This document shows, one piece after another, positions 1 through 64,000 of a stretch of 64,000 bases of DNA. How positions within the stretch are numbered: the first letter of the stretch is position 1; the number at the start of each line of letters is the position of its first letter. The DNA comes from Fibrisoma limi BUZ 3. GTDB lineage: Bacteria; Bacteroidota; Bacteroidia; Cytophagales; Spirosomataceae. The DNA lies in NCBI RefSeq assembly GCF_000296815.2, contig NZ_CAIT01000005.1:62001-126000 (forward strand), given 5' to 3'. The notes beneath the pieces were generated by a model. That model saw nothing but the letters and a program-made list of their open reading frames with translations. It was not told the DNA's origin and did no database searches. Both the position numbers and the translations under genes were made by a program.

Positions 1-2
1 TC

Positions 3-2600
3 CAAAGGCTTCGGCCGCATCTGATCGCGTTGCTGGGGCTGCTGGTGCTCGCTACCATCTACTTCGCTCCGGTGCTGTCGGGCAAGACGCTGGCCATGCC
101 CGATGTGCAGGAGAGTGCAGCAGCCGCTCGCGAAATCCGCGAAATTGCCAAAGCTACCGGCGATAAACCGATCTGGACCGATGCCGTCTTCAGCGGGATG
201 CCGGCCTACATGATTGATTTTGAATACCCATATATCTTTGTTTATAAAGTCGTCAGTACGGTCATCTGGTGGTTGCCCGCCAACGCCAACATCGTGTTTG
301 TGTTGATGCTCGGAGCCTATATCCTGCTGGTGGTGCTGGGGTGTAATCCGTGGCTGTCGGCGTTAGGAGCCGCTGCTTACGGACTCGGTACGTTCAGTAT
401 CGTCAGCCTGGAAGCCGGGCACGTATCGAAGCTGTTTGCGCTGGGCTACGGTGCCGGTATGCTGGCGGGCGTGGTCCTTTGTCTGCGCGGACGCTACTGG
501 GTGGGAGCGGCCGTAACGGGTCTGTTCACCAGCATGGAATTTGGGGCCAACCACATCCAGATTACGTATTACCTCTTCATGACCATTGGCCTCTATGTCC
601 TGTACGAAGCCATTGCCCTGTTTCGGGCCGGCAAAACGCGACAGCTTGCCCTGGGACTGGCTACGCTGGCGGTAGTCGGGGTGGTAGCGGCTGGTAGCTT
701 TGGTAAGCGGCTGCTGGTGCTGAATCAGTACACGAAGGAAACCATCCGGGGGGCATCGGAACTGACGGCCAAGACGACAAATCCTGATGGACAGTCGACC
801 ACCAGCGAATCGAAAGGCGGTCTCGATAAGGATTATGCGTTTACGTACAGCTATGGCATTGCCGAAACACTGACGTTGCTGATTCCCAACTTTTCTGGTG
901 GCGCATCGGTTGGCGGAGGACTTGGTGCCGACTCTGAGTTTTACAAGGCGATGGTCAACAAGGGCGTCGACCCGGCCGCAGCCCGGCAGTTTGTCGAACT
1001 CGGTGCGCCAACCTACTGGGGTGATCAGCCGGCGGTGGGTGGCCCGGCCTACGCGGGGGCGGCTCTGCTGTTCCTGTTTGTGCTCGGGATGTTCATCATC
1101 CGAACCCCGCTCCGGTGGTGGCTGCTCAGCGCGACCGTATTGCTGGTCATGCTGACTTGGGGGAAGAACTTCGCGGCTTTTAACTATTTCCTGTTCGATA
1201 CGCTGCCGTATCTGAATAAATTCCGGGCGATGACCATGGCCTTTACGCTGGCGCAGTTGTTCATCGCGGTTGGGGCAGCTCTGGCCGTGCAGACCATTGT
1301 GACGCAGAAGCTGACGTTCGCGCAATTGAAACAGCCGCTGCTTATTAGCTTAGGCCTGACGGCGGGCGTAGCACTCATTCTAGCTGTGCTGGGGGGCTCT
1401 TTCTTCGATTTCCAGTCGGACTTTGATGTGGATCGGCTGACGCGCATCTTCGGCGATCCCAGCGTGGCCAATGACATGGTTCGGGCACTGGTCAGCGACC
1501 GGATTAGCCTGATGCGGGGTGATGCCTTCCGGTCAATTATTCTGATTCTGCTGACGGCCGGGGCGGTCTGGCTGTTCGTGACCAACAAACTGAAGCCGTC
1601 TATTTTCTACCCGCTGGTGTTTGCCGTTGTGGTATTTGACCTGTTTGCGGTCGACAAGCGGTTTTTGAACAACTCGGATTTTGTAGCGAAAACGGAACTG
1701 AGCATACCGTATCAGCCGACAGCCGCCGATCAGCAGATTTTGCAGGACAAATCGCTCGGCTACCGGGTGTTCGATCAGACCGGTTCGTTTATGGAAAGCA
1801 ACCGGGCATCGTATTTCCATCGTTCGATTGGGGGCTATAACGTAGCGCGGCTGCGTCGCTACAACGAGTTGATTACGTACGCGTTTCCGGTCAACACGCT
1901 CAACATCCTGAACATGTTGAACGCCAAGTACGTCATCGCGCAGGGGCAACCAGCCGCTAATCCGCAGCAACAGGAGGCACCCGCTCCGGTTGCCCAACAG
2001 AATCCGGAGGTATTAGGAGCCGCCTGGTTCGTCCAGACGGTGCAGCAGGTGGATAATGCCGACGCGGAAATGGCGGCCATGAAAACCCTGAATCCGCGCG
2101 ACACAGCGGTGGTCGACAAGCGGTTCGCCGAACAACTGACCGGATTGCCCGCTACGATGGACCCGGCCGGCAATAGCATCCGTCTGACGAGCTACCGGGG
2201 TGATAAGCTTACGTATGAAGTAAATGCCGCTCGTGAGGGACTGGCTGTGTTCTCCGAAATTTACTACCGGGGCCACGAGGACTGGCAGGCGTATCTGGAC
2301 GATAAGCCCGTACCGCACATGCGGGCCAACTACGTGCTGCGGGCGATGCGGATTCCGGCCGGGCGTCATACGGTTGAGTTTCGGTTTGAGCCGCCTTTGG
2401 CAAAAACCGGCGATACGATCGACCTGATTTGTAATGTCCTACTCCTGGCGCTGTTTGGCGTGGTTATCTTCCGCGAAGGCCGTCGGCCAACCCCCGAGCC
2501 AGAACCAGCCCCGACTCCATCACCCGCTCCGGCCATTGCCCAGGAGCCTGTTGAGCAGACGCCAAAGAAGAAAACGACGAAAGCGAAATCATCGCGCTGA
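3..2600 (+). CDS. YfhO-family multi-pass membrane protein (5' truncated)
   Basis: The frame is open from base 3, so the gene starts outside the window; the TTG at 30 is only an internal possibility. About 865 codons are visible. The first half is a string of hydrophobic segments separated by short loops, including a loop rich in Asp/Asn/Glu around residues 30-75, and the second half is a soluble region followed by a last membrane segment near residue 820. The tail is Pro/Glu-rich and ends in Lys/Ser. This layout matches the YfhO family (large membrane proteins with a GT-C-like fold, linked in Firmicutes to glycosylation of envelope polymers). Substrate here is unknown. The stop is 5 bp before the next gene, suggesting co-transcription. 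Family call fairly sure, function inferred. Confidence 0.8.
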   Translation, partial: QRLRPHLIALLGLLVLATIYFAPVLSGKTLAMPDVQESAAAAREIREIAKATGDKPIWTDAVFSGMPAYMIDFEYPYIFVYKVVSTVIWWLPANANIVFVLMLGAYILLVVLGCNPWLSALGAAAYGLGTFSIVSLEAGHVSKLFALGYGAGMLAGVVLCLRGRYWVGAAVTGLFTSMEFGANHIQITYYLFMTIGLYVLYEAIALFRAGKTRQLALGLATLAVVGVVAAGSFGKRLLVLNQYTKETIRGASELTAKTTNPDGQSTTSESKGGLDKDYAFTYSYGIAETLTLLIPNFSGGASVGGGLGADSEFYKAMVNKGVDPAAARQFVELGAPTYWGDQPAVGGPAYAGAALLFLFVLGMFIIRTPLRWWLLSATVLLVMLTWGKNFAAFNYFLFDTLPYLNKFRAMTMAFTLAQLFIAVGAALAVQTIVTQKLTFAQLKQPLLISLGLTAGVALILAVLGGSFFDFQSDFDVDRLTRIFGDPSVANDMVRALVSDRISLMRGDAFRSIILILLTAGAVWLFVTNKLKPSIFYPLVFAVVVFDLFAVDKRFLNNSDFVAKTELSIPYQPTAADQQILQDKSLGYRVFDQTGSFMESNRASYFHRSIGGYNVARLRRYNELITYAFPVNTLNILNMLNAKYVIAQGQPAANPQQQEAPAPVAQQNPEVLGAAWFVQTVQQVDNADAEMAAMKTLNPRDTAVVDKRFAEQLTGLPATMDPAGNSIRLTSYRGDKLTYEVNAAREGLAVFSEIYYRGHEDWQAYLDDKPVPHMRANYVLRAMRIPAGRHTVEFRFEPPLAKTGDTIDLICNVLLLALFGVVIFREGRRPTPEPEPAPTPSPAPAIAQEPVEQTPKKKTTKAKSSR

Positions 2601-2605
2601 CAGCT

Positions 2606-3754
2606 ATGAACGGACGAGTGACTGGCATCGGGCTTGTAATAGGGCTGCTTTGGATGATCAGTGGCTCGTCCGTAGTTTATGCGCAATGCGCTACGTCGAC
2701 CTCCTTTACGGGGTCGTTGCGGGTGCGCAATTCGATTGGCTGCGTACCGTTGACCGTTCAGACCGGCAGCGATCTGGTTGGGGTGCAGAACGTTCGCTAC
2801 GTTTACGAATATGACGGCCAGCGCGAAACGCCTATCACGGCTGCCAGTACCTACACGTACAAAAAGCCTGGGGAATACCGGATTTTACAGTTATCCGAAA
2901 AAGAAGGGTTACCCTTGCGGGCCTGCGCCACCATCATCGTCTATGATACCATTCCGCCGACGGTAGACCTGACGGCCTGCGGTAATCAGGTGACGCTCCG
3001 GGTAAGCGATTCGCAGACGGATTTCTGGCGGTACGATTACATGGTCGTACGGTGGGACGATGGGCGTGTTGATACCCTGAAAACCATTCCCGTAGCCATT
3101 GGGCATACGTATACCAACACGTCTCCGCGCCGGATTCAGGTGCAGGGCTTCCATCGATACGGCCAGTGTGGAGGGACGGCATCCCGCCTGTTTGTGCCTA
3201 ATCAACCGGCCGTAGTACGCGGGCTGGAACTGTTGAACTTGCAAACGGGCCAACTCCGAATCGATAACCCCAGTGGTACGCCACTAACTGTCGAACGGCG
3301 GCTTGGTAACGGTGTCTATTCGAAGCTGCCCGGTACGTTGTCAGGTAACGCACCTTCTACCAGTGTACCACTCGATTCGGCCGAAATCACCTGCTTCCGG
3401 GTCGTACCAACATCCAATTGCCCGGGTGAAAATCCGTCGCCGGAGCTGTGCTACACGCCACCCAACCAGGCCGCGGCCGATGCCGTGTACCTACCCGATG
3501 CGTTTAGTCCGAACGACGACGGTGTCAACGATACGTTCGGGCCGGTCGGCAAGCTGCCCCCCGGCGACTTTCGGCTGACGGTTGCCGACCGCTGGGGCCG
3601 GATTGTGTTTTCTACCGATGATCCATTAAGTCCGTGGGATGGGGTACTGAACGGCCAATCGCTACCAACCGGTACGTATGCCTACCAACTCGAAGTTCGC
3701 CTGTCCAGCGGACAAATTAGTCGGCGGAGCGGACGGGTGCAATTGATTCGTTGA
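2606..3754 (+). CDS. Secreted protein with gliding-motility-associated (CHU_C-type) C-terminal domain
   Basis: 382 codons from ATG. Residues 1-26 form a signal peptide ending in VVYAQ. The middle is beta-rich and contains PKD-like stretches around residues 30-115 (a short domain ending in an xxCATIIVYD strand). Residues about 295-382 match the gliding motility-associated C-terminal domain: YLPDAFSPNDDGVND, then RWGRIVF, then WDG and PTGTYAYQL. In Bacteroidota this domain directs export by the type IX secretion system and surface attachment. The protein therefore probably goes to the cell surface; its ligand is unknown. It follows the YfhO-type gene by 5 bp and its stop is 33 bp before the dehydrogenase start. 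Confidence 0.87.
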   Translation: MNGRVTGIGLVIGLLWMISGSSVVYAQCATSTSFTGSLRVRNSIGCVPLTVQTGSDLVGVQNVRYVYEYDGQRETPITAASTYTYKKPGEYRILQLSEKEGLPLRACATIIVYDTIPPTVDLTACGNQVTLRVSDSQTDFWRYDYMVVRWDDGRVDTLKTIPVAIGHTYTNTSPRRIQVQGFHRYGQCGGTASRLFVPNQPAVVRGLELLNLQTGQLRIDNPSGTPLTVERRLGNGVYSKLPGTLSGNAPSTSVPLDSAEITCFRVVPTSNCPGENPSPELCYTPPNQAAADAVYLPDAFSPNDDGVNDTFGPVGKLPPGDFRLTVADRWGRIVFSTDDPLSPWDGVLNGQSLPTGTYAYQLEVRLSSGQISRRSGRVQLIR

Positions 3755-3786
3755 GTAGCTTTACCCAACTATTCCAACGAACCACC

Positions 3787-4890
3787 ATGCAAGCCAAAGC
3801 CGCTATTGCCACGGGCAACGGGTCGTTTACCATCCAGACTATTGATGTGCAGGAGCCGCAGGGCGATGAACTCCTGATCGAGATGAAAGCCGCCGGGCTC
3901 TGTCATACCGACTACGATTCCATGTCGTGGGGCAAGTCGCTGGTTATGGGCCACGAAGGGGCGGGTATTATACGGCAGGTTGGGCCAGCGGTGACAAAAT
4001 TCAAGCCCGGCGATTCGGTCATTCTCAACTGGGCCATTCCCTGCGGCCGGTGTTTCCAATGCCAGGAGGGGAATCAGCACATTTGTGAAGTAAATTCACC
4101 CGTTACGGCCGGAAACCGGGTTAGTGGTGGCCATGCTACGTTGGAGAGCACCACCCTCGACGGTACGCCCATCGAACGGTCGTTCAGCATTGGTACGTTG
4201 TCGGAGTGGACACTGGTCCGCGAAGCAGCCGCCGTTAAGCTTATCGTGGATATGCCTTTTCCGTCGGCCGCCATCGTGAGTTGTGGCGTCATGACCGGCT
4301 ACGGCTCAGTTGTCAATGCGGCCAAGGTAAAGCCGGGGCGGTCGGTGGTGGTGCTTGGTACGGGGGGCGTTGGCCTGAACGTGATTCAGGGGGCTCGCAT
4401 TGCCGGTGCGGGGATGATCATTGCCGTCGACGTAAACGAGAACCGGCTGAACATGGCCCGGCAGTACGGCGCTACGCACACTCTGCTGGCCGACCGCGCC
4501 GACGAAGGCTTGTTACAAGCCGCTCAGCAGGTCAAAGCTATGACCAATGGGCGCGGAGCGGATTACGCTTTCGAGTGTACGGCCATCCCGGCGCTGGGGG
4601 CGGCTCCGCTGGCGATGGTCCGCAACGCGGGCGTGGCCTGTCAGGTAAGCGGTATTGAGCAGACCATTTCCATCGACATGAACTTGTTCGAGTGGGACAA
4701 AATTTACATAAATCCGCTCTACGGCCAGTGCCGACCGGAAATTGATATGCCCATTTTGATGAATCTCTATCAGAAAGGGGATCTAATCCTCGACGACTTA
4801 GTCACCCGTACCTACGCCCTTGATAACCTGAATCAGGCGTTCGATGATATGCTCGCCGGACGTAATGCGAAGGGTGTGATTGTGTTCTGA
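3787..4890 (+). CDS. Zinc-dependent alcohol dehydrogenase, class III-like
   Basis: 367 residues when started at ATG 3787 (MQAKAAIATG); an upstream TTG at 3751 is in frame but lies inside the end of the previous gene and adds no conserved sequence. Catalytic zinc ligands are visible in GLCHTD and MGHEGAG. The structural-zinc cysteines are complete in CGRCFQCQEGNQHIC. The NAD-binding turn GTGGVGLN and the following acidic residue in IAVDVNENR are present. The family oxidises alcohols, and the nearest described group acts on S-hydroxymethyl thiol adducts. The next gene, 3 bp away, is an esterase, an order resembling formaldehyde detoxification pairs. Substrate is inferred; a general alcohol is equally possible. 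Confidence 0.88.
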   Translation: MQAKAAIATGNGSFTIQTIDVQEPQGDELLIEMKAAGLCHTDYDSMSWGKSLVMGHEGAGIIRQVGPAVTKFKPGDSVILNWAIPCGRCFQCQEGNQHICEVNSPVTAGNRVSGGHATLESTTLDGTPIERSFSIGTLSEWTLVREAAAVKLIVDMPFPSAAIVSCGVMTGYGSVVNAAKVKPGRSVVVLGTGGVGLNVIQGARIAGAGMIIAVDVNENRLNMARQYGATHTLLADRADEGLLQAAQQVKAMTNGRGADYAFECTAIPALGAAPLAMVRNAGVACQVSGIEQTISIDMNLFEWDKIYINPLYGQCRPEIDMPILMNLYQKGDLILDDLVTRTYALDNLNQAFDDMLAGRNAKGVIVF

Positions 4891-4893
4891 CGT

Positions 4894-5694
4894 ATGCCAT
4901 TCCGAACGATTGAACTTTCCGATCCGCGTTTTGAGCGCGATGGACTGCGGCTCATTACGGTCAAAACACCGAATCTGCGCGGTCGGGGCGATATGACACT
5001 CTGGTTACCTGACGTAGTAAAGCAACCTTTGCCGCTCGTTATTCTGTTGCACGGCGTGTATGGTAGCCATTGGGTATGGGCGTTGAAAGGTGGAGCGCAC
5101 CACACCGCCGACCAACTTATCCGTGAAGGTAGAATTCGTCCGATGGCACTGGTGATGCCATCGGATGGCCTTTGGGGCGACGGCAGTTGCTACCTGCCCC
5201 ACGATGGTCAGGCGTTTGACCGCTGGATTCTGGATGATGTACCACAGGCCGTAACCGAAGCCACAGAGGTATCGATAGAGGGTCTGTTTATCAGCGGCCT
5301 GTCGATGGGTGGCTACGGGGCGTTACGGTTGGGAGCCATGTATCCGGAGCGCTTCAAAGCCATCAGCGGATTGTCGTCGATTACCGACCTGAAGCAGATC
5401 AAACTGTTTGTGGAAGAACCGCTGGTGGCGTATCAGCAGGCCACATCTGAGGATGAATCGGTCCTTAGCCTGATGAGACTGAATCGCGACCGATTACCAC
5501 CCATTCGCTTCGATTGCGGTCGCGACGATCTACTGATCGACTATAACCGCGAGCTACACCAGGCCTTGCTGGATGATAAGATTCCCCACCAATACGAAGA
5601 ATTTGACGGCGGGCACGAATGGACGTACTGGGAAACGCATCTGGTCGAAACGCTGCTGTTCTTTAATGAGGTAGGCTCCCGAACGTCGGAGTAA
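4894..5694 (+). CDS. Alpha/beta-hydrolase esterase, esterase-D / S-formylglutathione-hydrolase-like
   Basis: 266 residues. The nucleophile elbow GLSMGGYG lies near residue 134, the oxyanion region ILLHGVYGSHWVW near residue 48, a candidate acid in the segment FDCGRDDLL and the catalytic His in GGHEWTYW. No signal peptide, so cytoplasmic. The family hydrolyses thioesters or small carboxyl esters. It is 3 bp downstream of the zinc alcohol dehydrogenase and surely co-transcribed. The pair would fit removal of formaldehyde as a thiol adduct, but Bacteroidota often lack glutathione, so the carrier thiol, if any, is unknown. Alternative: a plain carboxylesterase. Confidence 0.82.
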   Translation: MPFRTIELSDPRFERDGLRLITVKTPNLRGRGDMTLWLPDVVKQPLPLVILLHGVYGSHWVWALKGGAHHTADQLIREGRIRPMALVMPSDGLWGDGSCYLPHDGQAFDRWILDDVPQAVTEATEVSIEGLFISGLSMGGYGALRLGAMYPERFKAISGLSSITDLKQIKLFVEEPLVAYQQATSEDESVLSLMRLNRDRLPPIRFDCGRDDLLIDYNRELHQALLDDKIPHQYEEFDGGHEWTYWETHLVETLLFFNEVGSRTSE

Positions 5695-5700
5695 TTGCTA

Positions 5701-5735
5701 ATAAAAAACATCGCTGACGAGGTTTGCCAGCGATG
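5701..5735 (-). terminator. Intrinsic terminator of the bTHX gene
   Basis: Perfect 8-bp stem CATCGCTG/CAGCGATG with an 11-nt loop. On the minus strand it is followed by a run of six T, so it terminates transcription coming from the bTHX gene 28 bp away. It may also slow readthrough from the convergent esterase gene. Confidence 0.7.
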
Positions 5736-5762
5736 CACTAGCATTGCTGTTCCATGGTTCAG

Positions 5763-5882
5763 TTAGGCGCTTTCCTTAGTTGGTTTTGCTTCCGCTGATG
5801 GCTGCGATTTACTGGGTCGGCTTTTACCGTAAGACCCCGGCGTGATTTTACCTCTGCGGCTTCGCTTATCTCCTTTTCCCAT
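5763..5882 (-). CDS. Small ribosomal subunit protein bTHX
   Basis: A 39-codon gene, read on the minus strand from ATG at 5882 to TAA at 5763. The product begins MGKGDKRSRRGKI and continues with GSYGKSRPSK, the signature of the short, very basic ribosomal protein THX first known from Thermus and common in Bacteroidota, where it sits in the head of the 30S subunit. A longer overlapping frame (5759-5959) on the same strand encodes nothing recognisable and is a shadow. A terminator follows directly. The upstream 75 bp separate it from the divergent eutB gene. Confidence 0.93.
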   Translation of the reverse strand: MGKGDKRSRRGKITPGSYGKSRPSKSQPSAEAKPTKESA

Positions 5883-5957
5883 ATTGGTCGGTTTAGATTG
5901 GTTTGAATTTTTATTACCAATTTAGGGGTGTTATTGTTTGTTTGAACAACGTTACTC

Positions 5958-7334
5958 ATGTCATACCGCCATACCGTTCGTCAGACAACCTACGTTTTTG
6001 AAAATCTGAAAATCCTGTTGGCCAAAGCGACGCCCGGTCGGTCGGGCGATCTACTGGCGGGTGTTGCAGCCGGTTCTGCTGAAGAACGCGTGGCGGCTCA
6101 GATGGCGCTGGCTGATTTGCCGCTGACGACATTCCTGAACGAAGTCGTGATTCCCTACGAACGGGATGAAGTGACGCGTCTGATCATCGACACCCACGAT
6201 GCCGTCGCTTTCGCGCCTGTTCGACACCTGACCGTTGGCGGGTTTCGGGATTATCTGTTGTCGGAGCAGACCAATACCGCAACTCTTCGGGCGCTGGCTC
6301 CCGGCCTGACACCCGAAATGGTGGCCGCTGTATCAAAACTGATGCGGAATCAGGACTTAATCACCGTAGCCGCCAAATGTGAAGTAGTGACCCGCTTTCG
6401 GAATACGATCGGTCTGCACGGCCGGTTTTCAACCCGATTGCAGCCGAATCACCCAACAGACGATTACCGCGGAATTGCCGCCAGCATCGTTGACGGCTTG
6501 CTCTATGGCTCTGGCGATGCGGTTATTGGCATCAATCCCGCTACCGATCACGTCCAGACCGTTGTGCGTTTACTGGACATGATTGATCAGGTTCGGCAGC
6601 GGTTCGATATCCCAACGCAATCCTGTGTTCTCAGCCACCTCACCACCACGCTACAGGCGATTGAACAGGGGGCTCCGGTCGATCTGGCATTTCAGTCGAT
6701 TGGCGGGACTGAAGGGGTTAATACGTCGTTTGGCGTGAACCTGAATCTACTGAAGGAAGGCTTTGACGCGACGCGGGCCCTGGGGCGCGGAACGGTGGGG
6801 CAGAACGCCATGTACTTTGAAACGGGTCAGGGGAGTGCGCTGTCGGCCAATGCGCACCATGGCGTCGATCAGCAAATTTGCGAAGTGCGGGCCTACGCCG
6901 TAGCGAGGGCGTTTGAGCCACTGCTCGTCAACTCCGTGGTGGGGTTCATCGGACCGGAATATCTCTACGACGGTAAACAGATCATCCGGGCGGGACTGGA
7001 AGATCATTGCTGCGGAAAACTGCTGGGACTGCCTATGGGCGTTGACATTTGCTACACCAACCACGCCGAAGCTGATCAGGACGATATGGATACGCTGCTG
7101 ACCCTGCTCGGCACGGCAGGCGTTACGTTCATCATGGGTATCCCCGGTGCCGACGACGTAATGCTGCACTACCAGAGCACGAGCTTCCACGATGCCTTGT
7201 ACCTGCGCGACCTGCTGAAACTACGTCCCGCCCCCGAATTCGAAGCCTGGCTGCTGCGTATGGGTTTGCTGAATGAACAGGGACAATTGCAGCCGGTGGC
7301 AAAAGGGCATCGCTTGCTGGAACTGGCGGGCTGA
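5958..7334 (+). CDS. eutB: Ethanolamine ammonia-lyase large subunit
   Basis: 458 residues, the normal length for EutB. It carries the conserved core, for example TPGRSGDLLAGVAAGS near the N terminus, the segment VIGINPATDH, and the ETGQGSALSA and MGVDICYTNHAEAD stretches that line the active site. EutB with EutC and adenosylcobalamin splits ethanolamine into acetaldehyde and ammonia. No eutC, permease or microcompartment gene is next to it: 10 bp after the stop the convergent BatA-like gene ends, and upstream lies bTHX on the other strand. Either the small subunit is elsewhere or this enzyme works without it. Start ATG 5958 is the only one that keeps the conserved N terminus. Confidence 0.92.
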   Translation: MSYRHTVRQTTYVFENLKILLAKATPGRSGDLLAGVAAGSAEERVAAQMALADLPLTTFLNEVVIPYERDEVTRLIIDTHDAVAFAPVRHLTVGGFRDYLLSEQTNTATLRALAPGLTPEMVAAVSKLMRNQDLITVAAKCEVVTRFRNTIGLHGRFSTRLQPNHPTDDYRGIAASIVDGLLYGSGDAVIGINPATDHVQTVVRLLDMIDQVRQRFDIPTQSCVLSHLTTTLQAIEQGAPVDLAFQSIGGTEGVNTSFGVNLNLLKEGFDATRALGRGTVGQNAMYFETGQGSALSANAHHGVDQQICEVRAYAVARAFEPLLVNSVVGFIGPEYLYDGKQIIRAGLEDHCCGKLLGLPMGVDICYTNHAEADQDDMDTLLTLLGTAGVTFIMGIPGADDVMLHYQSTSFHDALYLRDLLKLRPAPEFEAWLLRMGLLNEQGQLQPVAKGHRLLELAG

Positions 7335-7344
7335 AAAGTGTTGA

Positions 7345-9429
7345 TTACCCTTTCATAAACCGCACCAGCGCTACCTCAATCAACAGGAAGGCCAGTGCCC
7401 CCATCAGGAAGTATTTCCAGAGGCTCCGACCCAGGTTTTCCTGCTCCAGAACCTGCACAAAATCACCATCCTGGATGCTGTCGAAGACTTCGACGTTCGG
7501 CTGGTTGGCAAACGCCCGGCGGAGTTCGTCGGCCGAGTAAAAATCCATTGCCGATTCCTGATTGCCGTGGTTGAAGGCCAGCAAGCGCTCTGTCTTACCA
7601 GCTCCGGGACCGTTGTTGAGCTGCAGTTCGTAATAGCCCGACTCTACCTCCTGACCGGTAGCCAGTTCATTGCTCTTCGGCATTTCCAGCAGCAGTTGAT
7701 TGCCAACCAGTCGCTGAACGGGGATTATCTCCAGCTTATCGCGCTTGAGTTTGTACACCGCCCGCTCGGATGGATTGCTGATCGGCAACGAGATCAGGCT
7801 CTCGTCAAACGAGTACGCTGTCCGTTGCGGCCGGACGCTGAGAGCTGCCATTTTGTACATGACCGGCACAAACAGGGCGTGTTCGGCCAGGTTGCCATAC
7901 TGCGTAGCCAGTGGGTTCGCCAGGAGGTACACGTAGCCCTGCCCTGCGCGTGCCTGCGAGAGCAGCGGATTGCCGTCACGCAGACTTAACAACCGGTCGC
8001 CACCACTCCAGCGCCAGACAGGGGCTGCACTCGGCAGGTTCAACGGATCTGACTGATACGTTTGCTGAAACACATCGCGGAAGAAAGGATTCCGGCGGTC
8101 TGGTTCAGCCAACGGTAGCAGCGTAGGCGAGGAGCCGGCCGCCCCGCTGCTCTGCACTCCAGCAACACCTAAAGCGCTCAGGAATGGGTTGTAGTTACTG
8201 ATGTCGGGCGTTGGGGGAGGGATGATCGCCAGACTACCACCCTGCCGGACAAAGCGTTCCAGTTCGGTGCGGAGCGTACCGTTCACCTGCGAAACGCCTT
8301 CAAGCACCACCAGGTCGGTTTCTTTCAATTGCCCAACGTCGAAATTCTGGGCGTTGAAGCTCCGACGGACGAAGAGGCTGTCGTTCGAGAAAACAGTGTT
8401 GATGTAGTCCGTGTTGGCCCGTTGCTCGTACACGTGCATGACCCGTACGGCCGGCGACGCTTCAATGACGAAAAAATACTGGTTATCAAACGTAATAGGG
8501 TAATCCTCAAAGACAATTCGGCCCCGGTGATAGCCTTTCGACGTTACGTTGAAGTTGAGCGAAACCGTTGCCGAACCACCCGGCGCAATGGTAGCCGAGG
8601 CCGTTGACGTCTGTGTATCATCGAGATAAAGCCGGATTGGTAGGTTGCGGACCTCCTCCCGGCCCCCGTTGCTGAGCTTGACGTTCAGGCTGTTGTTTTG
8701 CATTTCCCGAATGAATGGCGTGCTGAGCCAGACCGAATCAACGTACACGTTTTTGGTTGCCTGGGCATCGAGCGGCACCAGAAAAAGCCGGTCGGTCGTG
8801 TCAATCTGTAAGCGCGACAGATCACCGGCGGTACTTTTTTGAAAATCGGAAAACCAGAACAACTGATTCCCGCCACTCGGACTGAGTGAACTAAGCAGGT
8901 TACGCTGCCGCTTATACACACTCTCCAGCGTCCGGGGCGTGTGCGCAAACCGTATCGACGTAACGCGGTCGCGGATTGCTTCGGCGGAGCCGGCCTGCTG
9001 CTCAGCCGCCGAAAAATCATTGGTTAATAACTGAAGCGAAGTCGCGTTGCGGAAAAGGGTCAGTAATTCGTCGAGCCGGCCGATGGCAATATCCAGATAC
9101 CGCTTCGTGTTGCGCTCGTTCTGCATACTGTACGAATTATCGACGTACAGGCTGGTGACGCCCTGCCGCGACAGCCCGATTTTGTTCTTGCTTGGGATAA
9201 ATGGCTGGGCAAAAGCCAGTACCAGACACGCCAGAAACAAACAGCGAGCCGCCAGAATCAGCCAATGTTTCAGCCGCCGAAACGACTTGGTTTCGGTCTG
9301 GACAGTTTTCAGCAGGGCCACGTTGGAGAAAAACACCCGACGGGTCCGGCGGAAATTAAATAAGTGAATGGCGATAGGTACCGAAACGGCCAGCAGACCG
9401 AACAAAAACGACGGATACAGAAAACTCAT
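7345..9429 (-). CDS. BatA-type membrane protein with vWA-like region
   Basis: 694 residues. The N terminus (about 1-80) is the double-membrane-segment domain of BatA/aerotolerance-type proteins: FLFGLLAVSVPIAIHLFNFRR followed by a second helix ending near FAQPF. Residues 85-230 resemble a von Willebrand A fold starting SLYVDNSYSM, in which the MIDAS-like DxSxS is altered to DNSYS. A large periplasmic beta-rich part follows and a last membrane helix lies near residue 675. Such proteins are common in Bacteroidota and often sit near MoxR ATPase clusters; none is here. Probably a cell-envelope scaffold. Lies on the same strand downstream of the polyamine-type operon after a 107-bp gap. Confidence 0.8.
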   Translation of the reverse strand: MSFLYPSFLFGLLAVSVPIAIHLFNFRRTRRVFFSNVALLKTVQTETKSFRRLKHWLILAARCLFLACLVLAFAQPFIPSKNKIGLSRQGVTSLYVDNSYSMQNERNTKRYLDIAIGRLDELLTLFRNATSLQLLTNDFSAAEQQAGSAEAIRDRVTSIRFAHTPRTLESVYKRQRNLLSSLSPSGGNQLFWFSDFQKSTAGDLSRLQIDTTDRLFLVPLDAQATKNVYVDSVWLSTPFIREMQNNSLNVKLSNGGREEVRNLPIRLYLDDTQTSTASATIAPGGSATVSLNFNVTSKGYHRGRIVFEDYPITFDNQYFFVIEASPAVRVMHVYEQRANTDYINTVFSNDSLFVRRSFNAQNFDVGQLKETDLVVLEGVSQVNGTLRTELERFVRQGGSLAIIPPPTPDISNYNPFLSALGVAGVQSSGAAGSSPTLLPLAEPDRRNPFFRDVFQQTYQSDPLNLPSAAPVWRWSGGDRLLSLRDGNPLLSQARAGQGYVYLLANPLATQYGNLAEHALFVPVMYKMAALSVRPQRTAYSFDESLISLPISNPSERAVYKLKRDKLEIIPVQRLVGNQLLLEMPKSNELATGQEVESGYYELQLNNGPGAGKTERLLAFNHGNQESAMDFYSADELRRAFANQPNVEVFDSIQDGDFVQVLEQENLGRSLWKYFLMGALAFLLIEVALVRFMKG

Positions 9430-9435
9430 TCAGAC

Positions 9436-9492
9436 AGTTCGCCGAAGCGACGGGTTAATTCAGAACGTTAGACAATCGGACTGCCGAGCGGC
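9436..9492. repeat. Two GC-rich short palindromic units
   Basis: The 107-bp gap 9430-9536 contains AGTTCGCCGAAGCGAC (9436-9451) and TCGGACTGCCGAGCGGC (9476-9492). They match, with few differences, the 15-16 bp units found inserted in the decayed IS110 copy at 50.5-50.7 kb (core TCGGACCGCCGAAGCG). No gene is seen in this gap. Confidence 0.5.
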
Positions 9493-9536
9493 TACTCTTT
9501 CTATGGAAGCATCTAGGGTCTATTATTTAACGTTCA

Positions 9537-10238
9537 TCAAAGGTCAAGATTATAAAACGCCGTCTTCGTTTGCAAGACGTCGGTATAGGTAATGGAACTG
9601 GTTTCGTCGCCTACAGTTCGAAAATCGCTGATCGGCGTGTGGCCAACCACCTGATGGAAGCCAGTCAGATGGTCGGTCAGGGTTTCAGACCGGTCTGCCC
9701 AGACCGGTCCACTGAACGGGTCGTCTCCACCCCGGACGGGTGCCACCTCGAACAGAATCGACTGAAAGTCCGGGCTTTGATGCAGACGATTCAGTCCATC
9801 CGCAACTGTTTCCGGGTTATTCAGCAGGGCCAGAATCTCCGCATCATCGACCTGCCGTTTCGCTGAATTCATCCAGCCGTTGGTCACCCCCGCGTGGGTA
9901 AACAGGTAGTTTCCTTCCTGGTAGGCCAACTGGAACGAATCCTCATGGTTCCGGAACAGGTCGGTGAGCGTCGGCTGCATGGCGGCCCGAAAACCAGAAC
10001 AGCTATAATCGGGAAAATGCAGGTACTGAGCGTCGTGGTTACCAATCAGAAGGACAATTTTTTCCGGATACCGTTGCCTGAGCTCAATGATTTGGTGAAA
10101 ATTATTCAGGATCACACCGTCGCTCAGCGAATGACTATCCACGTAATCCCCCAGAAAAATTACCCGGTCGTAGTCGGCTACATTCACATGTACCCAATTA
10201 CCTCGTCCGTGTATGTCACTGATTGTAACGAGTTTCAT
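9537..10238 (-). CDS. Calcineurin-like metallophosphoesterase
   Basis: 233 residues when started at ATG 10238 (MKLVTISDIHGRGNW). A longer frame to 10406 overlaps the upstream gene and is not needed. Metal-binding motifs of the family are all visible: DIHG, GDYVDS, GNHDAQ, a His in FTHAG and a late GHT. No signal peptide or membrane segment, so cytoplasmic. Substrate unknown; the closest known relatives are protein-phosphatase-like or diadenosine-polyphosphatase-like enzymes. It is the last gene of the S-adenosylmethionine decarboxylase/spermidine-synthase-like operon and overlaps the gene before it by 4 bp (ATGA), which suggests translational coupling and a shared role. Confidence 0.85.
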   Translation of the reverse strand: MKLVTISDIHGRGNWVHVNVADYDRVIFLGDYVDSHSLSDGVILNNFHQIIELRQRYPEKIVLLIGNHDAQYLHFPDYSCSGFRAAMQPTLTDLFRNHEDSFQLAYQEGNYLFTHAGVTNGWMNSAKRQVDDAEILALLNNPETVADGLNRLHQSPDFQSILFEVAPVRGGDDPFSGPVWADRSETLTDHLTGFHQVVGHTPISDFRTVGDETSSITYTDVLQTKTAFYNLDL

Positions 10239-11284
10239 GTCGTTTGGTTTCGGCGCCAGATAAACCCATCCAGCACGTAATGCGTCATTTGAGGGAGGGC
10301 CAGTAGCGGAACCAGCAACGCCAGTATCTGTTGGTCGGTTATGGCCGGTAAGATCTGAAACCAGCCGAAGACCGTCTTGTGTTCCCGCCAGATAAAACCA
10401 TCCCACAAACCCTCCTCAAGATACGCCAGGATAATGAGTACACCAACAAAAACTATCCAAGTCCGCCGAGTGATCAATGCCAGAAAACGGCCCGGGGTAT
10501 GATTGGCATACGCTACGTTGGTGCGGTCGCTGATCCAGATCAGGGCCATGTACGGAATCCCGTGCGAAACGACGTTAAGCATAGTAAACGCCAGGTCGCC
10601 GTTAAACCAGATAATCCCAAAGTACCAGGATACGCCCGTGCCAGCGATCAGGAGGTTACGGGGCCAGTTAAACCAGCGGGTGCGTGTATACAGCCAGCAT
10701 TCTTTCAGTACGTAGGCGCTCAGCACTAAGCCGTAAAGCACCGCGGCCAGGGACTTCAGCGCAGTAACGTCTCCCTGCACAAAATCCCCATCGACAAACC
10801 AGTTGAAATGCCGGTCGGGGGTTAGGTGCCACCAGAGAATGGGGTACAACGTAGCTGCGTAGATCACACACGTATCCAGACTGGCAGACCATCCTGGCCG
10901 GGTTTCAGTCCGGCTGTAGATACGCATGAAGCCGTACTGTTGCCGGACGAAGTGAAAAACCGCCAGGTAGGCCAGACAGCGCCAAAACCACAAACTACCA
11001 GCGCTGTGCAACAGAACGCCCGCTACGTAGCACAGCAGCGGCACCGTCAGGTACAGTATTCGCTGACGCTGAAAACGTGCTTTGTTAAAATAAGTGCGAA
11101 ACAGCGTACTGTACACGTGCGCTACGTCGATCAGCAGAACCAGAGCGACCCAGCCGACAACCGGCATCTCGTCAGTGGTTTTGAACCGATCGGGCAGGAG
11201 CAGTACGATGAGTAGCGCTACGAACGGCGGAGCCAGCACGTAGAGGCCGTCGAACCGTGGGCTTTTTATCCAGGGCTGTTTCAT
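10235..11284 (-). CDS. Histidine-rich multi-pass membrane protein of unknown function
   Basis: 349 residues with about eight predicted membrane helices and no signal peptide. Not assigned to a named family. Histidines recur at helix ends, often with acidic or aromatic neighbours: LIDVAHVYSTLFRTY, AVFHFVRQQYGF, ILWWHLTP, NVVSHGIPYMALIW and PQMTHYVLDGFIW. This spacing is reminiscent of membrane metalloenzymes such as desaturases or carotenoid oxygenase-like Brp/Blh proteins, but I see no exact signature. It overlaps both neighbours by 4 bp (FAD oxidoreductase upstream, metallophosphoesterase downstream), so it is a fixed part of the operon. A metal-dependent oxidation or cleavage at the membrane is only an inference. 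Confidence 0.7.
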   Translation of the reverse strand: MKQPWIKSPRFDGLYVLAPPFVALLIVLLLPDRFKTTDEMPVVGWVALVLLIDVAHVYSTLFRTYFNKARFQRQRILYLTVPLLCYVAGVLLHSAGSLWFWRCLAYLAVFHFVRQQYGFMRIYSRTETRPGWSASLDTCVIYAATLYPILWWHLTPDRHFNWFVDGDFVQGDVTALKSLAAVLYGLVLSAYVLKECWLYTRTRWFNWPRNLLIAGTGVSWYFGIIWFNGDLAFTMLNVVSHGIPYMALIWISDRTNVAYANHTPGRFLALITRRTWIVFVGVLIILAYLEEGLWDGFIWREHKTVFGWFQILPAITDQQILALLVPLLALPQMTHYVLDGFIWRRNQTT

Positions 11285-12927
11285 ACCGTTTCGGCTACCT
11301 CCCGAGCCGCCCGGATGCCCTGGTAAAAGGCTTCCTCAAAAATCGAAACGCCACTCAAATCCGAATGGGCGAAAAACACACTGTTCGCGATAGGCTGAGC
11401 GGCCTGTCGGCGTTCCGGGCCCCAGACGAATCCCGGCGAGGGCGCAACCATGCCGTGCCCCCACACCCAGATGTCGGCCTGCGAGACATAGGGCGTCACA
11501 CCCGGATGAGCCATTTCCAGTTCGTCCAGAATTTGAGTCAGCCATTGTTCGTAGGTCGTGCTGTAGGCTTGCCGACGCGCTACGTCCGGTTCGGTGTCCG
11601 TCAATGGTTTGTAATACGTGATGACCTTGTGGGGGCCATCCCGCAGATCCTGGTGATTGGCCGTAATATAGCCGACGGATGAAGCGCCGTAGAGGACGTT
11701 ATCCCAGCACAGCGACATCCCCCGGCCCTGCGGCAACCCATTGAGTGTCAGATTGGCCACAATCCACGGGGCGTACCGAAAGCCGTTGAACGAGCTACGT
11801 TCTGGCGCCAGCTTTTGAACGATGTGTTTCGTAATGAACTGGGGCGTTGCCAGAATCACCTTATTCGCGTCGATTACGACGTTGCGGCTTGTTGTTACGT
11901 CGAAAGCCATGACGGTCACGCCAGTATCGTTCAGTTGAACATCATAAACCAGCAGATGCTGACGAATTGGCGAGGTCGCTCCGGCGCGTAGCTGATCAGT
12001 CAGAAAACCGTTGCCCTGCGGCCAGGTTAGCACCGACGATGCATTGGCATTAGCTGCCTGGCCTTTGCGGGAAGCAAAGTAGTGAATACCGGCCCAGGCC
12101 GAAGTCGTTTCCGGCGTAGCCCCGTAGTCGTCGCGACAGCAATAGGCCAGGTACCACCGCAGGTAAGGCGATGTAAAGCCCTCTTTGTCGAGGTAACCGG
12201 CGAACGACACCCGGTCTAACCGACGAAATGTTTCGTCCGACGATGACCGGTCGAGCGGAATCGTAAAGGCGTCCAGACCATCGGCGCCCCTGGCTGTTTT
12301 AAATTGGTCAATTACCCGAAAAAAACGGTTGATCTCGTCTTTGTCGCTGCTCGGTACCCCGGCTTCAGGAACCAGGCCTTCCTGCCAGAAGCCGTTGATA
12401 AACAGTCGCTCTTCCGGATCGTGGCACAGGAAATAATCATTATAAAGGGGAAGGCCCTGCGCATCGGAACCGGTAATGATCTTGCTTTCGCTCAGGAAGT
12501 CGAGTAATTCCTGATTGCGTAGATCAGGAATTGGCAGGTAATGCGCTCCGTAGGGATAAGCAGAAACAGAATTTCGTCCATACGCTGCGTTACCGCCGGT
12601 TTGCCCATCCATTTCGAGCAGCAACGTATCGACAACGCCCAGTCGCTCCAGCCAACGCCGGGCCGATAGCCCCGCCACCCCGCCACCTGCAATGAGTACG
12701 TCCGTCGTTAGCCGATCCGATACGGGTAGTTTAGCCAATTCGTTGACCGCCCGCAGGCGGTGGCCGGCCTGGTGATTCGCGCCAGTCATACCCCCCTGAA
12801 TGTGGCTGATCGAACGAGCCGATGTACAACCGGATACGTTAACACCGGCCGTCAGGAGCAGTGCTGCCCCGACACCAGCCTGCGCCAAAAACGTACGCCG
12901 ATTAACTGCGTCAGAATTATTGTCCAT
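11281..12927 (-). CDS. Tat-exported FAD-dependent oxidoreductase, amine-oxidase-like
   Basis: 548 residues. The N terminus has a twin-arginine signal (NRRTFLAQAGVGAALLLTAG) followed by VSGC, a possible lipobox at about residue 34, so the protein is probably exported folded and perhaps lipid-anchored. The dinucleotide-binding motif VLIAGGGVAGLSARRWLER begins near residue 79, and the C terminus has a second FAD-contact segment with FAHSDLSG. The family includes flavin monoamine oxidases and phytoene-desaturase-like enzymes. It overlaps the spermidine-synthase-like gene by 11 bp and the histidine-rich membrane gene by 4 bp. Its place between polyamine-type genes suggests an amine substrate, but that is not shown by the sequence. 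Confidence 0.83.
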   Translation of the reverse strand: MDNNSDAVNRRTFLAQAGVGAALLLTAGVNVSGCTSARSISHIQGGMTGANHQAGHRLRAVNELAKLPVSDRLTTDVLIAGGGVAGLSARRWLERLGVVDTLLLEMDGQTGGNAAYGRNSVSAYPYGAHYLPIPDLRNQELLDFLSESKIITGSDAQGLPLYNDYFLCHDPEERLFINGFWQEGLVPEAGVPSSDKDEINRFFRVIDQFKTARGADGLDAFTIPLDRSSSDETFRRLDRVSFAGYLDKEGFTSPYLRWYLAYCCRDDYGATPETTSAWAGIHYFASRKGQAANANASSVLTWPQGNGFLTDQLRAGATSPIRQHLLVYDVQLNDTGVTVMAFDVTTSRNVVIDANKVILATPQFITKHIVQKLAPERSSFNGFRYAPWIVANLTLNGLPQGRGMSLCWDNVLYGASSVGYITANHQDLRDGPHKVITYYKPLTDTEPDVARRQAYSTTYEQWLTQILDELEMAHPGVTPYVSQADIWVWGHGMVAPSPGFVWGPERRQAAQPIANSVFFAHSDLSGVSIFEEAFYQGIRAAREVAETV

Positions 12928-14470
12928 ACGGTGCCCACTCTTCTTCGAACGACTGAACCAACACCTGATTATTCAATTTATTCACTTCCGTTGGCACTTC
13001 GGCCATGTCGGGCGGAAAGTATAGCATGTCACGGATGGTTGATGGGGTAACGTAACGCAACCCTTTCGGCAATGGGCCATCCAATCGCCAGTGCTGATTC
13101 CGGAGGGCCAGTACATACCCCCATTCACCAAAAGAGGGTACGTACGTATGGTACGGAATCGTCTGAAAACCAACAGTGGCCAGTGTATGATTGATGCACC
13201 AGAATGACTTCCGCGCTACGTAGGGTGAGGTTGACTGCACCACTGCCAGACCGTCGGGAGCCAGCCGTTTTTCCAGTTCGGTGTAGAACGTAGTGCTGTA
13301 TAATTTACCGATGGAGTAGTTCGAAGGGTCTGGAAAATCGACAATAATGACATCATAACGGGCGGTATCCTGCCGTATCCACGTAAACGCATCGTTATTG
13401 ATAACCTGAACTTTAGGCGACAGCAACGAACGATTATTCAACTGTACCAGCGTCGAATTCTGCTGAAACAGCTTTGTCATGCCAGGGTCGAGATCTACGA
13501 GTTTAACTCGCTGGACAGACGGGTATTTTAATAACTCCCGTACCGCCAGACCATCGCCCCCGCCCAGCACCAGTACGTTCCTCGCCAATGGGCGGGCCTG
13601 CATGGCCGGGTGTACAAGCGCTTCGTGGTAGCGGTACTCATCCGCCGAGCTGAACTGTAGATTCCCGTTTAAGTACAGCCGTAACTCACGATTGTTGCGG
13701 GTCAGCACAATGCGTTGGTACGGTGTGCTCTTGGTGTAAATCACCGTATCCTGGAATGCCAGCCCCTCGGAATAGGTCATAATCCGCTCGGCGTAGATAA
13801 AACCCGTGGTAAGCAGACCAACCGACACCAGCAGAATTAAGCTAAACCCCCGGCGGAACGGCCGGGTTTCTGCAAATCGATAGAGCAGGAAGGCTGCTAC
13901 GCCAATGTTCAGCAAACCAAAGAACAACGACGTCCGAATAAGCCCTAATTGTGGGATCAGGATCAGCGGAAAAATGAGCGACGCCAGCAGCGCACCGATG
14001 TAGTCGAACGTAAAAACGCGCGAAACCAGATCTTTGAACGTGAGCTGATTCTCCAGAATCCGCATCAGAAGCGGAATCTCCAGCCCAACCAGAATCCCCG
14101 TCAGACCGACCAGGGTGTAGAGAATCAGCCGGAATGACGCGACATATTCAAACAGAACAAACAAGAGGGGCGCACTACATCCGCCAACAAGACCGACCAG
14201 GATTTCGATGCGGATGAACCACTTGAGCAGGTTACCTTCGAGGTACTTCGACAGCCACGAGCCGATACCCATCGAAAACAGATACGCACCGATAATGGTC
14301 GAAAACTGCGTAACCGAATCCCCCAGCAGGTAACTGGCCAACGTACCGGCTACCAGCTCGTAGATGAGGCCACAGGTAGCGATGACGAACACCGATACCA
14401 ACAGCAGCCAGTGCAGGGATGTCAGTCCCGACCGCACCGTAGTCGGTTCCGGTTCCGCTTCCTTAACCAT
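12917..14470 (-). CDS. Membrane-fused spermidine-synthase-like aminopropyltransferase
   Basis: 517 residues. Residues about 15-220 contain seven membrane helices; residues about 235-500 are a spermidine synthase-type Rossmann domain. Visible motifs are VLVLGGGDGLAVRELLKY for the AdoMet/decarboxylated AdoMet site, VKLVDLDPG, and YDVIIVDFPDPSNYSIGKLYS for the catalytic acid loop with DxxDP changed to DFPDP. Classical SpeE is soluble and about 290 residues, so the membrane domain is an extra fusion known in some bacteria. The operon also makes an S-adenosylmethionine decarboxylase, which provides the aminopropyl donor. The acceptor may be a lipid, protein or diffusible amine at the membrane. Overlaps the DUF350 gene by 8 bp. 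Confidence 0.88.
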   Translation of the reverse strand: MVKEAEPEPTTVRSGLTSLHWLLLVSVFVIATCGLIYELVAGTLASYLLGDSVTQFSTIIGAYLFSMGIGSWLSKYLEGNLLKWFIRIEILVGLVGGCSAPLLFVLFEYVASFRLILYTLVGLTGILVGLEIPLLMRILENQLTFKDLVSRVFTFDYIGALLASLIFPLILIPQLGLIRTSLFFGLLNIGVAAFLLYRFAETRPFRRGFSLILLVSVGLLTTGFIYAERIMTYSEGLAFQDTVIYTKSTPYQRIVLTRNNRELRLYLNGNLQFSSADEYRYHEALVHPAMQARPLARNVLVLGGGDGLAVRELLKYPSVQRVKLVDLDPGMTKLFQQNSTLVQLNNRSLLSPKVQVINNDAFTWIRQDTARYDVIIVDFPDPSNYSIGKLYSTTFYTELEKRLAPDGLAVVQSTSPYVARKSFWCINHTLATVGFQTIPYHTYVPSFGEWGYVLALRNQHWRLDGPLPKGLRYVTPSTIRDMLYFPPDMAEVPTEVNKLNNQVLVQSFEEEWAPYGQ

Positions 14471-14669
14471 GAATGGCCGAACTGATAATGATGGATACGG
14501 CGATCATGAACGCAGCCGCCAGAATAGCCAATGCTACGTTCTGCTCGTCAACAATTTTCTTCCAGAGATTTTCAGGCGCAATTTTTTCAATAATGATAAA
14601 ACAAACGACCAGAATGAAAATGCCGAGCAGTGAGTAAACTATTGAAGCGGTGATGTACTTGAGTTCCAT
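14463..14669 (-). CDS. DUF350 small membrane protein
   Basis: 68 residues with two membrane helices (about 8-28 and 45-66) around a short Lys/Glu/Asp-rich loop that contains NLWKKIVDEQNVALAIL. This matches the DUF350 family (E. coli YjfL), whose members are typically one or two such hairpins. DUF350 genes repeatedly occur with PspA, DUF4178, S-adenosylmethionine decarboxylase and spermidine synthase-like genes in other genomes, as I recall from comparative studies; here PspA is missing. A single hairpin is half the usual length, so it probably dimerises. Role in envelope stress is inferred. Confidence 0.8.
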   Translation of the reverse strand: MELKYITASIVYSLLGIFILVVCFIIIEKIAPENLWKKIVDEQNVALAILAAAFMIAVSIIISSAIHG

Positions 14670-14681
14670 GCGGGATTTAGG

Positions 14682-14876
14682 TTATTTGTGGTGTAATCGG
14701 TTGTAGACACGGCCGCCGGTACTACCTGAATGACCGTAATACCCTCGGTTGTTCTCAACGCTGTTGACGTCGTCGCCGAACACACGGGTACCGCTGAAGC
14801 CGGCCCAGGTGAACAGAAGCAGGGCTACTAATACGGCAGCCGCGTAAAATTTTATCTTCTTAATTTCGTCCAGCAT
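14682..14876 (-). CDS. Small single-helix membrane protein, unrecognised
   Basis: 64 residues. A basic N terminus (MLDEIKKIKFY) precedes one hydrophobic helix (about 11-29, AAAVLVALLLFTWAGFSG), then a soluble tail rich in Gly, Ser, Asn and His ending RVYNRLHHK. No family recognised. It is 5 bp after DUF4178 and 12 bp before DUF350, in the middle of an overlapping operon, so it is very likely a real gene. It may be a subunit or anchor for the DUF350 or DUF4178 protein. Confidence 0.68.
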   Translation of the reverse strand: MLDEIKKIKFYAAAVLVALLLFTWAGFSGTRVFGDDVNSVENNRGYYGHSGSTGGRVYNRLHHK

Positions 14877-14881
14877 CGGTC

Positions 14882-16192
14882 TTATTCGTTAGTATCTATA
14901 TCCGAAAAATCGCTGTTGCTCCAACGGCTTTGTTCGTACCACTGCCGACGCCAGTATAGAATCGCCGGATACAGGCAGAGCAGTAGTAACAATATAATCA
15001 GATTGGACCACAGCATTGGATTCTGTTTGACCGTCACCCTGAATGAAACGGTATTGCCAGGTGCCGTGGCCGGGTAGATATTCAGATGATAGCGTCCGGA
15101 TGGGATGCGCGAGAGCACGGCATCGTCGGTTCGGCTGCCTTCCGACCAGTTTTCTCCCCCTTCGCGGCCGTAGTAATACTCCAGTGCTTTGGTAAGTTCG
15201 TACGTCTTGCCCGTCTGATCATTGATCAGCGACATAGGTAGTTCGAGCCACTGGTTAGCCAGCTCAGCGCGTAGATCAATAGTCAGCACTGCAGGGCCGT
15301 CGACTGAAAACGTGGGTGTTACAATAGGCTTGAAACTGACCGATGCCGAATCCAGTACCGGCTCTGTTTGATACGTTTCGTTGAATAACTGCCGGGATGG
15401 TCGGCTGAAGCTAATAACCGCCTGAATCAACAACAGCACCACAACGGCCATACCCGTAAATGACAGCAACGCATCCCAGCGTCCTTTCGGATCAGCAGGC
15501 TGGATGGCTCCCACACCATACGGCGTGGGTAGTGTATCTTCCGACAGATCAAAAGCCGTAACGATATCCGTATGCCGGATGTACCTGGCAACGTACCAGT
15601 CCGAACGAGACCCATTCTGCTCGCTGATGAGCATGAAAGGTGGGTGTATATATTCAGAAATAGTTAATTCCTCATCGTCGAGGATATTCCAGTCGAATTC
15701 GCCGACGGCATCCAGTACGGTTGCCTTGTAGCGGTTGTAGAGCCGGTACTGACGTTGCTCCGTATCGACATAATACGCTTTCCCGGTGGTATGGTATTCG
15801 GTATACTTTTTATCGATAGGCTCAACATACATCCAGTGTCCATTGTATTCGGCTAACTGCGCATACCTGCCATTTTGCCGCAATAGCATGTATTCTGTCC
15901 ATTCGTAAGGAGCTGTGGTTTCTTTCTTACGCATGAACCCAACCACCCGCATAAACTGGCCGTCCAGATACCCTTCGGTCCCGATAGGAATGGGAATGAG
16001 CGAGGTCGTGCTGGCGAATGTAGTTAGTATGTTGGGTGGTCCTTCGTATTCATATTTAAAGAATGTGTGGCAGGTCGGACAACCATAAAAAGAACTCCCT
16101 TTTACGTCATAATACGTAATGGCTGACTGACACCTGGGGCAGTCGAGCGTGGCCGATGGGGGTGTCTGGCCAGAAGGAACTGCATCAGTCAT
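14882..16192 (-). CDS. DUF4178 protein with N-terminal zinc ribbon and membrane helices
   Basis: 436 residues. A CxxC...CxxC zinc-ribbon (CPRCQ at about 18 and GCPTCHTFF at about 38) opens the protein. Residues about 65-210 match DUF4178, including IPIGTEGYLDGQFMRVVGFM and WTEYMLL. A membrane helix lies near residue 235 and another near 395-412, with a beta-rich extracytoplasmic domain between them. The function of DUF4178 is not established; it recurs with DUF350 and polyamine-biosynthesis-like genes, which is exactly this context. Its start overlaps the stop of the S-adenosylmethionine decarboxylase gene by 4 bp. Confidence 0.82.
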   Translation of the reverse strand: MTDAVPSGQTPPSATLDCPRCQSAITYYDVKGSSFYGCPTCHTFFKYEYEGPPNILTTFASTTSLIPIPIGTEGYLDGQFMRVVGFMRKKETTAPYEWTEYMLLRQNGRYAQLAEYNGHWMYVEPIDKKYTEYHTTGKAYYVDTEQRQYRLYNRYKATVLDAVGEFDWNILDDEELTISEYIHPPFMLISEQNGSRSDWYVARYIRHTDIVTAFDLSEDTLPTPYGVGAIQPADPKGRWDALLSFTGMAVVVLLLIQAVISFSRPSRQLFNETYQTEPVLDSASVSFKPIVTPTFSVDGPAVLTIDLRAELANQWLELPMSLINDQTGKTYELTKALEYYYGREGGENWSEGSRTDDAVLSRIPSGRYHLNIYPATAPGNTVSFRVTVKQNPMLWSNLIILLLLLCLYPAILYWRRQWYEQSRWSNSDFSDIDTNE

Positions 16193-16542
16193 CGCGTAAG
16201 CTCCTGTTTAGAAAGTTCGGTGGCTGCGAAATACGTCAATACATCAGCGTGAAATTGACGGGCTTTCGCTGAATTGTCGCGCAGGTAATTGGACAGAAAG
16301 ACATCGAAGGTCGCGAGTCCCAGTTCCGGCCAGGTATGAATCGATACGTGCGACTCCGTCAGGCAAACTACGGCCGTAAAACCGCCGTTCGGAAAGATGT
16401 GGTAGGCCTCTCCAACCTTTGTTAGCTCCAGGCTCTCAATGAGTTGGTCGAACGTCGTTCGGCAAGCTGCTGCATCGCCTAGAAGCTCCACCGAAGACAA
16501 AAAGGTTGACAAGAGGTGCAGACCGGGTCGGTATGCTGTCAT
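16189..16542 (-). CDS. speH: S-adenosylmethionine decarboxylase proenzyme, class 1B-type
   Basis: 117 residues, the usual size for the short prokaryotic enzyme. The processing site is clear: LTESHVSIHTWPE, where cleavage before Ser gives the pyruvoyl prosthetic group; downstream lies ATFDVF with the rest of the active site. The Cys that normally follows (TCG) appears replaced, as the segment reads ATFDVFL rather than the classical DVFTCG, so catalytic efficiency could differ. Product is decarboxylated AdoMet, the aminopropyl donor for the spermidine-synthase-like enzyme four genes downstream. First gene of the operon; a TAnnTTTG box lies 38 bp upstream. Confidence 0.87.
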   Translation of the reverse strand: MTAYRPGLHLLSTFLSSVELLGDAAACRTTFDQLIESLELTKVGEAYHIFPNGGFTAVVCLTESHVSIHTWPELGLATFDVFLSNYLRDNSAKARQFHADVLTYFAATELSKQELTR

Positions 16543-16579
16543 GGTTTAGGTTACAGTAACGTGTTGTAAGATACAGACA

Positions 16580-16587
16580 CAAATGTA
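16580..16587 (-). promoter_or_regulatory. Candidate -7 box for the speH operon
   Basis: TACATTTG on the minus strand fits the Bacteroidota -7 consensus TAnnTTTG and lies 38 bp before the speH start codon. No convincing TTG -33 box is seen at 19-21 bp upstream, so confidence is low. Confidence 0.35.
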
Positions 16588-16649
16588 TTTGCGGAAAAAT
16601 TGCAGGAAGGAAAAATCGGAGTATCGGTTGGCGGGTTGTACAATCGGCA

Positions 16650-16684
16650 TAAAAAAGCCCTCCAGACGTCGACGTCTGGAGGGC
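16650..16684 (-). terminator. Intrinsic terminator after infB
   Basis: Perfect 28-bp palindrome (16657-16684) beginning GCCCTCCAGACGTC, followed on the minus strand by six T. Lies 31 bp after the infB stop and closes the rimP-nusA-infB operon. Confidence 0.88.
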
Positions 16685-16714
16685 GGTCATTCGTTTATTT
16701 ATTGAGCGTTGTCT

Positions 16715-19700
16715 TTACAACGTACGCTTCACTTCTTTAATTTCGAAGGCTTCGATCGTGTCGCCTACTTCAATATCGTTGAAGTTCCTGACACTCAGAC
16801 CACATTCGTAGCCGGAACGCACTTCGCCAACGTCGTCCTTGAAGCGTTTCAGAGCGCTGATTTCGCCGGTATGGATCACGATAAAGTCGCGGATCACCCG
16901 AATCTTGTTGTTCCGTTTGATGATACCATCCGTTACGTAACAACCGGCTACCGTACCTACCTTACTGATCTTGAACACCTCGCGAACGTCAATGTTACCC
17001 GTAACAACTTCTTCCGTTGTCGGTGCTAACAGACCTTCCATGGCATCTTTAACCTCGTTGATCGCGTCGTAGATGATTGAGTACAGACGAATCTCGATCT
17101 GTTCCTGCTCAGCCAGACGACGGGCGTTTGCCGATGGACGAACCTGGAAGCCGACAATGATGGCGTCGGATGCGGAAGCGAGCAGAATGTCCGACTCCGA
17201 AATCTGACCAACCGCCTTGTGAATGATGTTCACCTGAACTTCTTCCGTCGACAGTTGGAGCAGCGAATCGGAGAGTGCTTCTACCGAACCGTCCACGTCA
17301 CCTTTCACGATTACGTTCAGTTCTTTAAAGCTACCGATCGCTTTCCGTCGACCAATTTCTTCCAGCGTAATGTGCTTACGGGTACGCAACGTCTGCTCAC
17401 GCAGCAATTGCTCACGTTTGTTGGCAATTTCGCGGGCTTCGCGCTCCGTTTCCATGACATTGAATTTGTCACCGGCTTGTGGAGCACCCGGCAAACCAAG
17501 AATCTGCACCGGAGTGGCTGGACCCGCTTCCTTGATGCGTTCACCACGGTCGTTGGTCATAGCGCGAATACGTCCGTAGTGGGCACCCACGAGCATAATA
17601 TCACCCTGACGGAGCGTACCATTCTCAACCAGCACCGTTGATACGTACCCACGGCCTTTGTCGAGCGAGGCTTCAATGACCGTACCCAGCGCCCGACGAT
17701 CGGGATTCGCTTTCAGTTCGAGCAGTTCGGCTTCGAGCAAGACTTTCTCGAGCAGGTCGTCAACACCCATACCGGATTTTGACGAAATCTCCTGCGCCTG
17801 GTACTTACCACCCCATTCTTCAACGAGGAGGTTCATGGTCGCCAGTTCTTCGCGGATTTTATCAGCATTGGCACCCGGCTTGTCGACCTTTGAGAAGGCA
17901 AAGACAATCGGTACGCCAGCTACCTGAGCGTGGTTTATAGCTTCCCGTGTTTGTGGCATGACGCTGTCGTCGGCCGCAATCACGATAATAACGACATCCG
18001 TCACTTTCGCACCACGGGCGCGCATGGCTGTAAAGGCTTCGTGACCCGGTGTATCCAGGAACGTGATCATCCGGTCATCGGCGGTTTTCACGCTGTAGGC
18101 ACCAATGTGCTGCGTGATACCACCGGCTTCACCGGCGGCAACTTTCGCCCGACGAATGTAGTCGAGCAAAGATGTTTTACCGTGGTCAACGTGACCCATG
18201 ATGGTAACGATCGGGGCGCGTGGTGCCAGATCTTCCGGAGCATCAGCTTCTACGTCGACACCCGCTTCGGTTTCGTCTTCGGCTGATACAAACTGTACGT
18301 CAAAACCAAATTCGTCGGCAATTACCGTAATGGCTTCTGCATCGAGTCGCTGGTTAATTGACACGAACATGCCCAGGTTCAGACAAACCGAAATAACTTC
18401 GTTGACCGATACGTTCATCAGCGACGCCAGGTCGTTGGCCGAGACGAACTCCGTTACTTTCAGCGTTTTTGCTTCAAGCTGCTCTTGTTCATCCAGCAAA
18501 CGGCTGCGTTCTGCACGTTCATTACGACGGTCCCGACGGCGGTCGGCACCACGGTTAGGCTGGTTACCGGCCATCCGGGCGTTGGTAGCCCGAATACTTG
18601 CCCGAACGTCTGCTTCGGAAGGCGCTTCCCGGCGGTCACGACGATTGTTGTCGCGGCCACCACCACCCCGGTTATCGCGTCCGCCACCCTGGCGGTTGTT
18701 GTTATTATTGTTGTTGTTGTTGTTCCGGCCACCGCCACCTTGTCCCTGGGTGCGGTTGTTGTTATTGTTGCCACCCTGGCCCTGACCTTGGCCTTGTTGA
18801 TTCTGGTTATTGTTATTGCGGTTGGCAGGTGCCTGGTTCCGGTCACCCTGGTTCTGACCTTGCCCGTCGCGTGCTTCGCGCGGAGCACCATCCCGAGGGC
18901 CACCTTCGCGTGGTCCGCGGTCGTTGCGGTCATTCCGGAAGTTATTACCACCCTGGCCCTGCGGCTGACCACCTTCGCGCGGTGTACCCGGTTGGTTAGG
19001 CTGGCCAGTACCACCAACGGCTCCTTCGCGACCACGAATCCGCTTGCGCTTCTTCTTACGGTCGTCGGCGTTGTTGCCTCCACCCTGACGTGGGTTATTG
19101 ACGGGCAATTCAATTTTACCCAGAATCTTCAAGCCACCTAATTGATGGCTACCGGCCGCCCGAATCGTTTCGGGTTCAACGGTCGCATCATCCGAATCAG
19201 TTACAGGTGGCGTAGGGATACGCTCCTCGCGCGGCCGGTTTTGCTCCGGTCGGGGCTGATTCTGATTTGCCGGACGATTCGACTGATTAGTGGGCCGATC
19301 GCCTTGTCCCTGCGGACGCTGGTTGTCCCGGCGATCGTCGCGCCGTTCTTGTGTCGGATTTCCTGTCGGCTGAGGACGCTGTTGGTTGCCCTGCTGCTGT
19401 GGCGACGGTGTCGCCTGAGCGGGTTGTTGAGCAGCGGGCTGCCGATTTTCAACCGGAGCTGCCGGCTTTACATCCGGACGGGCAACCGGTTGTGTGGCAA
19501 CAGGCTGGGGTGTTTCGGGTTTTGGTGTCTCAACCGGCTTAGGTTGAGCGGGCGGAGCCGCCACTACCGGCTGCGGTTGAACCGGAGTTGGCTGTGGCTT
19601 CTCAACGGGTTTGGTAACCTCGGCCTGGGGAGGGGTTGCGGAAGGCACTGTGGGCGCTGGCTTAGGCTGAGCAACTGGCTCTGCAGGGCGCGTACGCTCA

Positions 19701-20206
19701 ACAGCCGGTGCTGGGCTGGGTTGTGAAGGGGCCGCTTTGGGTTGCTCCGGCGAGGATTGAGCCGGTGGCGTACCCGGTCGGGCATTCAGATCAATTTTGC
19801 CCACCACTTTGAGGCCCGGGAGTCCCGTTCCTACAGACTGAGTAGACGACGAGGCCGGCTGCGGAGCAGCGGGCCGTGGCGTTTCCGCCGGTTTAGATGC
19901 TTCGGGTTTGGGAGTGTCCACAATAGGACGACCTGCGTCATCACGACGGTACAAAATGACATCCTCCTCCTGACGGCGCGGTGGCTCGGCGACCGCAACC
20001 GACGGTTCGGAACGGCGAGCTCCGGTCAGGAGTTCATTGGATTTGTATTCCTTCGCCAACACCTCCAACTGCTCAGCGTTGATTTTGGTGTTGGGATTAC
20101 TATCAACCTTGAACCCTTTGGCAGACAGACTTTTCAAGATAGTATCTCTACCTATCTTGAGAATGCTTGCCACTTGGCTAAGGCGCATTGACTTATCTTC
20201 TGCCAT
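16715..20206 (-). CDS. infB: Translation initiation factor IF-2
   Basis: 1163 residues, long for IF-2 (about 890 in E. coli). Residues 1-55 form the IF2_N helix domain. Residues about 60-540 are low-complexity, first Pro/Ala/Gln/Lys-rich, then Gly/Asn/Arg/Gln-rich with a run of ten Asn. A second IF2_N-like segment lies at about 590-640. The GTPase domain begins at about 665 with [19 protein letters not shown], then DTPGHE and [10 protein letters not shown], followed by the beta-barrel domains and the fMet-tRNA-binding C terminus. The extended Asn/Gly region is typical of Bacteroidota but extreme here. Downstream of nusA by 177 bp, where a TAAATTTG box (20226-20233) might add an internal promoter. 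Confidence 0.97.
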
Positions 20207-20383
20207 ATATTCGGTTTAAGTTCGGCAAATTTAATGCTTGTTGGTATCCTAAGAACACCGGTTTACTAAATAAAAATCCCACGTAGTCATTAAATATGGA
20301 CGCCGGATGCCGGGTGGCAGTTCGCAGACCCAAATTAGGTAGGCCGCCTGCCAGCCGGCTTATCGGAGTCGGGCACCTGAAAA

Positions 20384-21628
20384 TTATTCAAACTCCCGAC
20401 GCAAAATGCTCAGGATTTCGTCAATTGTATCCTCTTCGAGGTCCGTTCGGCGAACAAGTTCATCGCGGTTCAGTGCCAGAACACTCTTGGCCGTATCGAG
20501 ACCTACCCGGCGGAGTTCGTCGATCATCCACTCGTCGATCTCGTCGGTAAATTCTGACAGGTCAACGTCCTCGTCGTCTTCCTGACCTTCGTTATCGCGG
20601 AATACGTCAATTTCCATATCCACTAACCGGCCTGCCAGTTTAATGTTCTGACCGCCTTTACCAATAGCAAGCGACACCTGGTCGGGCTTCAGGAATACCG
20701 ACACGCGTTTGGCTTCCCGGTCGATCTGCATTGAACTGATCTTGGCGGGGCTAAGAGCCCGGCTAATGAGCAGTTCGAGGTTTTCGGTGTAGTTGATTAC
20801 GTCGATGTTTTCGTTCCCCAACTCACGAACGATGCCGTGAATTCGCGAACCTTTCATACCGACGCAGGCACCAACGGGATCGATCCGGTCGTCGTAGGAT
20901 TCTACGGCTACTTTGGCCCGCTCGCCCGGCTCCCGGACAATTTTCCGGATGGAGATCAGGCCGTCGTAGATTTCGGGTACCTCGATCTCGAACAGTCGCT
21001 CCAGGAATACCGGCGACGTGCGGGACAGGATGATCTTGGGCGATCCGTTGATCATTTCGACACGACCCACGACGGCTTTGATAGTTTCGCCTTTGCGGTA
21101 ACGATCTTTCGGAATCTGCTCGGTACGCGGCAGGCTCAGTTCGTTATTCTCAGGGTCGACCAGAATAATTTCGTGCTTGAGCAACTGGTAGACTTCTGCC
21201 GTAATCAGGTCGCCGACCTGATCCTTATATTTCTGGTACAGTAACTCTTTTTCTAAGTCCTTGATTTTCTGGATGAGGGTCTGACGGGCCGTCTGTACCA
21301 CCCGTCGTCCAAAATCTTCCAGCTTCACCTCTTCGGCTACCTGTTCGCCTACTTCAAAGTCGTCCTGAATTTTTCGGGCTTCGGCAAGAGGAATTTTGTC
21401 ATAATCCCAGATATCTTCCGAGTTATCATCGACAATCTCACGGGTGCGCCACATTTCGAGGTCGCCACTTTCGGCGTTGATGATTACGTCGAAGTTCTCA
21501 TCGGTGCCGAACTTTTTGCGAATCATTGTCCTGAACACATCCTCCAGTATAGCGATCATGGTGGGCCGGTCAATATTTTTCGACCGGGCAAAGTCCGCAA
21601 ATGATTCGATCAGTAATCCACTGGTCAT
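20384..21628 (-). CDS. nusA: Transcription termination/antitermination factor NusA
   Basis: 414 residues from ATG 21628 (MTSGLLIESFADFARSKN); a TTG four codons upstream is unlikely. N-terminal domain about 1-125, S1 domain about 130-200 (GRVEMINGSPKIILSRTSP), then KH1 and KH2 domains with GACVGMKGSRIHGIVRELG and IGKGGQNIKLAGRL. A short acidic C-terminal helix-hairpin tail (EFTDEIDEWMIDELRRVGL) follows in place of the two acidic repeats of E. coli. Acts in pausing, termination and rRNA antitermination. Second gene of the conserved rimP-nusA-infB order. Confidence 0.97.
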   Translation of the reverse strand: MTSGLLIESFADFARSKNIDRPTMIAILEDVFRTMIRKKFGTDENFDVIINAESGDLEMWRTREIVDDNSEDIWDYDKIPLAEARKIQDDFEVGEQVAEEVKLEDFGRRVVQTARQTLIQKIKDLEKELLYQKYKDQVGDLITAEVYQLLKHEIILVDPENNELSLPRTEQIPKDRYRKGETIKAVVGRVEMINGSPKIILSRTSPVFLERLFEIEVPEIYDGLISIRKIVREPGERAKVAVESYDDRIDPVGACVGMKGSRIHGIVRELGNENIDVINYTENLELLISRALSPAKISSMQIDREAKRVSVFLKPDQVSLAIGKGGQNIKLAGRLVDMEIDVFRDNEGQEDDEDVDLSEFTDEIDEWMIDELRRVGLDTAKSVLALNRDELVRRTDLEEDTIDEILSILRREFE

Positions 21629-21704
21629 GGTAGTTTGCAAGTTAATCAGTTGATCAGTCGTCGATCGGCGGAAGATGTTCCAACGCGTTTACCGACCGGC
21701 TGAC

Positions 21705-22214
21705 TCATTTGAATGATATTTCTACGTTTGCTTTCAGAATCGCATCGAAGCGAATCGGTACCGGGCCGGTCACTTCTTCAATGCCAAGCTTAGCGTCTTT
21801 CTTTTTCTGCGTCTTCGATTTCTGTTCTGGCGTGATGTTCAGGATAATCTGATCGTCAGCAACGGATTCAAGTACGCCCGTCCGGGTCGTACCGTCGGTA
21901 AGGGTCAATTTAAGGCGTCGACCAATATTCCGTCGGTACTGGCGTGGGAACGTCAGCGGATGATCCACACCCGGCGACGATACCTCCAGCGTAAAGGGTG
22001 CTCCGTCGAACAGGTCGGTTTCGTCCAGTTGCGCCCCAAACCGGCGGCTAATGTCAACGCACTCATCAATCGTAATCCCGGTATCGCTATCCAGTAGGAG
22101 GGTTACTTTAATGCGCCCCCCCTGGCGGCCGGCTACCTGACAATCAACAATATAAAATTGGCCGTCGTTCAGATACGGCTGAATCAGCTCCGCGATGCGC
22201 GTTTTGTCATCCAT
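21705..22214 (-). CDS. rimP: Ribosome maturation factor RimP
   Basis: 169 residues. The N-terminal domain holds IVDCQVAGRQGGRIKVTLLLD and the signature GITIDECVDISRRFGAQLDE; then the conserved LEVSSPGVDHPL and the C-terminal SH3-like domain from about residue 95. RimP binds the 30S precursor and aids maturation of its head/pseudoknot. First gene of rimP-nusA-infB. The start codon ATG 22214 lies 14 bp after a terminator-like hairpin in its leader, and the promoter is at 22283-22314. Confidence 0.95.
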   Translation of the reverse strand: MDDKTRIAELIQPYLNDGQFYIVDCQVAGRQGGRIKVTLLLDSDTGITIDECVDISRRFGAQLDETDLFDGAPFTLEVSSPGVDHPLTFPRQYRRNIGRRLKLTLTDGTTRTGVLESVADDQIILNITPEQKSKTQKKKDAKLGIEEVTGPVPIRFDAILKANVEISFK

Positions 22215-22228
22215 GCAATAGGGCTAAC

Positions 22229-22255
22229 AAAAAAGGGAGTGCGACTCCCTTTTTT
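22229..22255 (-). terminator. Terminator-like hairpin in the rimP leader (attenuator candidate)
   Basis: Inverted repeat with 12-bp arms: on the plus strand AAAAAAGGGAGT, loop GCG, then ACTCCCTTTTTT. On the minus strand the GC-rich stem is followed by six T, the form of an intrinsic terminator. It lies between the rimP promoter (22283-22314) and the rimP start (22214), with no gene in between, so it can only act on the rimP-nusA-infB transcript. Confidence 0.72.
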
Positions 22256-22282
22256 ACTTAACAGAAATACGTATTACGACTG

Positions 22283-22314
22283 CAAATATAACAGATTTAC
22301 GAGCGAATTGCAAA
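22283..22314 (-). promoter_or_regulatory. Bacteroidota-type promoter of rimP-nusA-infB
   Basis: On the minus strand TTTG (22311-22314), 20 bp spacer and TATATTTG (22283-22290), which fits the -33 TTTG and -7 TAnnTTTG consensus. Predicted transcription start is near 22276, which leaves about 60 nt of leader containing the hairpin. Confidence 0.7.
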
Positions 22315-22501
22315 CGTGTCCACAGCGAGGGGCAGGGCGTTGCAGCGTCAGTACGTTGGGATAATAACTGACAGCCCCAAAAGCCGTATAGTGGTTGTAT
22401 TCAGGGGGCCGTGCCTGGAAAATAGCACGTTTCTGTTAATTATGACGTACTTTTGGGCCTGTGTGCGTCGGTGAGGTCTGATGCCAAACGTACGATAAAT
22501 A

Positions 22502-23629
22502 ATGCGTTTTCGAGTTGGTGAGCTTATTGCGTATTTTTTTCGATCGCTGTTTTGGTCGTTTAATCTGCTGCTTGTTTTATATACGCTGCTGGCTTACTGG
22601 CTTTTATATAAACTTCCGATCGAGCATTGGTCGGCCGGTATGATCATGATCACCCTGCCGGTGGCCTGGGTGTTTAACCTGATCGTCGTGTTTTTCTGGC
22701 TGGCCACGCGACCCTGGCGGAGCTGGTTGTCGGGGCTGGTGCTGATTCTGGGCGTTATTCTGTTCGGGGAGCGAACCTTCCAGTGGCATCAGTCTACGGG
22801 CAATGCTGCGGTATCGACGCCCAGTCATCCGGTCATAAAGGTGTTCAGCTACAATGTAGGGATGTTCAACCTCAGCGACTACTGGGCTCGTCAGCGGAGT
22901 TCGCCACCCATTCGCCGAACGCTCAACTACGTGCTGCGGTACGATGCTCCCATTAAATGCTTCCAGGAGTTCTGCTCGTCCACTACCTTGCCCGAATACA
23001 ACATGGTTCGCCGGTTTCGGAACGCGGGCTACGAACATTCTGTAGTGCTGTACCCGGAACTACTGGGCACGGACTACGGTGACCTCGGCGTCGCGATCTT
23101 TTCCAAATATCCGATCATTCATTCGGGGCGGGAGATTTTTAACGGCCGGAACGGATTGGTGTGGGCCAATATCAAGGTCGGTAACGATACGATCCGGATT
23201 ATCAACGTACACCTGCACTCGATGGGCATTCGGGTGGGCAAGGTACTCCGCCAGGACGAACTGACGGGGGTGAAACAGGAAACCCGGGGTATTCTGAGTG
23301 CACTCCGCTTTGGGTTTATGGAGCGTCGTGAACAGGTCCGTAAGGTCGAGCGCCACATCACCGAAAGTGAGTTTCCGGTAATCGTTACGGGCGACCATAA
23401 CGATACGCCCTACAGCGTTGTCTACGAGCGAATGCGTCGGGTACTGCGCAACAGCTTCGAGGCCGCCGGCAGTGGGTTCGGCTTTACGTACAATCGCCTG
23501 CCGGGCTTTATCCGCATCGATCACCAGTTTTTTGATCCAAAGCACTTCGATGCGCTCGATTTTGAGACCATCAACTACGTGCGCTACTCCGATCACTACC
23601 CAATCATGGGCACTTACCGTATCAAGTAG
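22502..23629 (+). CDS. Membrane-anchored endonuclease/exonuclease/phosphatase-family protein
   Basis: 375 residues. Three membrane helices occupy about residues 10-100 (LFWSFNLLLVLYTLLAYWLLY, then two more). The catalytic EEP domain begins near residue 112 with KVFSYNVGMFNL; further motifs are CFQEFCS, INVHLHS, TGDHNDTPYS and the final SDHYPIMGTYR, the last giving the catalytic Asp-His pair. The domain probably faces the periplasm. EEP relatives cleave nucleic acids or phosphodiesters of lipids and sugars; the substrate cannot be told. The stop is 3 bp from the convergent moaE stop. Confidence 0.87.
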   Translation: MRFRVGELIAYFFRSLFWSFNLLLVLYTLLAYWLLYKLPIEHWSAGMIMITLPVAWVFNLIVVFFWLATRPWRSWLSGLVLILGVILFGERTFQWHQSTGNAAVSTPSHPVIKVFSYNVGMFNLSDYWARQRSSPPIRRTLNYVLRYDAPIKCFQEFCSSTTLPEYNMVRRFRNAGYEHSVVLYPELLGTDYGDLGVAIFSKYPIIHSGREIFNGRNGLVWANIKVGNDTIRIINVHLHSMGIRVGKVLRQDELTGVKQETRGILSALRFGFMERREQVRKVERHITESEFPVIVTGDHNDTPYSVVYERMRRVLRNSFEAAGSGFGFTYNRLPGFIRIDHQFFDPKHFDALDFETINYVRYSDHYPIMGTYRIK

Positions 23630-23632
23630 GTA

Positions 23633-24043
23633 TTACGGGGTGGCGTTGACCCACACCTCGCCGTCAGAGAAGATTTCCTTTTTCCAGATCGGAACGGTTT
23701 GTTTGATGGTGTCGATCACGTAGCGGGTGGCGTCAAATGCATCGGCGCGGTGGGGCGTAGCAACCCCAATCAGAACGGCAATTTCCCCGATGCGAAGCGT
23801 ACCCTTGCGGTGGATAACCACGCAACGCAGCAGCTTCCAGCGCCGGTTGGCTTCGTCGACAATTTTCCGCATTTCACTGATCGCCATGCGGTCATAAGCT
23901 TCGTATTCGAGGTGATCGACGGAGCGCTCCTGCGTCTTGTCGCGAACAACGCCGAGAAACAGATCAATAGCCCCTGCTTCGTCGGCCTGCAATAGTTTTA
24001 GGGCTGACGCAACATCGATAGGGTCCGTGGTAATGGCAATCAT
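23633..24043 (-). CDS. moaE: Molybdopterin synthase catalytic subunit
   Basis: 136 residues. The conserved stretches DLFLGVVRD, LEYEAYDRMA, HRKGTLRIGEIAVLIGV and the C-terminal IPIWKKEIF-like segment (VPIWKKEIFSDGEVW, with the active-site Lys pair) are all visible. With MoaD it converts cyclic pyranopterin monophosphate to molybdopterin. The moaD gene lies 73 bp upstream on the same strand. No other molybdenum cofactor gene is in the window. Confidence 0.95.
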   Translation of the reverse strand: MIAITTDPIDVASALKLLQADEAGAIDLFLGVVRDKTQERSVDHLEYEAYDRMAISEMRKIVDEANRRWKLLRCVVIHRKGTLRIGEIAVLIGVATPHRADAFDATRYVIDTIKQTVPIWKKEIFSDGEVWVNATP

Positions 24044-24116
24044 AACGTAACAGTGATCAGTGAGTGAGGGTCAACAGGTTTTAGCCGGCATAATGTCAAC
24101 GTAGACAACGTCCGGC

Positions 24117-24365
24117 TTAGCCGCCACTAACGGGTGGAATCAAGGCTACTTCGTCCTTGCTGTTGATGACCGTATCGGAATCTGCGTATTCGCCGTTGAC
24201 GGCTACCAGCAACGATCGGATGTCGGACAGACGGGGATACTGCTGCTGAAGTCGTTGCAGCAGATCACCCACGCGGTTCCCGTCGGATAGGGGGACCGAT
24301 ACGGCCGACTGACCCGTAATATCGCGGGTGATCCCGAACAATAATACTGAAATGGATGCATTCAT
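24117..24365 (-). CDS. moaD: Molybdopterin synthase sulfur carrier subunit
   Basis: 82 residues with a ubiquitin-like fold and the essential C-terminal Gly-Gly in LIPPVSGG. The central VGDLLQRLQQQYPRL helix fits MoaD. The C-terminal glycine carries the thiocarboxylate used by MoaE, which is encoded next on the same strand. Confidence 0.92.
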   Translation of the reverse strand: MNASISVLLFGITRDITGQSAVSVPLSDGNRVGDLLQRLQQQYPRLSDIRSLLVAVNGEYADSDTVINSKDEVALIPPVSGG

Positions 24366-24450
24366 GATTCAAAGTAACAGCACAAATGGTATCAAGTCAA
24401 CGTATAGACTTGGACGTACTGTTTTTCGTTGTATCTGCCATTGGTTTGAA

Positions 24451-24484
24451 ACAAAAGTGCCACCGCTTGATCAAGCGGTGGCAC
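24451..24484 (-). terminator. Intrinsic terminator of the YtxH-like gene
   Basis: Perfect 28-bp palindrome (24457-24484) beginning GTGCCACCGCTTGA, with TTTTGT following on the minus strand. It sits 28 bp after the stop of the gene at 24513-24860. Confidence 0.8.
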
Positions 24485-24512
24485 CCGGAAAGACACGTAG
24501 GTCGTTCCTTAC

Positions 24513-24860
24513 TTATTTCGAGTTATCGAGTTTCCGTTCTGCTTTTTTCAGCTTGCGGTCGGTTTTGTCGAGGGCTTTGTTCGTGCCGTCCTTTACGTCT
24601 TCCTTCGTATTCTCAGCGGCCCGGTCAATCTTACGGCCTGCTTTTTTTGCGCCCCGTTTTACGTCCTGGCTCGTTTCCTGAGCCGCATCCGAAATCTTGT
24701 CGCCGGCTTCATCGGCTTCCCGTTCAATTTTGTTGCCGGCAGCTTTTGCCGTACGTTTTGCCTGACGGCCCGTTTCTTTGGCATTCTCTTTAACGTCCTG
24801 AGCCGTAGCAACCGCTACCGAGAAAACCAGCGCAGCGGCCAGCATCATGAGCTTTTTCAT
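24513..24860 (-). CDS. Secreted highly charged helical protein, YtxH/apolipoprotein-like
   Basis: 115 residues. A signal peptide ends at VAVATAQ (residue 20). The mature part is a Lys/Glu/Asp/Ala-rich amphipathic helix built from degenerate 11-residue repeats such as KENAKETGRQAKRTAKAA and KRGAKKAGRKIDRAAENTK, much like LEA group 3 or YtxH proteins. Probably extended and disordered in the periplasm, possibly a desiccation- or stress-related shield. No catalytic residues. Monocistronic with its own terminator. Confidence 0.75.
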   Translation of the reverse strand: MKKLMMLAAALVFSVAVATAQDVKENAKETGRQAKRTAKAAGNKIEREADEAGDKISDAAQETSQDVKRGAKKAGRKIDRAAENTKEDVKDGTNKALDKTDRKLKKAERKLDNSK

Positions 24861-24948
24861 AATCGTTGTGTTACTGTGTAGTTGATCAAGATGATATCAA
24901 CTCACTAACGATTACGGAACGAGAATGTTTAGCGGAATTAGCTTAAAA

Positions 24949-25902
24949 CTATTGACGAAAGCTGCCCACCATGTTCCGGTAAAGCGTTTTAGCACTCCAC
25001 GGGCCACCGGCAATAATCCGCCGGGTGGTCAACAAGGGCAGTTGCGGGTCGCGTTTTTTCTCAGCCAGCGTAAAGGCCATCAGATACCCCCGTTTTTTCA
25101 GTTCCGGCAAAGCAGCTTCGTTCCATAATCCGAATGGATAGGCAAAGTAACGTACTGGCTTGCCCGTAATGGTTTGCAGTTTTTCGTTCGGCTCGTCGAT
25201 CTGAATTTTCCAGTCGTCGCCCTGGTATTTCTTCACGTTATGGTGGTCCCAGGTGTGGGCACCGATGGTATGCCCGCGGTCCGACAGATCCTTGATCTGC
25301 TGCTTGTCCATGTACGGCTGGTAGCCCCGGCGACCAATAGCAACGGTCATGATGAAGAACGACGCTTTGAAGCCGTGCTTTTCCAGAATCGGGGCCGCTA
25401 CGGTGTACTGGTCGAGGTCGCCGTCGTCGAAGGTGATCATAACGGGTTTAGCAGGTAATGGCGCGCCGGTGGTTAGGTAGGCGTAGTACTGATCGGGCAG
25501 AATGGTGTGATAACCGCTGTCGGCCAGCATTTGCATGTGGTCTTTGAACAGATCCGGTGGGACAATGTAATCCTTCGCACTTTTTGAGTCGCGGGCCCGC
25601 CAGTCGCGGATCTGGTGGTAACAAAGGACCGGTACCTGCTGACGGCTCAGGATGGTAGCCGGATCAGCAATTTTCCCGGCTGGGATTGTGGTCGGATCGG
25701 TGACCGGGGCTGCGGTTTCGGTTGGTTTAGCGGCCGTGATGGCCGATTTGGTTGAGGCTTCGGCTGTGGCTATCGCTCCGGCGTTCGTGTTCGCCGAGTT
25801 CGTATCGGCCGATTGACCTTGCTTACAACTTGTTAAGCCGCTGATTGTGAGAAGAAAAAGCCCAAGGGCTGTTACGACAGGTAAAACTGGACGAGTAAAC
25901 AT
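24949..25902 (-). CDS. Polysaccharide deacetylase lipoprotein (NodB domain)
   Basis: 317 residues. A lipoprotein signal ends in LTSC (C at about 26), then a Ser/Thr/Ala/Asn-rich linker to residue 80. The NodB domain starts with VPVLCYHQIRDW and holds the metal-binding motifs MITFDDGD and HTIGAHTWDHHNV (H-x3-H type); late motifs are YFAYPFG and KKRGYLMAFTL. The closest known relatives remove N-acetyl groups from poly-GlcNAc or similar envelope glycans, like the N-terminal part of PgaB. A 6-bp inverted repeat AGTATG/CATACT lies just upstream (25911-25928). Confidence 0.88.
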   Translation of the reverse strand: MFTRPVLPVVTALGLFLLTISGLTSCKQGQSADTNSANTNAGAIATAEASTKSAITAAKPTETAAPVTDPTTIPAGKIADPATILSRQQVPVLCYHQIRDWRARDSKSAKDYIVPPDLFKDHMQMLADSGYHTILPDQYYAYLTTGAPLPAKPVMITFDDGDLDQYTVAAPILEKHGFKASFFIMTVAIGRRGYQPYMDKQQIKDLSDRGHTIGAHTWDHHNVKKYQGDDWKIQIDEPNEKLQTITGKPVRYFAYPFGLWNEAALPELKKRGYLMAFTLAEKKRDPQLPLLTTRRIIAGGPWSAKTLYRNMVGSFRQ

Positions 25903-26058
25903 AGCGATTTAGTATGCCCAAACATACTCAAAAACTGAAATGCTGTATCTGGCCGCTACGTTTCTAAACGCTTTTTAATCCGGACGAACCAGTGATTTAC
26001 GGAAAACGTTATCTACAAGGCGGGAAACAATTGCCCGCCTGTTCCATACTTTTGTTAA

Positions 26059-28491
26059 ATGCTTTACCCTGATAAATTAGAAAGCAAATTAGGTTTCGAT
26101 ACAATCCGCGAACGTTTGAAAGCGGCCTGCGTCAGTTCTCTGGGGCAGGATTATGTCGATAAGATTCGCTTTACCGATAATTTTCAACTGATCGATAAAC
26201 TGTTACGTCAAACGGCTGAGTTTAAGCAGATCGTTCAGTACGAACCTGATTTTCCGCAATCGAATTACATTGACGTTCGGTCGCAGCTCAGCCGGGCTCG
26301 TGTCGAAGGGCTGGCCCTGACCGAAGCCGAATTTTTTGACCTTAAACTGGCTCTGCGTACCATTCAGGATTGCCTTCGCTTCCTCGAAAAGCGTGAAGAA
26401 GAGAGTGCGTTCCCGTACCTAAAAGAACTGGCGGGGCCCGTAGCCGTTGACCGGAAACTGACCGACGCGCTGGAGCGAATCATCGACGACCGTGGAAACG
26501 TACGTGATTCGGCCTCGCCCGAACTCGCCCGCATCCGCCGGCAGATTATCGCTGAGCAGAACAACCTGCGTAAACGGCTGGACACCATTCTGAAACAGGC
26601 CCGGCAAAACGGGTGGATACCCGACGATCTAAGCCTGACGGTACGTGGTGGCCGACTTGTGATTCCGATTGCGGCCGAACACAAACGCAAGATCAAAGGC
26701 TTTGTGCATGACGAGTCACAGACGGGGCAGACCGTGTTTCTGGAGCCGGCCGAGGTGTTTGATGCCAACAACGAGATTCGTGAGCTTGAATACGAAGAGC
26801 GTCGCGAGATTTACCGCATCCTGCTGGCGCTGACGGATCAAATACGTCCGCACTTACCGGAGTTGCAGAAAGCTGTTAACTTCCTGGCCCAGATTGATTT
26901 CATCCGCGCCAAGGCGAAGCTGGCTGTGCAACTGGATGCGTCTATGCCGAAGTTGCAGAACCGGCCATTGGTGAGTTGGGTCGATGCCCGCCATCCGCTG
27001 CTGTACCTGTCGTTTCAGAATCAACGTAAGAAGGTAGTGCCGTTGGGCGTCCGGCTGGACGAAAAGCAGCGTATCCTGATTATCTCCGGTCCGAACGCAG
27101 GTGGTAAATCCGTCGCCCTGAAGACCATTGGGCTGATTCAGTACATGCTGCAATGCGGGATGCTGGTGCCCATGATGGAACACTCGGAAATGGGCGTGTT
27201 TCAAAACCTGTTCATCGACATTGGCGACGAGCAATCACTGGAGAACGACCTCAGTACGTACAGCTCGCACCTGACAGCTATGAAGCAGTTTCTGGTCGGA
27301 GCCAACAAACGGACGCTGTTCCTGATCGACGAGTTCGGTACGGGAACGGAGCCCGGGCTGGGCGGAGCCATTGCCGAAGCGATTCTGGAAGACCTTAATA
27401 AGTCCGGTGCCTATGGTGTAATTAATACGCACTACACCAACCTGAAACTCTTTGCCGACAAAACGCCGGGGCTGGTCAATGGGGCGATGCGCTTCGATGG
27501 TGAGCACCTGGAACCGCTGTATGAACTCGAAATTGGTCGGCCGGGTAGTTCGTTTGCCTTCGAGATTGCCTCCAAGATTGGTCTGCCGAAAGCGGTGGTT
27601 GATCGGGCAAAAGAGAAGCTAGGTACCCAGCAGGTTAACTTCGAGAAGTTGTTGAAAGAACTGGATATTGAGAAGCGGGTATTTGCCGAAAAGAACCTCG
27701 ATGTCAGCATCAACCAACGCAAGCTGGCCCAGCAACTGGCCGAGTACACAGCCCTGAAGACCAGGCTTGACAACGAGCAGAAGCAACTACTGAACGATGC
27801 GAAACAGAAAGCTAAGGCACTTGTTCAGGAAGCGAACCAGCGCATCGAAAACACCATCCGTGAAATTAAGGAAAATAAAGCCGAACGTGATGCTACCCGG
27901 CAGGTTCGCCAGCAACTGGAGCAGTTTGAGCAGAAAGAACTGAAACCCGAAACGCTGGTAGTCGAAAAACCGCAACAGCAGGAAGAATTTGAAACGGCGG
28001 GCGGTGAGATCACCGTGGGCAGCTACGTCCGGATTCAGGGACAGAACGCCGAATCCACGGCGGCCATCGGCGAAGTGCTGGCATTACGTGGAAAAGACGC
28101 CGAAATTCGCATTGGTGACCTGAAATCGAACGTAAAGCTGAACCGTCTGGAAAAGGTGAGCCGGAAGGTGTTTAAGGAAGCCACCGCAACCGACGAAAAG
28201 CCACGGAGCGTAGGCGGTAACCTCGACCTGAACGAGAAGATGATGAACTTCAGCTTCAACCTGGACATCCGGGGGAAGCGGGGCGAAGAAGCACTCGGCG
28301 AAGTGGACCGTTTTATGGACAACGCCCTGATGCTGGGCTATCCGGAACTTCGGGTCGTACACGGCAAGGGCGATGGCATCCTGCGGAACCTTGTCCGGAA
28401 CCACCTGCGCACGTACAAGCAGGTGGCCCGTATGGAAGACGAACACGCCGATCGTGGTGGCGCCGGGGTGACGATCGTGAAGATGAAGTAA
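26059..28491 (+). CDS. mutS2: Endonuclease MutS2
   Basis: 810 residues. The MutS core and clamp region covers about 1-320, the ATPase domain about 320-520 with Walker A GPNAGGKSVALKT at 343 and Walker B TLFLIDEFGTGTEPG, a long coiled coil about 525-640, a KOW-like stretch about 655-700, and the C-terminal Smr endonuclease domain about 735-810 with LDIRGKRGEEAL and VVHGKGDGILR. MutS2 restrains recombination and rescues collided ribosomes in other bacteria. A TACTTTTG box ends 5 bp before the ATG, so if it is the -7 element the mRNA would be leaderless. Downstream lies a strong bidirectional terminator. Confidence 0.96.
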   Translation: MLYPDKLESKLGFDTIRERLKAACVSSLGQDYVDKIRFTDNFQLIDKLLRQTAEFKQIVQYEPDFPQSNYIDVRSQLSRARVEGLALTEAEFFDLKLALRTIQDCLRFLEKREEESAFPYLKELAGPVAVDRKLTDALERIIDDRGNVRDSASPELARIRRQIIAEQNNLRKRLDTILKQARQNGWIPDDLSLTVRGGRLVIPIAAEHKRKIKGFVHDESQTGQTVFLEPAEVFDANNEIRELEYEERREIYRILLALTDQIRPHLPELQKAVNFLAQIDFIRAKAKLAVQLDASMPKLQNRPLVSWVDARHPLLYLSFQNQRKKVVPLGVRLDEKQRILIISGPNAGGKSVALKTIGLIQYMLQCGMLVPMMEHSEMGVFQNLFIDIGDEQSLENDLSTYSSHLTAMKQFLVGANKRTLFLIDEFGTGTEPGLGGAIAEAILEDLNKSGAYGVINTHYTNLKLFADKTPGLVNGAMRFDGEHLEPLYELEIGRPGSSFAFEIASKIGLPKAVVDRAKEKLGTQQVNFEKLLKELDIEKRVFAEKNLDVSINQRKLAQQLAEYTALKTRLDNEQKQLLNDAKQKAKALVQEANQRIENTIREIKENKAERDATRQVRQQLEQFEQKELKPETLVVEKPQQQEEFETAGGEITVGSYVRIQGQNAESTAAIGEVLALRGKDAEIRIGDLKSNVKLNRLEKVSRKVFKEATATDEKPRSVGGNLDLNEKMMNFSFNLDIRGKRGEEALGEVDRFMDNALMLGYPELRVVHGKGDGILRNLVRNHLRTYKQVARMEDEHADRGGAGVTIVKMK

Positions 28492-28499
28492 GCTGCCTG

Positions 28500-28559
28500 G
28501 TCTGCTAAAAACAAGGTGGGGTAGGTTCTCAAACCTACCCCACCTTGTTTTTAGCAGAC
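28500..28559. terminator. Strong bidirectional terminator after mutS2
   Basis: Perfect inverted repeat with 28-bp arms (28500-28527 and 28532-28559) and a 4-nt loop. The outer half of each arm is A/T-rich (CTAAAAACAAGG), so both strands have a U-tract after a GC-rich stem (GGTGGGGTAGGTT). The next 290 bp to 28852 show no gene I can support. Confidence 0.88.
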
Positions 28560-28852
28560 TTTATTCTGGTAGATACCTCTGTACATTCCACGGATTATGA
28601 GCGTGATCCCCAGCAGGTCTACCGTGTGCTTCTTTGGTTTCTGTTGAGTCGAATAACACGTCGATCAACAAGCTGGGTGATTCGACAACGCCTTCAGCTC
28701 ATTCGAGCGCTTCATGTTCGTCAAACGAATAGGTCTTTTTAGCTGATTCGGCAATCATGTATAACGTACTGGTTGTTAGGGACAGCAATAAAAAAAATAT
28801 AACCCTTGATCCTCACTGTCAGTTTAGCGATGTACATGTTTGCGACAGCGTT

Positions 28853-29761
28853 ATGAAAAAAGGATGGTTAATAGCTCTCGGCCTGCTGGTGTTAGGCTGC
28901 ATCGGCGCGTACATATGGTATAACCGACTAAAAACCAATGCGGAAGCCGAAGGGGGGGCGTATGACGACACCCTGAAACCCCGACTAGAGGTAAGCACCC
29001 TTGACATCACAAACATTGATGATGATGTCATCACCATGAATGTGAAGATGCTTATCGACAACCCCTTACCGGTGGGTTTTAAAGCGAACAACCTCAAGTA
29101 CACCGTGTACATGGCCAAGACACCCATCATTGAGGAAACGTACGCCAAACCTATTGAGGTCGAGTCGGGCGACAGTACGCTGATTACCCTGCCGATGAAA
29201 CTGCGTAACAAAACGCTGATGACGGTTCTTAAAACGCTGGAGGAAAAAGGCATCGACAGTACGACCTACGGCGTTCGGGCCGCGTTTGACCTCGATGTGC
29301 CGATTGTAGGCGAGCGAACCTTTACGCAAACGATCGAAAAACGGTTGCCTACCTACTACCTACCCGAAATCAAAGTGGAAGATATCGACTTTGGCAAGCT
29401 GGGACTCAAGCAGACCGATGTAGCGGCTAAGGTGAGTGTAGTGAACAAAAACAAGTTTCCCTACAATATCACCGATACGCATTACACCGTTTCGATTGAT
29501 GGCAAGAAGATTGCCGAAGGTAGCCAGCCGGAGCCAATTCTGATTAAGAAACAGGCTACCACGCCCGTTGTCTTTCCCGTTACGGTGAAGCCGGGTCAGT
29601 CGCTTAGTCTGCTGCCTAAAATGCTATTTGATAAGAAAGATACGCCGTTTCTGGTGACGTTTCGCTGTAAGATTATCGATAAGGATGGCAACGCAGCCTT
29701 TGACAATAGTAAGTTGAATACGACTATACGCGGCACACTGGCCGACTTTAAGAAAGACTAG
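28853..29761 (+). CDS. Tandem LEA-type-2 domain protein, membrane anchored
   Basis: 302 residues from ATG 28853 (MKKGWLIALGLLVLGC); an in-frame start at 28757 adds 32 residues without homology. The N-terminal helix ends with VLGC, a weak lipobox, so the protein is either a lipoprotein or a single-pass membrane protein. Two LEA14-like beta-sandwich domains follow: about 45-160 (NMKMLIDNPLPVGFKANNL-type strand, here MNVKMLIDNPLPVGF) and about 170-290 (KVSVVNKNKFPYNITDTHY). LEA14 folds are linked to stress and lipid binding. No operon partner is obvious; a disulfide oxidoreductase gene follows after 32 bp. Confidence 0.8.
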   Translation: MKKGWLIALGLLVLGCIGAYIWYNRLKTNAEAEGGAYDDTLKPRLEVSTLDITNIDDDVITMNVKMLIDNPLPVGFKANNLKYTVYMAKTPIIEETYAKPIEVESGDSTLITLPMKLRNKTLMTVLKTLEEKGIDSTTYGVRAAFDLDVPIVGERTFTQTIEKRLPTYYLPEIKVEDIDFGKLGLKQTDVAAKVSVVNKNKFPYNITDTHYTVSIDGKKIAEGSQPEPILIKKQATTPVVFPVTVKPGQSLSLLPKMLFDKKDTPFLVTFRCKIIDKDGNAAFDNSKLNTTIRGTLADFKKD

Positions 29762-29793
29762 CCTGCCGGGAAACCAACGGTCTGGCTACCACC

Positions 29794-31251
29794 ATGAAAC
29801 AACACTACGACCTGATAGCGATCGGAGCTGGCTCGGCTGGCCTGAGCGTTGCCATTGGCATGAAGCGACTGGGCTTCGATGTCCTGCTGATCGAACGGAA
29901 TGACCACCGGGTAGGGGGCGATTGTCTCAACGACGGCTGTGTGCCCAGCAAAGCCCTGATTTACGTCAGCCGAATGGTGCATCAGGCGCGGCAGTCGACC
30001 CGTTTCGGGTTGAAGATCGATGGTGATGTTGATCTGGCAACGGTCATGCAATACGTCCGCGAACGGCAGGACATTATCCGGGAACACGAAAACGCGGCTT
30101 ACTTCCGCCAGGCCGAGGGGCTGGATGTTGAGCTGGGTACGGCCCGGTTCGTTGGTTCGCAGGAAATCGAGGTAAATGGCCAGCGGACATCCGCGAAAAA
30201 TATTGTACTCTGCACAGGCTCCCTACCGCAGCAACTGAACGTACCTGGCGTTGAGCATGTCAAAGTCTACACGCACCAGAACCTGTTTGATCTGGACCAA
30301 CTGCCGAAACGTCTGTTGGTTGTCGGAGCCGGACCAATTGGTATGGAGATGGGGCAGGCGTTTCGGCGGCTGGGCAGCGACGTAACGGTGGTTGGCTCCG
30401 ACGACCGGATTCTCAGCAAAGAACTGCCCGAAGCATCGACCATCCTGCAAAAGCGGCTCGAAGCAGAGGGCGTTGCGTTTCGGCTGGGGGCTAAGGTGAC
30501 CGCGTTTGCGGACGCTCACACGGCCGAGGTGACATTGGCTAATGGCGAAACTGAGCATGTACCGTTCGATGTAGTGCTGGTGGCCATCGGCCGGACGTTC
30601 CGCTTCGATGACCTGAACCTGCCATCGGCCGGAATCGATCTTGACGACAAAGGCCGACTGAAACTGAACGATTACCTGCAAACGACGAACCCACACGTAT
30701 TTGCGGCCGGGGACGCGGCTGCGGGCGCTCCGGCGGGGGCGCGGTACTTTTCCCACGCGGCTGAACTCCACGCGTCGACGCTGATCACGAACCTGATTAG
30801 TCCGGGTGGTAAGCCGTTCGACAAAAAACTGAGCTACGACAACTTCTCGTGGGTGACGTTCACCGAGCCCGAAATTGCTACGTTCGGATTGCTGGAAGAC
30901 GATCTGAACGAACGCGACATTGCCTTCGAGCGGATTGTCTATGACTTCGCTCACGATGACCGGGCCGTTGTTGAGGACTACGAATACGCGAAAATGATAC
31001 TGTTCGTGGAGCCGCAGTCGATTAACCCGTTCAGCACGAAGATATTTGGCGGGACATTTATCGCGCCCAACGCGGGTGAACTCGTTCAGGAGTTGATCCT
31101 GGCGGTTCAGCACAAACTAACCGCAGGCGACTTCTTCAACAAAATATACCCGTATCCGACGGCCAGCCGCGTCAATAAAAACATCTGGACCGACCGGATT
31201 CTGGAAGGTGTGCCGGGTGTGCTGAAGAAAGCCGTGAAGTGGTTATACTAG
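29794..31251 (+). CDS. Pyridine nucleotide-disulfide oxidoreductase, mercuric-reductase/Lpd-like
   Basis: 485 residues. FAD site IGAGSAGLSVAIGMKR, redox disulfide in GGDCLNDGCVPSKALI (CxxxxC), NAD site VVGAGPIGMEMGQAFRRLG, and second FAD site VFAAGDAAAG. The C-terminal dimerisation domain lacks the His-x4-Glu dyad found in lipoamide dehydrogenase and mercuric reductase (HPTxxE): here the equivalent reads YPYPTASRVNK. There is no heavy-metal-associated domain and no C-terminal vicinal Cys for Hg. So the protein is a flavin disulfide enzyme of unknown electron acceptor; Hg reduction is unlikely. Follows the LEA-like gene by 32 bp. Confidence 0.85.
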   Translation: MKQHYDLIAIGAGSAGLSVAIGMKRLGFDVLLIERNDHRVGGDCLNDGCVPSKALIYVSRMVHQARQSTRFGLKIDGDVDLATVMQYVRERQDIIREHENAAYFRQAEGLDVELGTARFVGSQEIEVNGQRTSAKNIVLCTGSLPQQLNVPGVEHVKVYTHQNLFDLDQLPKRLLVVGAGPIGMEMGQAFRRLGSDVTVVGSDDRILSKELPEASTILQKRLEAEGVAFRLGAKVTAFADAHTAEVTLANGETEHVPFDVVLVAIGRTFRFDDLNLPSAGIDLDDKGRLKLNDYLQTTNPHVFAAGDAAAGAPAGARYFSHAAELHASTLITNLISPGGKPFDKKLSYDNFSWVTFTEPEIATFGLLEDDLNERDIAFERIVYDFAHDDRAVVEDYEYAKMILFVEPQSINPFSTKIFGGTFIAPNAGELVQELILAVQHKLTAGDFFNKIYPYPTASRVNKNIWTDRILEGVPGVLKKAVKWLY

Positions 31252-31348
31252 TCCTCATCAGGGCCTACCTTTCACCCTGTTGAGTCAGCCTTTCCGACAC
31301 TTCGGTAATCACTACCTTTCCCGTCAGTGAGATTTATGGCATTTTTAA

Positions 31349-31420
31349 GGAGCGGTTTAAGAGAGCGATTTGGAATTAGAAGGAGTGTCTTTCAGCCAAA
31401 GCGATTACCTTAACCGCTCC
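31349..31420 (+). promoter_or_regulatory. Long inverted repeat in the lytS-like leader
   Basis: GGAGCGGTTTAAG (31349-31361) pairs with CTTAACCGCTCC (31409-31420), with further partial pairing inside (GCGATTTGG against CCAAAGCG). The structure ends 7 bp before the ATG at 31428 and could sequester translation start; no ligand can be inferred. Confidence 0.5.
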
Positions 31421-31427
31421 TCAAGTC

Positions 31428-32474
31428 ATGGAAAAGCTGAACGACCGGTGGATGCGGTTAGTGGGTGTACCACTCATTTCTATCGTCTCCAATTTCATAT
31501 TCTTCCAGCCCGCCAACGACGCCAACCACATCAGCCGGTGGTTAGCGCTGGGTGTAAGCCTGGTTGAGTGTGTGCTGCTTTGGGAAACCGTGCGGCTGGG
31601 CATCGTCTGGGCGCGTCGTCGGTATCCGCGCCTGAACCAGACAACCCCGCGCATATTGATGCAGGTAGTCTGGTTTATCGTGGTGACGGTTGTGCAGCGC
31701 GTCGTCATCATCTATGTCTACGATGTGACGCAGTTCTGGGGCTACCGAATGTCAGAGCGAGCGTATTGGGTTAATACGTTGATTCCATTCCTGTTCACCG
31801 TACCGATTGCGGCTATCTACGAAGGACGCTACCTGTACCGGCAATGGTGGGTTACGTATTATGAGGCCGAGCAGTTGAAGAAACAGGCGCTCCAAAGCCA
31901 GCTCGACTCACTGAAGGCGCAGATTAACCCACACTTTCTGTTCAATAGCCTCAGCACGTTATCGTCGCTGGTGGGGGAGAACCCTAAACTGGCCGAGCGG
32001 TTCATTGAGGAACTGGCCTCGGTGTACCGCTACGTCCTGCAAACCAATGAACAACTGCTGACCAGTTTAGCCAACGAACTGGACTTTATCCGGGCGTATT
32101 TTCACCTGCTGCAAATGCGATTTGGCCGCAGTATTGAGTTGGACGTAGCGGTCGACGAACGGTATCATTCGTTTCTGATTCCGCCCCTGACGCTGCAACT
32201 GTTAGTCGAAAACGCTGTAAAACACAACGCGGCCCTTCCCAATAAGCCGTTGCTGATCCGGATTTATTCCGATGAAGTCAATAATTTATTTGTGATTAAT
32301 TCCGTGCGACGGAAACAGAACGTAGTACCGTCAAACCAGACCGGTCTGGCCAATATCACGGCCAAATACCGGCTGCTGGGCCAACCGGATGTGATTGTCA
32401 AACAGACGGATGAATGCTTTCAGGTGATGGTACCGCTTATTCCCGAAACCCGCTATGACTATTCTCATCATTGA
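31428..32474 (+). CDS. LytS/YehU-type sensor histidine kinase
   Basis: 348 residues. Four membrane helices in about 10-135 (LVGVPLISIVSNFIFF, then three more), a short coiled linker, and the His_kinase domain from about residue 150 with QINPHFLFNSLSTLSSLV around 164, where His is the phosphorylation site. The ATP-binding N-box LTLQLLVENAVKHN is at about 257; the usual G-box is short. No separate extracellular sensor domain, so it probably senses a membrane property. The response-regulator gene follows and overlaps by 20 bp. Confidence 0.93.
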   Translation: MEKLNDRWMRLVGVPLISIVSNFIFFQPANDANHISRWLALGVSLVECVLLWETVRLGIVWARRRYPRLNQTTPRILMQVVWFIVVTVVQRVVIIYVYDVTQFWGYRMSERAYWVNTLIPFLFTVPIAAIYEGRYLYRQWWVTYYEAEQLKKQALQSQLDSLKAQINPHFLFNSLSTLSSLVGENPKLAERFIEELASVYRYVLQTNEQLLTSLANELDFIRAYFHLLQMRFGRSIELDVAVDERYHSFLIPPLTLQLLVENAVKHNAALPNKPLLIRIYSDEVNNLFVINSVRRKQNVVPSNQTGLANITAKYRLLGQPDVIVKQTDECFQVMVPLIPETRYDYSHH

Positions 32475-33279
32475 AGACGAAGAACTAACCGCCCGCAAAC
32501 TCCAGCGCCTACTGACTGATGTGGAACCAACGCCAACCGTCGTCGGCATGACGGTCAGCGTGGAGGAGTCGGTGGCGTGGCTGCAAACCCATCCGCAGCC
32601 CGACCTGATTTTCATGGACATTGAACTGGCCGACGGACAGAGCTTTGATATTTTCAATCAGATAGCCGTAAAAAGTCCGGTGATCTTTACCACGGCCTAC
32701 GACGAATACGCCATCAAAGCCTTCAAAGTCAATAGTATCGATTACCTGCTGAAACCCGTTAAGGAAGACGACCTGCGGCAGGCGCTGGTCAAGTTGCAGA
32801 CCTTACGGCAGGTGCTGGCAGGCCATGAACGTGGCATGGAAACTGGTGGCCTGGAAAATTCACTGTCGAGTCTGCTTGATTATCTGCGCAATGCCGCCCC
32901 AGCGACGGCTTTGAAAAATACGGTTCAATCGCCCGCTACATTTCGGGACCGGTTTATGATCAAACAGGGGCAGCGCCTGTTTTCGATTGGGCTAGACGAA
33001 GTGGCTTATTTTTTTACGCGGAATAAGATGTCCTTCCTGAAAACGCGGGACAACCAGGAATGGCTGCTCGACTACACCATCGATGAACTGAGCCACATGG
33101 TTGATCCCAGGCGGTTTTTCCGGCTGAATCGGCAGGTGATTGTCGAACTCCGGGCCGTCGACAAGGTACATCTGTATTTCAACGGGAAGCTGAAGATTAA
33201 CCTACAACCGGTCTTTGACGAGGAAGTGATTGTGAGCCGCGAAAAAGCGGGCGATTTCAAGCTGTGGTTGGGCGAATGA
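32455..33279 (+). CDS. LytTR-family response regulator
   Basis: 274 residues. Receiver domain about 1-120: acidic pocket IIEDEE, phospho-acceptor Asp in IFMDIE (about 54) and Lys in YLLKPVK. A flexible linker at about 125-160 leads to the LytTR DNA-binding domain (about 165-270) with FRLNRQVIVELRAVD and a typical C-terminal half. It overlaps the upstream histidine kinase gene by 20 bp, so the two form a cognate pair. The target promoter is unknown; the adjacent S41 peptidase gene, beyond a terminator, is a candidate. Confidence 0.94.
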   Translation: MTILIIEDEELTARKLQRLLTDVEPTPTVVGMTVSVEESVAWLQTHPQPDLIFMDIELADGQSFDIFNQIAVKSPVIFTTAYDEYAIKAFKVNSIDYLLKPVKEDDLRQALVKLQTLRQVLAGHERGMETGGLENSLSSLLDYLRNAAPATALKNTVQSPATFRDRFMIKQGQRLFSIGLDEVAYFFTRNKMSFLKTRDNQEWLLDYTIDELSHMVDPRRFFRLNRQVIVELRAVDKVHLYFNGKLKINLQPVFDEEVIVSREKAGDFKLWLGE

Positions 33280-33315
33280 AACCGACACTCCGGATGCAAA
33301 TCCTGCCTTTTCGGT

Positions 33316-33343
33316 AGCCGCTCCGTTTTGATAGCGGCTTTTT
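33316..33343 (+). terminator. Intrinsic terminator after the LytTR gene
   Basis: Stem AGCCGCT/AGCGGCT with a 10-nt loop, followed by five T on the plus strand, 37 bp after the response-regulator stop. Confidence 0.75.
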
Positions 33344-33382
33344 GCGGCCAGTTTTACGTCGTCAATCACGAACTGATACGTC

Positions 33383-34834
33383 ATGAAAATTACCTTCCTC
33401 ACAATCTGTTTCAGTCTGCTATTTTGTCTGTCGCTGGTAGGTCAGACCTTAACGCCCGAACAACTCCAGGCAGACTTTAACCGCTTCCGAACGGCGCTGA
33501 ATGAAGCCCATCCGGAGATGTACCGCTACACCCCGAAGCCTGCGTTCGACTCGCTCTTTACGGCAACGGCGGCCAAACTCAACCGCCCGATGACGCAGCA
33601 TGAATTTTACGTAACGATGCTGCCGCTGCTGGTCGCCCTGCGCGATGGACACATCAAATGGATAGTGTCGGGGCGGGACGAACACTACCCGTTTTTCACC
33701 GACAAGCTCTTTCCGCTGAAGCTGTACTTCCTGGGCGAAAAAGCCTGGGTAGTCGGCAGTTACGGCAACACGAACGTACCGACCGGGGCTGCGATCACGT
33801 CGATCAACGGACAAAGCATATCGGCAATCATACGGAAGCTACTGCCCAACATGACCTTTGCTGACGGTGACCGCATCGGGGGTAAATACGAAGACCTGAA
33901 CCAGTACTTTTCGGGTTTTTATGCTACTCACTTCGGTGGACCTGACGCCTTTACCATCACGTACCAGACGGGCAACGACGAGAAGTCAGCGATGCTGCCA
34001 GCAGTGACCGAAAAGACGATTAAGGACTACGTCGAAAGCCACAAACCGGCGGTTCAACCTCCGTTCCGCGTTACGTTTCTGGATAACGGTGGCTCCTTGC
34101 CACAGACGGCCATCGTAACCATCGAACGGTTTTACACCGACAAAGGCGAGCAGGACTATTCCACGTTTTTGAAGGAAGCGTTTGCGCAGATTAAGCAGAA
34201 ACAAATCAAGAACGTAGTGCTCGACCTGCGGAACAACGAAGGTGGGGAAGAATCGTACGGCGTTCAACTCTATGCGTACTTAGCTGAGAAACCGTTTCGC
34301 TACTACGACCACATCAGCGTTCGGCAGAAGCACAAGTTCTCATTCCCGGTCTGGACGTCGAAGCTGTACCTGAAAATGCGGTGGCTGGTGGTTAAGAAGC
34401 GTGGAGATGGGTATGTCTTTACGTACCAACGCGGCCTGAAAACCGTGAAGCCCGAGCGCGACGCCTTTCACGGTAATCTGTACATACTGCTCAACGGCAA
34501 CAGTTTCTCAGTGACTACTGAGTTTGCAGCCCGCGCTCATGCCGACAAACGCGCTACGTTCATTGGGCAGGAGAGTGGAGGAGGCTACGCCCTGAATAGC
34601 AGCGGCATTTTTGCCATCACCCAACTGCCCAACTCAAAAATCGACCTCGGCATCGGTATGTTCGGCTTCCACATGGCCAACCTTCCGAACGACCTGAAGC
34701 CGGGGCAAGGTATTGTTCCCGACCATATCGTTGAACCAACCGCCGAGGACGTATTGAGCGGCCACGACCGGGCGATGGAATACACACTTAACTTGATTCA
34801 GGGGCAAAAAGCCGCATTGACCAAGTCAGAATAG
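33383..34834 (+). CDS. S41-family peptidase (tail-specific-protease-like), secreted
   Basis: 483 residues. Signal peptide to residue 21 (ending SLVGQ). A helical N domain at about 22-110 is followed by a PDZ-like segment around VGSYGNTNVPTGAAITSINGQ. The S41 protease fold includes NVVLDLRNNEGGEE near 285 and the catalytic Ser in ILLNGNSFSVTTEFAARA at about 374; the Gln/Lys of the relay is expected in FIGQESGGG. The gene ends before the AT-rich island and has ordinary base use. Probably processes periplasmic proteins. Substrate unknown. Confidence 0.87.
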   Translation: MKITFLTICFSLLFCLSLVGQTLTPEQLQADFNRFRTALNEAHPEMYRYTPKPAFDSLFTATAAKLNRPMTQHEFYVTMLPLLVALRDGHIKWIVSGRDEHYPFFTDKLFPLKLYFLGEKAWVVGSYGNTNVPTGAAITSINGQSISAIIRKLLPNMTFADGDRIGGKYEDLNQYFSGFYATHFGGPDAFTITYQTGNDEKSAMLPAVTEKTIKDYVESHKPAVQPPFRVTFLDNGGSLPQTAIVTIERFYTDKGEQDYSTFLKEAFAQIKQKQIKNVVLDLRNNEGGEESYGVQLYAYLAEKPFRYYDHISVRQKHKFSFPVWTSKLYLKMRWLVVKKRGDGYVFTYQRGLKTVKPERDAFHGNLYILLNGNSFSVTTEFAARAHADKRATFIGQESGGGYALNSSGIFAITQLPNSKIDLGIGMFGFHMANLPNDLKPGQGIVPDHIVEPTAEDVLSGHDRAMEYTLNLIQGQKAALTKSE

Positions 34835-35057
34835 GTTCTGTACCATAAAGCCCTGTCAGAGCACATTAACTTTGGCGGGCTTTGTTATGTGTAATGAAGG
34901 TATGAGAAACCAGCAGTTTAGGGGGCACTGGCCGGTGAGGATCAAGCCTTGTTTTGCACATCAAGGAGTTAAGAGAAGTGCGCCGTGTTGGCAACAGAAA
35001 ATAGTGGATTAGAGCTTGAATGAAACGGTTCTGTTTAGTATATTTTAGCCATTTCCG

Positions 35058-35084
35058 GTTAACATATAAGAGATTATACAACAG
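35058..35084 (+). repeat. 27-nt repeat at the left edge of the immunity island
   Basis: Ends in TATAAGAGATTATACAACAG and stops 6 bp before the ATG at 35091. The reverse complement of the same 27 nt, with one mismatch, lies at 40167-40193 just before the outermost gene of the other end. It is therefore an inverted repeat bordering the island and may also be a shared promoter/leader element. The bases 34886-35057 hold no gene I can support. Confidence 0.75.
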
Positions 35085-35090
35085 AAAGTA

Positions 35091-35594
35091 ATGAGTATTG
35101 ACGCAATTGCGAATGAACAAATTTGCATCATTAAGAAGAATCTAGATCCTCAGTCAGAACACGAGTTTAATACTTTATTAGATGCTTTTACTACTTTAGA
35201 AGCAATTGATTACCAACTTCTTAAAGATCCTTTAATACTGATGAAAAGCCTAATCGGGTTAGTTAGTGATAGGTTAGATAGCGGTTACGTGCAGACACTT
35301 AATACGTTGATTCTTAAATTTAAAGAGGTTATCCAATATCAAATGTATTATGATGTCATATTTCAAGATATGACTCTTGATTTCAAAGCTAAGTATTATG
35401 CTTATCAAGACTTGTTGCTACGAGACCTAAGTATTTTGGATAAAGGAAGAGCCTTTACTGAGTTTATCAGAACCTCTGGAGCCGGCTACAAAACCTTCAT
35501 AAAAAGCTCACTTTCAGAACACATTGAGGAGTTAAAAAAATATAGTGCTTTTGATGCTGCCAACGTGTTTGAAAAGGTGTTTTTAGCCATCTAG
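35091..35594 (+). CDS. Unrecognised all-helical protein in AT-rich island
   Basis: 167 residues, no signal peptide or membrane segment; predicted mostly helical (QSEHEFNTLLDAFTTLEAIDY, YAYQDLLLRDLSILD). I recognise no family. Codon and base use are clearly AT-richer than in the flanking chromosome, as in the next four genes. Because the neighbours include SUKH and Imm26-like genes, an immunity protein is a reasonable guess, but no motif supports it. A 40-bp gap separates it from the propeller gene on the same strand. Confidence 0.6.
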   Translation: MSIDAIANEQICIIKKNLDPQSEHEFNTLLDAFTTLEAIDYQLLKDPLILMKSLIGLVSDRLDSGYVQTLNTLILKFKEVIQYQMYYDVIFQDMTLDFKAKYYAYQDLLLRDLSILDKGRAFTEFIRTSGAGYKTFIKSSLSEHIEELKKYSAFDAANVFEKVFLAI

Positions 35595-35633
35595 CTAACA
35601 TAATCGCACTTATAAAACAGTTTTTACCATTAG

Positions 35634-36716
35634 ATGGAGTTTAAAAGAAAGACACTTCAAATATTCCCTTATCCCAATTGTTGGGATGCAAAAGATGGTA
35701 TACTGATTGCTCATTTGCTTCAAGGAAATCATCAAATATCGGACGTGAGAACTGGGGAAATATACTGTGAGCTTGATATGAAAGGGTATGGAAATACAAT
35801 TTACATTCGCGAAAAGTACTTTTTAGATATTGGCGCAGCAGACGGTGTCACAGCTTATGAACTCATTACAGGCAGTGAAATTTCTTTAACCGACAAGACG
35901 GGTATCAGTTATCAGCCACGTAGTAGCGAGTCAGTTTCCAAAACTAAATGGGTTGTGAATGTTGGAAGCGATGAAACGAGCGAAACAGGTCTCTTTGATT
36001 CTACTAACAATCGACTTATTTGGACTGCTAAGTCTCCTTATCGTTTTATTGAAAATCTGTTATGTAGTAGGAATGACGAATCTTTTACCCTGTACGACAT
36101 AAATACTGGCCAATCGCTATGGCAAGTTGATGTTCGGGAGATAGGCAGGTACATCCCGCCCCCCAGCTTATATCTACCAGAACAGGCAGGTAAGATCATT
36201 TCCGTCCTGGGGAAATACGACGGTATTGTTTGGCTGCACTTGGAAAGCAGTAAACTGCTTGGTATCGACGTTGCCACCGGAAACGTTTTGCACCAAATCG
36301 GGCCGTTCGGACCTTTCCCGGAGTTGGAAATTGAGTGGTCGATACCCAGCACACACAAATGCTACCTGGATAAGGAACAAGGCAATATAATTGGGATGCG
36401 CTGGAAAATGTACTGGATCATTGACCTGAAGAAAGACCAGCCTAAACTCGAATACCACTGGCTGGCCGACGAACTAGACGCTTATCAGGTATACGAGAGT
36501 GTGCCCTACGGAGGGTGTTTTTCGCCAACACACTTCTTCTTCGCCCAGTACGATGACAAGCGAATAGCTGCCCTCAACAGGCAAACCCTGAAAGTGGATT
36601 GGGTACACCGATTAGAGCCTATATCGGGTAAACGCAGCATCATCAACCGTATGAAGTATGATTCAGACCGCCTTTTCGTCTTCGAGACAGCAGGGCTATT
36701 ACATATTTTTGAATAA
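35634..36716 (+). CDS. Beta-propeller (PQQ-like) protein in immunity island
   Basis: 360 residues, cytoplasmic. Repeated beta blades are visible by recurring patterns such as SDVRTGEIYCELD, TAYELITGSEISL, LYDINTGQSLWQV and GIDVATGNVLHQI, each with xxDxxTGxxLW-like turns as in PQQ or Kelch-type repeats; five or six blades. Such propeller proteins occur as immunity partners in polymorphic toxin loci, but their role in binding a toxin is not proven. Its base composition shifts toward that of the chromosome in the last third, hinting at mosaic origin. Confidence 0.65.
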   Translation: MEFKRKTLQIFPYPNCWDAKDGILIAHLLQGNHQISDVRTGEIYCELDMKGYGNTIYIREKYFLDIGAADGVTAYELITGSEISLTDKTGISYQPRSSESVSKTKWVVNVGSDETSETGLFDSTNNRLIWTAKSPYRFIENLLCSRNDESFTLYDINTGQSLWQVDVREIGRYIPPPSLYLPEQAGKIISVLGKYDGIVWLHLESSKLLGIDVATGNVLHQIGPFGPFPELEIEWSIPSTHKCYLDKEQGNIIGMRWKMYWIIDLKKDQPKLEYHWLADELDAYQVYESVPYGGCFSPTHFFFAQYDDKRIAALNRQTLKVDWVHRLEPISGKRSIINRMKYDSDRLFVFETAGLLHIFE

Positions 36717-36819
36717 AGCCTTCTCCGAAAATAACGTAAAAACGATTTTGTACTATTACACTTTTCTGAGCTATTTATTATGACATACAATTCTCACCTT
36801 CTTTCACTAACATATTCAT

Positions 36820-36834
36820 AGTTATAAAACGAGT
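36820..36834. repeat. Left arm of the 15-bp inverted repeat around the SUKH gene
   Basis: AGTTATAAAACGAGT, whose exact reverse complement occurs at 37410-37424. Similarity continues imperfectly over about 43 nt on the outer side (starting TCTCACC). The two arms enclose just the SUKH gene and its terminator. Confidence 0.65.
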
Positions 36835-36836
36835 CT

Positions 36837-36880
36837 AGAATAAATACAATTTTCATAAAGCGATCAAATTGTATTATTCT
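36837..36880 (-). terminator. Hairpin after the SUKH gene
   Basis: Near-perfect 15-bp stem: AGAATAAATACAATTT pairs with AAATTGTATTATTCT, with one bulged base. It lies 28 bp after the SUKH stop on the minus strand. Rather A/T-rich, so its strength is uncertain. Confidence 0.5.
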
Positions 36881-36907
36881 GAGTGTGATAGTTTCAGATA
36901 GCTTTTA

Positions 36908-37384
36908 CTACTCACAGACATTATCAGCGCAAATTGTTAGAAATTCATCAATAGAGTTAGCAATATGATAGGTTCTTGCTTTCGATTCTATCGTTTCGTC
37001 AATCTCAAAATCCATACACCAAACACCTTTTTCAAATACTGGAGATATAGAGAGGCATACGTATACACTGAAAATATTGGTATGAGCAATTGGAAGCAGA
37101 TGGCCTGTGTGACAAAATGCATTCCACTCAACCTCTATTGTGTTTGGTATATAACTGTTGTATTCATATTCAATCTCATCAACAGAATAGAAATAGGCAA
37201 AGTATCCCATATATTCTGGTAGGTCACAGAGTTGAAAATGGGCACCTTGGTAGCTAAGTAAAAATTCTGTTTGTTCCGCAGATAGATGAATGTTTAACTT
37301 TTGCTCTAAAGCTTTTATTTGTTCGATTGTAGCTAGTTTCTCCGGAAGTGATTTCAAAAGTTTATCGAATTCTGTGTTATTCAT
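36908..37384 (-). CDS. SUKH (SMI1/KNR4) family immunity-type protein
   Basis: 158 residues, small, acidic and cytoplasmic. It begins with a helix (FDKLLKSLPEKLATIEQIKALEQKL) followed by LSAEQTEFLLSYQGAHF, the typical SMI1/KNR4 opening where a helix ends at a G-x-x strand, and ends with ITNSIDEFL-like ANSIDEFLTI. SUKH proteins are the most frequent immunity proteins of bacterial polymorphic toxin systems. No toxin gene is near, so this is an orphan immunity gene. Strongly AT-rich. It is enclosed by a 15-bp inverted repeat. Confidence 0.85.
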   Translation of the reverse strand: MNNTEFDKLLKSLPEKLATIEQIKALEQKLNIHLSAEQTEFLLSYQGAHFQLCDLPEYMGYFAYFYSVDEIEYEYNSYIPNTIEVEWNAFCHTGHLLPIAHTNIFSVYVCLSISPVFEKGVWCMDFEIDETIESKARTYHIANSIDEFLTICADNVCE

Positions 37385-37409
37385 TGTCTGTAATTTGCAT
37401 TATACCCAT

Positions 37410-37424
37410 ACTCGTTTTATAACT
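37410..37424. repeat. Right arm of the 15-bp inverted repeat around the SUKH gene
   Basis: ACTCGTTTTATAACT, reverse complement of 36820-36834. Lies 25 bp upstream of the SUKH start, so it overlaps the likely promoter region of that gene. Confidence 0.65.
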
Positions 37425-37496
37425 AAGATTATGTAATGAGATTAAAGTGAGAAATCTAGTCAAATGCTCTTCGATTCACTTATTATAAAAGTCATA

Positions 37497-38165
37497 TTAA
37501 TTTCGTTCGCAAAAATTACCAATAGCTTTTGCGCGAATTGCTGGGTCAACCTCTGAAAATAAAGTAGTTGTTTTGACTTGGTACTTCTGCAACATCAAAA
37601 ATTCTTCACTCCACTGTTTTGTCTGATACTGAGTATAATCTAAACCTAATTTGCGCATCCATTCCATCGTGATTCGATGATGAACGAAAGCCACATTGAA
37701 ATGCGTTAACCAGCCCAAGTGCTTAACCTGTTCGTAAGTCGCATATTCTTTATAATAATCTGCCAGTGCCCCTCCCCAATAAACTACCCAAGTTGCATCT
37801 TGAGGTATCTTGTCATAGTCAAAAGGTTCATCTGACTCATTGTTGAGGATTTTAAATTCTGGAAGTAAATGATCAAAGGGAATAAGAGGTAAATAACCTA
37901 CGGCTTTCCATCGGACTTCACCTTTTCGTTGAGGAGGAGTACCCATAGATAACAGATGACTTGTTAGCAAGTCAAACTGTTGGAAATGCTCAAGTTCAAA
38001 CTTTTTGAGGGCAACTTCTGAGCGATAATCTAATATCTTCAACAAGAATGACGGTGATACATGACCTAATTGATTGGGGTCAATTGTTTGTACATAAGCA
38101 TATCCTAATTGATTAGTTAGAGGTACTTCCCACACTAACCCTTGATAGCCGTTTTCTAGCTTCAT
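37497..38165 (-). CDS. Imm26-like immunity-type protein
   Basis: 222 residues from ATG 38165 (MKLENGYQGLVWEVPL). The frame is open to 38225 but that part belongs to the neighbouring insertion sequence. The opening region GLVWEVPLTNQLGYAYVQ with a later DYRSE resembles immunity protein 26, a beta-barrel family found with polymorphic toxins; the call is tentative. The C-terminal half (AFVHHRITMEWMRKLGL) is unrecognised. The IS1182-type element inserted only 29 bp upstream of the start, within the likely promoter, so expression may be altered. The transposase stop codon overlaps this start (ATGA). Confidence 0.6.
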   Translation of the reverse strand: MKLENGYQGLVWEVPLTNQLGYAYVQTIDPNQLGHVSPSFLLKILDYRSEVALKKFELEHFQQFDLLTSHLLSMGTPPQRKGEVRWKAVGYLPLIPFDHLLPEFKILNNESDEPFDYDKIPQDATWVVYWGGALADYYKEYATYEQVKHLGWLTHFNVAFVHHRITMEWMRKLGLDYTQYQTKQWSEEFLMLQKYQVKTTTLFSEVDPAIRAKAIGNFCERN

Positions 38166-39634
38166 CGAAACTGAAAATTTGTTGTATAAGTGCAGTGGCT
38201 GTTGCAAAAGTAGATCAGTATACAATAGAACTGATCAGGTACTGGTAGGGCAATTACCATTCCGCTTTGTTCAGCCGGCGTAAAGCGCATAAACTTCTTC
38301 AAGTTGTAGGCCATGGCCGCCACGTACATCACCTTAGCTGCGGCTTCTCGGCCCCGGGAATTAATTTGGCGTAGACCATAGTAGTTGATCAGACTGCCTA
38401 AGACGGGTTCCACAGTTGCCGAACGGATGCGTATCATGCGCTTGCCGAGTCGACTTGATAACCGACCCATCATTCGTTCGTATTGAGCTTTGTAGTAGGT
38501 ATGATGCAGGCGCTTTTCCTTGGCTTTCTTACCCTTACACTCTTCACTGATAGGACAGCCCCTGCAATCAGAGGTCTTAGCCAAGTATCGCTTCTTGGGG
38601 TTACCCTGCTTATCGATCAATAACTTGTCAAAGGCCAAGCGTTTGCCTTGACTACAGGTGTAACTATCACTTCTAGTGTCATAGTGAAAGCCAGGCCGTT
38701 CGTCTTTGTACTTGCCATGAGGAGGAATGAAGCCGGTCAGTCCCTTGGTTTCCAATAACTCATAGTTCTCCCCTGAACAATACCCAGCATCGGCCACTAC
38801 AGTGTTCATTAGTAGACCAAAAAACTTTAAACGGGCCTGAGTTGAATCGACAATCGGCAGTAAGTTGCGGCTATCGCGCCGGTCAGCCGAGCCAGCCTCG
38901 ATATGGGTGATTACATGCTGAGCGGCATCGACGCTTATGCTGGCCATATACGCTAATTGGCGGGGCTTTCCCGTTTTGAAGGCAATGCGAGCATCGGGAT
39001 CAGTGGGACTGTAATGAGTGAGATTGCTGACAAGTTGCCCCGCTTTGTTGGGCGCTGCTTTCCGGATGTTCTTGTGAAACCGGTGGATGTGCTGCAAACG
39101 ATCTGCCGAAGCGGTTAGCCGAGGGGCCTTTGGCTTACCTAACCTGGGATTGGTCTCATACGACCAGATGGCAGGCTTGGGTTTGAGCCGGCTCATCGAC
39201 GCATTGGCTTTGATATAAGCCGAATCAATGACTTGCGTATGGCCGCTGACAAGCCCTTTGTGGATGCACAAGCCGACGATGTGGCTAAAGCAAGCTTCAA
39301 AGACCGTAGCCGGGATGCGTTGGCGGGTCCGTGACAGGGTGCTGTGGCAGGGCAAGGGCTGCTCTAGCCCATAGCCAACAAAGGTGCGGATGCCCAGATG
39401 CAGCTTAGCCAGGTCAAGTAGTTTACGATCCGATGTGCTGTTCTCAAAGTGGCCAACCAGCAGCAGCTTGACGAACACCACCGGATCGATAGATGGTCGT
39501 CCCATGGTGCTATAGAAGGGCTCAAACAGGGGCCTGATGAAGCTAAAGTCGACCTCCTGTAGCAATTGGAGATAGAAGTAATGAGCTGGCAGGAGTTTAG
39601 CCAGCGAAGTGTTCGATGGATGATAGCCGAGCAT
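38162..39634 (-). CDS. IS1182-family transposase
   Basis: 490 residues. The N-terminal DUF772 domain contains MGRPSIDPVVFVKLLLVGH; the DDE core is interrupted by zinc-binding cysteines typical of IS1182 (SYTCSQGKRLAF, CRGCPISEECKGKK), and the C-terminal segment includes RIRSATVEPVLGSLINYYGLRQINSRG with the last acidic residue (E in VEPVLG). Catalytic acids at DSAYIKANAS and VVADAGYCSGENYE. The last ten codons and the TGA come from flanking DNA outside the element, and the TGA overlaps the ATG of the next gene. Apparently intact. Confidence 0.9.
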   Translation of the reverse strand: MLGYHPSNTSLAKLLPAHYFYLQLLQEVDFSFIRPLFEPFYSTMGRPSIDPVVFVKLLLVGHFENSTSDRKLLDLAKLHLGIRTFVGYGLEQPLPCHSTLSRTRQRIPATVFEACFSHIVGLCIHKGLVSGHTQVIDSAYIKANASMSRLKPKPAIWSYETNPRLGKPKAPRLTASADRLQHIHRFHKNIRKAAPNKAGQLVSNLTHYSPTDPDARIAFKTGKPRQLAYMASISVDAAQHVITHIEAGSADRRDSRNLLPIVDSTQARLKFFGLLMNTVVADAGYCSGENYELLETKGLTGFIPPHGKYKDERPGFHYDTRSDSYTCSQGKRLAFDKLLIDKQGNPKKRYLAKTSDCRGCPISEECKGKKAKEKRLHHTYYKAQYERMMGRLSSRLGKRMIRIRSATVEPVLGSLINYYGLRQINSRGREAAAKVMYVAAMAYNLKKFMRFTPAEQSGMVIALPVPDQFYCILIYFCNSHCTYTTNFQFR

Positions 39635-39684
39635 AGGCTCTTAACCTACTACGCCCTCAAGGTGTTACTTTTGCAACAGCCACC
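38195..39684 (-). mobile_element. IS1182-type insertion sequence
   Basis: About 1490 bp, bounded by inverted repeats of 18-19 bp: left arm GTGGCTGTTGCAAAAGTA (38195-38212), right arm the reverse complement with one extra G (39666-39684). The 4-bp sequence TGCA flanks both sides (38191-38194 and 39685-39688), a likely target duplication. It interrupts the space between two immunity-type genes and not a coding region. Both ends and the transposase look intact, so recent insertion is likely. Confidence 0.85.
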
Positions 39685-39706
39685 TGCAATTATGTTAAGT
39701 AATGGC

Positions 39707-40162
39707 TTATTTCCAAACTTTTAAGTCTGGATGTGCTTCGTTTAAATAATTTAGAAGCCACTCTTTAGCAGATCCACAAGCAATTAAATTTTCGTGGTCA
39801 TTATAAGCCAGTAAAAAGGAGGTATTTGAATCGGTCAAATAGAACGTAAACCGATAGCATTCTGCTAGAACAGGGATAAGGTTACCACCATCATCAAAGA
39901 GAAAGCAACCATCGTTTTCATCAGGTTCAAAAAACAGAATCACTTCTTTACCTGATAGTAAGCTATCAAACCATTCCCAAGCGAAAGGATAGGTGACAGA
40001 TATTGGCCTATTTAAATGCTCCCAGAAAGGATACACATATTCAGAGCCTGAAAACAGTCTTAATACCTGATCCCAAATAGTCAACTTAGACTGAAAGATA
40101 ACCCTTTCAGATAAGCCTATCTTACTGACAGCATTCTTAACTTCTGAGCTATGTGGTACCAC
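39707..40162 (-). CDS. Unrecognised protein of the immunity island
   Basis: 151 residues, starting at GTG 40162 (an ATG at an equivalent place is absent). Acidic and aromatic-rich, with ILFFEPDENDGCFLFDDGG and FYLTDSNTSFLLAYNDHENLIACG. No family firmly recognised; the small size, acidic character and place between an IS and the island border suit an immunity protein. The element at 40167-40193 ends 5 bp upstream of the start. The gene is AT-rich like the rest of the island. Confidence 0.58.
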   Translation of the reverse strand: MVPHSSEVKNAVSKIGLSERVIFQSKLTIWDQVLRLFSGSEYVYPFWEHLNRPISVTYPFAWEWFDSLLSGKEVILFFEPDENDGCFLFDDGGNLIPVLAECYRFTFYLTDSNTSFLLAYNDHENLIACGSAKEWLLNYLNEAHPDLKVWK

Positions 40163-40166
40163 TTAA

Positions 40167-40193
40167 CTGTTGTATAATCTCTTATACGTTAAC
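40167..40193 (-). repeat. 27-nt repeat at the right edge of the immunity island
   Basis: Reverse complement of 35058-35084 with 26 of 27 positions equal. On the minus strand it ends in TATAAGAGATTATACAACAG, 5 bp before the GTG start at 40162. Flanks the outermost gene of the island. Confidence 0.75.
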
Positions 40194-40247
40194 TATTACC
40201 CAATGTAAAAAAAAGGTTTTGTTCTGAATGTTCTGTAATCAATGGTA

Positions 40248-40289
40248 TCAGCGCAAAGACCCCAATTTTTTGCAGCGCCTTTGCGCTGA
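40248..40289 (-). terminator. Intrinsic terminator of the thioesterase gene
   Basis: Perfect 11-bp stem TCAGCGCAAAG/CTTTGCGCTGA with a loop containing six T on the plus strand. It follows the thioesterase stop within a few bases and marks the end of normal chromosome next to the island. No clear U-run follows on the minus strand. Confidence 0.55.
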
Positions 40290-40295
40290 ACCGCA

Positions 40296-40814
40296 TTACT
40301 CTACTCGCAAATATTCCCGTAGTTCCTTGGCGTCCTGGGCATTCATGCGGCCGGCCAGGACCAGACGTAGCTGCCGCCGACGTAACGCGCTTTCATAACG
40401 GGCTTTCTCCTCATCAGTTTCAGGAATTACGGCCGGTACTTCAATAGGGCGACCGCTTTGGTCAACGGCCACGAAGGTGTAAAAGGCGCTGTTGGTACTC
40501 ACCCGAACGCCCGCCGGAATGTCTTCCGCCCAGACTTCGATGAATACTTCCATCGACGAACTAAACGCCCGGGTAACCTGCGCTTTCATCGTAACGATGT
40601 TGCCGAGCTTAATCGGTTCGGCGAAGGATACGTTGTCGACCGAGGCCGTGACGACAATACGGTTTGAGTGTTTCTGAGCGGCAATGGCAGCCGCAATGTC
40701 CATGAAGTGTAGCAGGCGCCCGCCCATCAGGTTGTTGAGCGTGTTGGTATCGTTGGGCAGGACCATTTCGGTCATGACCGTCATCGATTCGCGGGCGTAT
40801 TTTGGTTGAGGCAT
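40296..40814 (-). CDS. Acyl-CoA thioesterase (hot-dog fold, YciA/BACH-type)
   Basis: 172 residues. The conserved hot-dog helix NTLNNLMGGRLLHFMDIAAA contains the catalytic Asp, then RIVVTASVDNVSFAEPI and a strand pair FIEVWAEDI. Such enzymes release fatty acids from acyl-CoA in the cytoplasm and usually form hexamers. No partner genes. The C-terminal extension of about 30 residues (QLRLVLAGRMNAQDAKELREY) is charged and helical. Monocistronic with its own terminator. Confidence 0.9.
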   Translation of the reverse strand: MPQPKYARESMTVMTEMVLPNDTNTLNNLMGGRLLHFMDIAAAIAAQKHSNRIVVTASVDNVSFAEPIKLGNIVTMKAQVTRAFSSSMEVFIEVWAEDIPAGVRVSTNSAFYTFVAVDQSGRPIEVPAVIPETDEEKARYESALRRRQLRLVLAGRMNAQDAKELREYLRVE

Positions 40815-40899
40815 GTAAAAAACAGATTGTACGTTGATCGCAAAGGTACGATTCTGATCCGTAGGAAGTGTTTGGGAACTTGTTTGAACGCTTCAAACT

Positions 40900-40991
40900 C
40901 TATCCCCAACCCCCTGGAGGGGGTTTAGCTCCGCTATTCCCAGAATCTTGACCTAAGAAGCGCCAAGCCCCCTCCAGGGGGTTGGGGGTAG
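40900..40991. repeat. GC-rich imperfect inverted repeat (REP-like)
   Basis: Arms of about 30 bp: the left begins CTATCCCCAACCCCCTGGAG, and the right is nearly its reverse complement (ending GGGGGTTGGGGGTAG). The same motif, CCCCCAACCC followed by AGGGGGCTT, occurs at 61590-61652 between the SusC and SusD genes. A dispersed intergenic element is likely. No gene lies in 40815-41042. Confidence 0.65.
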
Positions 40992-41020
40992 AAAAAAGCC
41001 CCGCTGCTGACAACGGGGCT
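40992..41020 (-). terminator. Intrinsic terminator after phytase-like remnant
   Basis: Stem AGCCCCG/CGGGGCT followed on the minus strand by six T, 22 bp after the stop at 41043. Confidence 0.75.
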
Positions 41021-41042
41021 TCTATCAGAAATCGTTGATGCA

Positions 41043-41309
41043 CTACGGCAGTACCTCGAACGCCAGAAACTGCGTGATCTGCGCGGCTCCGAAGTTATCG
41101 TCGGATACCATAACCAGCGAGTAGTTGACATTTGGCAGTTTTAGTACCAACGTCATGACTTCGAGGTTGTCGATGTGCGGAACACCACTCGACGCTACGT
41201 CGTACAGCAGTGTTTTTGTAACGGGCTGGCTCGTCTGGCAGTCGTATTTGATGATCCGGATGGGTGAACCCGCTACGTTGAAAGCCGCCCGGGGACCATC
41301 TTCGTACAT
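41043..41309 (-). pseudogene. C-terminal remnant of a phytase-like (esterase-like activity of phytase) protein
   Basis: An 88-codon open frame whose end, SLVMVSDDNFGAAQITQFLAF, matches the last conserved strand of the phytase-like family, normally about 350-450 residues. The part upstream is absent: four codons before the first ATG the frame stops, and the amidohydrolase gene ends 31 bp away. A strong terminator follows. I take it as a gene fragment with decayed 5' end. Whether it is still translated is unknown. Confidence 0.72.
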
Positions 41310-41340
41310 GAGTCTATTTTACAAATGGTTTGACTTCAGC

Positions 41341-42630
41341 TTACTGCTTATATACCTTGCCGTCTTTCATCACGAATCGTACGGCCTGTAACGTTTTGAT
41401 GTTCTGAACAGGATTCTCGTCCACGGCAATGATGTCGGCCAGCTTGCCGGTTTCAATCGAACCAATCTGTGCATCCATACCCAATAGTCTGGCGTTGTTC
41501 AGCAGGGCCGATTTGATGGCTTCGACCGGCGGCATACCGGCCTCAACCATGTACTCAAACTCCTTGGCGTTGTAGCCGTGGATGTAGACACCCGCGTCCG
41601 TACCGAACGCGATCTTCACACCGGCTTTGTATGCTTTCCCGAACGTAGCCTGAATCTTGGGGCCGATGGCCAGCGCTTTGGGCGTTACCAGGGCCGGATA
41701 GTAGCCGAACATCCGGGCCGAGTCGGCAACGGTCTTGCCCGCGATGATGGTCGGTACGTAGTAGGTGCCGTATTTTTTGAACAGCTCGATGGCTTCGTCG
41801 TCCATGTACGTACCGTGCTCGATGGTCTGTACACCCGCGCGGATGGCCCGTTTCATCCCCTCAGCACCGTGGGCGTGGGCCGCTACCACAAACCCGTAGT
41901 CCTTGGCGGCATCGACAACGGCTTTCACTTCTTCCGGTGTGAACTGCGGACCGGAGCCGTCTTTGGCGTTGCTCAGCACCCCGCCCGTGGCCGTGATTTT
42001 GATCAGGTCGGCTCCTTCCTTGTAGCGTTGCCGAACGGCTTTGCGGGCATCCTCAGGGCTGTTGATAACGCCTTCGGCCGGACCAGGATCGCCCATCAGG
42101 TCGCGCCGGTAGCCGTTGGTTGGGTCGGCGTGGCCGCCCGTGGTAGCGATAGACTTTCCGACGGTGAAAATACGCGGCCCCTCGACCAGTCCGCGGTTCA
42201 CGGCATTCCGCAGAGCGATGTTGATGCCTGAACCGCCGAGATCCCGAACGGTCGTGAAGCCGGCCAGCAGGGTTGTTTTGGCATAGCTGGCGGCCTGGAA
42301 CGCTACATCCGGCACGTTCTGCGTAAACGCATCGATCTGGCCACCCCGCCGGGTCTGGGATTCCAGGTGGACGTGCATATCGATCAGGCCGGGCAGAACG
42401 GTCTTGTTTTTCAGGTCAACGACTCGATCCTGACCGCTGGGTGATTGGTATCCTTTCTGAACGGCAGTGATCTTGTTACCTTCCACCACAACCGTCATTT
42501 GCGGCTGGAGGTCGTTGCCGGTGCCGGTGAAGAGGTTGCCGCAGTGAAGCAGGGTACGCTGTGCAAGCAGGGGAGACGTAGTGAGCAATAAGCTGGTCAG
42601 CGCCAGCAGGTTCAGGTACTGTTTTTTCAT
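41341..42630 (-). CDS. Secreted amidohydrolase (imidazolonepropionase/prolidase-like)
   Basis: 429 residues. Signal peptide to residue 24 (ending SPLLAQ). The TIM-barrel amidohydrolase motifs are present: HVHLESQ with the first two metal-binding His, LIKITATGG with the candidate carboxylated Lys, VAAHAHG, IEHGTYMDDEAI and FGTDAGVYIHG with the last Asp. Members of this secreted group hydrolyse dipeptides with C-terminal Lys/Arg or Pro, but the substrate here is inferred. Signal-peptide placement points to periplasm. The gene is on the same strand as the phytase-like fragment and may be the original upstream partner. Confidence 0.9.
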   Translation of the reverse strand: MKKQYLNLLALTSLLLTTSPLLAQRTLLHCGNLFTGTGNDLQPQMTVVVEGNKITAVQKGYQSPSGQDRVVDLKNKTVLPGLIDMHVHLESQTRRGGQIDAFTQNVPDVAFQAASYAKTTLLAGFTTVRDLGGSGINIALRNAVNRGLVEGPRIFTVGKSIATTGGHADPTNGYRRDLMGDPGPAEGVINSPEDARKAVRQRYKEGADLIKITATGGVLSNAKDGSGPQFTPEEVKAVVDAAKDYGFVVAAHAHGAEGMKRAIRAGVQTIEHGTYMDDEAIELFKKYGTYYVPTIIAGKTVADSARMFGYYPALVTPKALAIGPKIQATFGKAYKAGVKIAFGTDAGVYIHGYNAKEFEYMVEAGMPPVEAIKSALLNNARLLGMDAQIGSIETGKLADIIAVDENPVQNIKTLQAVRFVMKDGKVYKQ

Positions 42631-42792
42631 GAATGTTTCAGTGGGTTGGGTACGAAAAAAGCCGCAACAGTTAGTCGCGGCCCTGAATATAGCTAATTGA
42701 ACAGTGATGCCACAGATTCATCAGCTTTACACAGATTTTATTTGTGCAAAGCTGTCGGTCCGTCGATGCGGGTTTCTGCGGCAGTTGAACGT

Positions 42793-43248
42793 TTATTTCT
42801 TCACAATCACCCCGTCGGCGACAAAAGTCAGTGCTTTTTCGGGCTCCGTGATTTTCTCAATTTCTTCTTTTGGCTTACCGGCGTCGTGGGCGTAGTGGCG
42901 CAGTTCGTCAACGGGCGTCACGGTGGTCTGGGCGGTGCCTTCTACGACGACTTTCTTGCCTACGATGTCTTTCGGTACGAAGAAGCCGTAATCCTTGAAT
43001 GTAACGCGCATGGACTGGCCATCACCGGTTTTTACCTTCATCCAGCAGCCTTTCATTTTGCAGACATCTTCAACCACGCCTTCTACCTTAGCGGGCATTT
43101 CGGCTTTCGTTCCCATTTTATCCACGAGCTGCGTAGCCTGGATGGCACCTTTTTCGGAAATCTTTTTGCCATGGTAGCTTACTTCGCTCTGCGCCGAAAC
43201 CGTGAACGATGCGCCGACGAGCAGCCCAATGATCAGTATGTTTTTCAT
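42793..43248 (-). CDS. DUF4920 domain periplasmic protein
   Basis: 151 residues from ATG 43248 (MKNILIIGLLVGASFTVSAQ, a cleavable signal peptide); a longer frame to 43341 adds no useful sequence. The DUF4920 core is seen in VEGVVEDVCKMKGCWMKV with a CxxxxC pair and VTFKDYGFFVPKDIVGKKVVVEGT, an OB-like beta barrel. Function unknown; the Cys pair might bind a metal or form a disulfide. A TATCTTTG box lies 29 bp upstream. Confidence 0.85.
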   Translation of the reverse strand: MKNILIIGLLVGASFTVSAQSEVSYHGKKISEKGAIQATQLVDKMGTKAEMPAKVEGVVEDVCKMKGCWMKVKTGDGQSMRVTFKDYGFFVPKDIVGKKVVVEGTAQTTVTPVDELRHYAHDAGKPKEEIEKITEPEKALTFVADGVIVKK

Positions 43249-43277
43249 AATGAGATAGTATATGACTGATTGACAGG

Positions 43278-43285
43278 CAAAGATA
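43278..43285 (-). promoter_or_regulatory. Candidate -7 box for the DUF4920 gene
   Basis: TATCTTTG on the minus strand fits the Bacteroidota consensus TAnnTTTG and lies 29 bp before the start codon at 43248. A -33 TTG at the right distance is not clear. Confidence 0.4.
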
Positions 43286-43411
43286 CGAAGATTGCGGCTT
43301 GCCACTTGTACTTTGTTCTGGACGGCTATCAAAAATCTCAATAAAATTCGTCAAAAATTTATAAGCTTGTTCCTTAAGTAGCTACTTCAATTAACGAATC
43401 ATCTCCGTACT

Positions 43412-45454
43412 ATGACGATGAATAAACAACTTCTGGCGGCTGGGCTTTGCGCCTTATCCGTAGTAGCCTGCCAGCAGAAAGATCAGGACACACCCCGCCG
43501 TACTACGTTCTTCGACAAATCGGGCATGGATACCACCGTATTGCCCGGCAATGACTTCTTCAGCTACGCCAACGGCAACTGGGTGAAAAAGACCAAGATT
43601 CCCGACGACCAGACCGGCTGGGGGTCGTTCTATTCGCTGTACGACGAAAACCAGTTGAAGACCAAAGCGATTCTGGAAGAAGCCGCCAAAGCTGATGCCA
43701 AGCAGGGGAGCGTTGAACAGAAAGTGGGCGATTTTTACGCCAGCGGCATGGATACGGCCACCATCGACAAACTAGGCTACGAGCCGCTCAAAGCTGAACT
43801 GGCTAAAATCAACGCACTGACGGATTATAAGCAGGTGCTGGCATACCTCGCAGCCGACGAATCGAACCGTGGGGGAGAATTGTTCGGTTTTTACATCGGG
43901 GCCGACGACCGCCAGAGTTCCATCAACCGGATCAACTTCGGCCAGGCGGGACTATCCTTGCCGGAGAAAGAATACTACACCAAGACCGACGAGCCGACCA
44001 AAAAAATACGGGCTGCTTTCGTGGCTTATATCGCCAAGATGTTTACGCTGATCGGGGTCGATTCGACCACGGCGAAAACCAAGGCGCAGGGCATACTGGA
44101 TTTCGAAACGGCATTGGCCAAGGCGCACAAAGCCCCGGCTGATCTGCGCGACCCCGTGGCCAACTACAACAAACTGGCCGTAGCCGATCTGACCCGGCAG
44201 ATGCCGAATCTGAACTGGCGGCAGTTTATGGACAACATGGATCTGAAGCGAATCGATACGGTGCTGGTTGGGCAGCCGGGCTATTACCAGGCACTGGATA
44301 AGCAACTGCCAGCCACACCCATCAGCGTACTGAAAGACCGGCTCGTATTCGACCTGCTCGACCGCAACGCAGGGCTTCTGAGTAAACCGTTCGAAGAGGC
44401 CAGCTTTGCCTTCAACGGCAAAACGCTGTATGGCCAGCCCCAGCAACCCGAACGCTGGAAACGCATTGCCAATCAGGTAGATGGCTCGCTGGGCGAGGCC
44501 CTGGGTGAACTGTGGGTGAAAAAGTATTTTCCACCCGATGCGAAGGAACGGATGCTGACGCTGGTGAACAACCTCCAGAAAGTGTACCGCGAACGTATCG
44601 AAAAGCTCGACTGGATGTCGCCGGAAACCAAAAAAGTCGCGTTGATAAAACTGGATCGGTTTACAAAGAAAATCGGCTACCCTGATAAGTGGAAGGATTA
44701 CTCGGACGTTGAGGTGAAACGTACCGACTATTTCGGCAACGTACAGAGCGCCCGCAAGCATCACTACAAGGAAGAATTCGCCAAAATTAACCAGCCCGTC
44801 GACCGGTCGGAGTGGGGAATGACGCCCCCGACCGTAAACGCCTATGCCAACCCTACCAACAACGAGATCGTGTTCCCGGCCGGAATCCTGCAATTCCCGT
44901 TCTTCGATAAGGACGCCGACGACGCTATCAATTACGGGGGCATCGGTATGGTGATCGGCCACGAGATGACTCACCTGTTCGATGATCAGGGCCGCCAGTA
45001 CGACCCCAACGGCAACCTCCGCGATTGGTGGACGAAGCAGGACGCTGAGCGATTCAAAGCTAAAGTAAAGCCCGTAGTTGACCAGTACGGCAACTACACC
45101 GTGTTGAACAACCTGCGGCTGAACGGCCAACTGACCCTGGGTGAAAACCTGGCCGACCTCGGCGGCTTGACGCTGGCTTATCAGGCGTTTAAGCTAACGG
45201 AGCAAGGTAAGAGCAATGAAAAAATCGACGGATTAACGCCTGATCAGCGGTTCTTCCTGGGCTTTGCGCAGGTCTGGCGCATCAAGATTCGCGACGAAAC
45301 CCAGCGCGTGCTGGTGTCGGTCGATCCGCATTCACCGGCCAAGTTCCGCGTTAATGGCCCACTTACGAATTTCGAGCCGTTCTATAAGGCGTTTAATGTA
45401 CAGCCCGGCCAGAAGCTGTACAAGCCTGAAGTCGCCCAGGCGAAGGTTTGGTAG
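43412..45454 (+). CDS. M13-family metallopeptidase, lipoprotein (PepO/neprilysin-like)
   Basis: 680 residues from ATG 43412 (or 43418). The lipoprotein signal ends LSVVAC (C at about 20). The large N-terminal helical domain begins around TTFFDKSGMDTTVLPGNDFF. The zinc site HEMTH lies near residue 516 in VIGHEMTHLFDD, the third ligand Glu in GENLADLGG near 577, and the substrate-binding NAYANPTNNEIVFPAG motif at about 470-490. Degrades peptides outside the cytoplasm. The stop is 45 bp before the convergent stop of the photolyase-like gene, with a shared hairpin. Confidence 0.95.
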   Translation: MTMNKQLLAAGLCALSVVACQQKDQDTPRRTTFFDKSGMDTTVLPGNDFFSYANGNWVKKTKIPDDQTGWGSFYSLYDENQLKTKAILEEAAKADAKQGSVEQKVGDFYASGMDTATIDKLGYEPLKAELAKINALTDYKQVLAYLAADESNRGGELFGFYIGADDRQSSINRINFGQAGLSLPEKEYYTKTDEPTKKIRAAFVAYIAKMFTLIGVDSTTAKTKAQGILDFETALAKAHKAPADLRDPVANYNKLAVADLTRQMPNLNWRQFMDNMDLKRIDTVLVGQPGYYQALDKQLPATPISVLKDRLVFDLLDRNAGLLSKPFEEASFAFNGKTLYGQPQQPERWKRIANQVDGSLGEALGELWVKKYFPPDAKERMLTLVNNLQKVYRERIEKLDWMSPETKKVALIKLDRFTKKIGYPDKWKDYSDVEVKRTDYFGNVQSARKHHYKEEFAKINQPVDRSEWGMTPPTVNAYANPTNNEIVFPAGILQFPFFDKDADDAINYGGIGMVIGHEMTHLFDDQGRQYDPNGNLRDWWTKQDAERFKAKVKPVVDQYGNYTVLNNLRLNGQLTLGENLADLGGLTLAYQAFKLTEQGKSNEKIDGLTPDQRFFLGFAQVWRIKIRDETQRVLVSVDPHSPAKFRVNGPLTNFEPFYKAFNVQPGQKLYKPEVAQAKVW

Positions 45455-45458
45455 TTCT

Positions 45459-45496
45459 CTCACGGCAGCGGTTCCTGCGGGGACCGCTGCCGTGAG
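45459..45496. terminator. Bidirectional hairpin between convergent genes
   Basis: Perfect 14-bp stem CTCACGGCAGCGGT/ACCGCTGCCGTGAG with a 10-nt loop, midway between the convergent M13 peptidase and photolyase-like genes. No long U-run, so efficiency is uncertain. Confidence 0.6.
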
Positions 45497-45498
45497 GG

Positions 45499-46695
45499 CT
45501 ACGTCCAGTACAGAATCGGTGCGTTTGGAAAACGCTTCTGCCACTCGGTATAGAAAAACGTTTTCAGTTCTTTCATGTCGTCCGGCCGGTAAACGTACTT
45601 CGTGCCGCCGAACTTGTTGCGCTTTTCGGCGCGGGTAGCCTCCTCCATGTCGAGGGTCGTGTTGGGATACCACTGCAACAGCACATCCTTTGAGCCGGGC
45701 GTGAAGCGGTGGCTGATCAACTCGACGTTCATGTCCAGCGGTCCGGCGGTTCGGCTAAAATCAAGCACCTCGGCGATGCGGTCGAGGAGGGCGGTGTAAT
45801 GCTCCCGCCAGTCCGGAATCGGCATGATTGGCGCGATAACCAAACCAATCGGGTAGCCGCCACCCCCCAACTCCTTCGGTAAGGCCAGCTTACGAATCGC
45901 CTGGAGCCGGGCCTCAACCGAGGCCGTACCACCCTCCAGCCGTCGGGCAACCGTATCAGCGTTGAGGCTGACGCGGGCGCGGGTCTGGCCATTATGGGGC
46001 AGATCGAGCAGACTGTCCACCTGGTCGTATTTCGTCACAAAACGCAACTGCCCTTTCGCCCGCGTACCATAGTATTTGATACATTCAGCCAGGCTACCGG
46101 TCAGGTGTTCAATGCCCAGTACGTCGGTATAGCAGCTTACCTCAAACGTAGTCGGGCGATCAGCGTCTGTGCCCTGCCAACTGCGGTTTGGTGGGTACGT
46201 ACCTTCATAGGCAGCCGTACTTTCCAGCATTTTGGGCAGATTGGCGTAGACACGCACAACCGGTGGGCCGGCCAGACTACCAGCCAGATAACAGTACTGA
46301 CAGTGGGCGGGACAACCTTCAGCCAGGTTCATCTGCCAGTCGGCCGAGGGCGGAATGGGTTGCAGGCGGAAGGCACTCTTCGGGGCGTTAACAACCGCCA
46401 GCGTGTTCTTGGCAATACGGTACGTTTCGCGGTCGTCGGCTCCGCGCAGGCCGGTGATGCGGTTGTTCTTCATGACCTCGATCGGCAAGTTCAGGGCCGT
46501 AACGCGCTCGTAAATCTGCTGACCAAATGGCTCGTCGAGCGCATCAGGGGTGAACACAACGCGCTTCGGCATCCAGATGCGGGCTGAGCGCGTATCCGCA
46601 GTACGTACAGGGGTATTTTGTTGAGGAGATAAAGGCGTAGAAGCCGCGGGTGTATGTTCCAATACCATGTCGACGTTGAGGGGCAAACCCGTCAA
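45499..46695 (-). CDS. Spore-photoproduct-lyase-family radical SAM protein
   Basis: 398 residues. The radical SAM cluster motif CPAHCQYC (CxxxCxxC) is at residues 128-135, and a further conserved Cys in EVSCYTDVLG (about 188) matches the position of the catalytic Cys of spore photoproduct lyase. SPL repairs the thymine dimer of spores by a 5'-deoxyadenosyl radical; Bacteroidota do not form spores, so its substrate in these bacteria is unclear. Some relatives are linked to general UV tolerance or DNA repair. The N terminus (about 1-35) is Pro/Thr-rich; the true start may be the internal ATG around residue 10. Confidence 0.85.
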   Translation of the reverse strand: MTGLPLNVDMVLEHTPAASTPLSPQQNTPVRTADTRSARIWMPKRVVFTPDALDEPFGQQIYERVTALNLPIEVMKNNRITGLRGADDRETYRIAKNTLAVVNAPKSAFRLQPIPPSADWQMNLAEGCPAHCQYCYLAGSLAGPPVVRVYANLPKMLESTAAYEGTYPPNRSWQGTDADRPTTFEVSCYTDVLGIEHLTGSLAECIKYYGTRAKGQLRFVTKYDQVDSLLDLPHNGQTRARVSLNADTVARRLEGGTASVEARLQAIRKLALPKELGGGGYPIGLVIAPIMPIPDWREHYTALLDRIAEVLDFSRTAGPLDMNVELISHRFTPGSKDVLLQWYPNTTLDMEEATRAEKRNKFGGTKYVYRPDDMKELKTFFYTEWQKRFPNAPILYWT

Positions 46696-46867
46696 ATCAT
46701 CACGAACCTTTCGCTGTGGGCTGCCAGATAAATAACACGAATAGCGGCCGTATAAATCCCATAATCTGGTTTAAGTTGTATATGTAAGCTATTGATTTTT
46801 AGTGTTTTGTGAAATATTTTGGTCATTATAGCAGTACGCTGTGCTGACGAAATCATATTCAGTGTTT

Positions 46868-46923
46868 CATCACAATGGAAACGCCCAACATATTGTTATG
46901 CGTTGGGCGTTTCCATTGTGATG
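46868..46923. repeat. Perfect 22-bp hairpin in the 46.7-47.2 kb intergenic region
   Basis: Left arm CATCACAATGGAAACGCCCAAC (46868-46889, first part shown) pairs exactly with 46902-46923, with a 12-nt loop. No U-run on either strand. The 485 bp between 46696 and 47180 contain this hairpin and no gene that I can support: a frame at 46819-47073 passes through the hairpin and resembles nothing. A second copy of the CCGGCAGG motif lies at 47081-47088. Confidence 0.6.
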
Positions 46924-47180
46924 GAAGAATCACTCGTTCGCCCGTCAGTTCAAGGAAATGAGATTGTAGAAACGACTAAAAAGGGCTTAATAAAGCCAGT
47001 TGCTGGTGAAAGATCGGCCATTTTGTTCGTATTATGGAGAGCGCTGTGTTCTTGCTTGCCCTACTCCGCTTGAGCTGGCTCCGGCAGGTCGCTATCCGTG
47101 AATCAATGCGTCAATCAGACCGGCGACCTGTTGGTATCTCCAGTGAACGATTGGGTAATAGTTAGACGCTGTTAATGGTT

Positions 47181-47657
47181 TCAGATTAGTCCGGCCGTAG
47201 CACCCGACATGGTGGCTATGTAATACGTTGCCCCATAAACGCCCAATAAAACCAGAAAGTTGTTTTCGGCGGCTGCTTTGTAACTGATGTCGTACTTGTA
47301 ATTGAACTGTCGACAGTTGAACGTGGGGTCGTACTGAATTATCAATTCACCATCCTGATTTTCCAATACGTACTTGCCCTGAAAAAGCGGTGCTTTTAAT
47401 ACATATTCCTGCGTTTGCCGAACCATCAATACAACTTGCCCTAACCAGTTCATGGTTAAACTGGCAAGCTCGGCCCCGTCTTTTGTCACAGCCATGCGTG
47501 TGCTAAAAATACCTATGGGCCGAATTGCGTATGATTCGCCATTTGCTAGCCTAATTTCGGCTTTGAACGAAAATAAATTTTGATAGATTAGTTCGCCCAA
47601 CAATTGTCCATTCTGGGTTAATTGAAACGTCTTTGTGTCTGTCGATTGCGCTTGCAT
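47181..47657 (-). CDS. Unrecognised cytoplasmic protein in sigma-factor operon
   Basis: 158 residues from ATG 47657 (MQAQSTDTKTFQLTQ); the longer frame to 47945 overlaps the neighbour and is not needed. Beta-rich, no signal peptide; a hydrophobic C terminus (NNFLVLLGVYGATYYIATMSGATAG) may be a membrane anchor. It resembles tubby/scramblase-like beta-barrel proteins with a tail anchor only in outline, and I do not assign a family. It lies on the same strand downstream of the ECF sigma and its membrane partner with a 127-bp gap. Confidence 0.55.
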   Translation of the reverse strand: MQAQSTDTKTFQLTQNGQLLGELIYQNLFSFKAEIRLANGESYAIRPIGIFSTRMAVTKDGAELASLTMNWLGQVVLMVRQTQEYVLKAPLFQGKYVLENQDGELIIQYDPTFNCRQFNYKYDISYKAAAENNFLVLLGVYGATYYIATMSGATAGLI

Positions 47658-47784
47658 GCTTTTTTGAGTTAAGTCCTTAATACAAAATAAAAGAAGGCAG
47701 TCCCTTGCCAGGATAACCACTAAGAAGTAAATCGATGTCTTTTGCCGTTTATTTGTCTTACGTGGTCTACTTGCAACGTAAACG

Positions 47785-48353
47785 TCAGTCAGCCTGTAAT
47801 TTTCTCCGAAGCTTTTCCAGGTCCTGTTTTCTGGCTTTGTATTGCCTGTGCTCCCAACCGGTGGTATAATAACCCACCACAAAAAACACAAGTAGGGCCA
47901 GCGTTGGCCAAACGGATTGTCCATCTGTCCAGACACCCAGCACACTCAGCACACTGATGGGGAGCATGTTCCACCGCATGAGGAGAGAGAGACGAACCTG
48001 ATAGGTAGCAATGGCAAGGGCATAATCCAATTCACCAAGCAGGGTGCGATCTGTTTTTTTTCAGTCTGTAATCGACGTATCCGACTGACCATACTATAAA
48101 GGCCCGTAACCAGCATCCAGCCCGCCATTAGGTAGATAAATACATTCGCTGACCGGTTGATCACATTAAGGCCCAGCACGAAAAGCCCACCTCCGGCGTA
48201 AGCAATCAGTAAGAGCAGTTCTGTCATGTTGGTAATCTTGCGTACCTGACTTTTTTGGGCCAGAATATGCTCGGTCAACGCCTGTTCGTTGATCGACCAG
48301 AGTGGCTTTCTGGTCTGGGAATCCCAGATTTTTTGCAATTCGTCAAATTCCAT
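47785..48353 (-). CDS. Putative sigma-factor partner (membrane protein), frameshifted at A8
   Basis: Two frames join to one protein of about 190 residues: the first (MEFDELQKIWDSQTRKPLW, start 48353) runs with two membrane helices to QTEKK, where eight A in a row (48054-48061, T on the plus strand) end the frame; one extra A, or a -1 slip, gives TDRTLLGELDYALAIATYQ, which continues to 47785 with two more helices and a coiled tail. The family is seen as the second gene after ECF sigma factors and is probably a transmembrane regulator. Overlaps the sigma gene by 11 bp. The break may be an assembly error, a real mutation, or a slip site used for regulation. Confidence 0.72.
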
Positions 48354-48855
48354 GATAGTGCTGCTGTTTGGATTTTGAAACAAGCTGGCTTTTGATCCGA
48401 TTAATTTTTACGCCCAGATGTGATTCTGAAATACCCAAAATGCTGGCCATTTCTTTGTAGCTGAACCCATCCAGCAGCAGTAGGCAAAGAGAACGATCTA
48501 TTTCATCGAGTTTATAAATTTCCTCGTACAGCCAGGTGAGTCGTTCATCGGGCTGATCGTCAGGTTCCGATAAAATAGACGGCAGTTGGTCGAGTGGTTG
48601 GTTTGCCTGCGTATGTTTGCGCTCTTTATTGACCCATTTAATAGCCGTATTCAGGGCAATACGATAAATCCAGGTCATCGGGGATGCCTGGCCCCTGAAA
48701 CCCGGAACAGAGCGCCAGATCTGAATGATAACTTCCTGAAAAAGATCATCCTGATCCATAGCCGTCCAGGCATACGATCGTACGACTTTAAAAAGCAGTG
48801 CTTTATACCGAACGAGCCACTCGTTGAAGGTATGGTTCTGCTCCTGCTCACTCAT
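48343..48855 (-). CDS. ECF-type sigma-70 factor
   Basis: 170 residues. Region 2 (about 15-80) contains LLFKVVRSYAW and DQDDLFQEVIIQIWRSVPGFRG; region 4 (about 115-165) holds LYKLDEIDRSLCLLLLDGFSYKEMASILGISESHLG with its helix-turn-helix. Recognises a specific promoter set, probably including its own. The next gene overlaps the end by 11 bp and is probably the regulator that holds or tunes it. No FecR-like domain is near. The upstream 48856-49418 region has no coding sequence. Confidence 0.93.
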   Translation of the reverse strand: MSEQEQNHTFNEWLVRYKALLFKVVRSYAWTAMDQDDLFQEVIIQIWRSVPGFRGQASPMTWIYRIALNTAIKWVNKERKHTQANQPLDQLPSILSEPDDQPDERLTWLYEEIYKLDEIDRSLCLLLLDGFSYKEMASILGISESHLGVKINRIKSQLVSKSKQQHYHGI

Positions 48856-49199
48856 ATTACCCGTAGTTTACGCAATTAGTACCCGGCGAGCAGTGAAATA
48901 TTACAAGGAGTAAAAAGAAAATCTATTGGTGACTATTTTCCTCCTTTGAACGGCCCAATGCGCTCCCTATTACTTTAGCAGTCCGGCAGGCCATCTCGCT
49001 CAAACCCGGCCGGCCATAGAGGCCTGTTTGTTGGATCCCCGAACGGCTAACGGCTGTAGTCTGACTGAGGAACCAATTTCATTTTTTGATCATTTTGAGG
49101 AAGTTTGTGTGCGCTCGTTACCAACGAAATGACCACCATTACGGATCCCAAGCAGATGGCGGCTTCGGCCTTTAGATTTACCTCGTTGCACGTTTCCAA

Positions 49200-49418
49200 G
49201 ATTATACGTGTAGCTTAACCCCACTCACAACCTGTGAGAACCAACTCCGGCAGGATTACCTTAAGGCTTCGGCAAGGAAAGACCTATGGACGGATTCAGG
49301 GACCTGCCGGATTACTTTAGACATTCGCTTCAAATAGAAATGCGGGCTTACGACCCATAAGAAAGGTATTGAGGGGTCTAAACGTTGGTCAATCCTTATT
49401 TTTTTACCCTGTAAACTT
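49200..49418 (+). ncRNA. Candidate bridge-RNA region of the IS110 element
   Basis: In IS110-group elements a structured bridge RNA is encoded in the non-coding end upstream of the transposase. This non-coding stretch holds two inverted repeats: CTCACAACCTGTGAG (49223-49237) and CCGGCAGG (49247-49254) pairing with CCTGCCGG (49303-49310). The left boundary of the element is not determined. No coding frame lies in 48856-49418; the motif CCGGCAGG also occurs at 48983-48990 and 47081-47088. Confidence 0.35.
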
Positions 49419-50426
49419 ATGCAGCAATTTGACTACTTCATTGGCGTAGATGTATCCAAAGCCACTCTGGATTTTGCGGTTGCTAAAGCCAACCAAATCT
49501 TGTTTCATCAGCAAGTAACTAATGACAAAAGAGGCATCACTCAGTTTCTCAAAGAGTTGCGCCAGCTCACAAAAGCCAGTCTAAAACAATGCTTATTCTG
49601 TGTGGAGTTTACCGGAATCTACAATAACCCATTACTTAACGTACTCCACCGACAGGGTGCCCCTATCTGGGTGGAACGAGCCGCTCATATTCAAGAGAGT
49701 ATGGGACTGACACGGGGTAAAACCGATCAAGTAGATGCCAAACGCATTGCCCTATTTGCTTACAAGAACCGCGATGAAGCTCGCCTGTGGACACCTCCCA
49801 GAGCCATCATCGCTCAACTGGACCGTCTAACTGCACAGCGTGCCCGCCTGGTTAAGGTGATTAAAATGCTGCAAACTCCACTGACTGACACGGAGGGCTT
49901 TGTTGGAAAAACAGAACGTAAGGCTGATCAACAGGCGTGTGCCGCTTCTCTCAAATCGCTCAAAGCCGACCTACAGTCAATTGATCAGGCAATTGCAAAA
50001 CTGGCTCAACGAGATCCTGAACTAAAACGACTTTTTGAGCGAGTCACTTCCGTAGTGGGCATCAGCCAAACGACTGCTGCTGAGATCATCGTAGCGACTA
50101 ACGAATTCACGACCATTTCAGACCCCAAGAAATTCGCTTGTTATGCTGGCGTGGTGCCCTTTGAACGGAGTTCTGGCCAACGAAGAGGAAAACCCCAGGT
50201 TAGTCATATGGTCAACAAGAAAGTCAAATCGTTACTTCATTTAGGAGCCATGTCGGCCATTCAGCATTGTCCTCAATTGAAACTATATTACAAACGCAAG
50301 GTGGCCGAAGGAAAGAACAAAATGTTAGTTCTCAACAACGTTCGCAACAAGATGGTCCACCGGATTTTTGCTTGTGTTCGTCAAGATCGAAATTATGACG
50401 AAAACTTTTCGCACTCCTTTGTTTAA
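49419..50426 (+). CDS. IS110-family transposase
   Basis: 335 residues. The N-terminal DEDD RuvC-like domain starts with DYFIGVDVSKATLDFAV (first Asp), then CVEFTGIYNNPL (Glu) and TDQVDAKRIALFAYKNRDE (Asp pair). The C-terminal Transposase_20 domain begins around VTSVVGISQTTAAEIIV and contains the catalytic Ser motif FERSSGQRRGK. Full length and intact. The family moves by a serine-type attack guided by a bridge RNA. A decayed copy of another IS110-family member lies directly downstream. Confidence 0.93.
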   Translation: MQQFDYFIGVDVSKATLDFAVAKANQILFHQQVTNDKRGITQFLKELRQLTKASLKQCLFCVEFTGIYNNPLLNVLHRQGAPIWVERAAHIQESMGLTRGKTDQVDAKRIALFAYKNRDEARLWTPPRAIIAQLDRLTAQRARLVKVIKMLQTPLTDTEGFVGKTERKADQQACAASLKSLKADLQSIDQAIAKLAQRDPELKRLFERVTSVVGISQTTAAEIIVATNEFTTISDPKKFACYAGVVPFERSSGQRRGKPQVSHMVNKKVKSLLHLGAMSAIQHCPQLKLYYKRKVAEGKNKMLVLNNVRNKMVHRIFACVRQDRNYDENFSHSFV

Positions 50427-50446
50427 GTCATAGAAATCCGTCCGAC

Positions 50447-50815
50447 TGCCTTGTAGGTGTAGCTGTCTTTGTATATAGCTCAGGGACCAGTATACGAGCC
50501 GGTCCGCCGGGCGGTAAAACCCGAGTAAGTCATCAAGCGGCAGCGGCCGTCCGTCAGGAAACGCTTAAAGGCTTTATTTCATTTAGGAGCGATGTCCTGC
50601 ATCCGAAAGGAAGGCGAGCTGCAAAAGTATTACCAACGAAAAATAGGCGAAGGCAAGATCGGATCGCCGAAGCGACAAGATGCTGCCGGGCCGCCGGGCG
50701 GTATTAAATGCTATTCGGAACAATCGGACCGCCGAAGCGGCTCATCCACCGAGTGTATGCGGTAGTTCGCCGGAAAGAGAAACATAACGAAAAGTATATC
50801 TCACCCCTTGCTTAG
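50447..50815 (+). pseudogene. Decayed IS110-family transposase C-terminal remnant with short insertions
   Basis: The frame begins with TGC at 50447 and, after removal of five 15-16 bp insertions (50499-50513, 50540-50555, 50659-50674, 50686-50700, 50724-50739), continues to TAG at 50815 as one reading frame, about 97 codons: YSSGTSIRGKTRVSHQ, then LKALFHLGAMSCIRK, YYQRKIGEGKNKMLVLNAIR and HRVYAVVRRKEKHNEKY. This aligns position for position with residues about 246 to 335 of the intact transposase upstream but differs in many residues, so it is a relative and not a recent copy. The 5' part is missing. Confidence 0.85.
50499..50739 (+). repeat. Five 15-16 bp GC-rich palindromic units inserted in the IS110 remnant
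   Basis: Units: CCGGTCCGCCGGGCG (50499-50513), GCAGCGGCCGTCCGTC (50540-50555, probably inverted and diverged), TCGGATCGCCGAAGCG (50659-50674), CCGGGCCGCCGGGCG (50686-50700), TCGGACCGCCGAAGCG (50724-50739). Each can be removed without loss of a transposase codon. Consensus about YCGGNCCGCCGRRGCG, partly palindromic. Related units lie at 9436-9492; the core CCGGGCCGCCGGG recurs in reverse complement at 55379-55391. Confidence 0.8.
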
Positions 50816-50981
50816 GTCATAGAAATCGGTGCGATTACTGAACTGTCTCTTCTTACTTAAAAACCATTGCTCAGACACTTTTAACACCCAAGTGGATGCG
50901 TGTCGAGTAATCTGGCGCATTTACCCAAAATGTGTTATACTACCTCAACAATCTGATTCTGGATGTAAAACAAGTTAGTCA

Positions 50982-52250
50982 ATGAACAAGCTCCTAGTTA
51001 CGCTGCTTCTTTTGCTGACCGTTCGCCTGGCCTACGCTCAGAAAATTGTCAATAACTATGACGAGGCCAACGTAGGTACATTTGCCCTGCCCGATCCGCT
51101 GGCTTTGCCGGGTGGTGGCCGAATCACTACCGCCAAACAGTGGGAAATGCAACGGGCCAGCTGGTTAAGGACATTTCAGGAAACGATGTATGGCTATACG
51201 CCCGACAAAAAATTAACCCTACGATTTCAGGTCGTTGAGACGAAGCATGATGCACTGAACGGGCAAGCCATTCGCAAGCGGATCAATATCTACGTGACCG
51301 AGTATCCGACTCTGTTACCCATCGAACTGGTTCTATACGTACCCAAGGCGGCCAAAAAACCGGTTCCTGTTTTTGTCTCCCTGAATTTTGTGGGCAATCA
51401 CGGCATTACGGCTGAAAAAGACATTCCCCTGTCGGAGCGGTGGATGCGAAATAGCCCGGATACAATGAGTACCCCTGCCGTCGTGAAAAACAAAGCCAAC
51501 GAGTGGGCAAGGGGTGTACAAACCCGCCGTTGGCCGCTGGAAGCTATTTTGGAGAGGGGGTACGCTGTCGCCACGGCCTATTACGGCGATATCGAACCCG
51601 ACCACCGGGACGGGTGGAAGATAGGCATCCGGTCTATGCTGGGCGACACGGCCAAAGCGAACAACTGGGGGGCTATTGGGGCCTGGGCTTGGGGCCTGAG
51701 CCGGATGCTCGATTATCTGGAAACCGACAAGCTGGTCGATGCGAAGAAAGCGATTTCGCTGGGCCATTCCCGATTGGGCAAAGCCGCTTTATGGGCGGGT
51801 GTTCAGGATACCCGGTTCGCCATGACCATTTCCAACGATTCCGGTGAAGGCGGGGCAACCCTGACCCGTCGCAACTTCGGGGAGAACGTGTTTGACATCC
51901 ATAAGAACAATTCGTTTTGGTACTGCAAAAACTACTTTACGTATCTGGGGCATCCCAATGATTTACCTATGGATCAGCATATTTTGCTGGCATTAGTTGC
52001 GCCCCGGCCTTTGTACATCGCCAGTGCTTCCCAGGATTTGTTTGCCGACCCGAAAGGGGAGTTTTTGAGTGCTCTGAACGCCGAACCGGTCTATAAACTG
52101 TATGGGAAAGCGGGCCTGGGCACTACGGTTTGGCCCAGGCCCGGCATGGCGATAGGCAACACGATCGGCTATCACCTCCGTGACGGCATACACGACATCC
52201 TACTTTACGACTGGGAGCGTTTCATGAACTTTGCCGATAAGAACTTGTAA
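50982..52250 (+). CDS. CE15-like glucuronoyl esterase, secreted
   Basis: 422 residues with signal peptide to residue 19 (ending LAYAQ). The alpha/beta hydrolase core has the nucleophile motif GHSRLGKAALWAG at about 257-269, a relative of the GCSRxGKGA motif of carbohydrate esterase family 15, followed by ISNDSGEGGATLTRR, and the C-terminal His in RDGIHDILLYDW. CE15 enzymes cut ester links between lignin and glucuronoxylan. The next gene downstream is a glycosidase pseudogene, so the pair may be part of a reduced carbohydrate-degradation locus. Confidence 0.85.
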   Translation: MNKLLVTLLLLLTVRLAYAQKIVNNYDEANVGTFALPDPLALPGGGRITTAKQWEMQRASWLRTFQETMYGYTPDKKLTLRFQVVETKHDALNGQAIRKRINIYVTEYPTLLPIELVLYVPKAAKKPVPVFVSLNFVGNHGITAEKDIPLSERWMRNSPDTMSTPAVVKNKANEWARGVQTRRWPLEAILERGYAVATAYYGDIEPDHRDGWKIGIRSMLGDTAKANNWGAIGAWAWGLSRMLDYLETDKLVDAKKAISLGHSRLGKAALWAGVQDTRFAMTISNDSGEGGATLTRRNFGENVFDIHKNNSFWYCKNYFTYLGHPNDLPMDQHILLALVAPRPLYIASASQDLFADPKGEFLSALNAEPVYKLYGKAGLGTTVWPRPGMAIGNTIGYHLRDGIHDILLYDWERFMNFADKNL

Positions 52251-52287
52251 AACCCTATGCTCGTGTCTCTGCGTCTGACACTTTTGG

Positions 52288-52625
52288 TTGATTTTACATG
52301 TGCTGACCGCCCTACGTGCGGCCCACGGCCAGAACCCGGCTGGCGCGCCCAAAGCAGAGCCGAAAAAGGGTGTGTATGTCAACATGCACTACAACCAGCC
52401 GCTCCGACCGCAGGTGCATTACCCCACCCTCCGGGCAAATCGCCGACCCCACCGGCCTGATTCGCTACAAGGGCAAGTACCACCTGTTTTATATGTTCGA
52501 CGAATGGTCTCGTCCCTGTAGGAACAATAAAAACTGGGGCCAATCCATCAGCGACGACGGCATTAACTGGGAACAGCTCCCCCACATTACCAACCCGGTC
52601 ATCGACAACCCACCCAGCAGTGTCA
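52288..52625 (+). pseudogene. Remnant of a GH32-type glycoside hydrolase
   Basis: Recognisable N-terminal motifs are split over two frames. Frame one reads KKGVYVNMHYNQPLRPQVHY; frame two continues PPSGQIADPTGLIRYKGKYH and WGQSISDDGINWEQLPHI. This is the GH32 (levanase/invertase) opening, but the catalytic NDPNG is changed to ADPTG, the frame is broken near 52424 and the sequence ends after about 110 residues, far short of a 450-500 residue enzyme. A dead gene or a deletion scar. 52626-52888 shows no gene I can support. Confidence 0.75.
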
Positions 52626-52888
52626 ACCTCCTATCAGGATTAATTTTGAGTATCAATCATCGAGTCCAAAACTGACAACCTTTTTTCAGGATCGGACAAA
52701 CGGTCAACGCTTTTCAGGACGGGTCATCCCAAAGTGGCTGGTTTGTAAACAAGTGATTCTCCAAGCAGAATGTATTGCCGAAAAGTAGACTTAACTCTAC
52801 TCGTTGAAATGTAGAGATGGTCAGGCTTAATACCCTATCGGTTAGATATTTACATCCGACCGCACTATAGGCTCATATGCATTCGGAT

Positions 52889-53638
52889 TTACCGAATATC
52901 ATCGTACCATCGTTTCAGCTTATCCGGCGGGTAACCGATGCCCCATAGAAACCCAATCGCCAGGAAAATACCGTTCGCTTTCCAGAACCCCCATTTAGCC
53001 ACGCGCCGATCCGACGATTCCACGACGCGGTTTACCTGCCGGATGCGACCAAAGCGTACCAGTTTCAGCAGCAGGTCGGCTTCTTCCATGATCGGCATAT
53101 TATCGGTATAGCCACCCACGGCCAAAAACTGCTCCCGTCGGCAGAAAATCACCTGATCACCAAACAGGAGCCGGGCACCTTTGAAAAAGAACAGATGCGG
53201 CCGGAACAGCATGGGGGCATAGTAGGTCTTGATGTAATTGTGAAACGACGTCAGCCAGCGCGTTTTAGTTGGTCCGCGCATAACCGAAATAAAACCACCG
53301 GCGGCAATCCTGGGGTCGTTGAGGGTCCGTTTGATCACTGAAAGTGCGTCGTCGGGTAGGGACGTATCGGCGTGCAGGAAACACAGAATGTCGCCCCGGG
53401 CTTGTCTGGCGGCATGGTTCATCTGACACGACCGCCCTACCTGTGGGCAGGCCACGACCCGCAGCCGGGGATAGTCCTGCTGAGCGGCTTTCGCCAGCCG
53501 AACGGTCTGGTCGGTACTCCCGGCATCAGCCACCAGCACTTCGAGCGGTTCGGGACACAGGCGCCGGAGCAGGCGAAGTGTTCGCGGCAGGTCACGCTCT
53601 TCGTTCAGCGTAGGGATGATGATGGAGACGTTGAGCAT
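52889..53638 (-). CDS. Family 2 glycosyltransferase (TIGR04283-like)
   Basis: 249 residues. Opens with VSIIIPTLNEERDLPRTLR, followed by DAGSTDQTV, and FLHADTSLPDDA with the DxD-type metal site (HADT). The sequence AGGFISVMRG and a C-terminal membrane-associating segment (FWKANGIFLAIGFLWGIGY) fit the TIGR04283 subgroup. Transfers a sugar from a nucleotide donor; acceptor unknown. No partner gene in the immediate surroundings. Confidence 0.87.
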   Translation of the reverse strand: MLNVSIIIPTLNEERDLPRTLRLLRRLCPEPLEVLVADAGSTDQTVRLAKAAQQDYPRLRVVACPQVGRSCQMNHAARQARGDILCFLHADTSLPDDALSVIKRTLNDPRIAAGGFISVMRGPTKTRWLTSFHNYIKTYYAPMLFRPHLFFFKGARLLFGDQVIFCRREQFLAVGGYTDNMPIMEEADLLLKLVRFGRIRQVNRVVESSDRRVAKWGFWKANGIFLAIGFLWGIGYPPDKLKRWYDDIR

Positions 53639-53745
53639 ACAGAGTCCAAACCAATTTAGGGCGGGTCGGTTTACGTATCGATGGATGATACTAGCAGCCG
53701 GTCGCTAGTTTAGTCATTCTTTTCGTACAAATTTTCCTCTATACG

Positions 53746-55305
53746 GTGTTTCGATTCCTTCCGAATGTGCTGCTGAAGCAGCTTTATACGCGCCAAAGCC
53801 TGCGTAACACCAGCGTTGGTTTTACCTTCTCGCTCAAGAACCGCCTGGCCGATGCCCGGTTTACGGGCCTGCAACGGGCTCTGATTGACGGACATGAATA
53901 CCCTGCCGACATCTTTACAATTGAACCTGATGGTGCAGAACCCGTAGCCGTAAGTGCCATTTCAGCTTCACAGCCACTGGACTTTCCGCTTCGGCGGTCG
54001 GTGCGGGTGCGGGCAAATGCCGACCACCTGACGCCCGGGCTGCATACACTGGAAATTACGTTGCATACCCAACCGTTCGGTACCATCACGCTGCGGGTCG
54101 AGGATGAACTACAAACGGAAGCAGCAACCCAGGGCCGCTCTGCCGGTGTTCCCCGCGACCCGGTCAATGACTACAGTCCCGAAGCGATCGACCAGCGCCG
54201 ACAGTTTGTAGGCCAGTTTGCAGGGGTTGATCTTCAGCACGTAACTCGTCAGTCGTTCGATCCCGCTCTGGTAACGGGCAATTGCGAACAGTTTATCGGG
54301 GTGGCACAGGTGCCGATCGGCGTAGCCGGACCGCTGCGGGTCAACGGGGAACATGCGCAGGGGGAATTCCTGATTCCTATGGCCACCACCGAAGGAACAC
54401 TGGTGGCCAGCTATAACCGGGGCATGAAGTTGATCAACCTCAGCGGTGGCGTTACGTGTACCGTGCAGGACGACGGGATGCAGCGGGCACCGGTGTTCCA
54501 GTTTGCAGATGCCCGACAAGCCCGTCAGTTTGTGCAGTGGGTCAACGAGCACCAGCCAGAACTGGCAGCCGAAGCCGAATCGACCTCGCGGTTCGCTAAA
54601 CTACGGTACATTGATAGCTACCTGAACGGCCGGCTGGCGTTCCTGCGCTTTGGCTATTCGACCGGCGACGCGGCCGGGCAGAATATGGTCAGTAAGGCGA
54701 CGCTGGCGGCCTGTAATTACATCCTGCAGCAGGTTGAGGGTATTGACCATTTTTTTCTGGAATCGAACCTGGCAACGGACAAGAAGCCGTCGCAGGTAAA
54801 CGTACTGAGGAGCCGGGGCAAACGCGTAACGGCAGAGGTGCGCATTCCCCGCGATCTGCTGATCCGGGAGCTACAAGTCGAACCTGAGCAGCTCCACCGA
54901 CACGCCCGCATCGGCGACGTAGGGGCGCGGCTGGCGGGGACCAACAACAACGGCCTGCATTCAGTCAACGGTTTAGCGGCTCTGTTTATCGCGACGGGGC
55001 AGGATGTGGCCTGCCTGGCCGAATCTTCGGCGGCCATTACGTATTCGGAGATTACGCCCGAAGGTGATCTGTACGGTTCGGTTACGTTGCCGTCGCTGGT
55101 TATCGGCACGGTGGGGGGCGGCACCGCCCTACCAACGCAGCGGGAATGTCTGGAGCTGATGGGTTGCTTCGGTCCCGGCCAGGTGAACAAACTGGCCGAA
55201 ATCATGGCTGGGGTCGTAGCCGCGGGAGAACTGTCGCTCGCTGCGGCTATCTCGTCGCTCGACTGGGTGTCAAGCCACGAAAGCAGCCGATTTGCGGGGA
55301 AGTAA
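53746..55305 (+). CDS. Hydroxymethylglutaryl-CoA reductase with an N-terminal beta domain
   Basis: 519 residues. The catalytic part starts at about 140 with CoA/HMG-binding GNCEQFIGVAQVPIGVAGPL, MATTEGTLVASYNRG (catalytic Glu), STGDAAGQNMVSKAT (DAMGMN-like), GTVGGGTALPTQ, and the late His in WVSSHESSRF. It reduces HMG-CoA to mevalonate. Residues 1-130 form an additional beta-rich domain (TSVGFTFSLKNRLADARFTG, DFPLRRSVRVRANADH) of unknown role, not in classical enzymes. The start codon could also be slightly upstream. The isoprenoid pathway is only implied; no other mevalonate gene lies in the window. Confidence 0.93.
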   Translation: MFRFLPNVLLKQLYTRQSLRNTSVGFTFSLKNRLADARFTGLQRALIDGHEYPADIFTIEPDGAEPVAVSAISASQPLDFPLRRSVRVRANADHLTPGLHTLEITLHTQPFGTITLRVEDELQTEAATQGRSAGVPRDPVNDYSPEAIDQRRQFVGQFAGVDLQHVTRQSFDPALVTGNCEQFIGVAQVPIGVAGPLRVNGEHAQGEFLIPMATTEGTLVASYNRGMKLINLSGGVTCTVQDDGMQRAPVFQFADARQARQFVQWVNEHQPELAAEAESTSRFAKLRYIDSYLNGRLAFLRFGYSTGDAAGQNMVSKATLAACNYILQQVEGIDHFFLESNLATDKKPSQVNVLRSRGKRVTAEVRIPRDLLIRELQVEPEQLHRHARIGDVGARLAGTNNNGLHSVNGLAALFIATGQDVACLAESSAAITYSEITPEGDLYGSVTLPSLVIGTVGGGTALPTQRECLELMGCFGPGQVNKLAEIMAGVVAAGELSLAAAISSLDWVSSHESSRFAGK

Positions 55306-55367
55306 CGGGTCGATATGGGCTCATGCGCCCGTAGTGAACAAACGAGCTGAAAGTCTCCAATGTGCTT

Positions 55368-55413
55368 TTTCTGTCATCCCGGCGGCCCGGTCCTGACGTC
55401 GGGATGACAGAAA
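55368..55413. terminator. Hairpin after HMG-CoA reductase gene with REP-like loop
   Basis: Outer stem TTTCTGTCATCCCG (55368-55381) pairs with CGGGATGACAGAAA (55400-55413). The loop carries GGCGGCCCGG, the reverse complement of the GC-rich unit core in the IS110 remnant (13-mer CCGGGCCGCCGGG shared). The plus strand ends in few T, so it may act as a weak terminator or as a structured repeat. Confidence 0.6.
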
Positions 55414-55431
55414 TTTGAAACTCAGCCATCA

Positions 55432-55872
55432 TCAGAACCAGCCCGCGCCGGGAATACGGAACGGCCAGGGAATCAGAGCCAGAATAAGCAGCAGCCCGAG
55501 ACCATACCAGATGGCGACAAACCGCTGCTTGGTAGTGGGGTCGGTGGCGCGTTTCGACCGCGAGTAGCCGACCGTGATGAGGGCGATGGCCACCAGCATA
55601 CCCGTGATGTGCTCAACGGTGTAGAAGCGGTATACCTTATCGCTCAGCAACGCACCGTCGAACTGCACTTTAGGACTGACGAAATACAGAATCAGCCCCA
55701 GCACCAGTTGAATATGGACGGAAATAAGGGTAAACAGGTATAGCTTACGGTTACCGTCCGTGTAGCCGGAGCGACCCTGCCAGCGTTGAAACGCGACCAC
55801 AACGGCTGCAAGTAATAAAATAAGGGCTATCCAGCGAAGCCCCGAGTGAGCATGAACAAGTCCAGGATACAT
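55432..55872 (-). CDS. Four-helix membrane protein, cytochrome-b-like outline
   Basis: 146 residues from ATG 55872 (MYPGLVHAHSGLRWIA); the longer frame to 56034 crosses the promoter region. Four membrane helices. Histidines sit at helix positions compatible with haem or metal ligation: LVHAHSGLRW in the first segment, ISVHIQLVLGLILYF in the second and YTVEHITGMLVAIALI in the third. The family appears in Bacteroidota without a known role. A 14-bp palindrome lies upstream. Confidence 0.72.
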   Translation of the reverse strand: MYPGLVHAHSGLRWIALILLLAAVVVAFQRWQGRSGYTDGNRKLYLFTLISVHIQLVLGLILYFVSPKVQFDGALLSDKVYRFYTVEHITGMLVAIALITVGYSRSKRATDPTTKQRFVAIWYGLGLLLILALIPWPFRIPGAGWF

Positions 55873-55886
55873 AATCTGAAGAAGTA

Positions 55887-55900
55887 GGTAAACGTTTACC
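55887..55900. promoter_or_regulatory. Candidate LacI-type operator between divergent genes
   Basis: GGTAAACGTTTACC is a perfect palindrome of the shape bound by LacI/GalR-family regulators (AAACGTTT core). It lies 15 bp upstream of the minus-strand membrane protein start and 56 bp before the DUF4286 gene start. No LacI-type gene is in the window. Confidence 0.45.
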
Positions 55901-55956
55901 AGGCAAAGAAAAAGACAAAATGTCAACTTTCGGTTGAAAAGAGTTGTTCGTGCTCT

Positions 55957-56259
55957 ATGATTCTTTACAATGTTACCGTCAACATCGATGCAACCCTGGA
56001 GCAGGACTGGCTCCGGTGGATGAAAGCTGAACACATTCCCGCCGTCATGGCTACGGGGTTACCCGTCAGCAGCAAGGTGCTCCGATTACTTACCGAACTC
56101 GATAACGGCGGGGTGACCTATACCGTCCAGTATTTCTTCAATACGCTGGAGGACTACGAAATCTACCAGAACGATTTTTCTCAGGCCCATCAGCGGCAAC
56201 ACCACGACCGCTACCGGGACCGTTACGTATCGTTCCGGACATTACTGGAAGATGCCTGA
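55957..56259 (+). CDS. DUF4286 family protein
   Basis: 100 residues, an alpha-beta (ferredoxin-like) fold seen in MILYNVTVNIDATLEQDWLRW, KAEHIPAVMATG and VTYTVQYFFNTLEDYEIYQ. Small cytoplasmic protein common in Bacteroidota; function unknown. No operon partner; a convergent-spaced sigma factor gene follows after 90 bp. Confidence 0.88.
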   Translation: MILYNVTVNIDATLEQDWLRWMKAEHIPAVMATGLPVSSKVLRLLTELDNGGVTYTVQYFFNTLEDYEIYQNDFSQAHQRQHHDRYRDRYVSFRTLLEDA

Positions 56260-56348
56260 TCTTTCTGGCTTGGGCGAGACAAACTGATTATTTTTAATGT
56301 TTGCCACTATTTGAGGAAAATATTGAAGAATAATCAGAAATTGCCTGA

Positions 56349-56909
56349 GTGAAAGCAACTTCGGAGCAACTACAGCATTGGCTCGACCGCATTGCCCGGC
56401 ACGATGATCGCCGGGCATTTCGGATGCTGTTTGACGTGTTCTATCCGCAGTTGCTCCGGTTGGCTGTATACTACCTCAAAGTGCGCGAAACGGCTGAAGA
56501 GATCGTGCAGGATGTATTCGTTAAAATCTGGCAAATTCGGCAGACGTTACCTGCGGTCGGTAATTTTCGCTCCTATCTCTTCTCCACTACCCGTAACCAT
56601 TGCCTGAATCAGTTGCAGAAAAAAGGCAGCCCGGTCCTGATGAGTTTCCACGACGTACCGATTGATGGCCTGGCCGGTCCCGATCAAACCCCCGACGAAG
56701 CCGTCGAATTTCAGGAAACCCAGTCGAAAGTACAGACGGCGATCAACAACCTTCCTCCGCAGTGCCGTCTTGTTTTTCAATTTGTAAAGGAGCAAGGTCT
56801 GTCATACAAAGAAACGGCCGAACTGCTGCAAATCTCCCCCCGAACGGTAGAAACTCAGATCGGTATTGCCCTCAAAAAACTGGCTGCTGCTCTGGGTGAC
56901 TCTCATTGA
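56349..56909 (+). CDS. ECF RNA polymerase sigma factor, Bacteroides-expansion (FecI-like) type
   Basis: 186 residues, start GTG 56349. Region 2 has DDRRAFRMLFDVFYPQLLRL and EEIVQDVFVKIWQ; region 4 has NLPPQCRLVFQFVKEQGLSYKETAELLQISPRTVE. Works with the FecR-like anti-sigma factor encoded 105 bp downstream, and senses substrate through the SusC-like transporter by direct contact with its N-terminal domain, as known for FecI/FecR/FecA systems. It likely switches on the susC-susD operon that follows. Confidence 0.93.
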   Translation: MKATSEQLQHWLDRIARHDDRRAFRMLFDVFYPQLLRLAVYYLKVRETAEEIVQDVFVKIWQIRQTLPAVGNFRSYLFSTTRNHCLNQLQKKGSPVLMSFHDVPIDGLAGPDQTPDEAVEFQETQSKVQTAINNLPPQCRLVFQFVKEQGLSYKETAELLQISPRTVETQIGIALKKLAAALGDSH

Positions 56910-57014
56910 TTAATGCCTGACGGGTTCTTGCCTTAAAATTTTCAAAATTTTTCTTGAATCGTTTACGGGTTGTTGAGGCCAAACACTGTCTTAGCAGATG
57001 AAACCATGTGAACG

Positions 57015-58064
57015 ATGAACGAATCGATTGATTGGGAACTACTCGGCAGGATTTTCGCGAACGAAGCGACCGAAGATGAACGGCGGGCGTTCAACGAGTG
57101 GCTGAAGGCTAACCCCGAATCGCAGCCGCTGGTCGATGCGCTACGGCAACACTGGCAGGCTTCGCCCCCCACGGAATCATCGCTGGCAACGTCGGTGGCG
57201 TTCAACCAGGTCTGGGGCCGTATTGAAGCCGAAGAGGAGACAGGTACGGCTGTCCGCCGGATTGGGCAGCGTTCGTGGCTGGGTTGGGTCGCGGCTGCAT
57301 CCGTTGTACTCGTCGGGCTGGTCATCGGCTGGAACGTCTACCAGAGCCGAAGTGTTGAGCCGACGCTGGTACAGCAGGCTAACCCCAAAGGTACCCGCTC
57401 GAAAATTCACCTGGCCGACGGCAGTACCGTATGGCTCAACGCCGACAGTCGGCTGAACTATCCAAAGACGTTTACGGGCGCATTGCGTGAGGTATCGCTG
57501 GAGGGAGAAGCTTTCTTTCAGGTGGCGCATAATCCGAAACAGCCGTTTGTGGTGCGGCTGAAAACCGGGTCGGTACGCGTACTGGGAACGTCGTTCAACA
57601 TCCGGGCGTATCCGGGCGACAGTATCGTTGAAACGTCGGTCGTAACGGGTAAGGTGGCGTTTATTCCGAAGCAGCCGGCCAGAAAACGCGCCGACTTGCG
57701 GGCTGAACAGACGATACAGCCCGTATCTGATACGTTGTTCCTGACGCCGAACCTGAAAGCTGTTCAGTCGCTGACATCGCGACAAGTTATGACGCAGTCG
57801 ACGGTGGCGGCTAACCAGATCGCCTGGACAGAGTCCAAGCTTGTCTTCCGCAATACTCCACTGGGCGAAGTGGCCAAAACACTGGAGCGCTGGTACGGCA
57901 CACCGGTTTCCCTCGAACATGAATCGCTCCGCCAATGCCCGCTGACGGGTACGTTTCAGAACCAGAGCCTGAAAGAGGTCATGAATCTGATTGCCATGAC
58001 CAAGCGGTTCGATTACGAACTGACTGAATCCCGGCTTACCATCAAGGGACCGGGCTGCGAATAG
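57015..58064 (+). CDS. FecR-family anti-sigma factor with C-terminal DUF4974/secretin-like domain
   Basis: 349 residues. A short cytoplasmic N-terminal part (NEATEDERRAFNEWLKAN) contacts the sigma factor. A membrane helix lies at about 95-112 (AAASVVLVGLVIGWNVY). FecR domain about 125-235 contains GTRSKIHLADGSTVWLNADS. The C-terminal STN-like domain (about 275-349) includes VFRNTPLGEVAKTLERWYG and CPLTGTFQNQSLKEVM. It lies between the sigma factor and SusC-like gene, 33 bp from the latter, and transmits the transporter signal to the sigma factor. Confidence 0.93.
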   Translation: MNESIDWELLGRIFANEATEDERRAFNEWLKANPESQPLVDALRQHWQASPPTESSLATSVAFNQVWGRIEAEEETGTAVRRIGQRSWLGWVAAASVVLVGLVIGWNVYQSRSVEPTLVQQANPKGTRSKIHLADGSTVWLNADSRLNYPKTFTGALREVSLEGEAFFQVAHNPKQPFVVRLKTGSVRVLGTSFNIRAYPGDSIVETSVVTGKVAFIPKQPARKRADLRAEQTIQPVSDTLFLTPNLKAVQSLTSRQVMTQSTVAANQIAWTESKLVFRNTPLGEVAKTLERWYGTPVSLEHESLRQCPLTGTFQNQSLKEVMNLIAMTKRFDYELTESRLTIKGPGCE

Positions 58065-58097
58065 AATAAATCCCAACCGAGTTTAACCCTACTATCT

Positions 58098-61000
58098 ATG
58101 AATCGAATCACTACTGGTTGGCTGTTGGTCGGCATGCTAAGTAGCGGCCCCTTTCTTGGGGCGCAGGATGTAGCCAGTACTATTAAAGTGCTCCCGGCCG
58201 GGCGGCTGGGCGACAATACGTTCGTTACGTTGTCGGCAGAGGGACGAACGCTGGACTCTATCCTGCGCGATATTGAGCAGCAAACCGCCCATACGTTTGT
58301 GTACAGCGACGACCGGTTCCGGCACCTGAAACCGTCGGTGCAGGTCGTTCGTCAGCCGCTGATGCAGGTACTGGCCGAGTTGTTTACGCCCCTTCAGGTA
58401 ACGTACCGGATTGTTGGTAAACAGATTATTTTATCGAACCAGGACCGCGTACTGACCGGCCAGGTGGTTGATAGCGAGAGTGGCGAAACGTTGCCGGGCG
58501 TTAACATCACCGTCAAAGGAACCAACCGCGGGGTGTCGTCCGATGCGCAGGGAAACTACCGCATTACGTTGCCTAACGGGAGTACTACGTTGGTTTTCAG
58601 TTACGTGGGGTACGTATCGCAGGAGGTGACCGTCGGCAATGAAAACACCCTCACCATCAAACTGGTGGCCGACGTGCGGGGGCTGGATGAGGTGCAGATA
58701 GTGGCCTTTGGCGAACAGCGGAAACGCGACCTGACCGGCTCAATCGCTTCCATCAAATCCGATGCAATCCGGACCAATACGGCCGCCAGTCCCGATGTAG
58801 CCCTCCAGGGTCGGGCAGCGGGTGTGCAGATTACGCAGGCCGGTGGGACGCCGGGTGGGGCCGTGCGGATCAACGTGCGGGGCGTCGCGTCCATTAATTC
58901 CAATTCCCAGCCGTTGATTGTGATTGATGGCGTACCGGTGCTGACGTCGGCGTATGGTGCGGGCGGAATCGCCATGAATCCGCTGGCCGAAATCAATCCG
59001 AACGATATTGAGAGCCTGGAAGTGCTCAAAGATGCGTCGGCGTCGGTGCTATACGGGTCGCGGGCGGCCAACGGCGTTATTCTGATTACGACCAAAAAGG
59101 GTAAAAGCGGTAAACCGAGCTTCGACGTAAGCTATGAGGAAGGCGTTACGAGCGCGACCAATCGGGTCAAGTTTTTGACTAATCCGTCTGATTACTTCGC
59201 CGTGCTGAAGCGGGCTGCGGCTCAGAACCGGCTGGCGGGATTGGCACCAGTGCCTTCAAATCTGGTAAACCTACTGCCCACAGGGATTCTAAGTGGCTCG
59301 GATGCAAACATTAATAGTCGGTTTTTAGCGGATTCAGCAACGCTTTATAACACATCTACCGACTGGCTTTCGGAAACGCTTCGGCAAGGGTCGTACCGGG
59401 TGGCCAATCTGGGAATCAGTGCGGGAACGAACAAGCTATCGGTTTACGCCAGCGGGTCGTACCGGCGGGACAACGGCATCGTTATTGGGCAGTCGCTCGA
59501 ACGGCTGAGTGGTCGGGTTAATCTGACGTACCGGCCGATCCGACAGGTGCAGATCGGCGTCAATGGGTCAATCAATGGACTGGAAACGCAAACCATTCCG
59601 CTGGGTAACTCATTTCGGTATGCCCTGACGACGGCCCTGCCCGTTTATCCGGTACAACTGGCCGACGGTACGTATTTCAACGGCATTAACTACGGTAGTA
59701 ATCAGATCAACATCGGGTCGAATCCCGTGTTTTACCGGAATAATTACAGCAACGTTGTCAACACGACCCGCAGCATCAATACGGCCTTCCTGCAAGTGGA
59801 GCCGCTGCCGGGGCTGGTGTTACGTACCGAGTGGGGATACGACTTCCAGAAAAGCACCAACGATGTGCTGCAAACACCGGCGGTATTTCCGGCGGGGGTT
59901 AATGGCCAGGAGCGAAACGGAAACGGCAGGGCCGAAAACCGGGATGCTACCAACAACACCTGGAACACGAACAATACGCTGACCTACACCCGGAAACTGT
60001 TCCGGTACCACAGCCTGAAGATTCTCCTTGGCAACAGCGTGCAGAGCCAGAGCGGTAAGTCCAATACGTTCATTACCGAAAACGTGCCCGAAGGCGCACG
60101 GGGCGGCAGCGATACGGCGCGGGTTGTCCAGACCGACGATAGCCCGGCGTTTCGGTTTGTATCATTCTTTGGGCGATTGAACTACGCCATTCAGGACAAA
60201 TACCTGTTCGAAGCCAGTTTTCGGACCGATGGCTCGTCGCGGTTCGGTCCGGGTCGGCGGTTTGCGTCATTCCCGGGCGTATCTGTGGGGTGGGTGCTGA
60301 GCGATGAACCGTTCCTGCGCGACCGCCTGAAAGCCGTTTCGCTGCTCAAACTCCGGGCGTCGTATGGCTCAACCGGTAATGCTGAAATCGGCAACTTTTC
60401 GTGGCAGAAGACCTTCACTTACGTTGGCTACAACGCAGCCATTTACGGTGGCATTCAGGGCGGGCAGTTTACGAATCCGGGCAACCAGGACCTGAGCTGG
60501 GAAACTACCCGCCAGTTTAACGCGGGGCTTGACTTTGGGTTGCTGAACAACCGCATCCAGGGTTCGTTCGATTTCTATAACAAAATATCCGACGGCCTGC
60601 TGCTGGAATACAGCCTTGGCCCACTCTATGGCACCATTAACAACACCATGACGCTGAACCTGGGCTCGGTACGTAACCGGGGGCTGGAGTTCAGCGTCAG
60701 TTCGCAGAACATCGTCCGGCCGCGTTTTCGCTGGACGACCGACTTCAACATCGCCCGCAACAAAAACGAGGTGCTGAGTACGTACACGGCGTCGTTTTTG
60801 AACTATCCGTATCAATTCATCAGCGGGCCGAGTATTGCGGCTGTGGGTTATCCGCTGGGGACGTACTACATGCCCACGTTCGCCGGTTTCGATCCGGCAA
60901 CGGGCAACGAACTGTTTTACGAACGCGACCGGACGGCATTTACCGTTACGGGACAAACCGTACGCACGGGTAATCTGTGGGATGGGACAATTAATAATCA

Positions 61001-61586
61001 GTCGGCTAACAATCAGTTTATCCAAACCGGCAAAACACCGTATCCTACCTTCTTCGGTGGCCTGACCAACACCTTCACGCTCGGCCAGATTGACCTGAGC
61101 TTCCTGCTGTACTACCAATACGGCAACTGGATCTACGACCAGGGTGAACGCTCGCAGAGTTACCCGACAGTCGGGCAGGTGCTGCGGACAGAGGTCCCGG
61201 GCATCGGCAACCTGAGCGATGAAGTACGTCGGGCAGAAACAGGTGGTGTTTACCGGCTGCAATGGCAATCGAATGCCCGGGGCTTTGAGTCGACCCGGTT
61301 TCTGCACGATGGGTCGTTTGTCCGTCTGAAAAACATCCAGATTGGCTACTCGCTGCCCCGGGAAACGGCCCGGCGTTTTCGGCTGCGGACCGCCCGTATC
61401 TACGTAACGGGGCAGAATCTGCTGACGCTTACCCAATTCAAAGGCTGGGACCCGGAGATTTTCCGGAATGCGGGTGTAGGTAATACGCCGGGCGAGCAGG
61501 GAACGGCCAACCTCCAGCCGGGGGTGACCAGCAACGATCTGCCGCAGGTTCGGACGGTGAGTATCGGGTTAAATGTGGGATTTTAA
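58098..61586 (+). CDS. SusC/RagA-type TonB-dependent outer-membrane transporter
   Basis: 1162 residues. A signal peptide (about 1-24, ending FLGAQ) is followed by an STN domain at about 45-110 (LDSILRDIEQQTAHTFVY), a carboxypeptidase-regulatory-like domain at about 118-205 (VVDSESGETLPGVNITVKG), the plug from about 205 (VAFGEQRKRDLTGSIASI) and a long beta barrel ending in a C-terminal Phe (VGF). The STN domain contacts FecR, so this transporter is both pump and sensor. Pairs with the SusD-like lipoprotein 92 bp downstream; a hairpin lies between the two genes. Substrate probably a glycan or oligosaccharide, not identified. Confidence 0.97.
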   Translation: MNRITTGWLLVGMLSSGPFLGAQDVASTIKVLPAGRLGDNTFVTLSAEGRTLDSILRDIEQQTAHTFVYSDDRFRHLKPSVQVVRQPLMQVLAELFTPLQVTYRIVGKQIILSNQDRVLTGQVVDSESGETLPGVNITVKGTNRGVSSDAQGNYRITLPNGSTTLVFSYVGYVSQEVTVGNENTLTIKLVADVRGLDEVQIVAFGEQRKRDLTGSIASIKSDAIRTNTAASPDVALQGRAAGVQITQAGGTPGGAVRINVRGVASINSNSQPLIVIDGVPVLTSAYGAGGIAMNPLAEINPNDIESLEVLKDASASVLYGSRAANGVILITTKKGKSGKPSFDVSYEEGVTSATNRVKFLTNPSDYFAVLKRAAAQNRLAGLAPVPSNLVNLLPTGILSGSDANINSRFLADSATLYNTSTDWLSETLRQGSYRVANLGISAGTNKLSVYASGSYRRDNGIVIGQSLERLSGRVNLTYRPIRQVQIGVNGSINGLETQTIPLGNSFRYALTTALPVYPVQLADGTYFNGINYGSNQINIGSNPVFYRNNYSNVVNTTRSINTAFLQVEPLPGLVLRTEWGYDFQKSTNDVLQTPAVFPAGVNGQERNGNGRAENRDATNNTWNTNNTLTYTRKLFRYHSLKILLGNSVQSQSGKSNTFITENVPEGARGGSDTARVVQTDDSPAFRFVSFFGRLNYAIQDKYLFEASFRTDGSSRFGPGRRFASFPGVSVGWVLSDEPFLRDRLKAVSLLKLRASYGSTGNAEIGNFSWQKTFTYVGYNAAIYGGIQGGQFTNPGNQDLSWETTRQFNAGLDFGLLNNRIQGSFDFYNKISDGLLLEYSLGPLYGTINNTMTLNLGSVRNRGLEFSVSSQNIVRPRFRWTTDFNIARNKNEVLSTYTASFLNYPYQFISGPSIAAVGYPLGTYYMPTFAGFDPATGNELFYERDRTAFTVTGQTVRTGNLWDGTINNQSANNQFIQTGKTPYPTFFGGLTNTFTLGQIDLSFLLYYQYGNWIYDQGERSQSYPTVGQVLRTEVPGIGNLSDEVRRAETGGVYRLQWQSNARGFESTRFLHDGSFVRLKNIQIGYSLPRETARRFRLRTARIYVTGQNLLTLTQFKGWDPEIFRNAGVGNTPGEQGTANLQPGVTSNDLPQVRTVSIGLNVGF

Positions 61587-61601
61587 AGTACCCCCAACCC
61601 G

Positions 61602-61652
61602 CTACAGGGGGCTTCTGCACCTGCTTCATTGTTGAGCAGAAGCCCCCTGTAG
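61602..61652 (+). repeat. REP-like hairpin between susC- and susD-like genes
   Basis: CTACAGGGGGCTTCTGC (61602-61618) pairs exactly with GCAGAAGCCCCCTGTAG (61636-61652), 17-bp stem, 17-nt loop. It lies between the stop at 61586 and the start at 61679. Sequence around it (CCCCCAACCC, AGGGGGCTT) matches the repeat at 40900-40991. Might stabilise the upstream mRNA or partly terminate transcription. Confidence 0.7.
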
Positions 61653-61678
61653 GGGTGTGAGTATAAAAGAACTTAGCC

Positions 61679-63316
61679 ATGAAAAAGATACATTTTCTAC
61701 TATTCATCGCTCTCTTATGCGGTTTAACAGCCTGCGAAAAGTTCATCGCCGAACCAACCTCATCAACGCTGATTTCGCGCGAAAATCTGCGTACCGTTGA
61801 GGACCTGGATATTCTGATGACTGGTGCCTATTCAGGAATTGCCCGTGAGGTTGCCTTTTCAGGAAACGCTGTTCTGATCGGCGATATGTTCGGCGACCTG
61901 GTGACGGTTAATAACACGAACTTCCGCAATAACCCCGGCCGACTATCGCGGGTGTACCTATGGACGCACCGCGAAGAGGATTATGGCGCGCAGGCCGAGT
62001 TTCTGCAATGGTCGACGTTTGGGCTCAACAATGCCAACAACGTACTGGAGGTCCTGCGCCTGAATCAGGTGCAGACGCCCGGCGAAGCTGATCCGCGCCG
62101 GGACATTGCCCGCCAGCGAAACCGGATCGAGGGTGAGGCCCGGTTTGTGCGGGCGTTGTGCGTGTTTGAGCAAACGCGATTGCTGGGGTATCCGTGGGGC
62201 TTTCAGCCGGATAACGCGCAGCCGGGGCCAATCGGTAATTTCCAGTCGCTGTCTACATTCGGGGATCTGGCGTATCCGCGACTGAGTGTCAAAGCGGCTT
62301 ACGATAGTGTACTGTATGATCTGCACCGCGCCGAGCAACTACTGCCCGACGCCTATGATCCCGCTTTGCATCCGGTCGATTTTCAGCCACGGGGCAACAA
62401 ATACGCAGCACTGGCGCTGATGGCGCGGGTGTACTGGCAGCAGGACAATATGGACAGCGTGCTGGCCGTCACGAACCGGCTGCTGGGCGCGGGCAGCGCC
62501 AACCGGTTCCCGCTGGAGCCGGGTGCTACGTTGCTAAGGAACGTTTATCAGCGGGCGGGTATTCTGCCGACAACCAATGCCACGAACCGCAGTGAGGTGA
62601 TTTTTGAACTGGTACACGTGGTTGGACGCAATCCACGCACAACGAATGGAGCACCGATTCGTGCGAGTTATGTACTGCAAACGAACTACACAGCCGCTCA
62701 ACTCGCGAACGTGAACAACCTGAACTCCGGTCCGAACCTGCGGTTGAGTCAGCGCTTCAAAACCCTCGCCAACTTCGACCGCCAGCGGGATCTACGCTAC
62801 CGAAACCTGATCGATACCTCGCAGGCCAGCAATGCCAACGCGGCCTGGGATAGCCCCAATCGGCTGTGGTTCACCAAAAAATGGGGCCATCTGGGTACTA
62901 CCAACCTGGGACCGGCGCAGGGGGTGAACATGAACGTTTCCCTGTTTCGGTCGGCGGAATTTGTGTTGATGCGCGCCGAAGCCAACGCCCGGAAAGGCAA
63001 TGCTGCCACGGCACTGGCAGACCTCAACGCCGTTCGGACGCGGGCCGGGTTGCCTGCCCTGGCGGCAGCGCCAACCGACTTGCTCGACCAGATACGGACA
63101 GAATACGTTCGGGAAATGTACGCCGAAGGAACGCGGGTACACGACCTCAAACGACGACGGGCCAGCGTTAACCCCGGCGACCGGACACTGTCGCCCAACC
63201 GGGCTGACTGCGCAGCCGGGGGATGCAACGAAGTGCCCTGGAATAGCCGTTTGCTGGTGTTTTTAATACCGCAGACCTTCCTGGATCGGAATCCGCTCGC
63301 TACACAGAACGATTAA
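61679..63316 (+). CDS. SusD/RagB-type glycan-binding lipoprotein
   Basis: 545 residues. Lipoprotein signal MKKIHFLLFIALLCGLTAC with Cys at about 19. N-terminal SusD-like region has VEDLDILMTGAYSGIA and helices such as GEARFVRALCVFEQTRLLGYPWG, typical of TPR-like SusD; the RagB C-terminal domain holds NRSEVIFELVHVVG and FVLMRAEANARKGN, then LADLNAVRTRAGLPAL. It caps the SusC-like barrel and binds the substrate. Followed 11 bp downstream by another lipoprotein gene, so one operon. Confidence 0.96.
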   Translation: MKKIHFLLFIALLCGLTACEKFIAEPTSSTLISRENLRTVEDLDILMTGAYSGIAREVAFSGNAVLIGDMFGDLVTVNNTNFRNNPGRLSRVYLWTHREEDYGAQAEFLQWSTFGLNNANNVLEVLRLNQVQTPGEADPRRDIARQRNRIEGEARFVRALCVFEQTRLLGYPWGFQPDNAQPGPIGNFQSLSTFGDLAYPRLSVKAAYDSVLYDLHRAEQLLPDAYDPALHPVDFQPRGNKYAALALMARVYWQQDNMDSVLAVTNRLLGAGSANRFPLEPGATLLRNVYQRAGILPTTNATNRSEVIFELVHVVGRNPRTTNGAPIRASYVLQTNYTAAQLANVNNLNSGPNLRLSQRFKTLANFDRQRDLRYRNLIDTSQASNANAAWDSPNRLWFTKKWGHLGTTNLGPAQGVNMNVSLFRSAEFVLMRAEANARKGNAATALADLNAVRTRAGLPALAAAPTDLLDQIRTEYVREMYAEGTRVHDLKRRRASVNPGDRTLSPNRADCAAGGCNEVPWNSRLLVFLIPQTFLDRNPLATQND

Positions 63317-63327
63317 TCCTGACCCTC

Positions 63328-64000
63328 ATGAAACGAATCAACATCCTGATAATCTGCCTGCTCGGTGTAGCCTTTGTCGCTTGCCAGGACGAAACATTAC
63401 CCAGTATATCGGCCGATGAAACCCGAAAGAGTCAGCTTCGTGGTACCTGGCTCCCCACCGAACTGACCATGCGTTATCAGATCGGCTTAGCGCCCAACCA
63501 GCGTGATACGGCCATTCGCCTGACGCCCACGACGCAACCGTTGCTGGTGGCTGGTCGTCCCAATCCGATCACGGCCTTTACGGATACGTTGACCTTTGGA
63601 AATGCCGCTACGACCGGCCTTGATACGTTTTACCTGGCCAACCGGGGTATTCGCCAGCGTGGCTACTTTTTCGTGACGGGCGCTACCGAGGGTGGTTCGT
63701 TGCTCCGGATTGGCGTAGCCACTCGCACGGCCGGGCAAATTACCCGCTGGAATTACGACATCGTGTCGCACGGCAACGTATCGGTTGGAGCGAATAACTC
63801 AGCCAGCTTTGCACCCGCTACGTACCAGAACTACGCCTATTCCATTCAGGAACTGAACGGATCGCGGTTGGTGCTGTCGTTCCAGTCGCCAACTAACGTA
63901 GCCAACCTGCCGCAGGTGCCGATTACGGCGGCAAACCAGAATAGTACGTCTGCCTGGGCCGGCCGACCGGTATTGTTTACGGCCACCTTTACGAAGCGAT
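63328..64000 (+). CDS. Putative lipoprotein of the susC-susD locus (3' truncated by window end)
   Basis: Open from ATG 63328 to the window edge without a stop, 224 codons seen. A lipoprotein signal MKRINILIICLLGVAFVAC gives a lipid-anchored Cys at about 19. The following region is beta-rich, Thr/Asn-rich and of irregular strands (QLRGTWLPTEL, GYFFVTGATEGGSLLRI), which resembles lipocalin- or surface glycan-binding-type accessory proteins. No family named with certainty. Directly follows SusD, so it may assist glycan capture; not proven. Confidence 0.72.
   Translation, partial: MKRINILIICLLGVAFVACQDETLPSISADETRKSQLRGTWLPTELTMRYQIGLAPNQRDTAIRLTPTTQPLLVAGRPNPITAFTDTLTFGNAATTGLDTFYLANRGIRQRGYFFVTGATEGGSLLRIGVATRTAGQITRWNYDIVSHGNVSVGANNSASFAPATYQNYAYSIQELNGSRLVLSFQSPTNVANLPQVPITAANQNSTSAWAGRPVLFTATFTKR

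Follow-up and report, generated by a model that had tools for sequence, protein, structure and literature searches.

Five GC-rich units, each 15 or 16 bp long, break up an IS110 remnant within the 64,000-nucleotide window analysed here; they are probably members of a Spirosomaceae family of dispersed, very small and non-coding insertions that would be moved by a trans-acting enzyme and later copied among repeats. The window (G000:C10:62001-126000) derives from an assembly of 7.63 Mb in 14 contigs. It encodes an intact IS110-family transposase of 335 aa (49419..50426, plus strand; Pfam PF01548 and PF02371), which contains no units and has matches in 16 of 39 genomes, and the remnant of a second IS110 copy, representing the C-terminal part of the protein to its TAG (50448..50815, plus strand). 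Frame-aware alignment of positions 50430-50840 to L037, an intact IS110 relative, reveals insertions of 15, 16, 16, 15 and 16 nt and one further insertion of 3 nt, with no stop and no deletion, and 62 of the 93 aligned residues are identical. Large gaps are also opened at the unit positions when the intact IS110 copy and the remnant are aligned as DNA, and a protein match to the IS110 query falls within the remnant at G000:C10:112550-112657. A 12-nt sequence located behind the intact transposase (50430-50441) is repeated at 50819..50830 (plus strand; direct repeat D4, 92% identical), which is likely to be the right end of the old IS110 copy. A sequence-only reading of this stretch had described a relative of the IS110 C terminus interrupted at five places by GC-rich units of 15-16 bp, one of them inverted and diverged, outside which the fragments join as a single frame; the present analysis confirms this observation.

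Units 1 (50498..50512, plus strand) and 4 (50685..50699, plus strand) are 15 bp in length and belong to direct-repeat family D1, while units 3 (TCGGATCGCCGAAGCG; 50659..50674, plus strand) and 5 (TCGGACCGCCGAAGCG; 50724..50739, plus strand) are 16 bp in length and belong to family D2. Unit 2, a 16-nt insertion in the frame-aware alignment (50538..50553), is diverged and lies in the reverse orientation; its minus strand resembles, by eye, a 16-nt insertion, TCGGACGGCCGATGCC, in L166 from genome G020. Unit ends are uncertain by about one base, and such a shift is possible for units 1 and 4; unit 1 was positioned by eye from the SGTSIR|GKTRVSH motif, the aligner having placed it some bases downstream. 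The two 15-bp units leave the frame unshifted on their own. The place of unit 4 is also filled in L065, a remnant from Fibrisoma montanum (G001), and that of unit 5 in L068 and L166, while the sites of units 3 to 5 are empty in L066, an IS110 remnant from another genome. The core pattern CGGNNCGCCGN(1-2)GCG, to which unit 2 does not conform, has four matches in the window (at 50500, 50660, 50687 and 50725), all inside the remnant; the first-order Markov expectation for the window is a mean of 0.28, with a maximum of 3 in 40 resamplings. Chance or misalignment as the source of the units is rejected by this count together with the frame-aware alignment. No core match lies inside the intact IS110 transposase, nor within a 490-aa open reading frame on the minus strand (38162-39634) with the transposase domains DDE_Tnp_1_6 and DUF772. 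A search of positions 48900-51000 against Rfam gave no matches up to E = 1, and an RNA family was rejected as the identity of the units.

Window positions 41339-46777 and 52888-60000 align to contig C20 of F. montanum at 89 and 85 percent, respectively. The two aligned flanks are only about 154 bases apart in that contig, which therefore lacks the IS110 region at this position. The segment missing at the syntenic place (window 46778-52888) includes both IS110 copies, which makes an orthologous comparison of empty and filled states of the window remnant with F. montanum impossible there. A 422-aa open reading frame (50982-52250) with a match to Pfam GCE_fung (glucuronyl esterase) is located in the same absent stretch.

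The units have the form pCGGNNCGCCGxyGCG, 15 or 16 bp, and can adopt a hairpin with a 4-bp stem (pCGG with CCGx) followed by a short tail, or a second, overlapping hairpin that includes the next base. Covariation was examined in 93 de-duplicated units and flanks in 103. Both sets were drawn from sequence chosen partly for its units; they contain chance matches as well as a small number of loci from other families (L045 and L046), and one site, in L179, is located in an apparently conserved protein motif. Positions 0-11 are Watson-Crick paired in 66 of the 93 and positions 5-16 in 80, neither level being reached in any of 2000 permutations, and five other pairings tested in the same units show no excess. 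The 0-11 pairing is absent from 27 units, 11 of which have A-C at these positions. Among the 15 core matches located within aligned transposase copies, each of the two pairs is present in 13. Six examples, when folded with DNA parameters, form one or other of the overlapping hairpins (-3.9 to -4.5 kcal/mol). The flanks show a preference for RRN^RY, with a purine at -2, -1 and +16 in 79%, 83% and 95% of the units, respectively, and a pyrimidine at +17 in 74%. The protein frame fixes the target of units 3 and 5; there, base 16 is a target base and yet matches base 5, so that either matching targets are chosen or the unit includes this base and overlaps the target by one. No target duplication is seen at the protein-defined sites, within an ambiguity of one base.

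To follow the units across genomes, we counted matches to CGGNCCGCCGNNGCG in 39 genomes and used the reversed pattern as control. Exact matches outnumber the control in the source genome, G000 (31 against 7), F. montanum, the only congeneric genome among the 39 (43 against 6), G009 (110 against 1), G005 (38 against 1), G007 (18 against 0), G018 (15 against 5) and G017 (26 against 11), and all five genomes examined from the genus to which G009 belongs lie above control (110/1, 51/10, 33/2, 211/10 and 74/5). Other Spirosomaceae are near or below control (G003, 17/12; G004, 10/7; G024, 16/12; G014, 2/6) or have no matches, and counts in 14 genomes of other families range from 0 to 3 (e.g. 3 in G035, against a control of 21, and 1 in G038). 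The excess of units over control is thus a property of several Spirosomaceae genomes, not of all. A longer pattern, GGNCCGCCGNNGCGG, gives 26 matches in G000 against 7 for its control, and a looser consensus with one mismatch gives 74 against 49. The units are hence present elsewhere in the source genome and in its relatives, and they are not part of the normal IS110 gene, since intact, unit-free IS110 copies serve as the references; these findings support the earlier proposal that a very small repeated element was inserted at five positions.

The G000 sequence at hand contains 50 unit-like sites, of which 14 adjoin IS5-, IS3- or IS110-like sequence according to tblastn. One of the 14, L020, IS5-like according to tblastn, is unconfirmed, because its frame-aware alignment fell short of the required score of 80; unit 5 of the window, although inside the IS110 remnant, failed the tblastn criterion and is therefore outside the 14. 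The remaining sites are intergenic (often embedded in simple repeats) or fall in open frames, and some of them are probably chance matches. Stretches of G009, which were picked for units and often for pairs, contain 50 units with 16 opposite-strand neighbours within 140 bp, and the loop dinucleotide is common to 13 of the 16. Inverted pairs of units also occur between genes; of the three pairs with unlike loops, two are in IS5-like copies and the third belongs to a group of three clustered units. Elsewhere in G009 a unit forms the centre of a longer palindrome (L092:10084), and at other loci units are located in arms built of simple repeats (tacatt or tacgaatt, for example).

Fifteen transposase copies, most of them broken, were compared with intact references by alignment; eight are IS110 and seven IS5-like. 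They contain 40 GC-rich insertions of at least 9 nt, 31 of which are 15 or 16 nt in length (11 nt, 2, one of these being part of a 16-nt insertion split by the aligner; 13 nt, 4; 14 nt, 2; 15 nt, 14; 16 nt, 17; 20 nt, 1). Transposase genes hence take both 15- and 16-bp insertions, the latter shifting the frame. L205 and L066 have no GC-rich insertion of at least 9 nt and L167 has an AT-rich one only; two broken IS110 copies aligned outside this tally, L168 and L169, contain no unit. IS3-like copies in G000 (Pfam HTH_21 and HTH_Tnp_1) also carry units; the names IS3-like and IS5-like follow Pfam domains and are presumably appropriate. Several places are filled repeatedly: RNK|(L/V)IHR in the window remnant, L068 and L166; the position after KM(L) in the window remnant and L065; the EGK region in L067, L068 and L170; and KR|(L/V)K in L166 and L170. 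SQS|VKL is filled in L019 and L102a with different loops, suggesting separate insertion or later change. In contrast, the unit at KRWVVE|R is identical in L102b and L103 and lies in a locally more similar tract despite silent sites near saturation (pS 0.73), which points to conversion. Codons 14, 188 and 196 are filled in both L102b and L214, by units of 13, 15 and 14 nt, while some units are present in a single copy only.

The copies differ in their state of preservation. In L102a, L102b and the window remnant the units are the only breaks, and the frame is otherwise open to the end of each copy. L103 has in addition lost one codon and has stops at its end; L019, L166, L209 and L214 have further frame breaks, accompanied in all but L209 by stops, although stops near the ends of IS5-like copies probably include the natural stop; and further defects are found in L065, L067, L068 and L170. 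Comparison of L103 from G009 (about 3750-3850) with L102a shows two adjacent units that have seemingly recombined, with loss of the intervening codons. An IS5-like sequence in another genome, L206 (G042:C1), possesses an open frame of 283 codons in which the codon-14 place is occupied by an in-frame unit-like sequence.

Differences between orthologous sites were sought at 23 loci around ligA, where well-flanked indels of 9-40 bp were recorded as pairwise rows, so that one event may count repeatedly among the 28 rows obtained (15 bp, 7; 16 bp, 5; 9 bp, 10). The comparison of empty and filled sites suggested by the sequence-only reading here yields exact 16-bp differences in two Larkinella species pairs (L121 versus L134 and L126 versus L124), namely L. 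punicea with L. humicola and L. terrae with L. rosea. The unit concerned is a 16-bp variant, CGGGGCCGCCCxyGCG on one strand, which does not match the core pattern but would, judged by its architecture, belong to the unit family. Two GC-rich 15-bp indels around ligA are not clearly units. Within ligA itself, which was identified by Pfam and is the one host gene compared across species, unit insertions occur in multiples of 15 bp only: two 15-bp units stand in tandem and in frame in G000, F. montanum has one, and S. panaciterrae and Spirosoma sp. 48-14 each have a single unit that is more diverged. The ligA sequences of Spirosoma oryzae, S. validum and Larkinella contain no units, and a few other Spirosomaceae have variable inserts of a different kind in the ligA linkers. 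None of 18 well-flanked indels of 9-60 bp in 154 kb aligned between G000 and F. montanum is a clear unit indel, so that, except at special sites, movement is infrequent or ancient. A G000 unit at C10:265570 is without counterpart in F. montanum, in a poorly aligned intergenic repeat.

We favour a mechanism in which the unit would be recognised as a single-strand hairpin and a trans-acting enzyme would put it into purine-rich RRN^RY sites, with no target duplication to be seen; after entry into a sequence that is itself repeated, for instance an IS copy or a hairpin arm, it may spread further via recombination and arm-to-arm copying. It is rather unlikely that there is no transposition at all, and that a few old insertions copied among repeats by gene conversion and hairpin template switching merely look mobile. 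Such copying would account for the common loops in 13 of 16 inverted pairs, the identical unit in L102b and L103, the three units common to L102b and L214 and the alignment of G000 with F. montanum without a clear unit indel, and recombination alone could explain the many copies with common sites; against it stand the exact empty and filled sites between Larkinella species, units found in one copy only, and the presence of units in ligA and within flanks of diverse kinds. The replication or repair route that had been put forward earlier may still explain some of the spread, given that inverted pairs have common loops and the same places are filled in different IS copies. The suggestion, made at the same time, that the IS110 recombinase is the mover fares worse and is extremely unlikely: IS5- and IS3-like copies carry units too, and F. 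montanum, with 43 exact matches, has only one short remnant matching this IS110 protein query. Unit-bearing IS110 remnants do occur in several genera, and the unit-bearing genomes G000, G005, G007 and G009 all have IS110 matches. As the unit-rich G009 does have one such match, and as the F. montanum result was obtained with this single IS110 protein as query, it does not amount to exclusion. The Y1 transposase is a natural suspect from REP biology. Y1 genes are found in 33 of the 39 genomes and by eye do not track the unit counts, and one of the five Y1 loci examined, out of six matches in G000, G001 and G009, has a unit nearby; on these observations RAYT/Y1 is not favoured as the mover. In L186 (G009:C14) a unit at 1328 lies about 210 bp before the matched domain of an IS200-like Y1 gene. 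DNA uptake sequences were set aside because the units are insertions.

A further question is what the units do within transposase genes. We regard it as unlikely that hairpin units of 15-16 bp, entering transposase genes of several unrelated IS families at preferred sites and constituting the sole disabling changes in some copies, act as an insertional brake on transposons or are inserts that expression tolerates. Tolerance is favoured by a single result, to which we give little weight: dN/dS between L102b and L214, which have units of 13, 15 and 14 nt in common, is 0.15 at pS 0.48, yet the constraint could be older than the insertions, and a value of 0.08 is obtained at the same pS for the unbroken pair L207/L208. 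Translational bypassing or RNA removal, by which units would be skipped like mitochondrial byp elements and unit-laden transposases stay functional, is very unlikely. It could draw on this same ratio and on the three copies that are open up to their ends outside the units; however, L019, L166, L209 and L214 have other frame breaks or stops and are therefore decaying, and the open frame of L206 holds its unit-like sequence in frame, as if it were translated. The restriction of ligA to multiples of 15 bp also argues against skipping, although any unskipped coding insert must keep the frame. There is likewise little probability that a host process inserts units preferentially into IS genes and silences them. 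The proximity of 14 of the 50 G000 unit-like sites to IS5-, IS3- or IS110-like sequence (L020 being unconfirmed), the location of all four core matches of the window within 0.24 kb of one remnant, and the copies broken by units only are consistent with silencing, whereas most of the 50 sites are away from the IS types tested, the same genomes also contain intact, unit-free IS copies, additional defects are present in most other unit-bearing copies, and no candidate machinery is known.

The units may be read as analogous to the small dispersed repeats of cyanobacteria or to REP singlets, although they are smaller and often lie inside transposase genes. Miniature inverted-repeat elements (MITEs) share their terminal inverted repeats with an autonomous transposon and are flanked by a target duplication; no such duplication is seen at the protein-defined sites of our units, and the autonomous partner sought was Y1 only. 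Small dispersed repeats are very small units that are present or absent at orthologous sites, and are reportedly about 21-27 nt in length. Presence or absence of very small units at orthologous sites is also found here, in the Larkinella variant and in ligA copy number, and the likeness to such repeats that had been suggested from the sequence is upheld. As far as the title of Elhai et al. 2008, cited in PMC3116915, conveys, the cyanobacterial repeats are mobile; like them, the present units are very small, non-coding, dispersed and without a gene of their own. The two differ, by description, in phylum, in length (15-16 here against the longer range given above) and in the frequency of the present units in transposase genes. 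According to passages of PMC3116915, REPs and REPINs lie for the most part outside genes, as pairs linked to RAYTs, and no singlet excision was found there. As there, our units are short, palindromic, dispersed beyond chance and often in inverted pairs between which a hairpin is possible. The moving entity differs: pairs exist, but single 15-16-bp units are the inserted thing at the empty and filled sites and in IS genes, and no RAYT is seen following them.

Other known repeats show partial resemblance. CGTC repeats occur, according to parts of PMC3733652, in five phyla including Bacteroidetes, seemingly without a dedicated transposase, and repeats tagged by GTAG or CGTC combine a hairpin with a short unpaired end as our units do; the same source gives 20-40 bp for REPs, against 15-16 bp here, and our units end in yGCG (CGCr on the other strand) instead of GTAG or CGTC. 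Rickettsia palindromic elements, as outlined in portions of PMC10969869, are also inserted in frame into protein-coding genes but measure about 150 bp, against 15 bp here. Short blocks at many positions of coding genes are likewise found in Magnusiomyces mitochondria, where, in the sections of PMC5009743 concerned, the inserts are skipped in translation, which ligA does not suggest for our units. No description of such units in the Spirosomaceae was recognised in the openly licensed literature searched. Small palindromic mobile repeats are already known in other groups.

The units would be among the smallest bacterial units that behave as insertions with well-defined ends. Their shortness allows the recognition signal to be read directly, in the form of a flank preference and two pairs that covary. 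Because related species offer both empty and filled sites, the movement of gene-less palindromic repeats, an old question, becomes testable in culturable bacteria.
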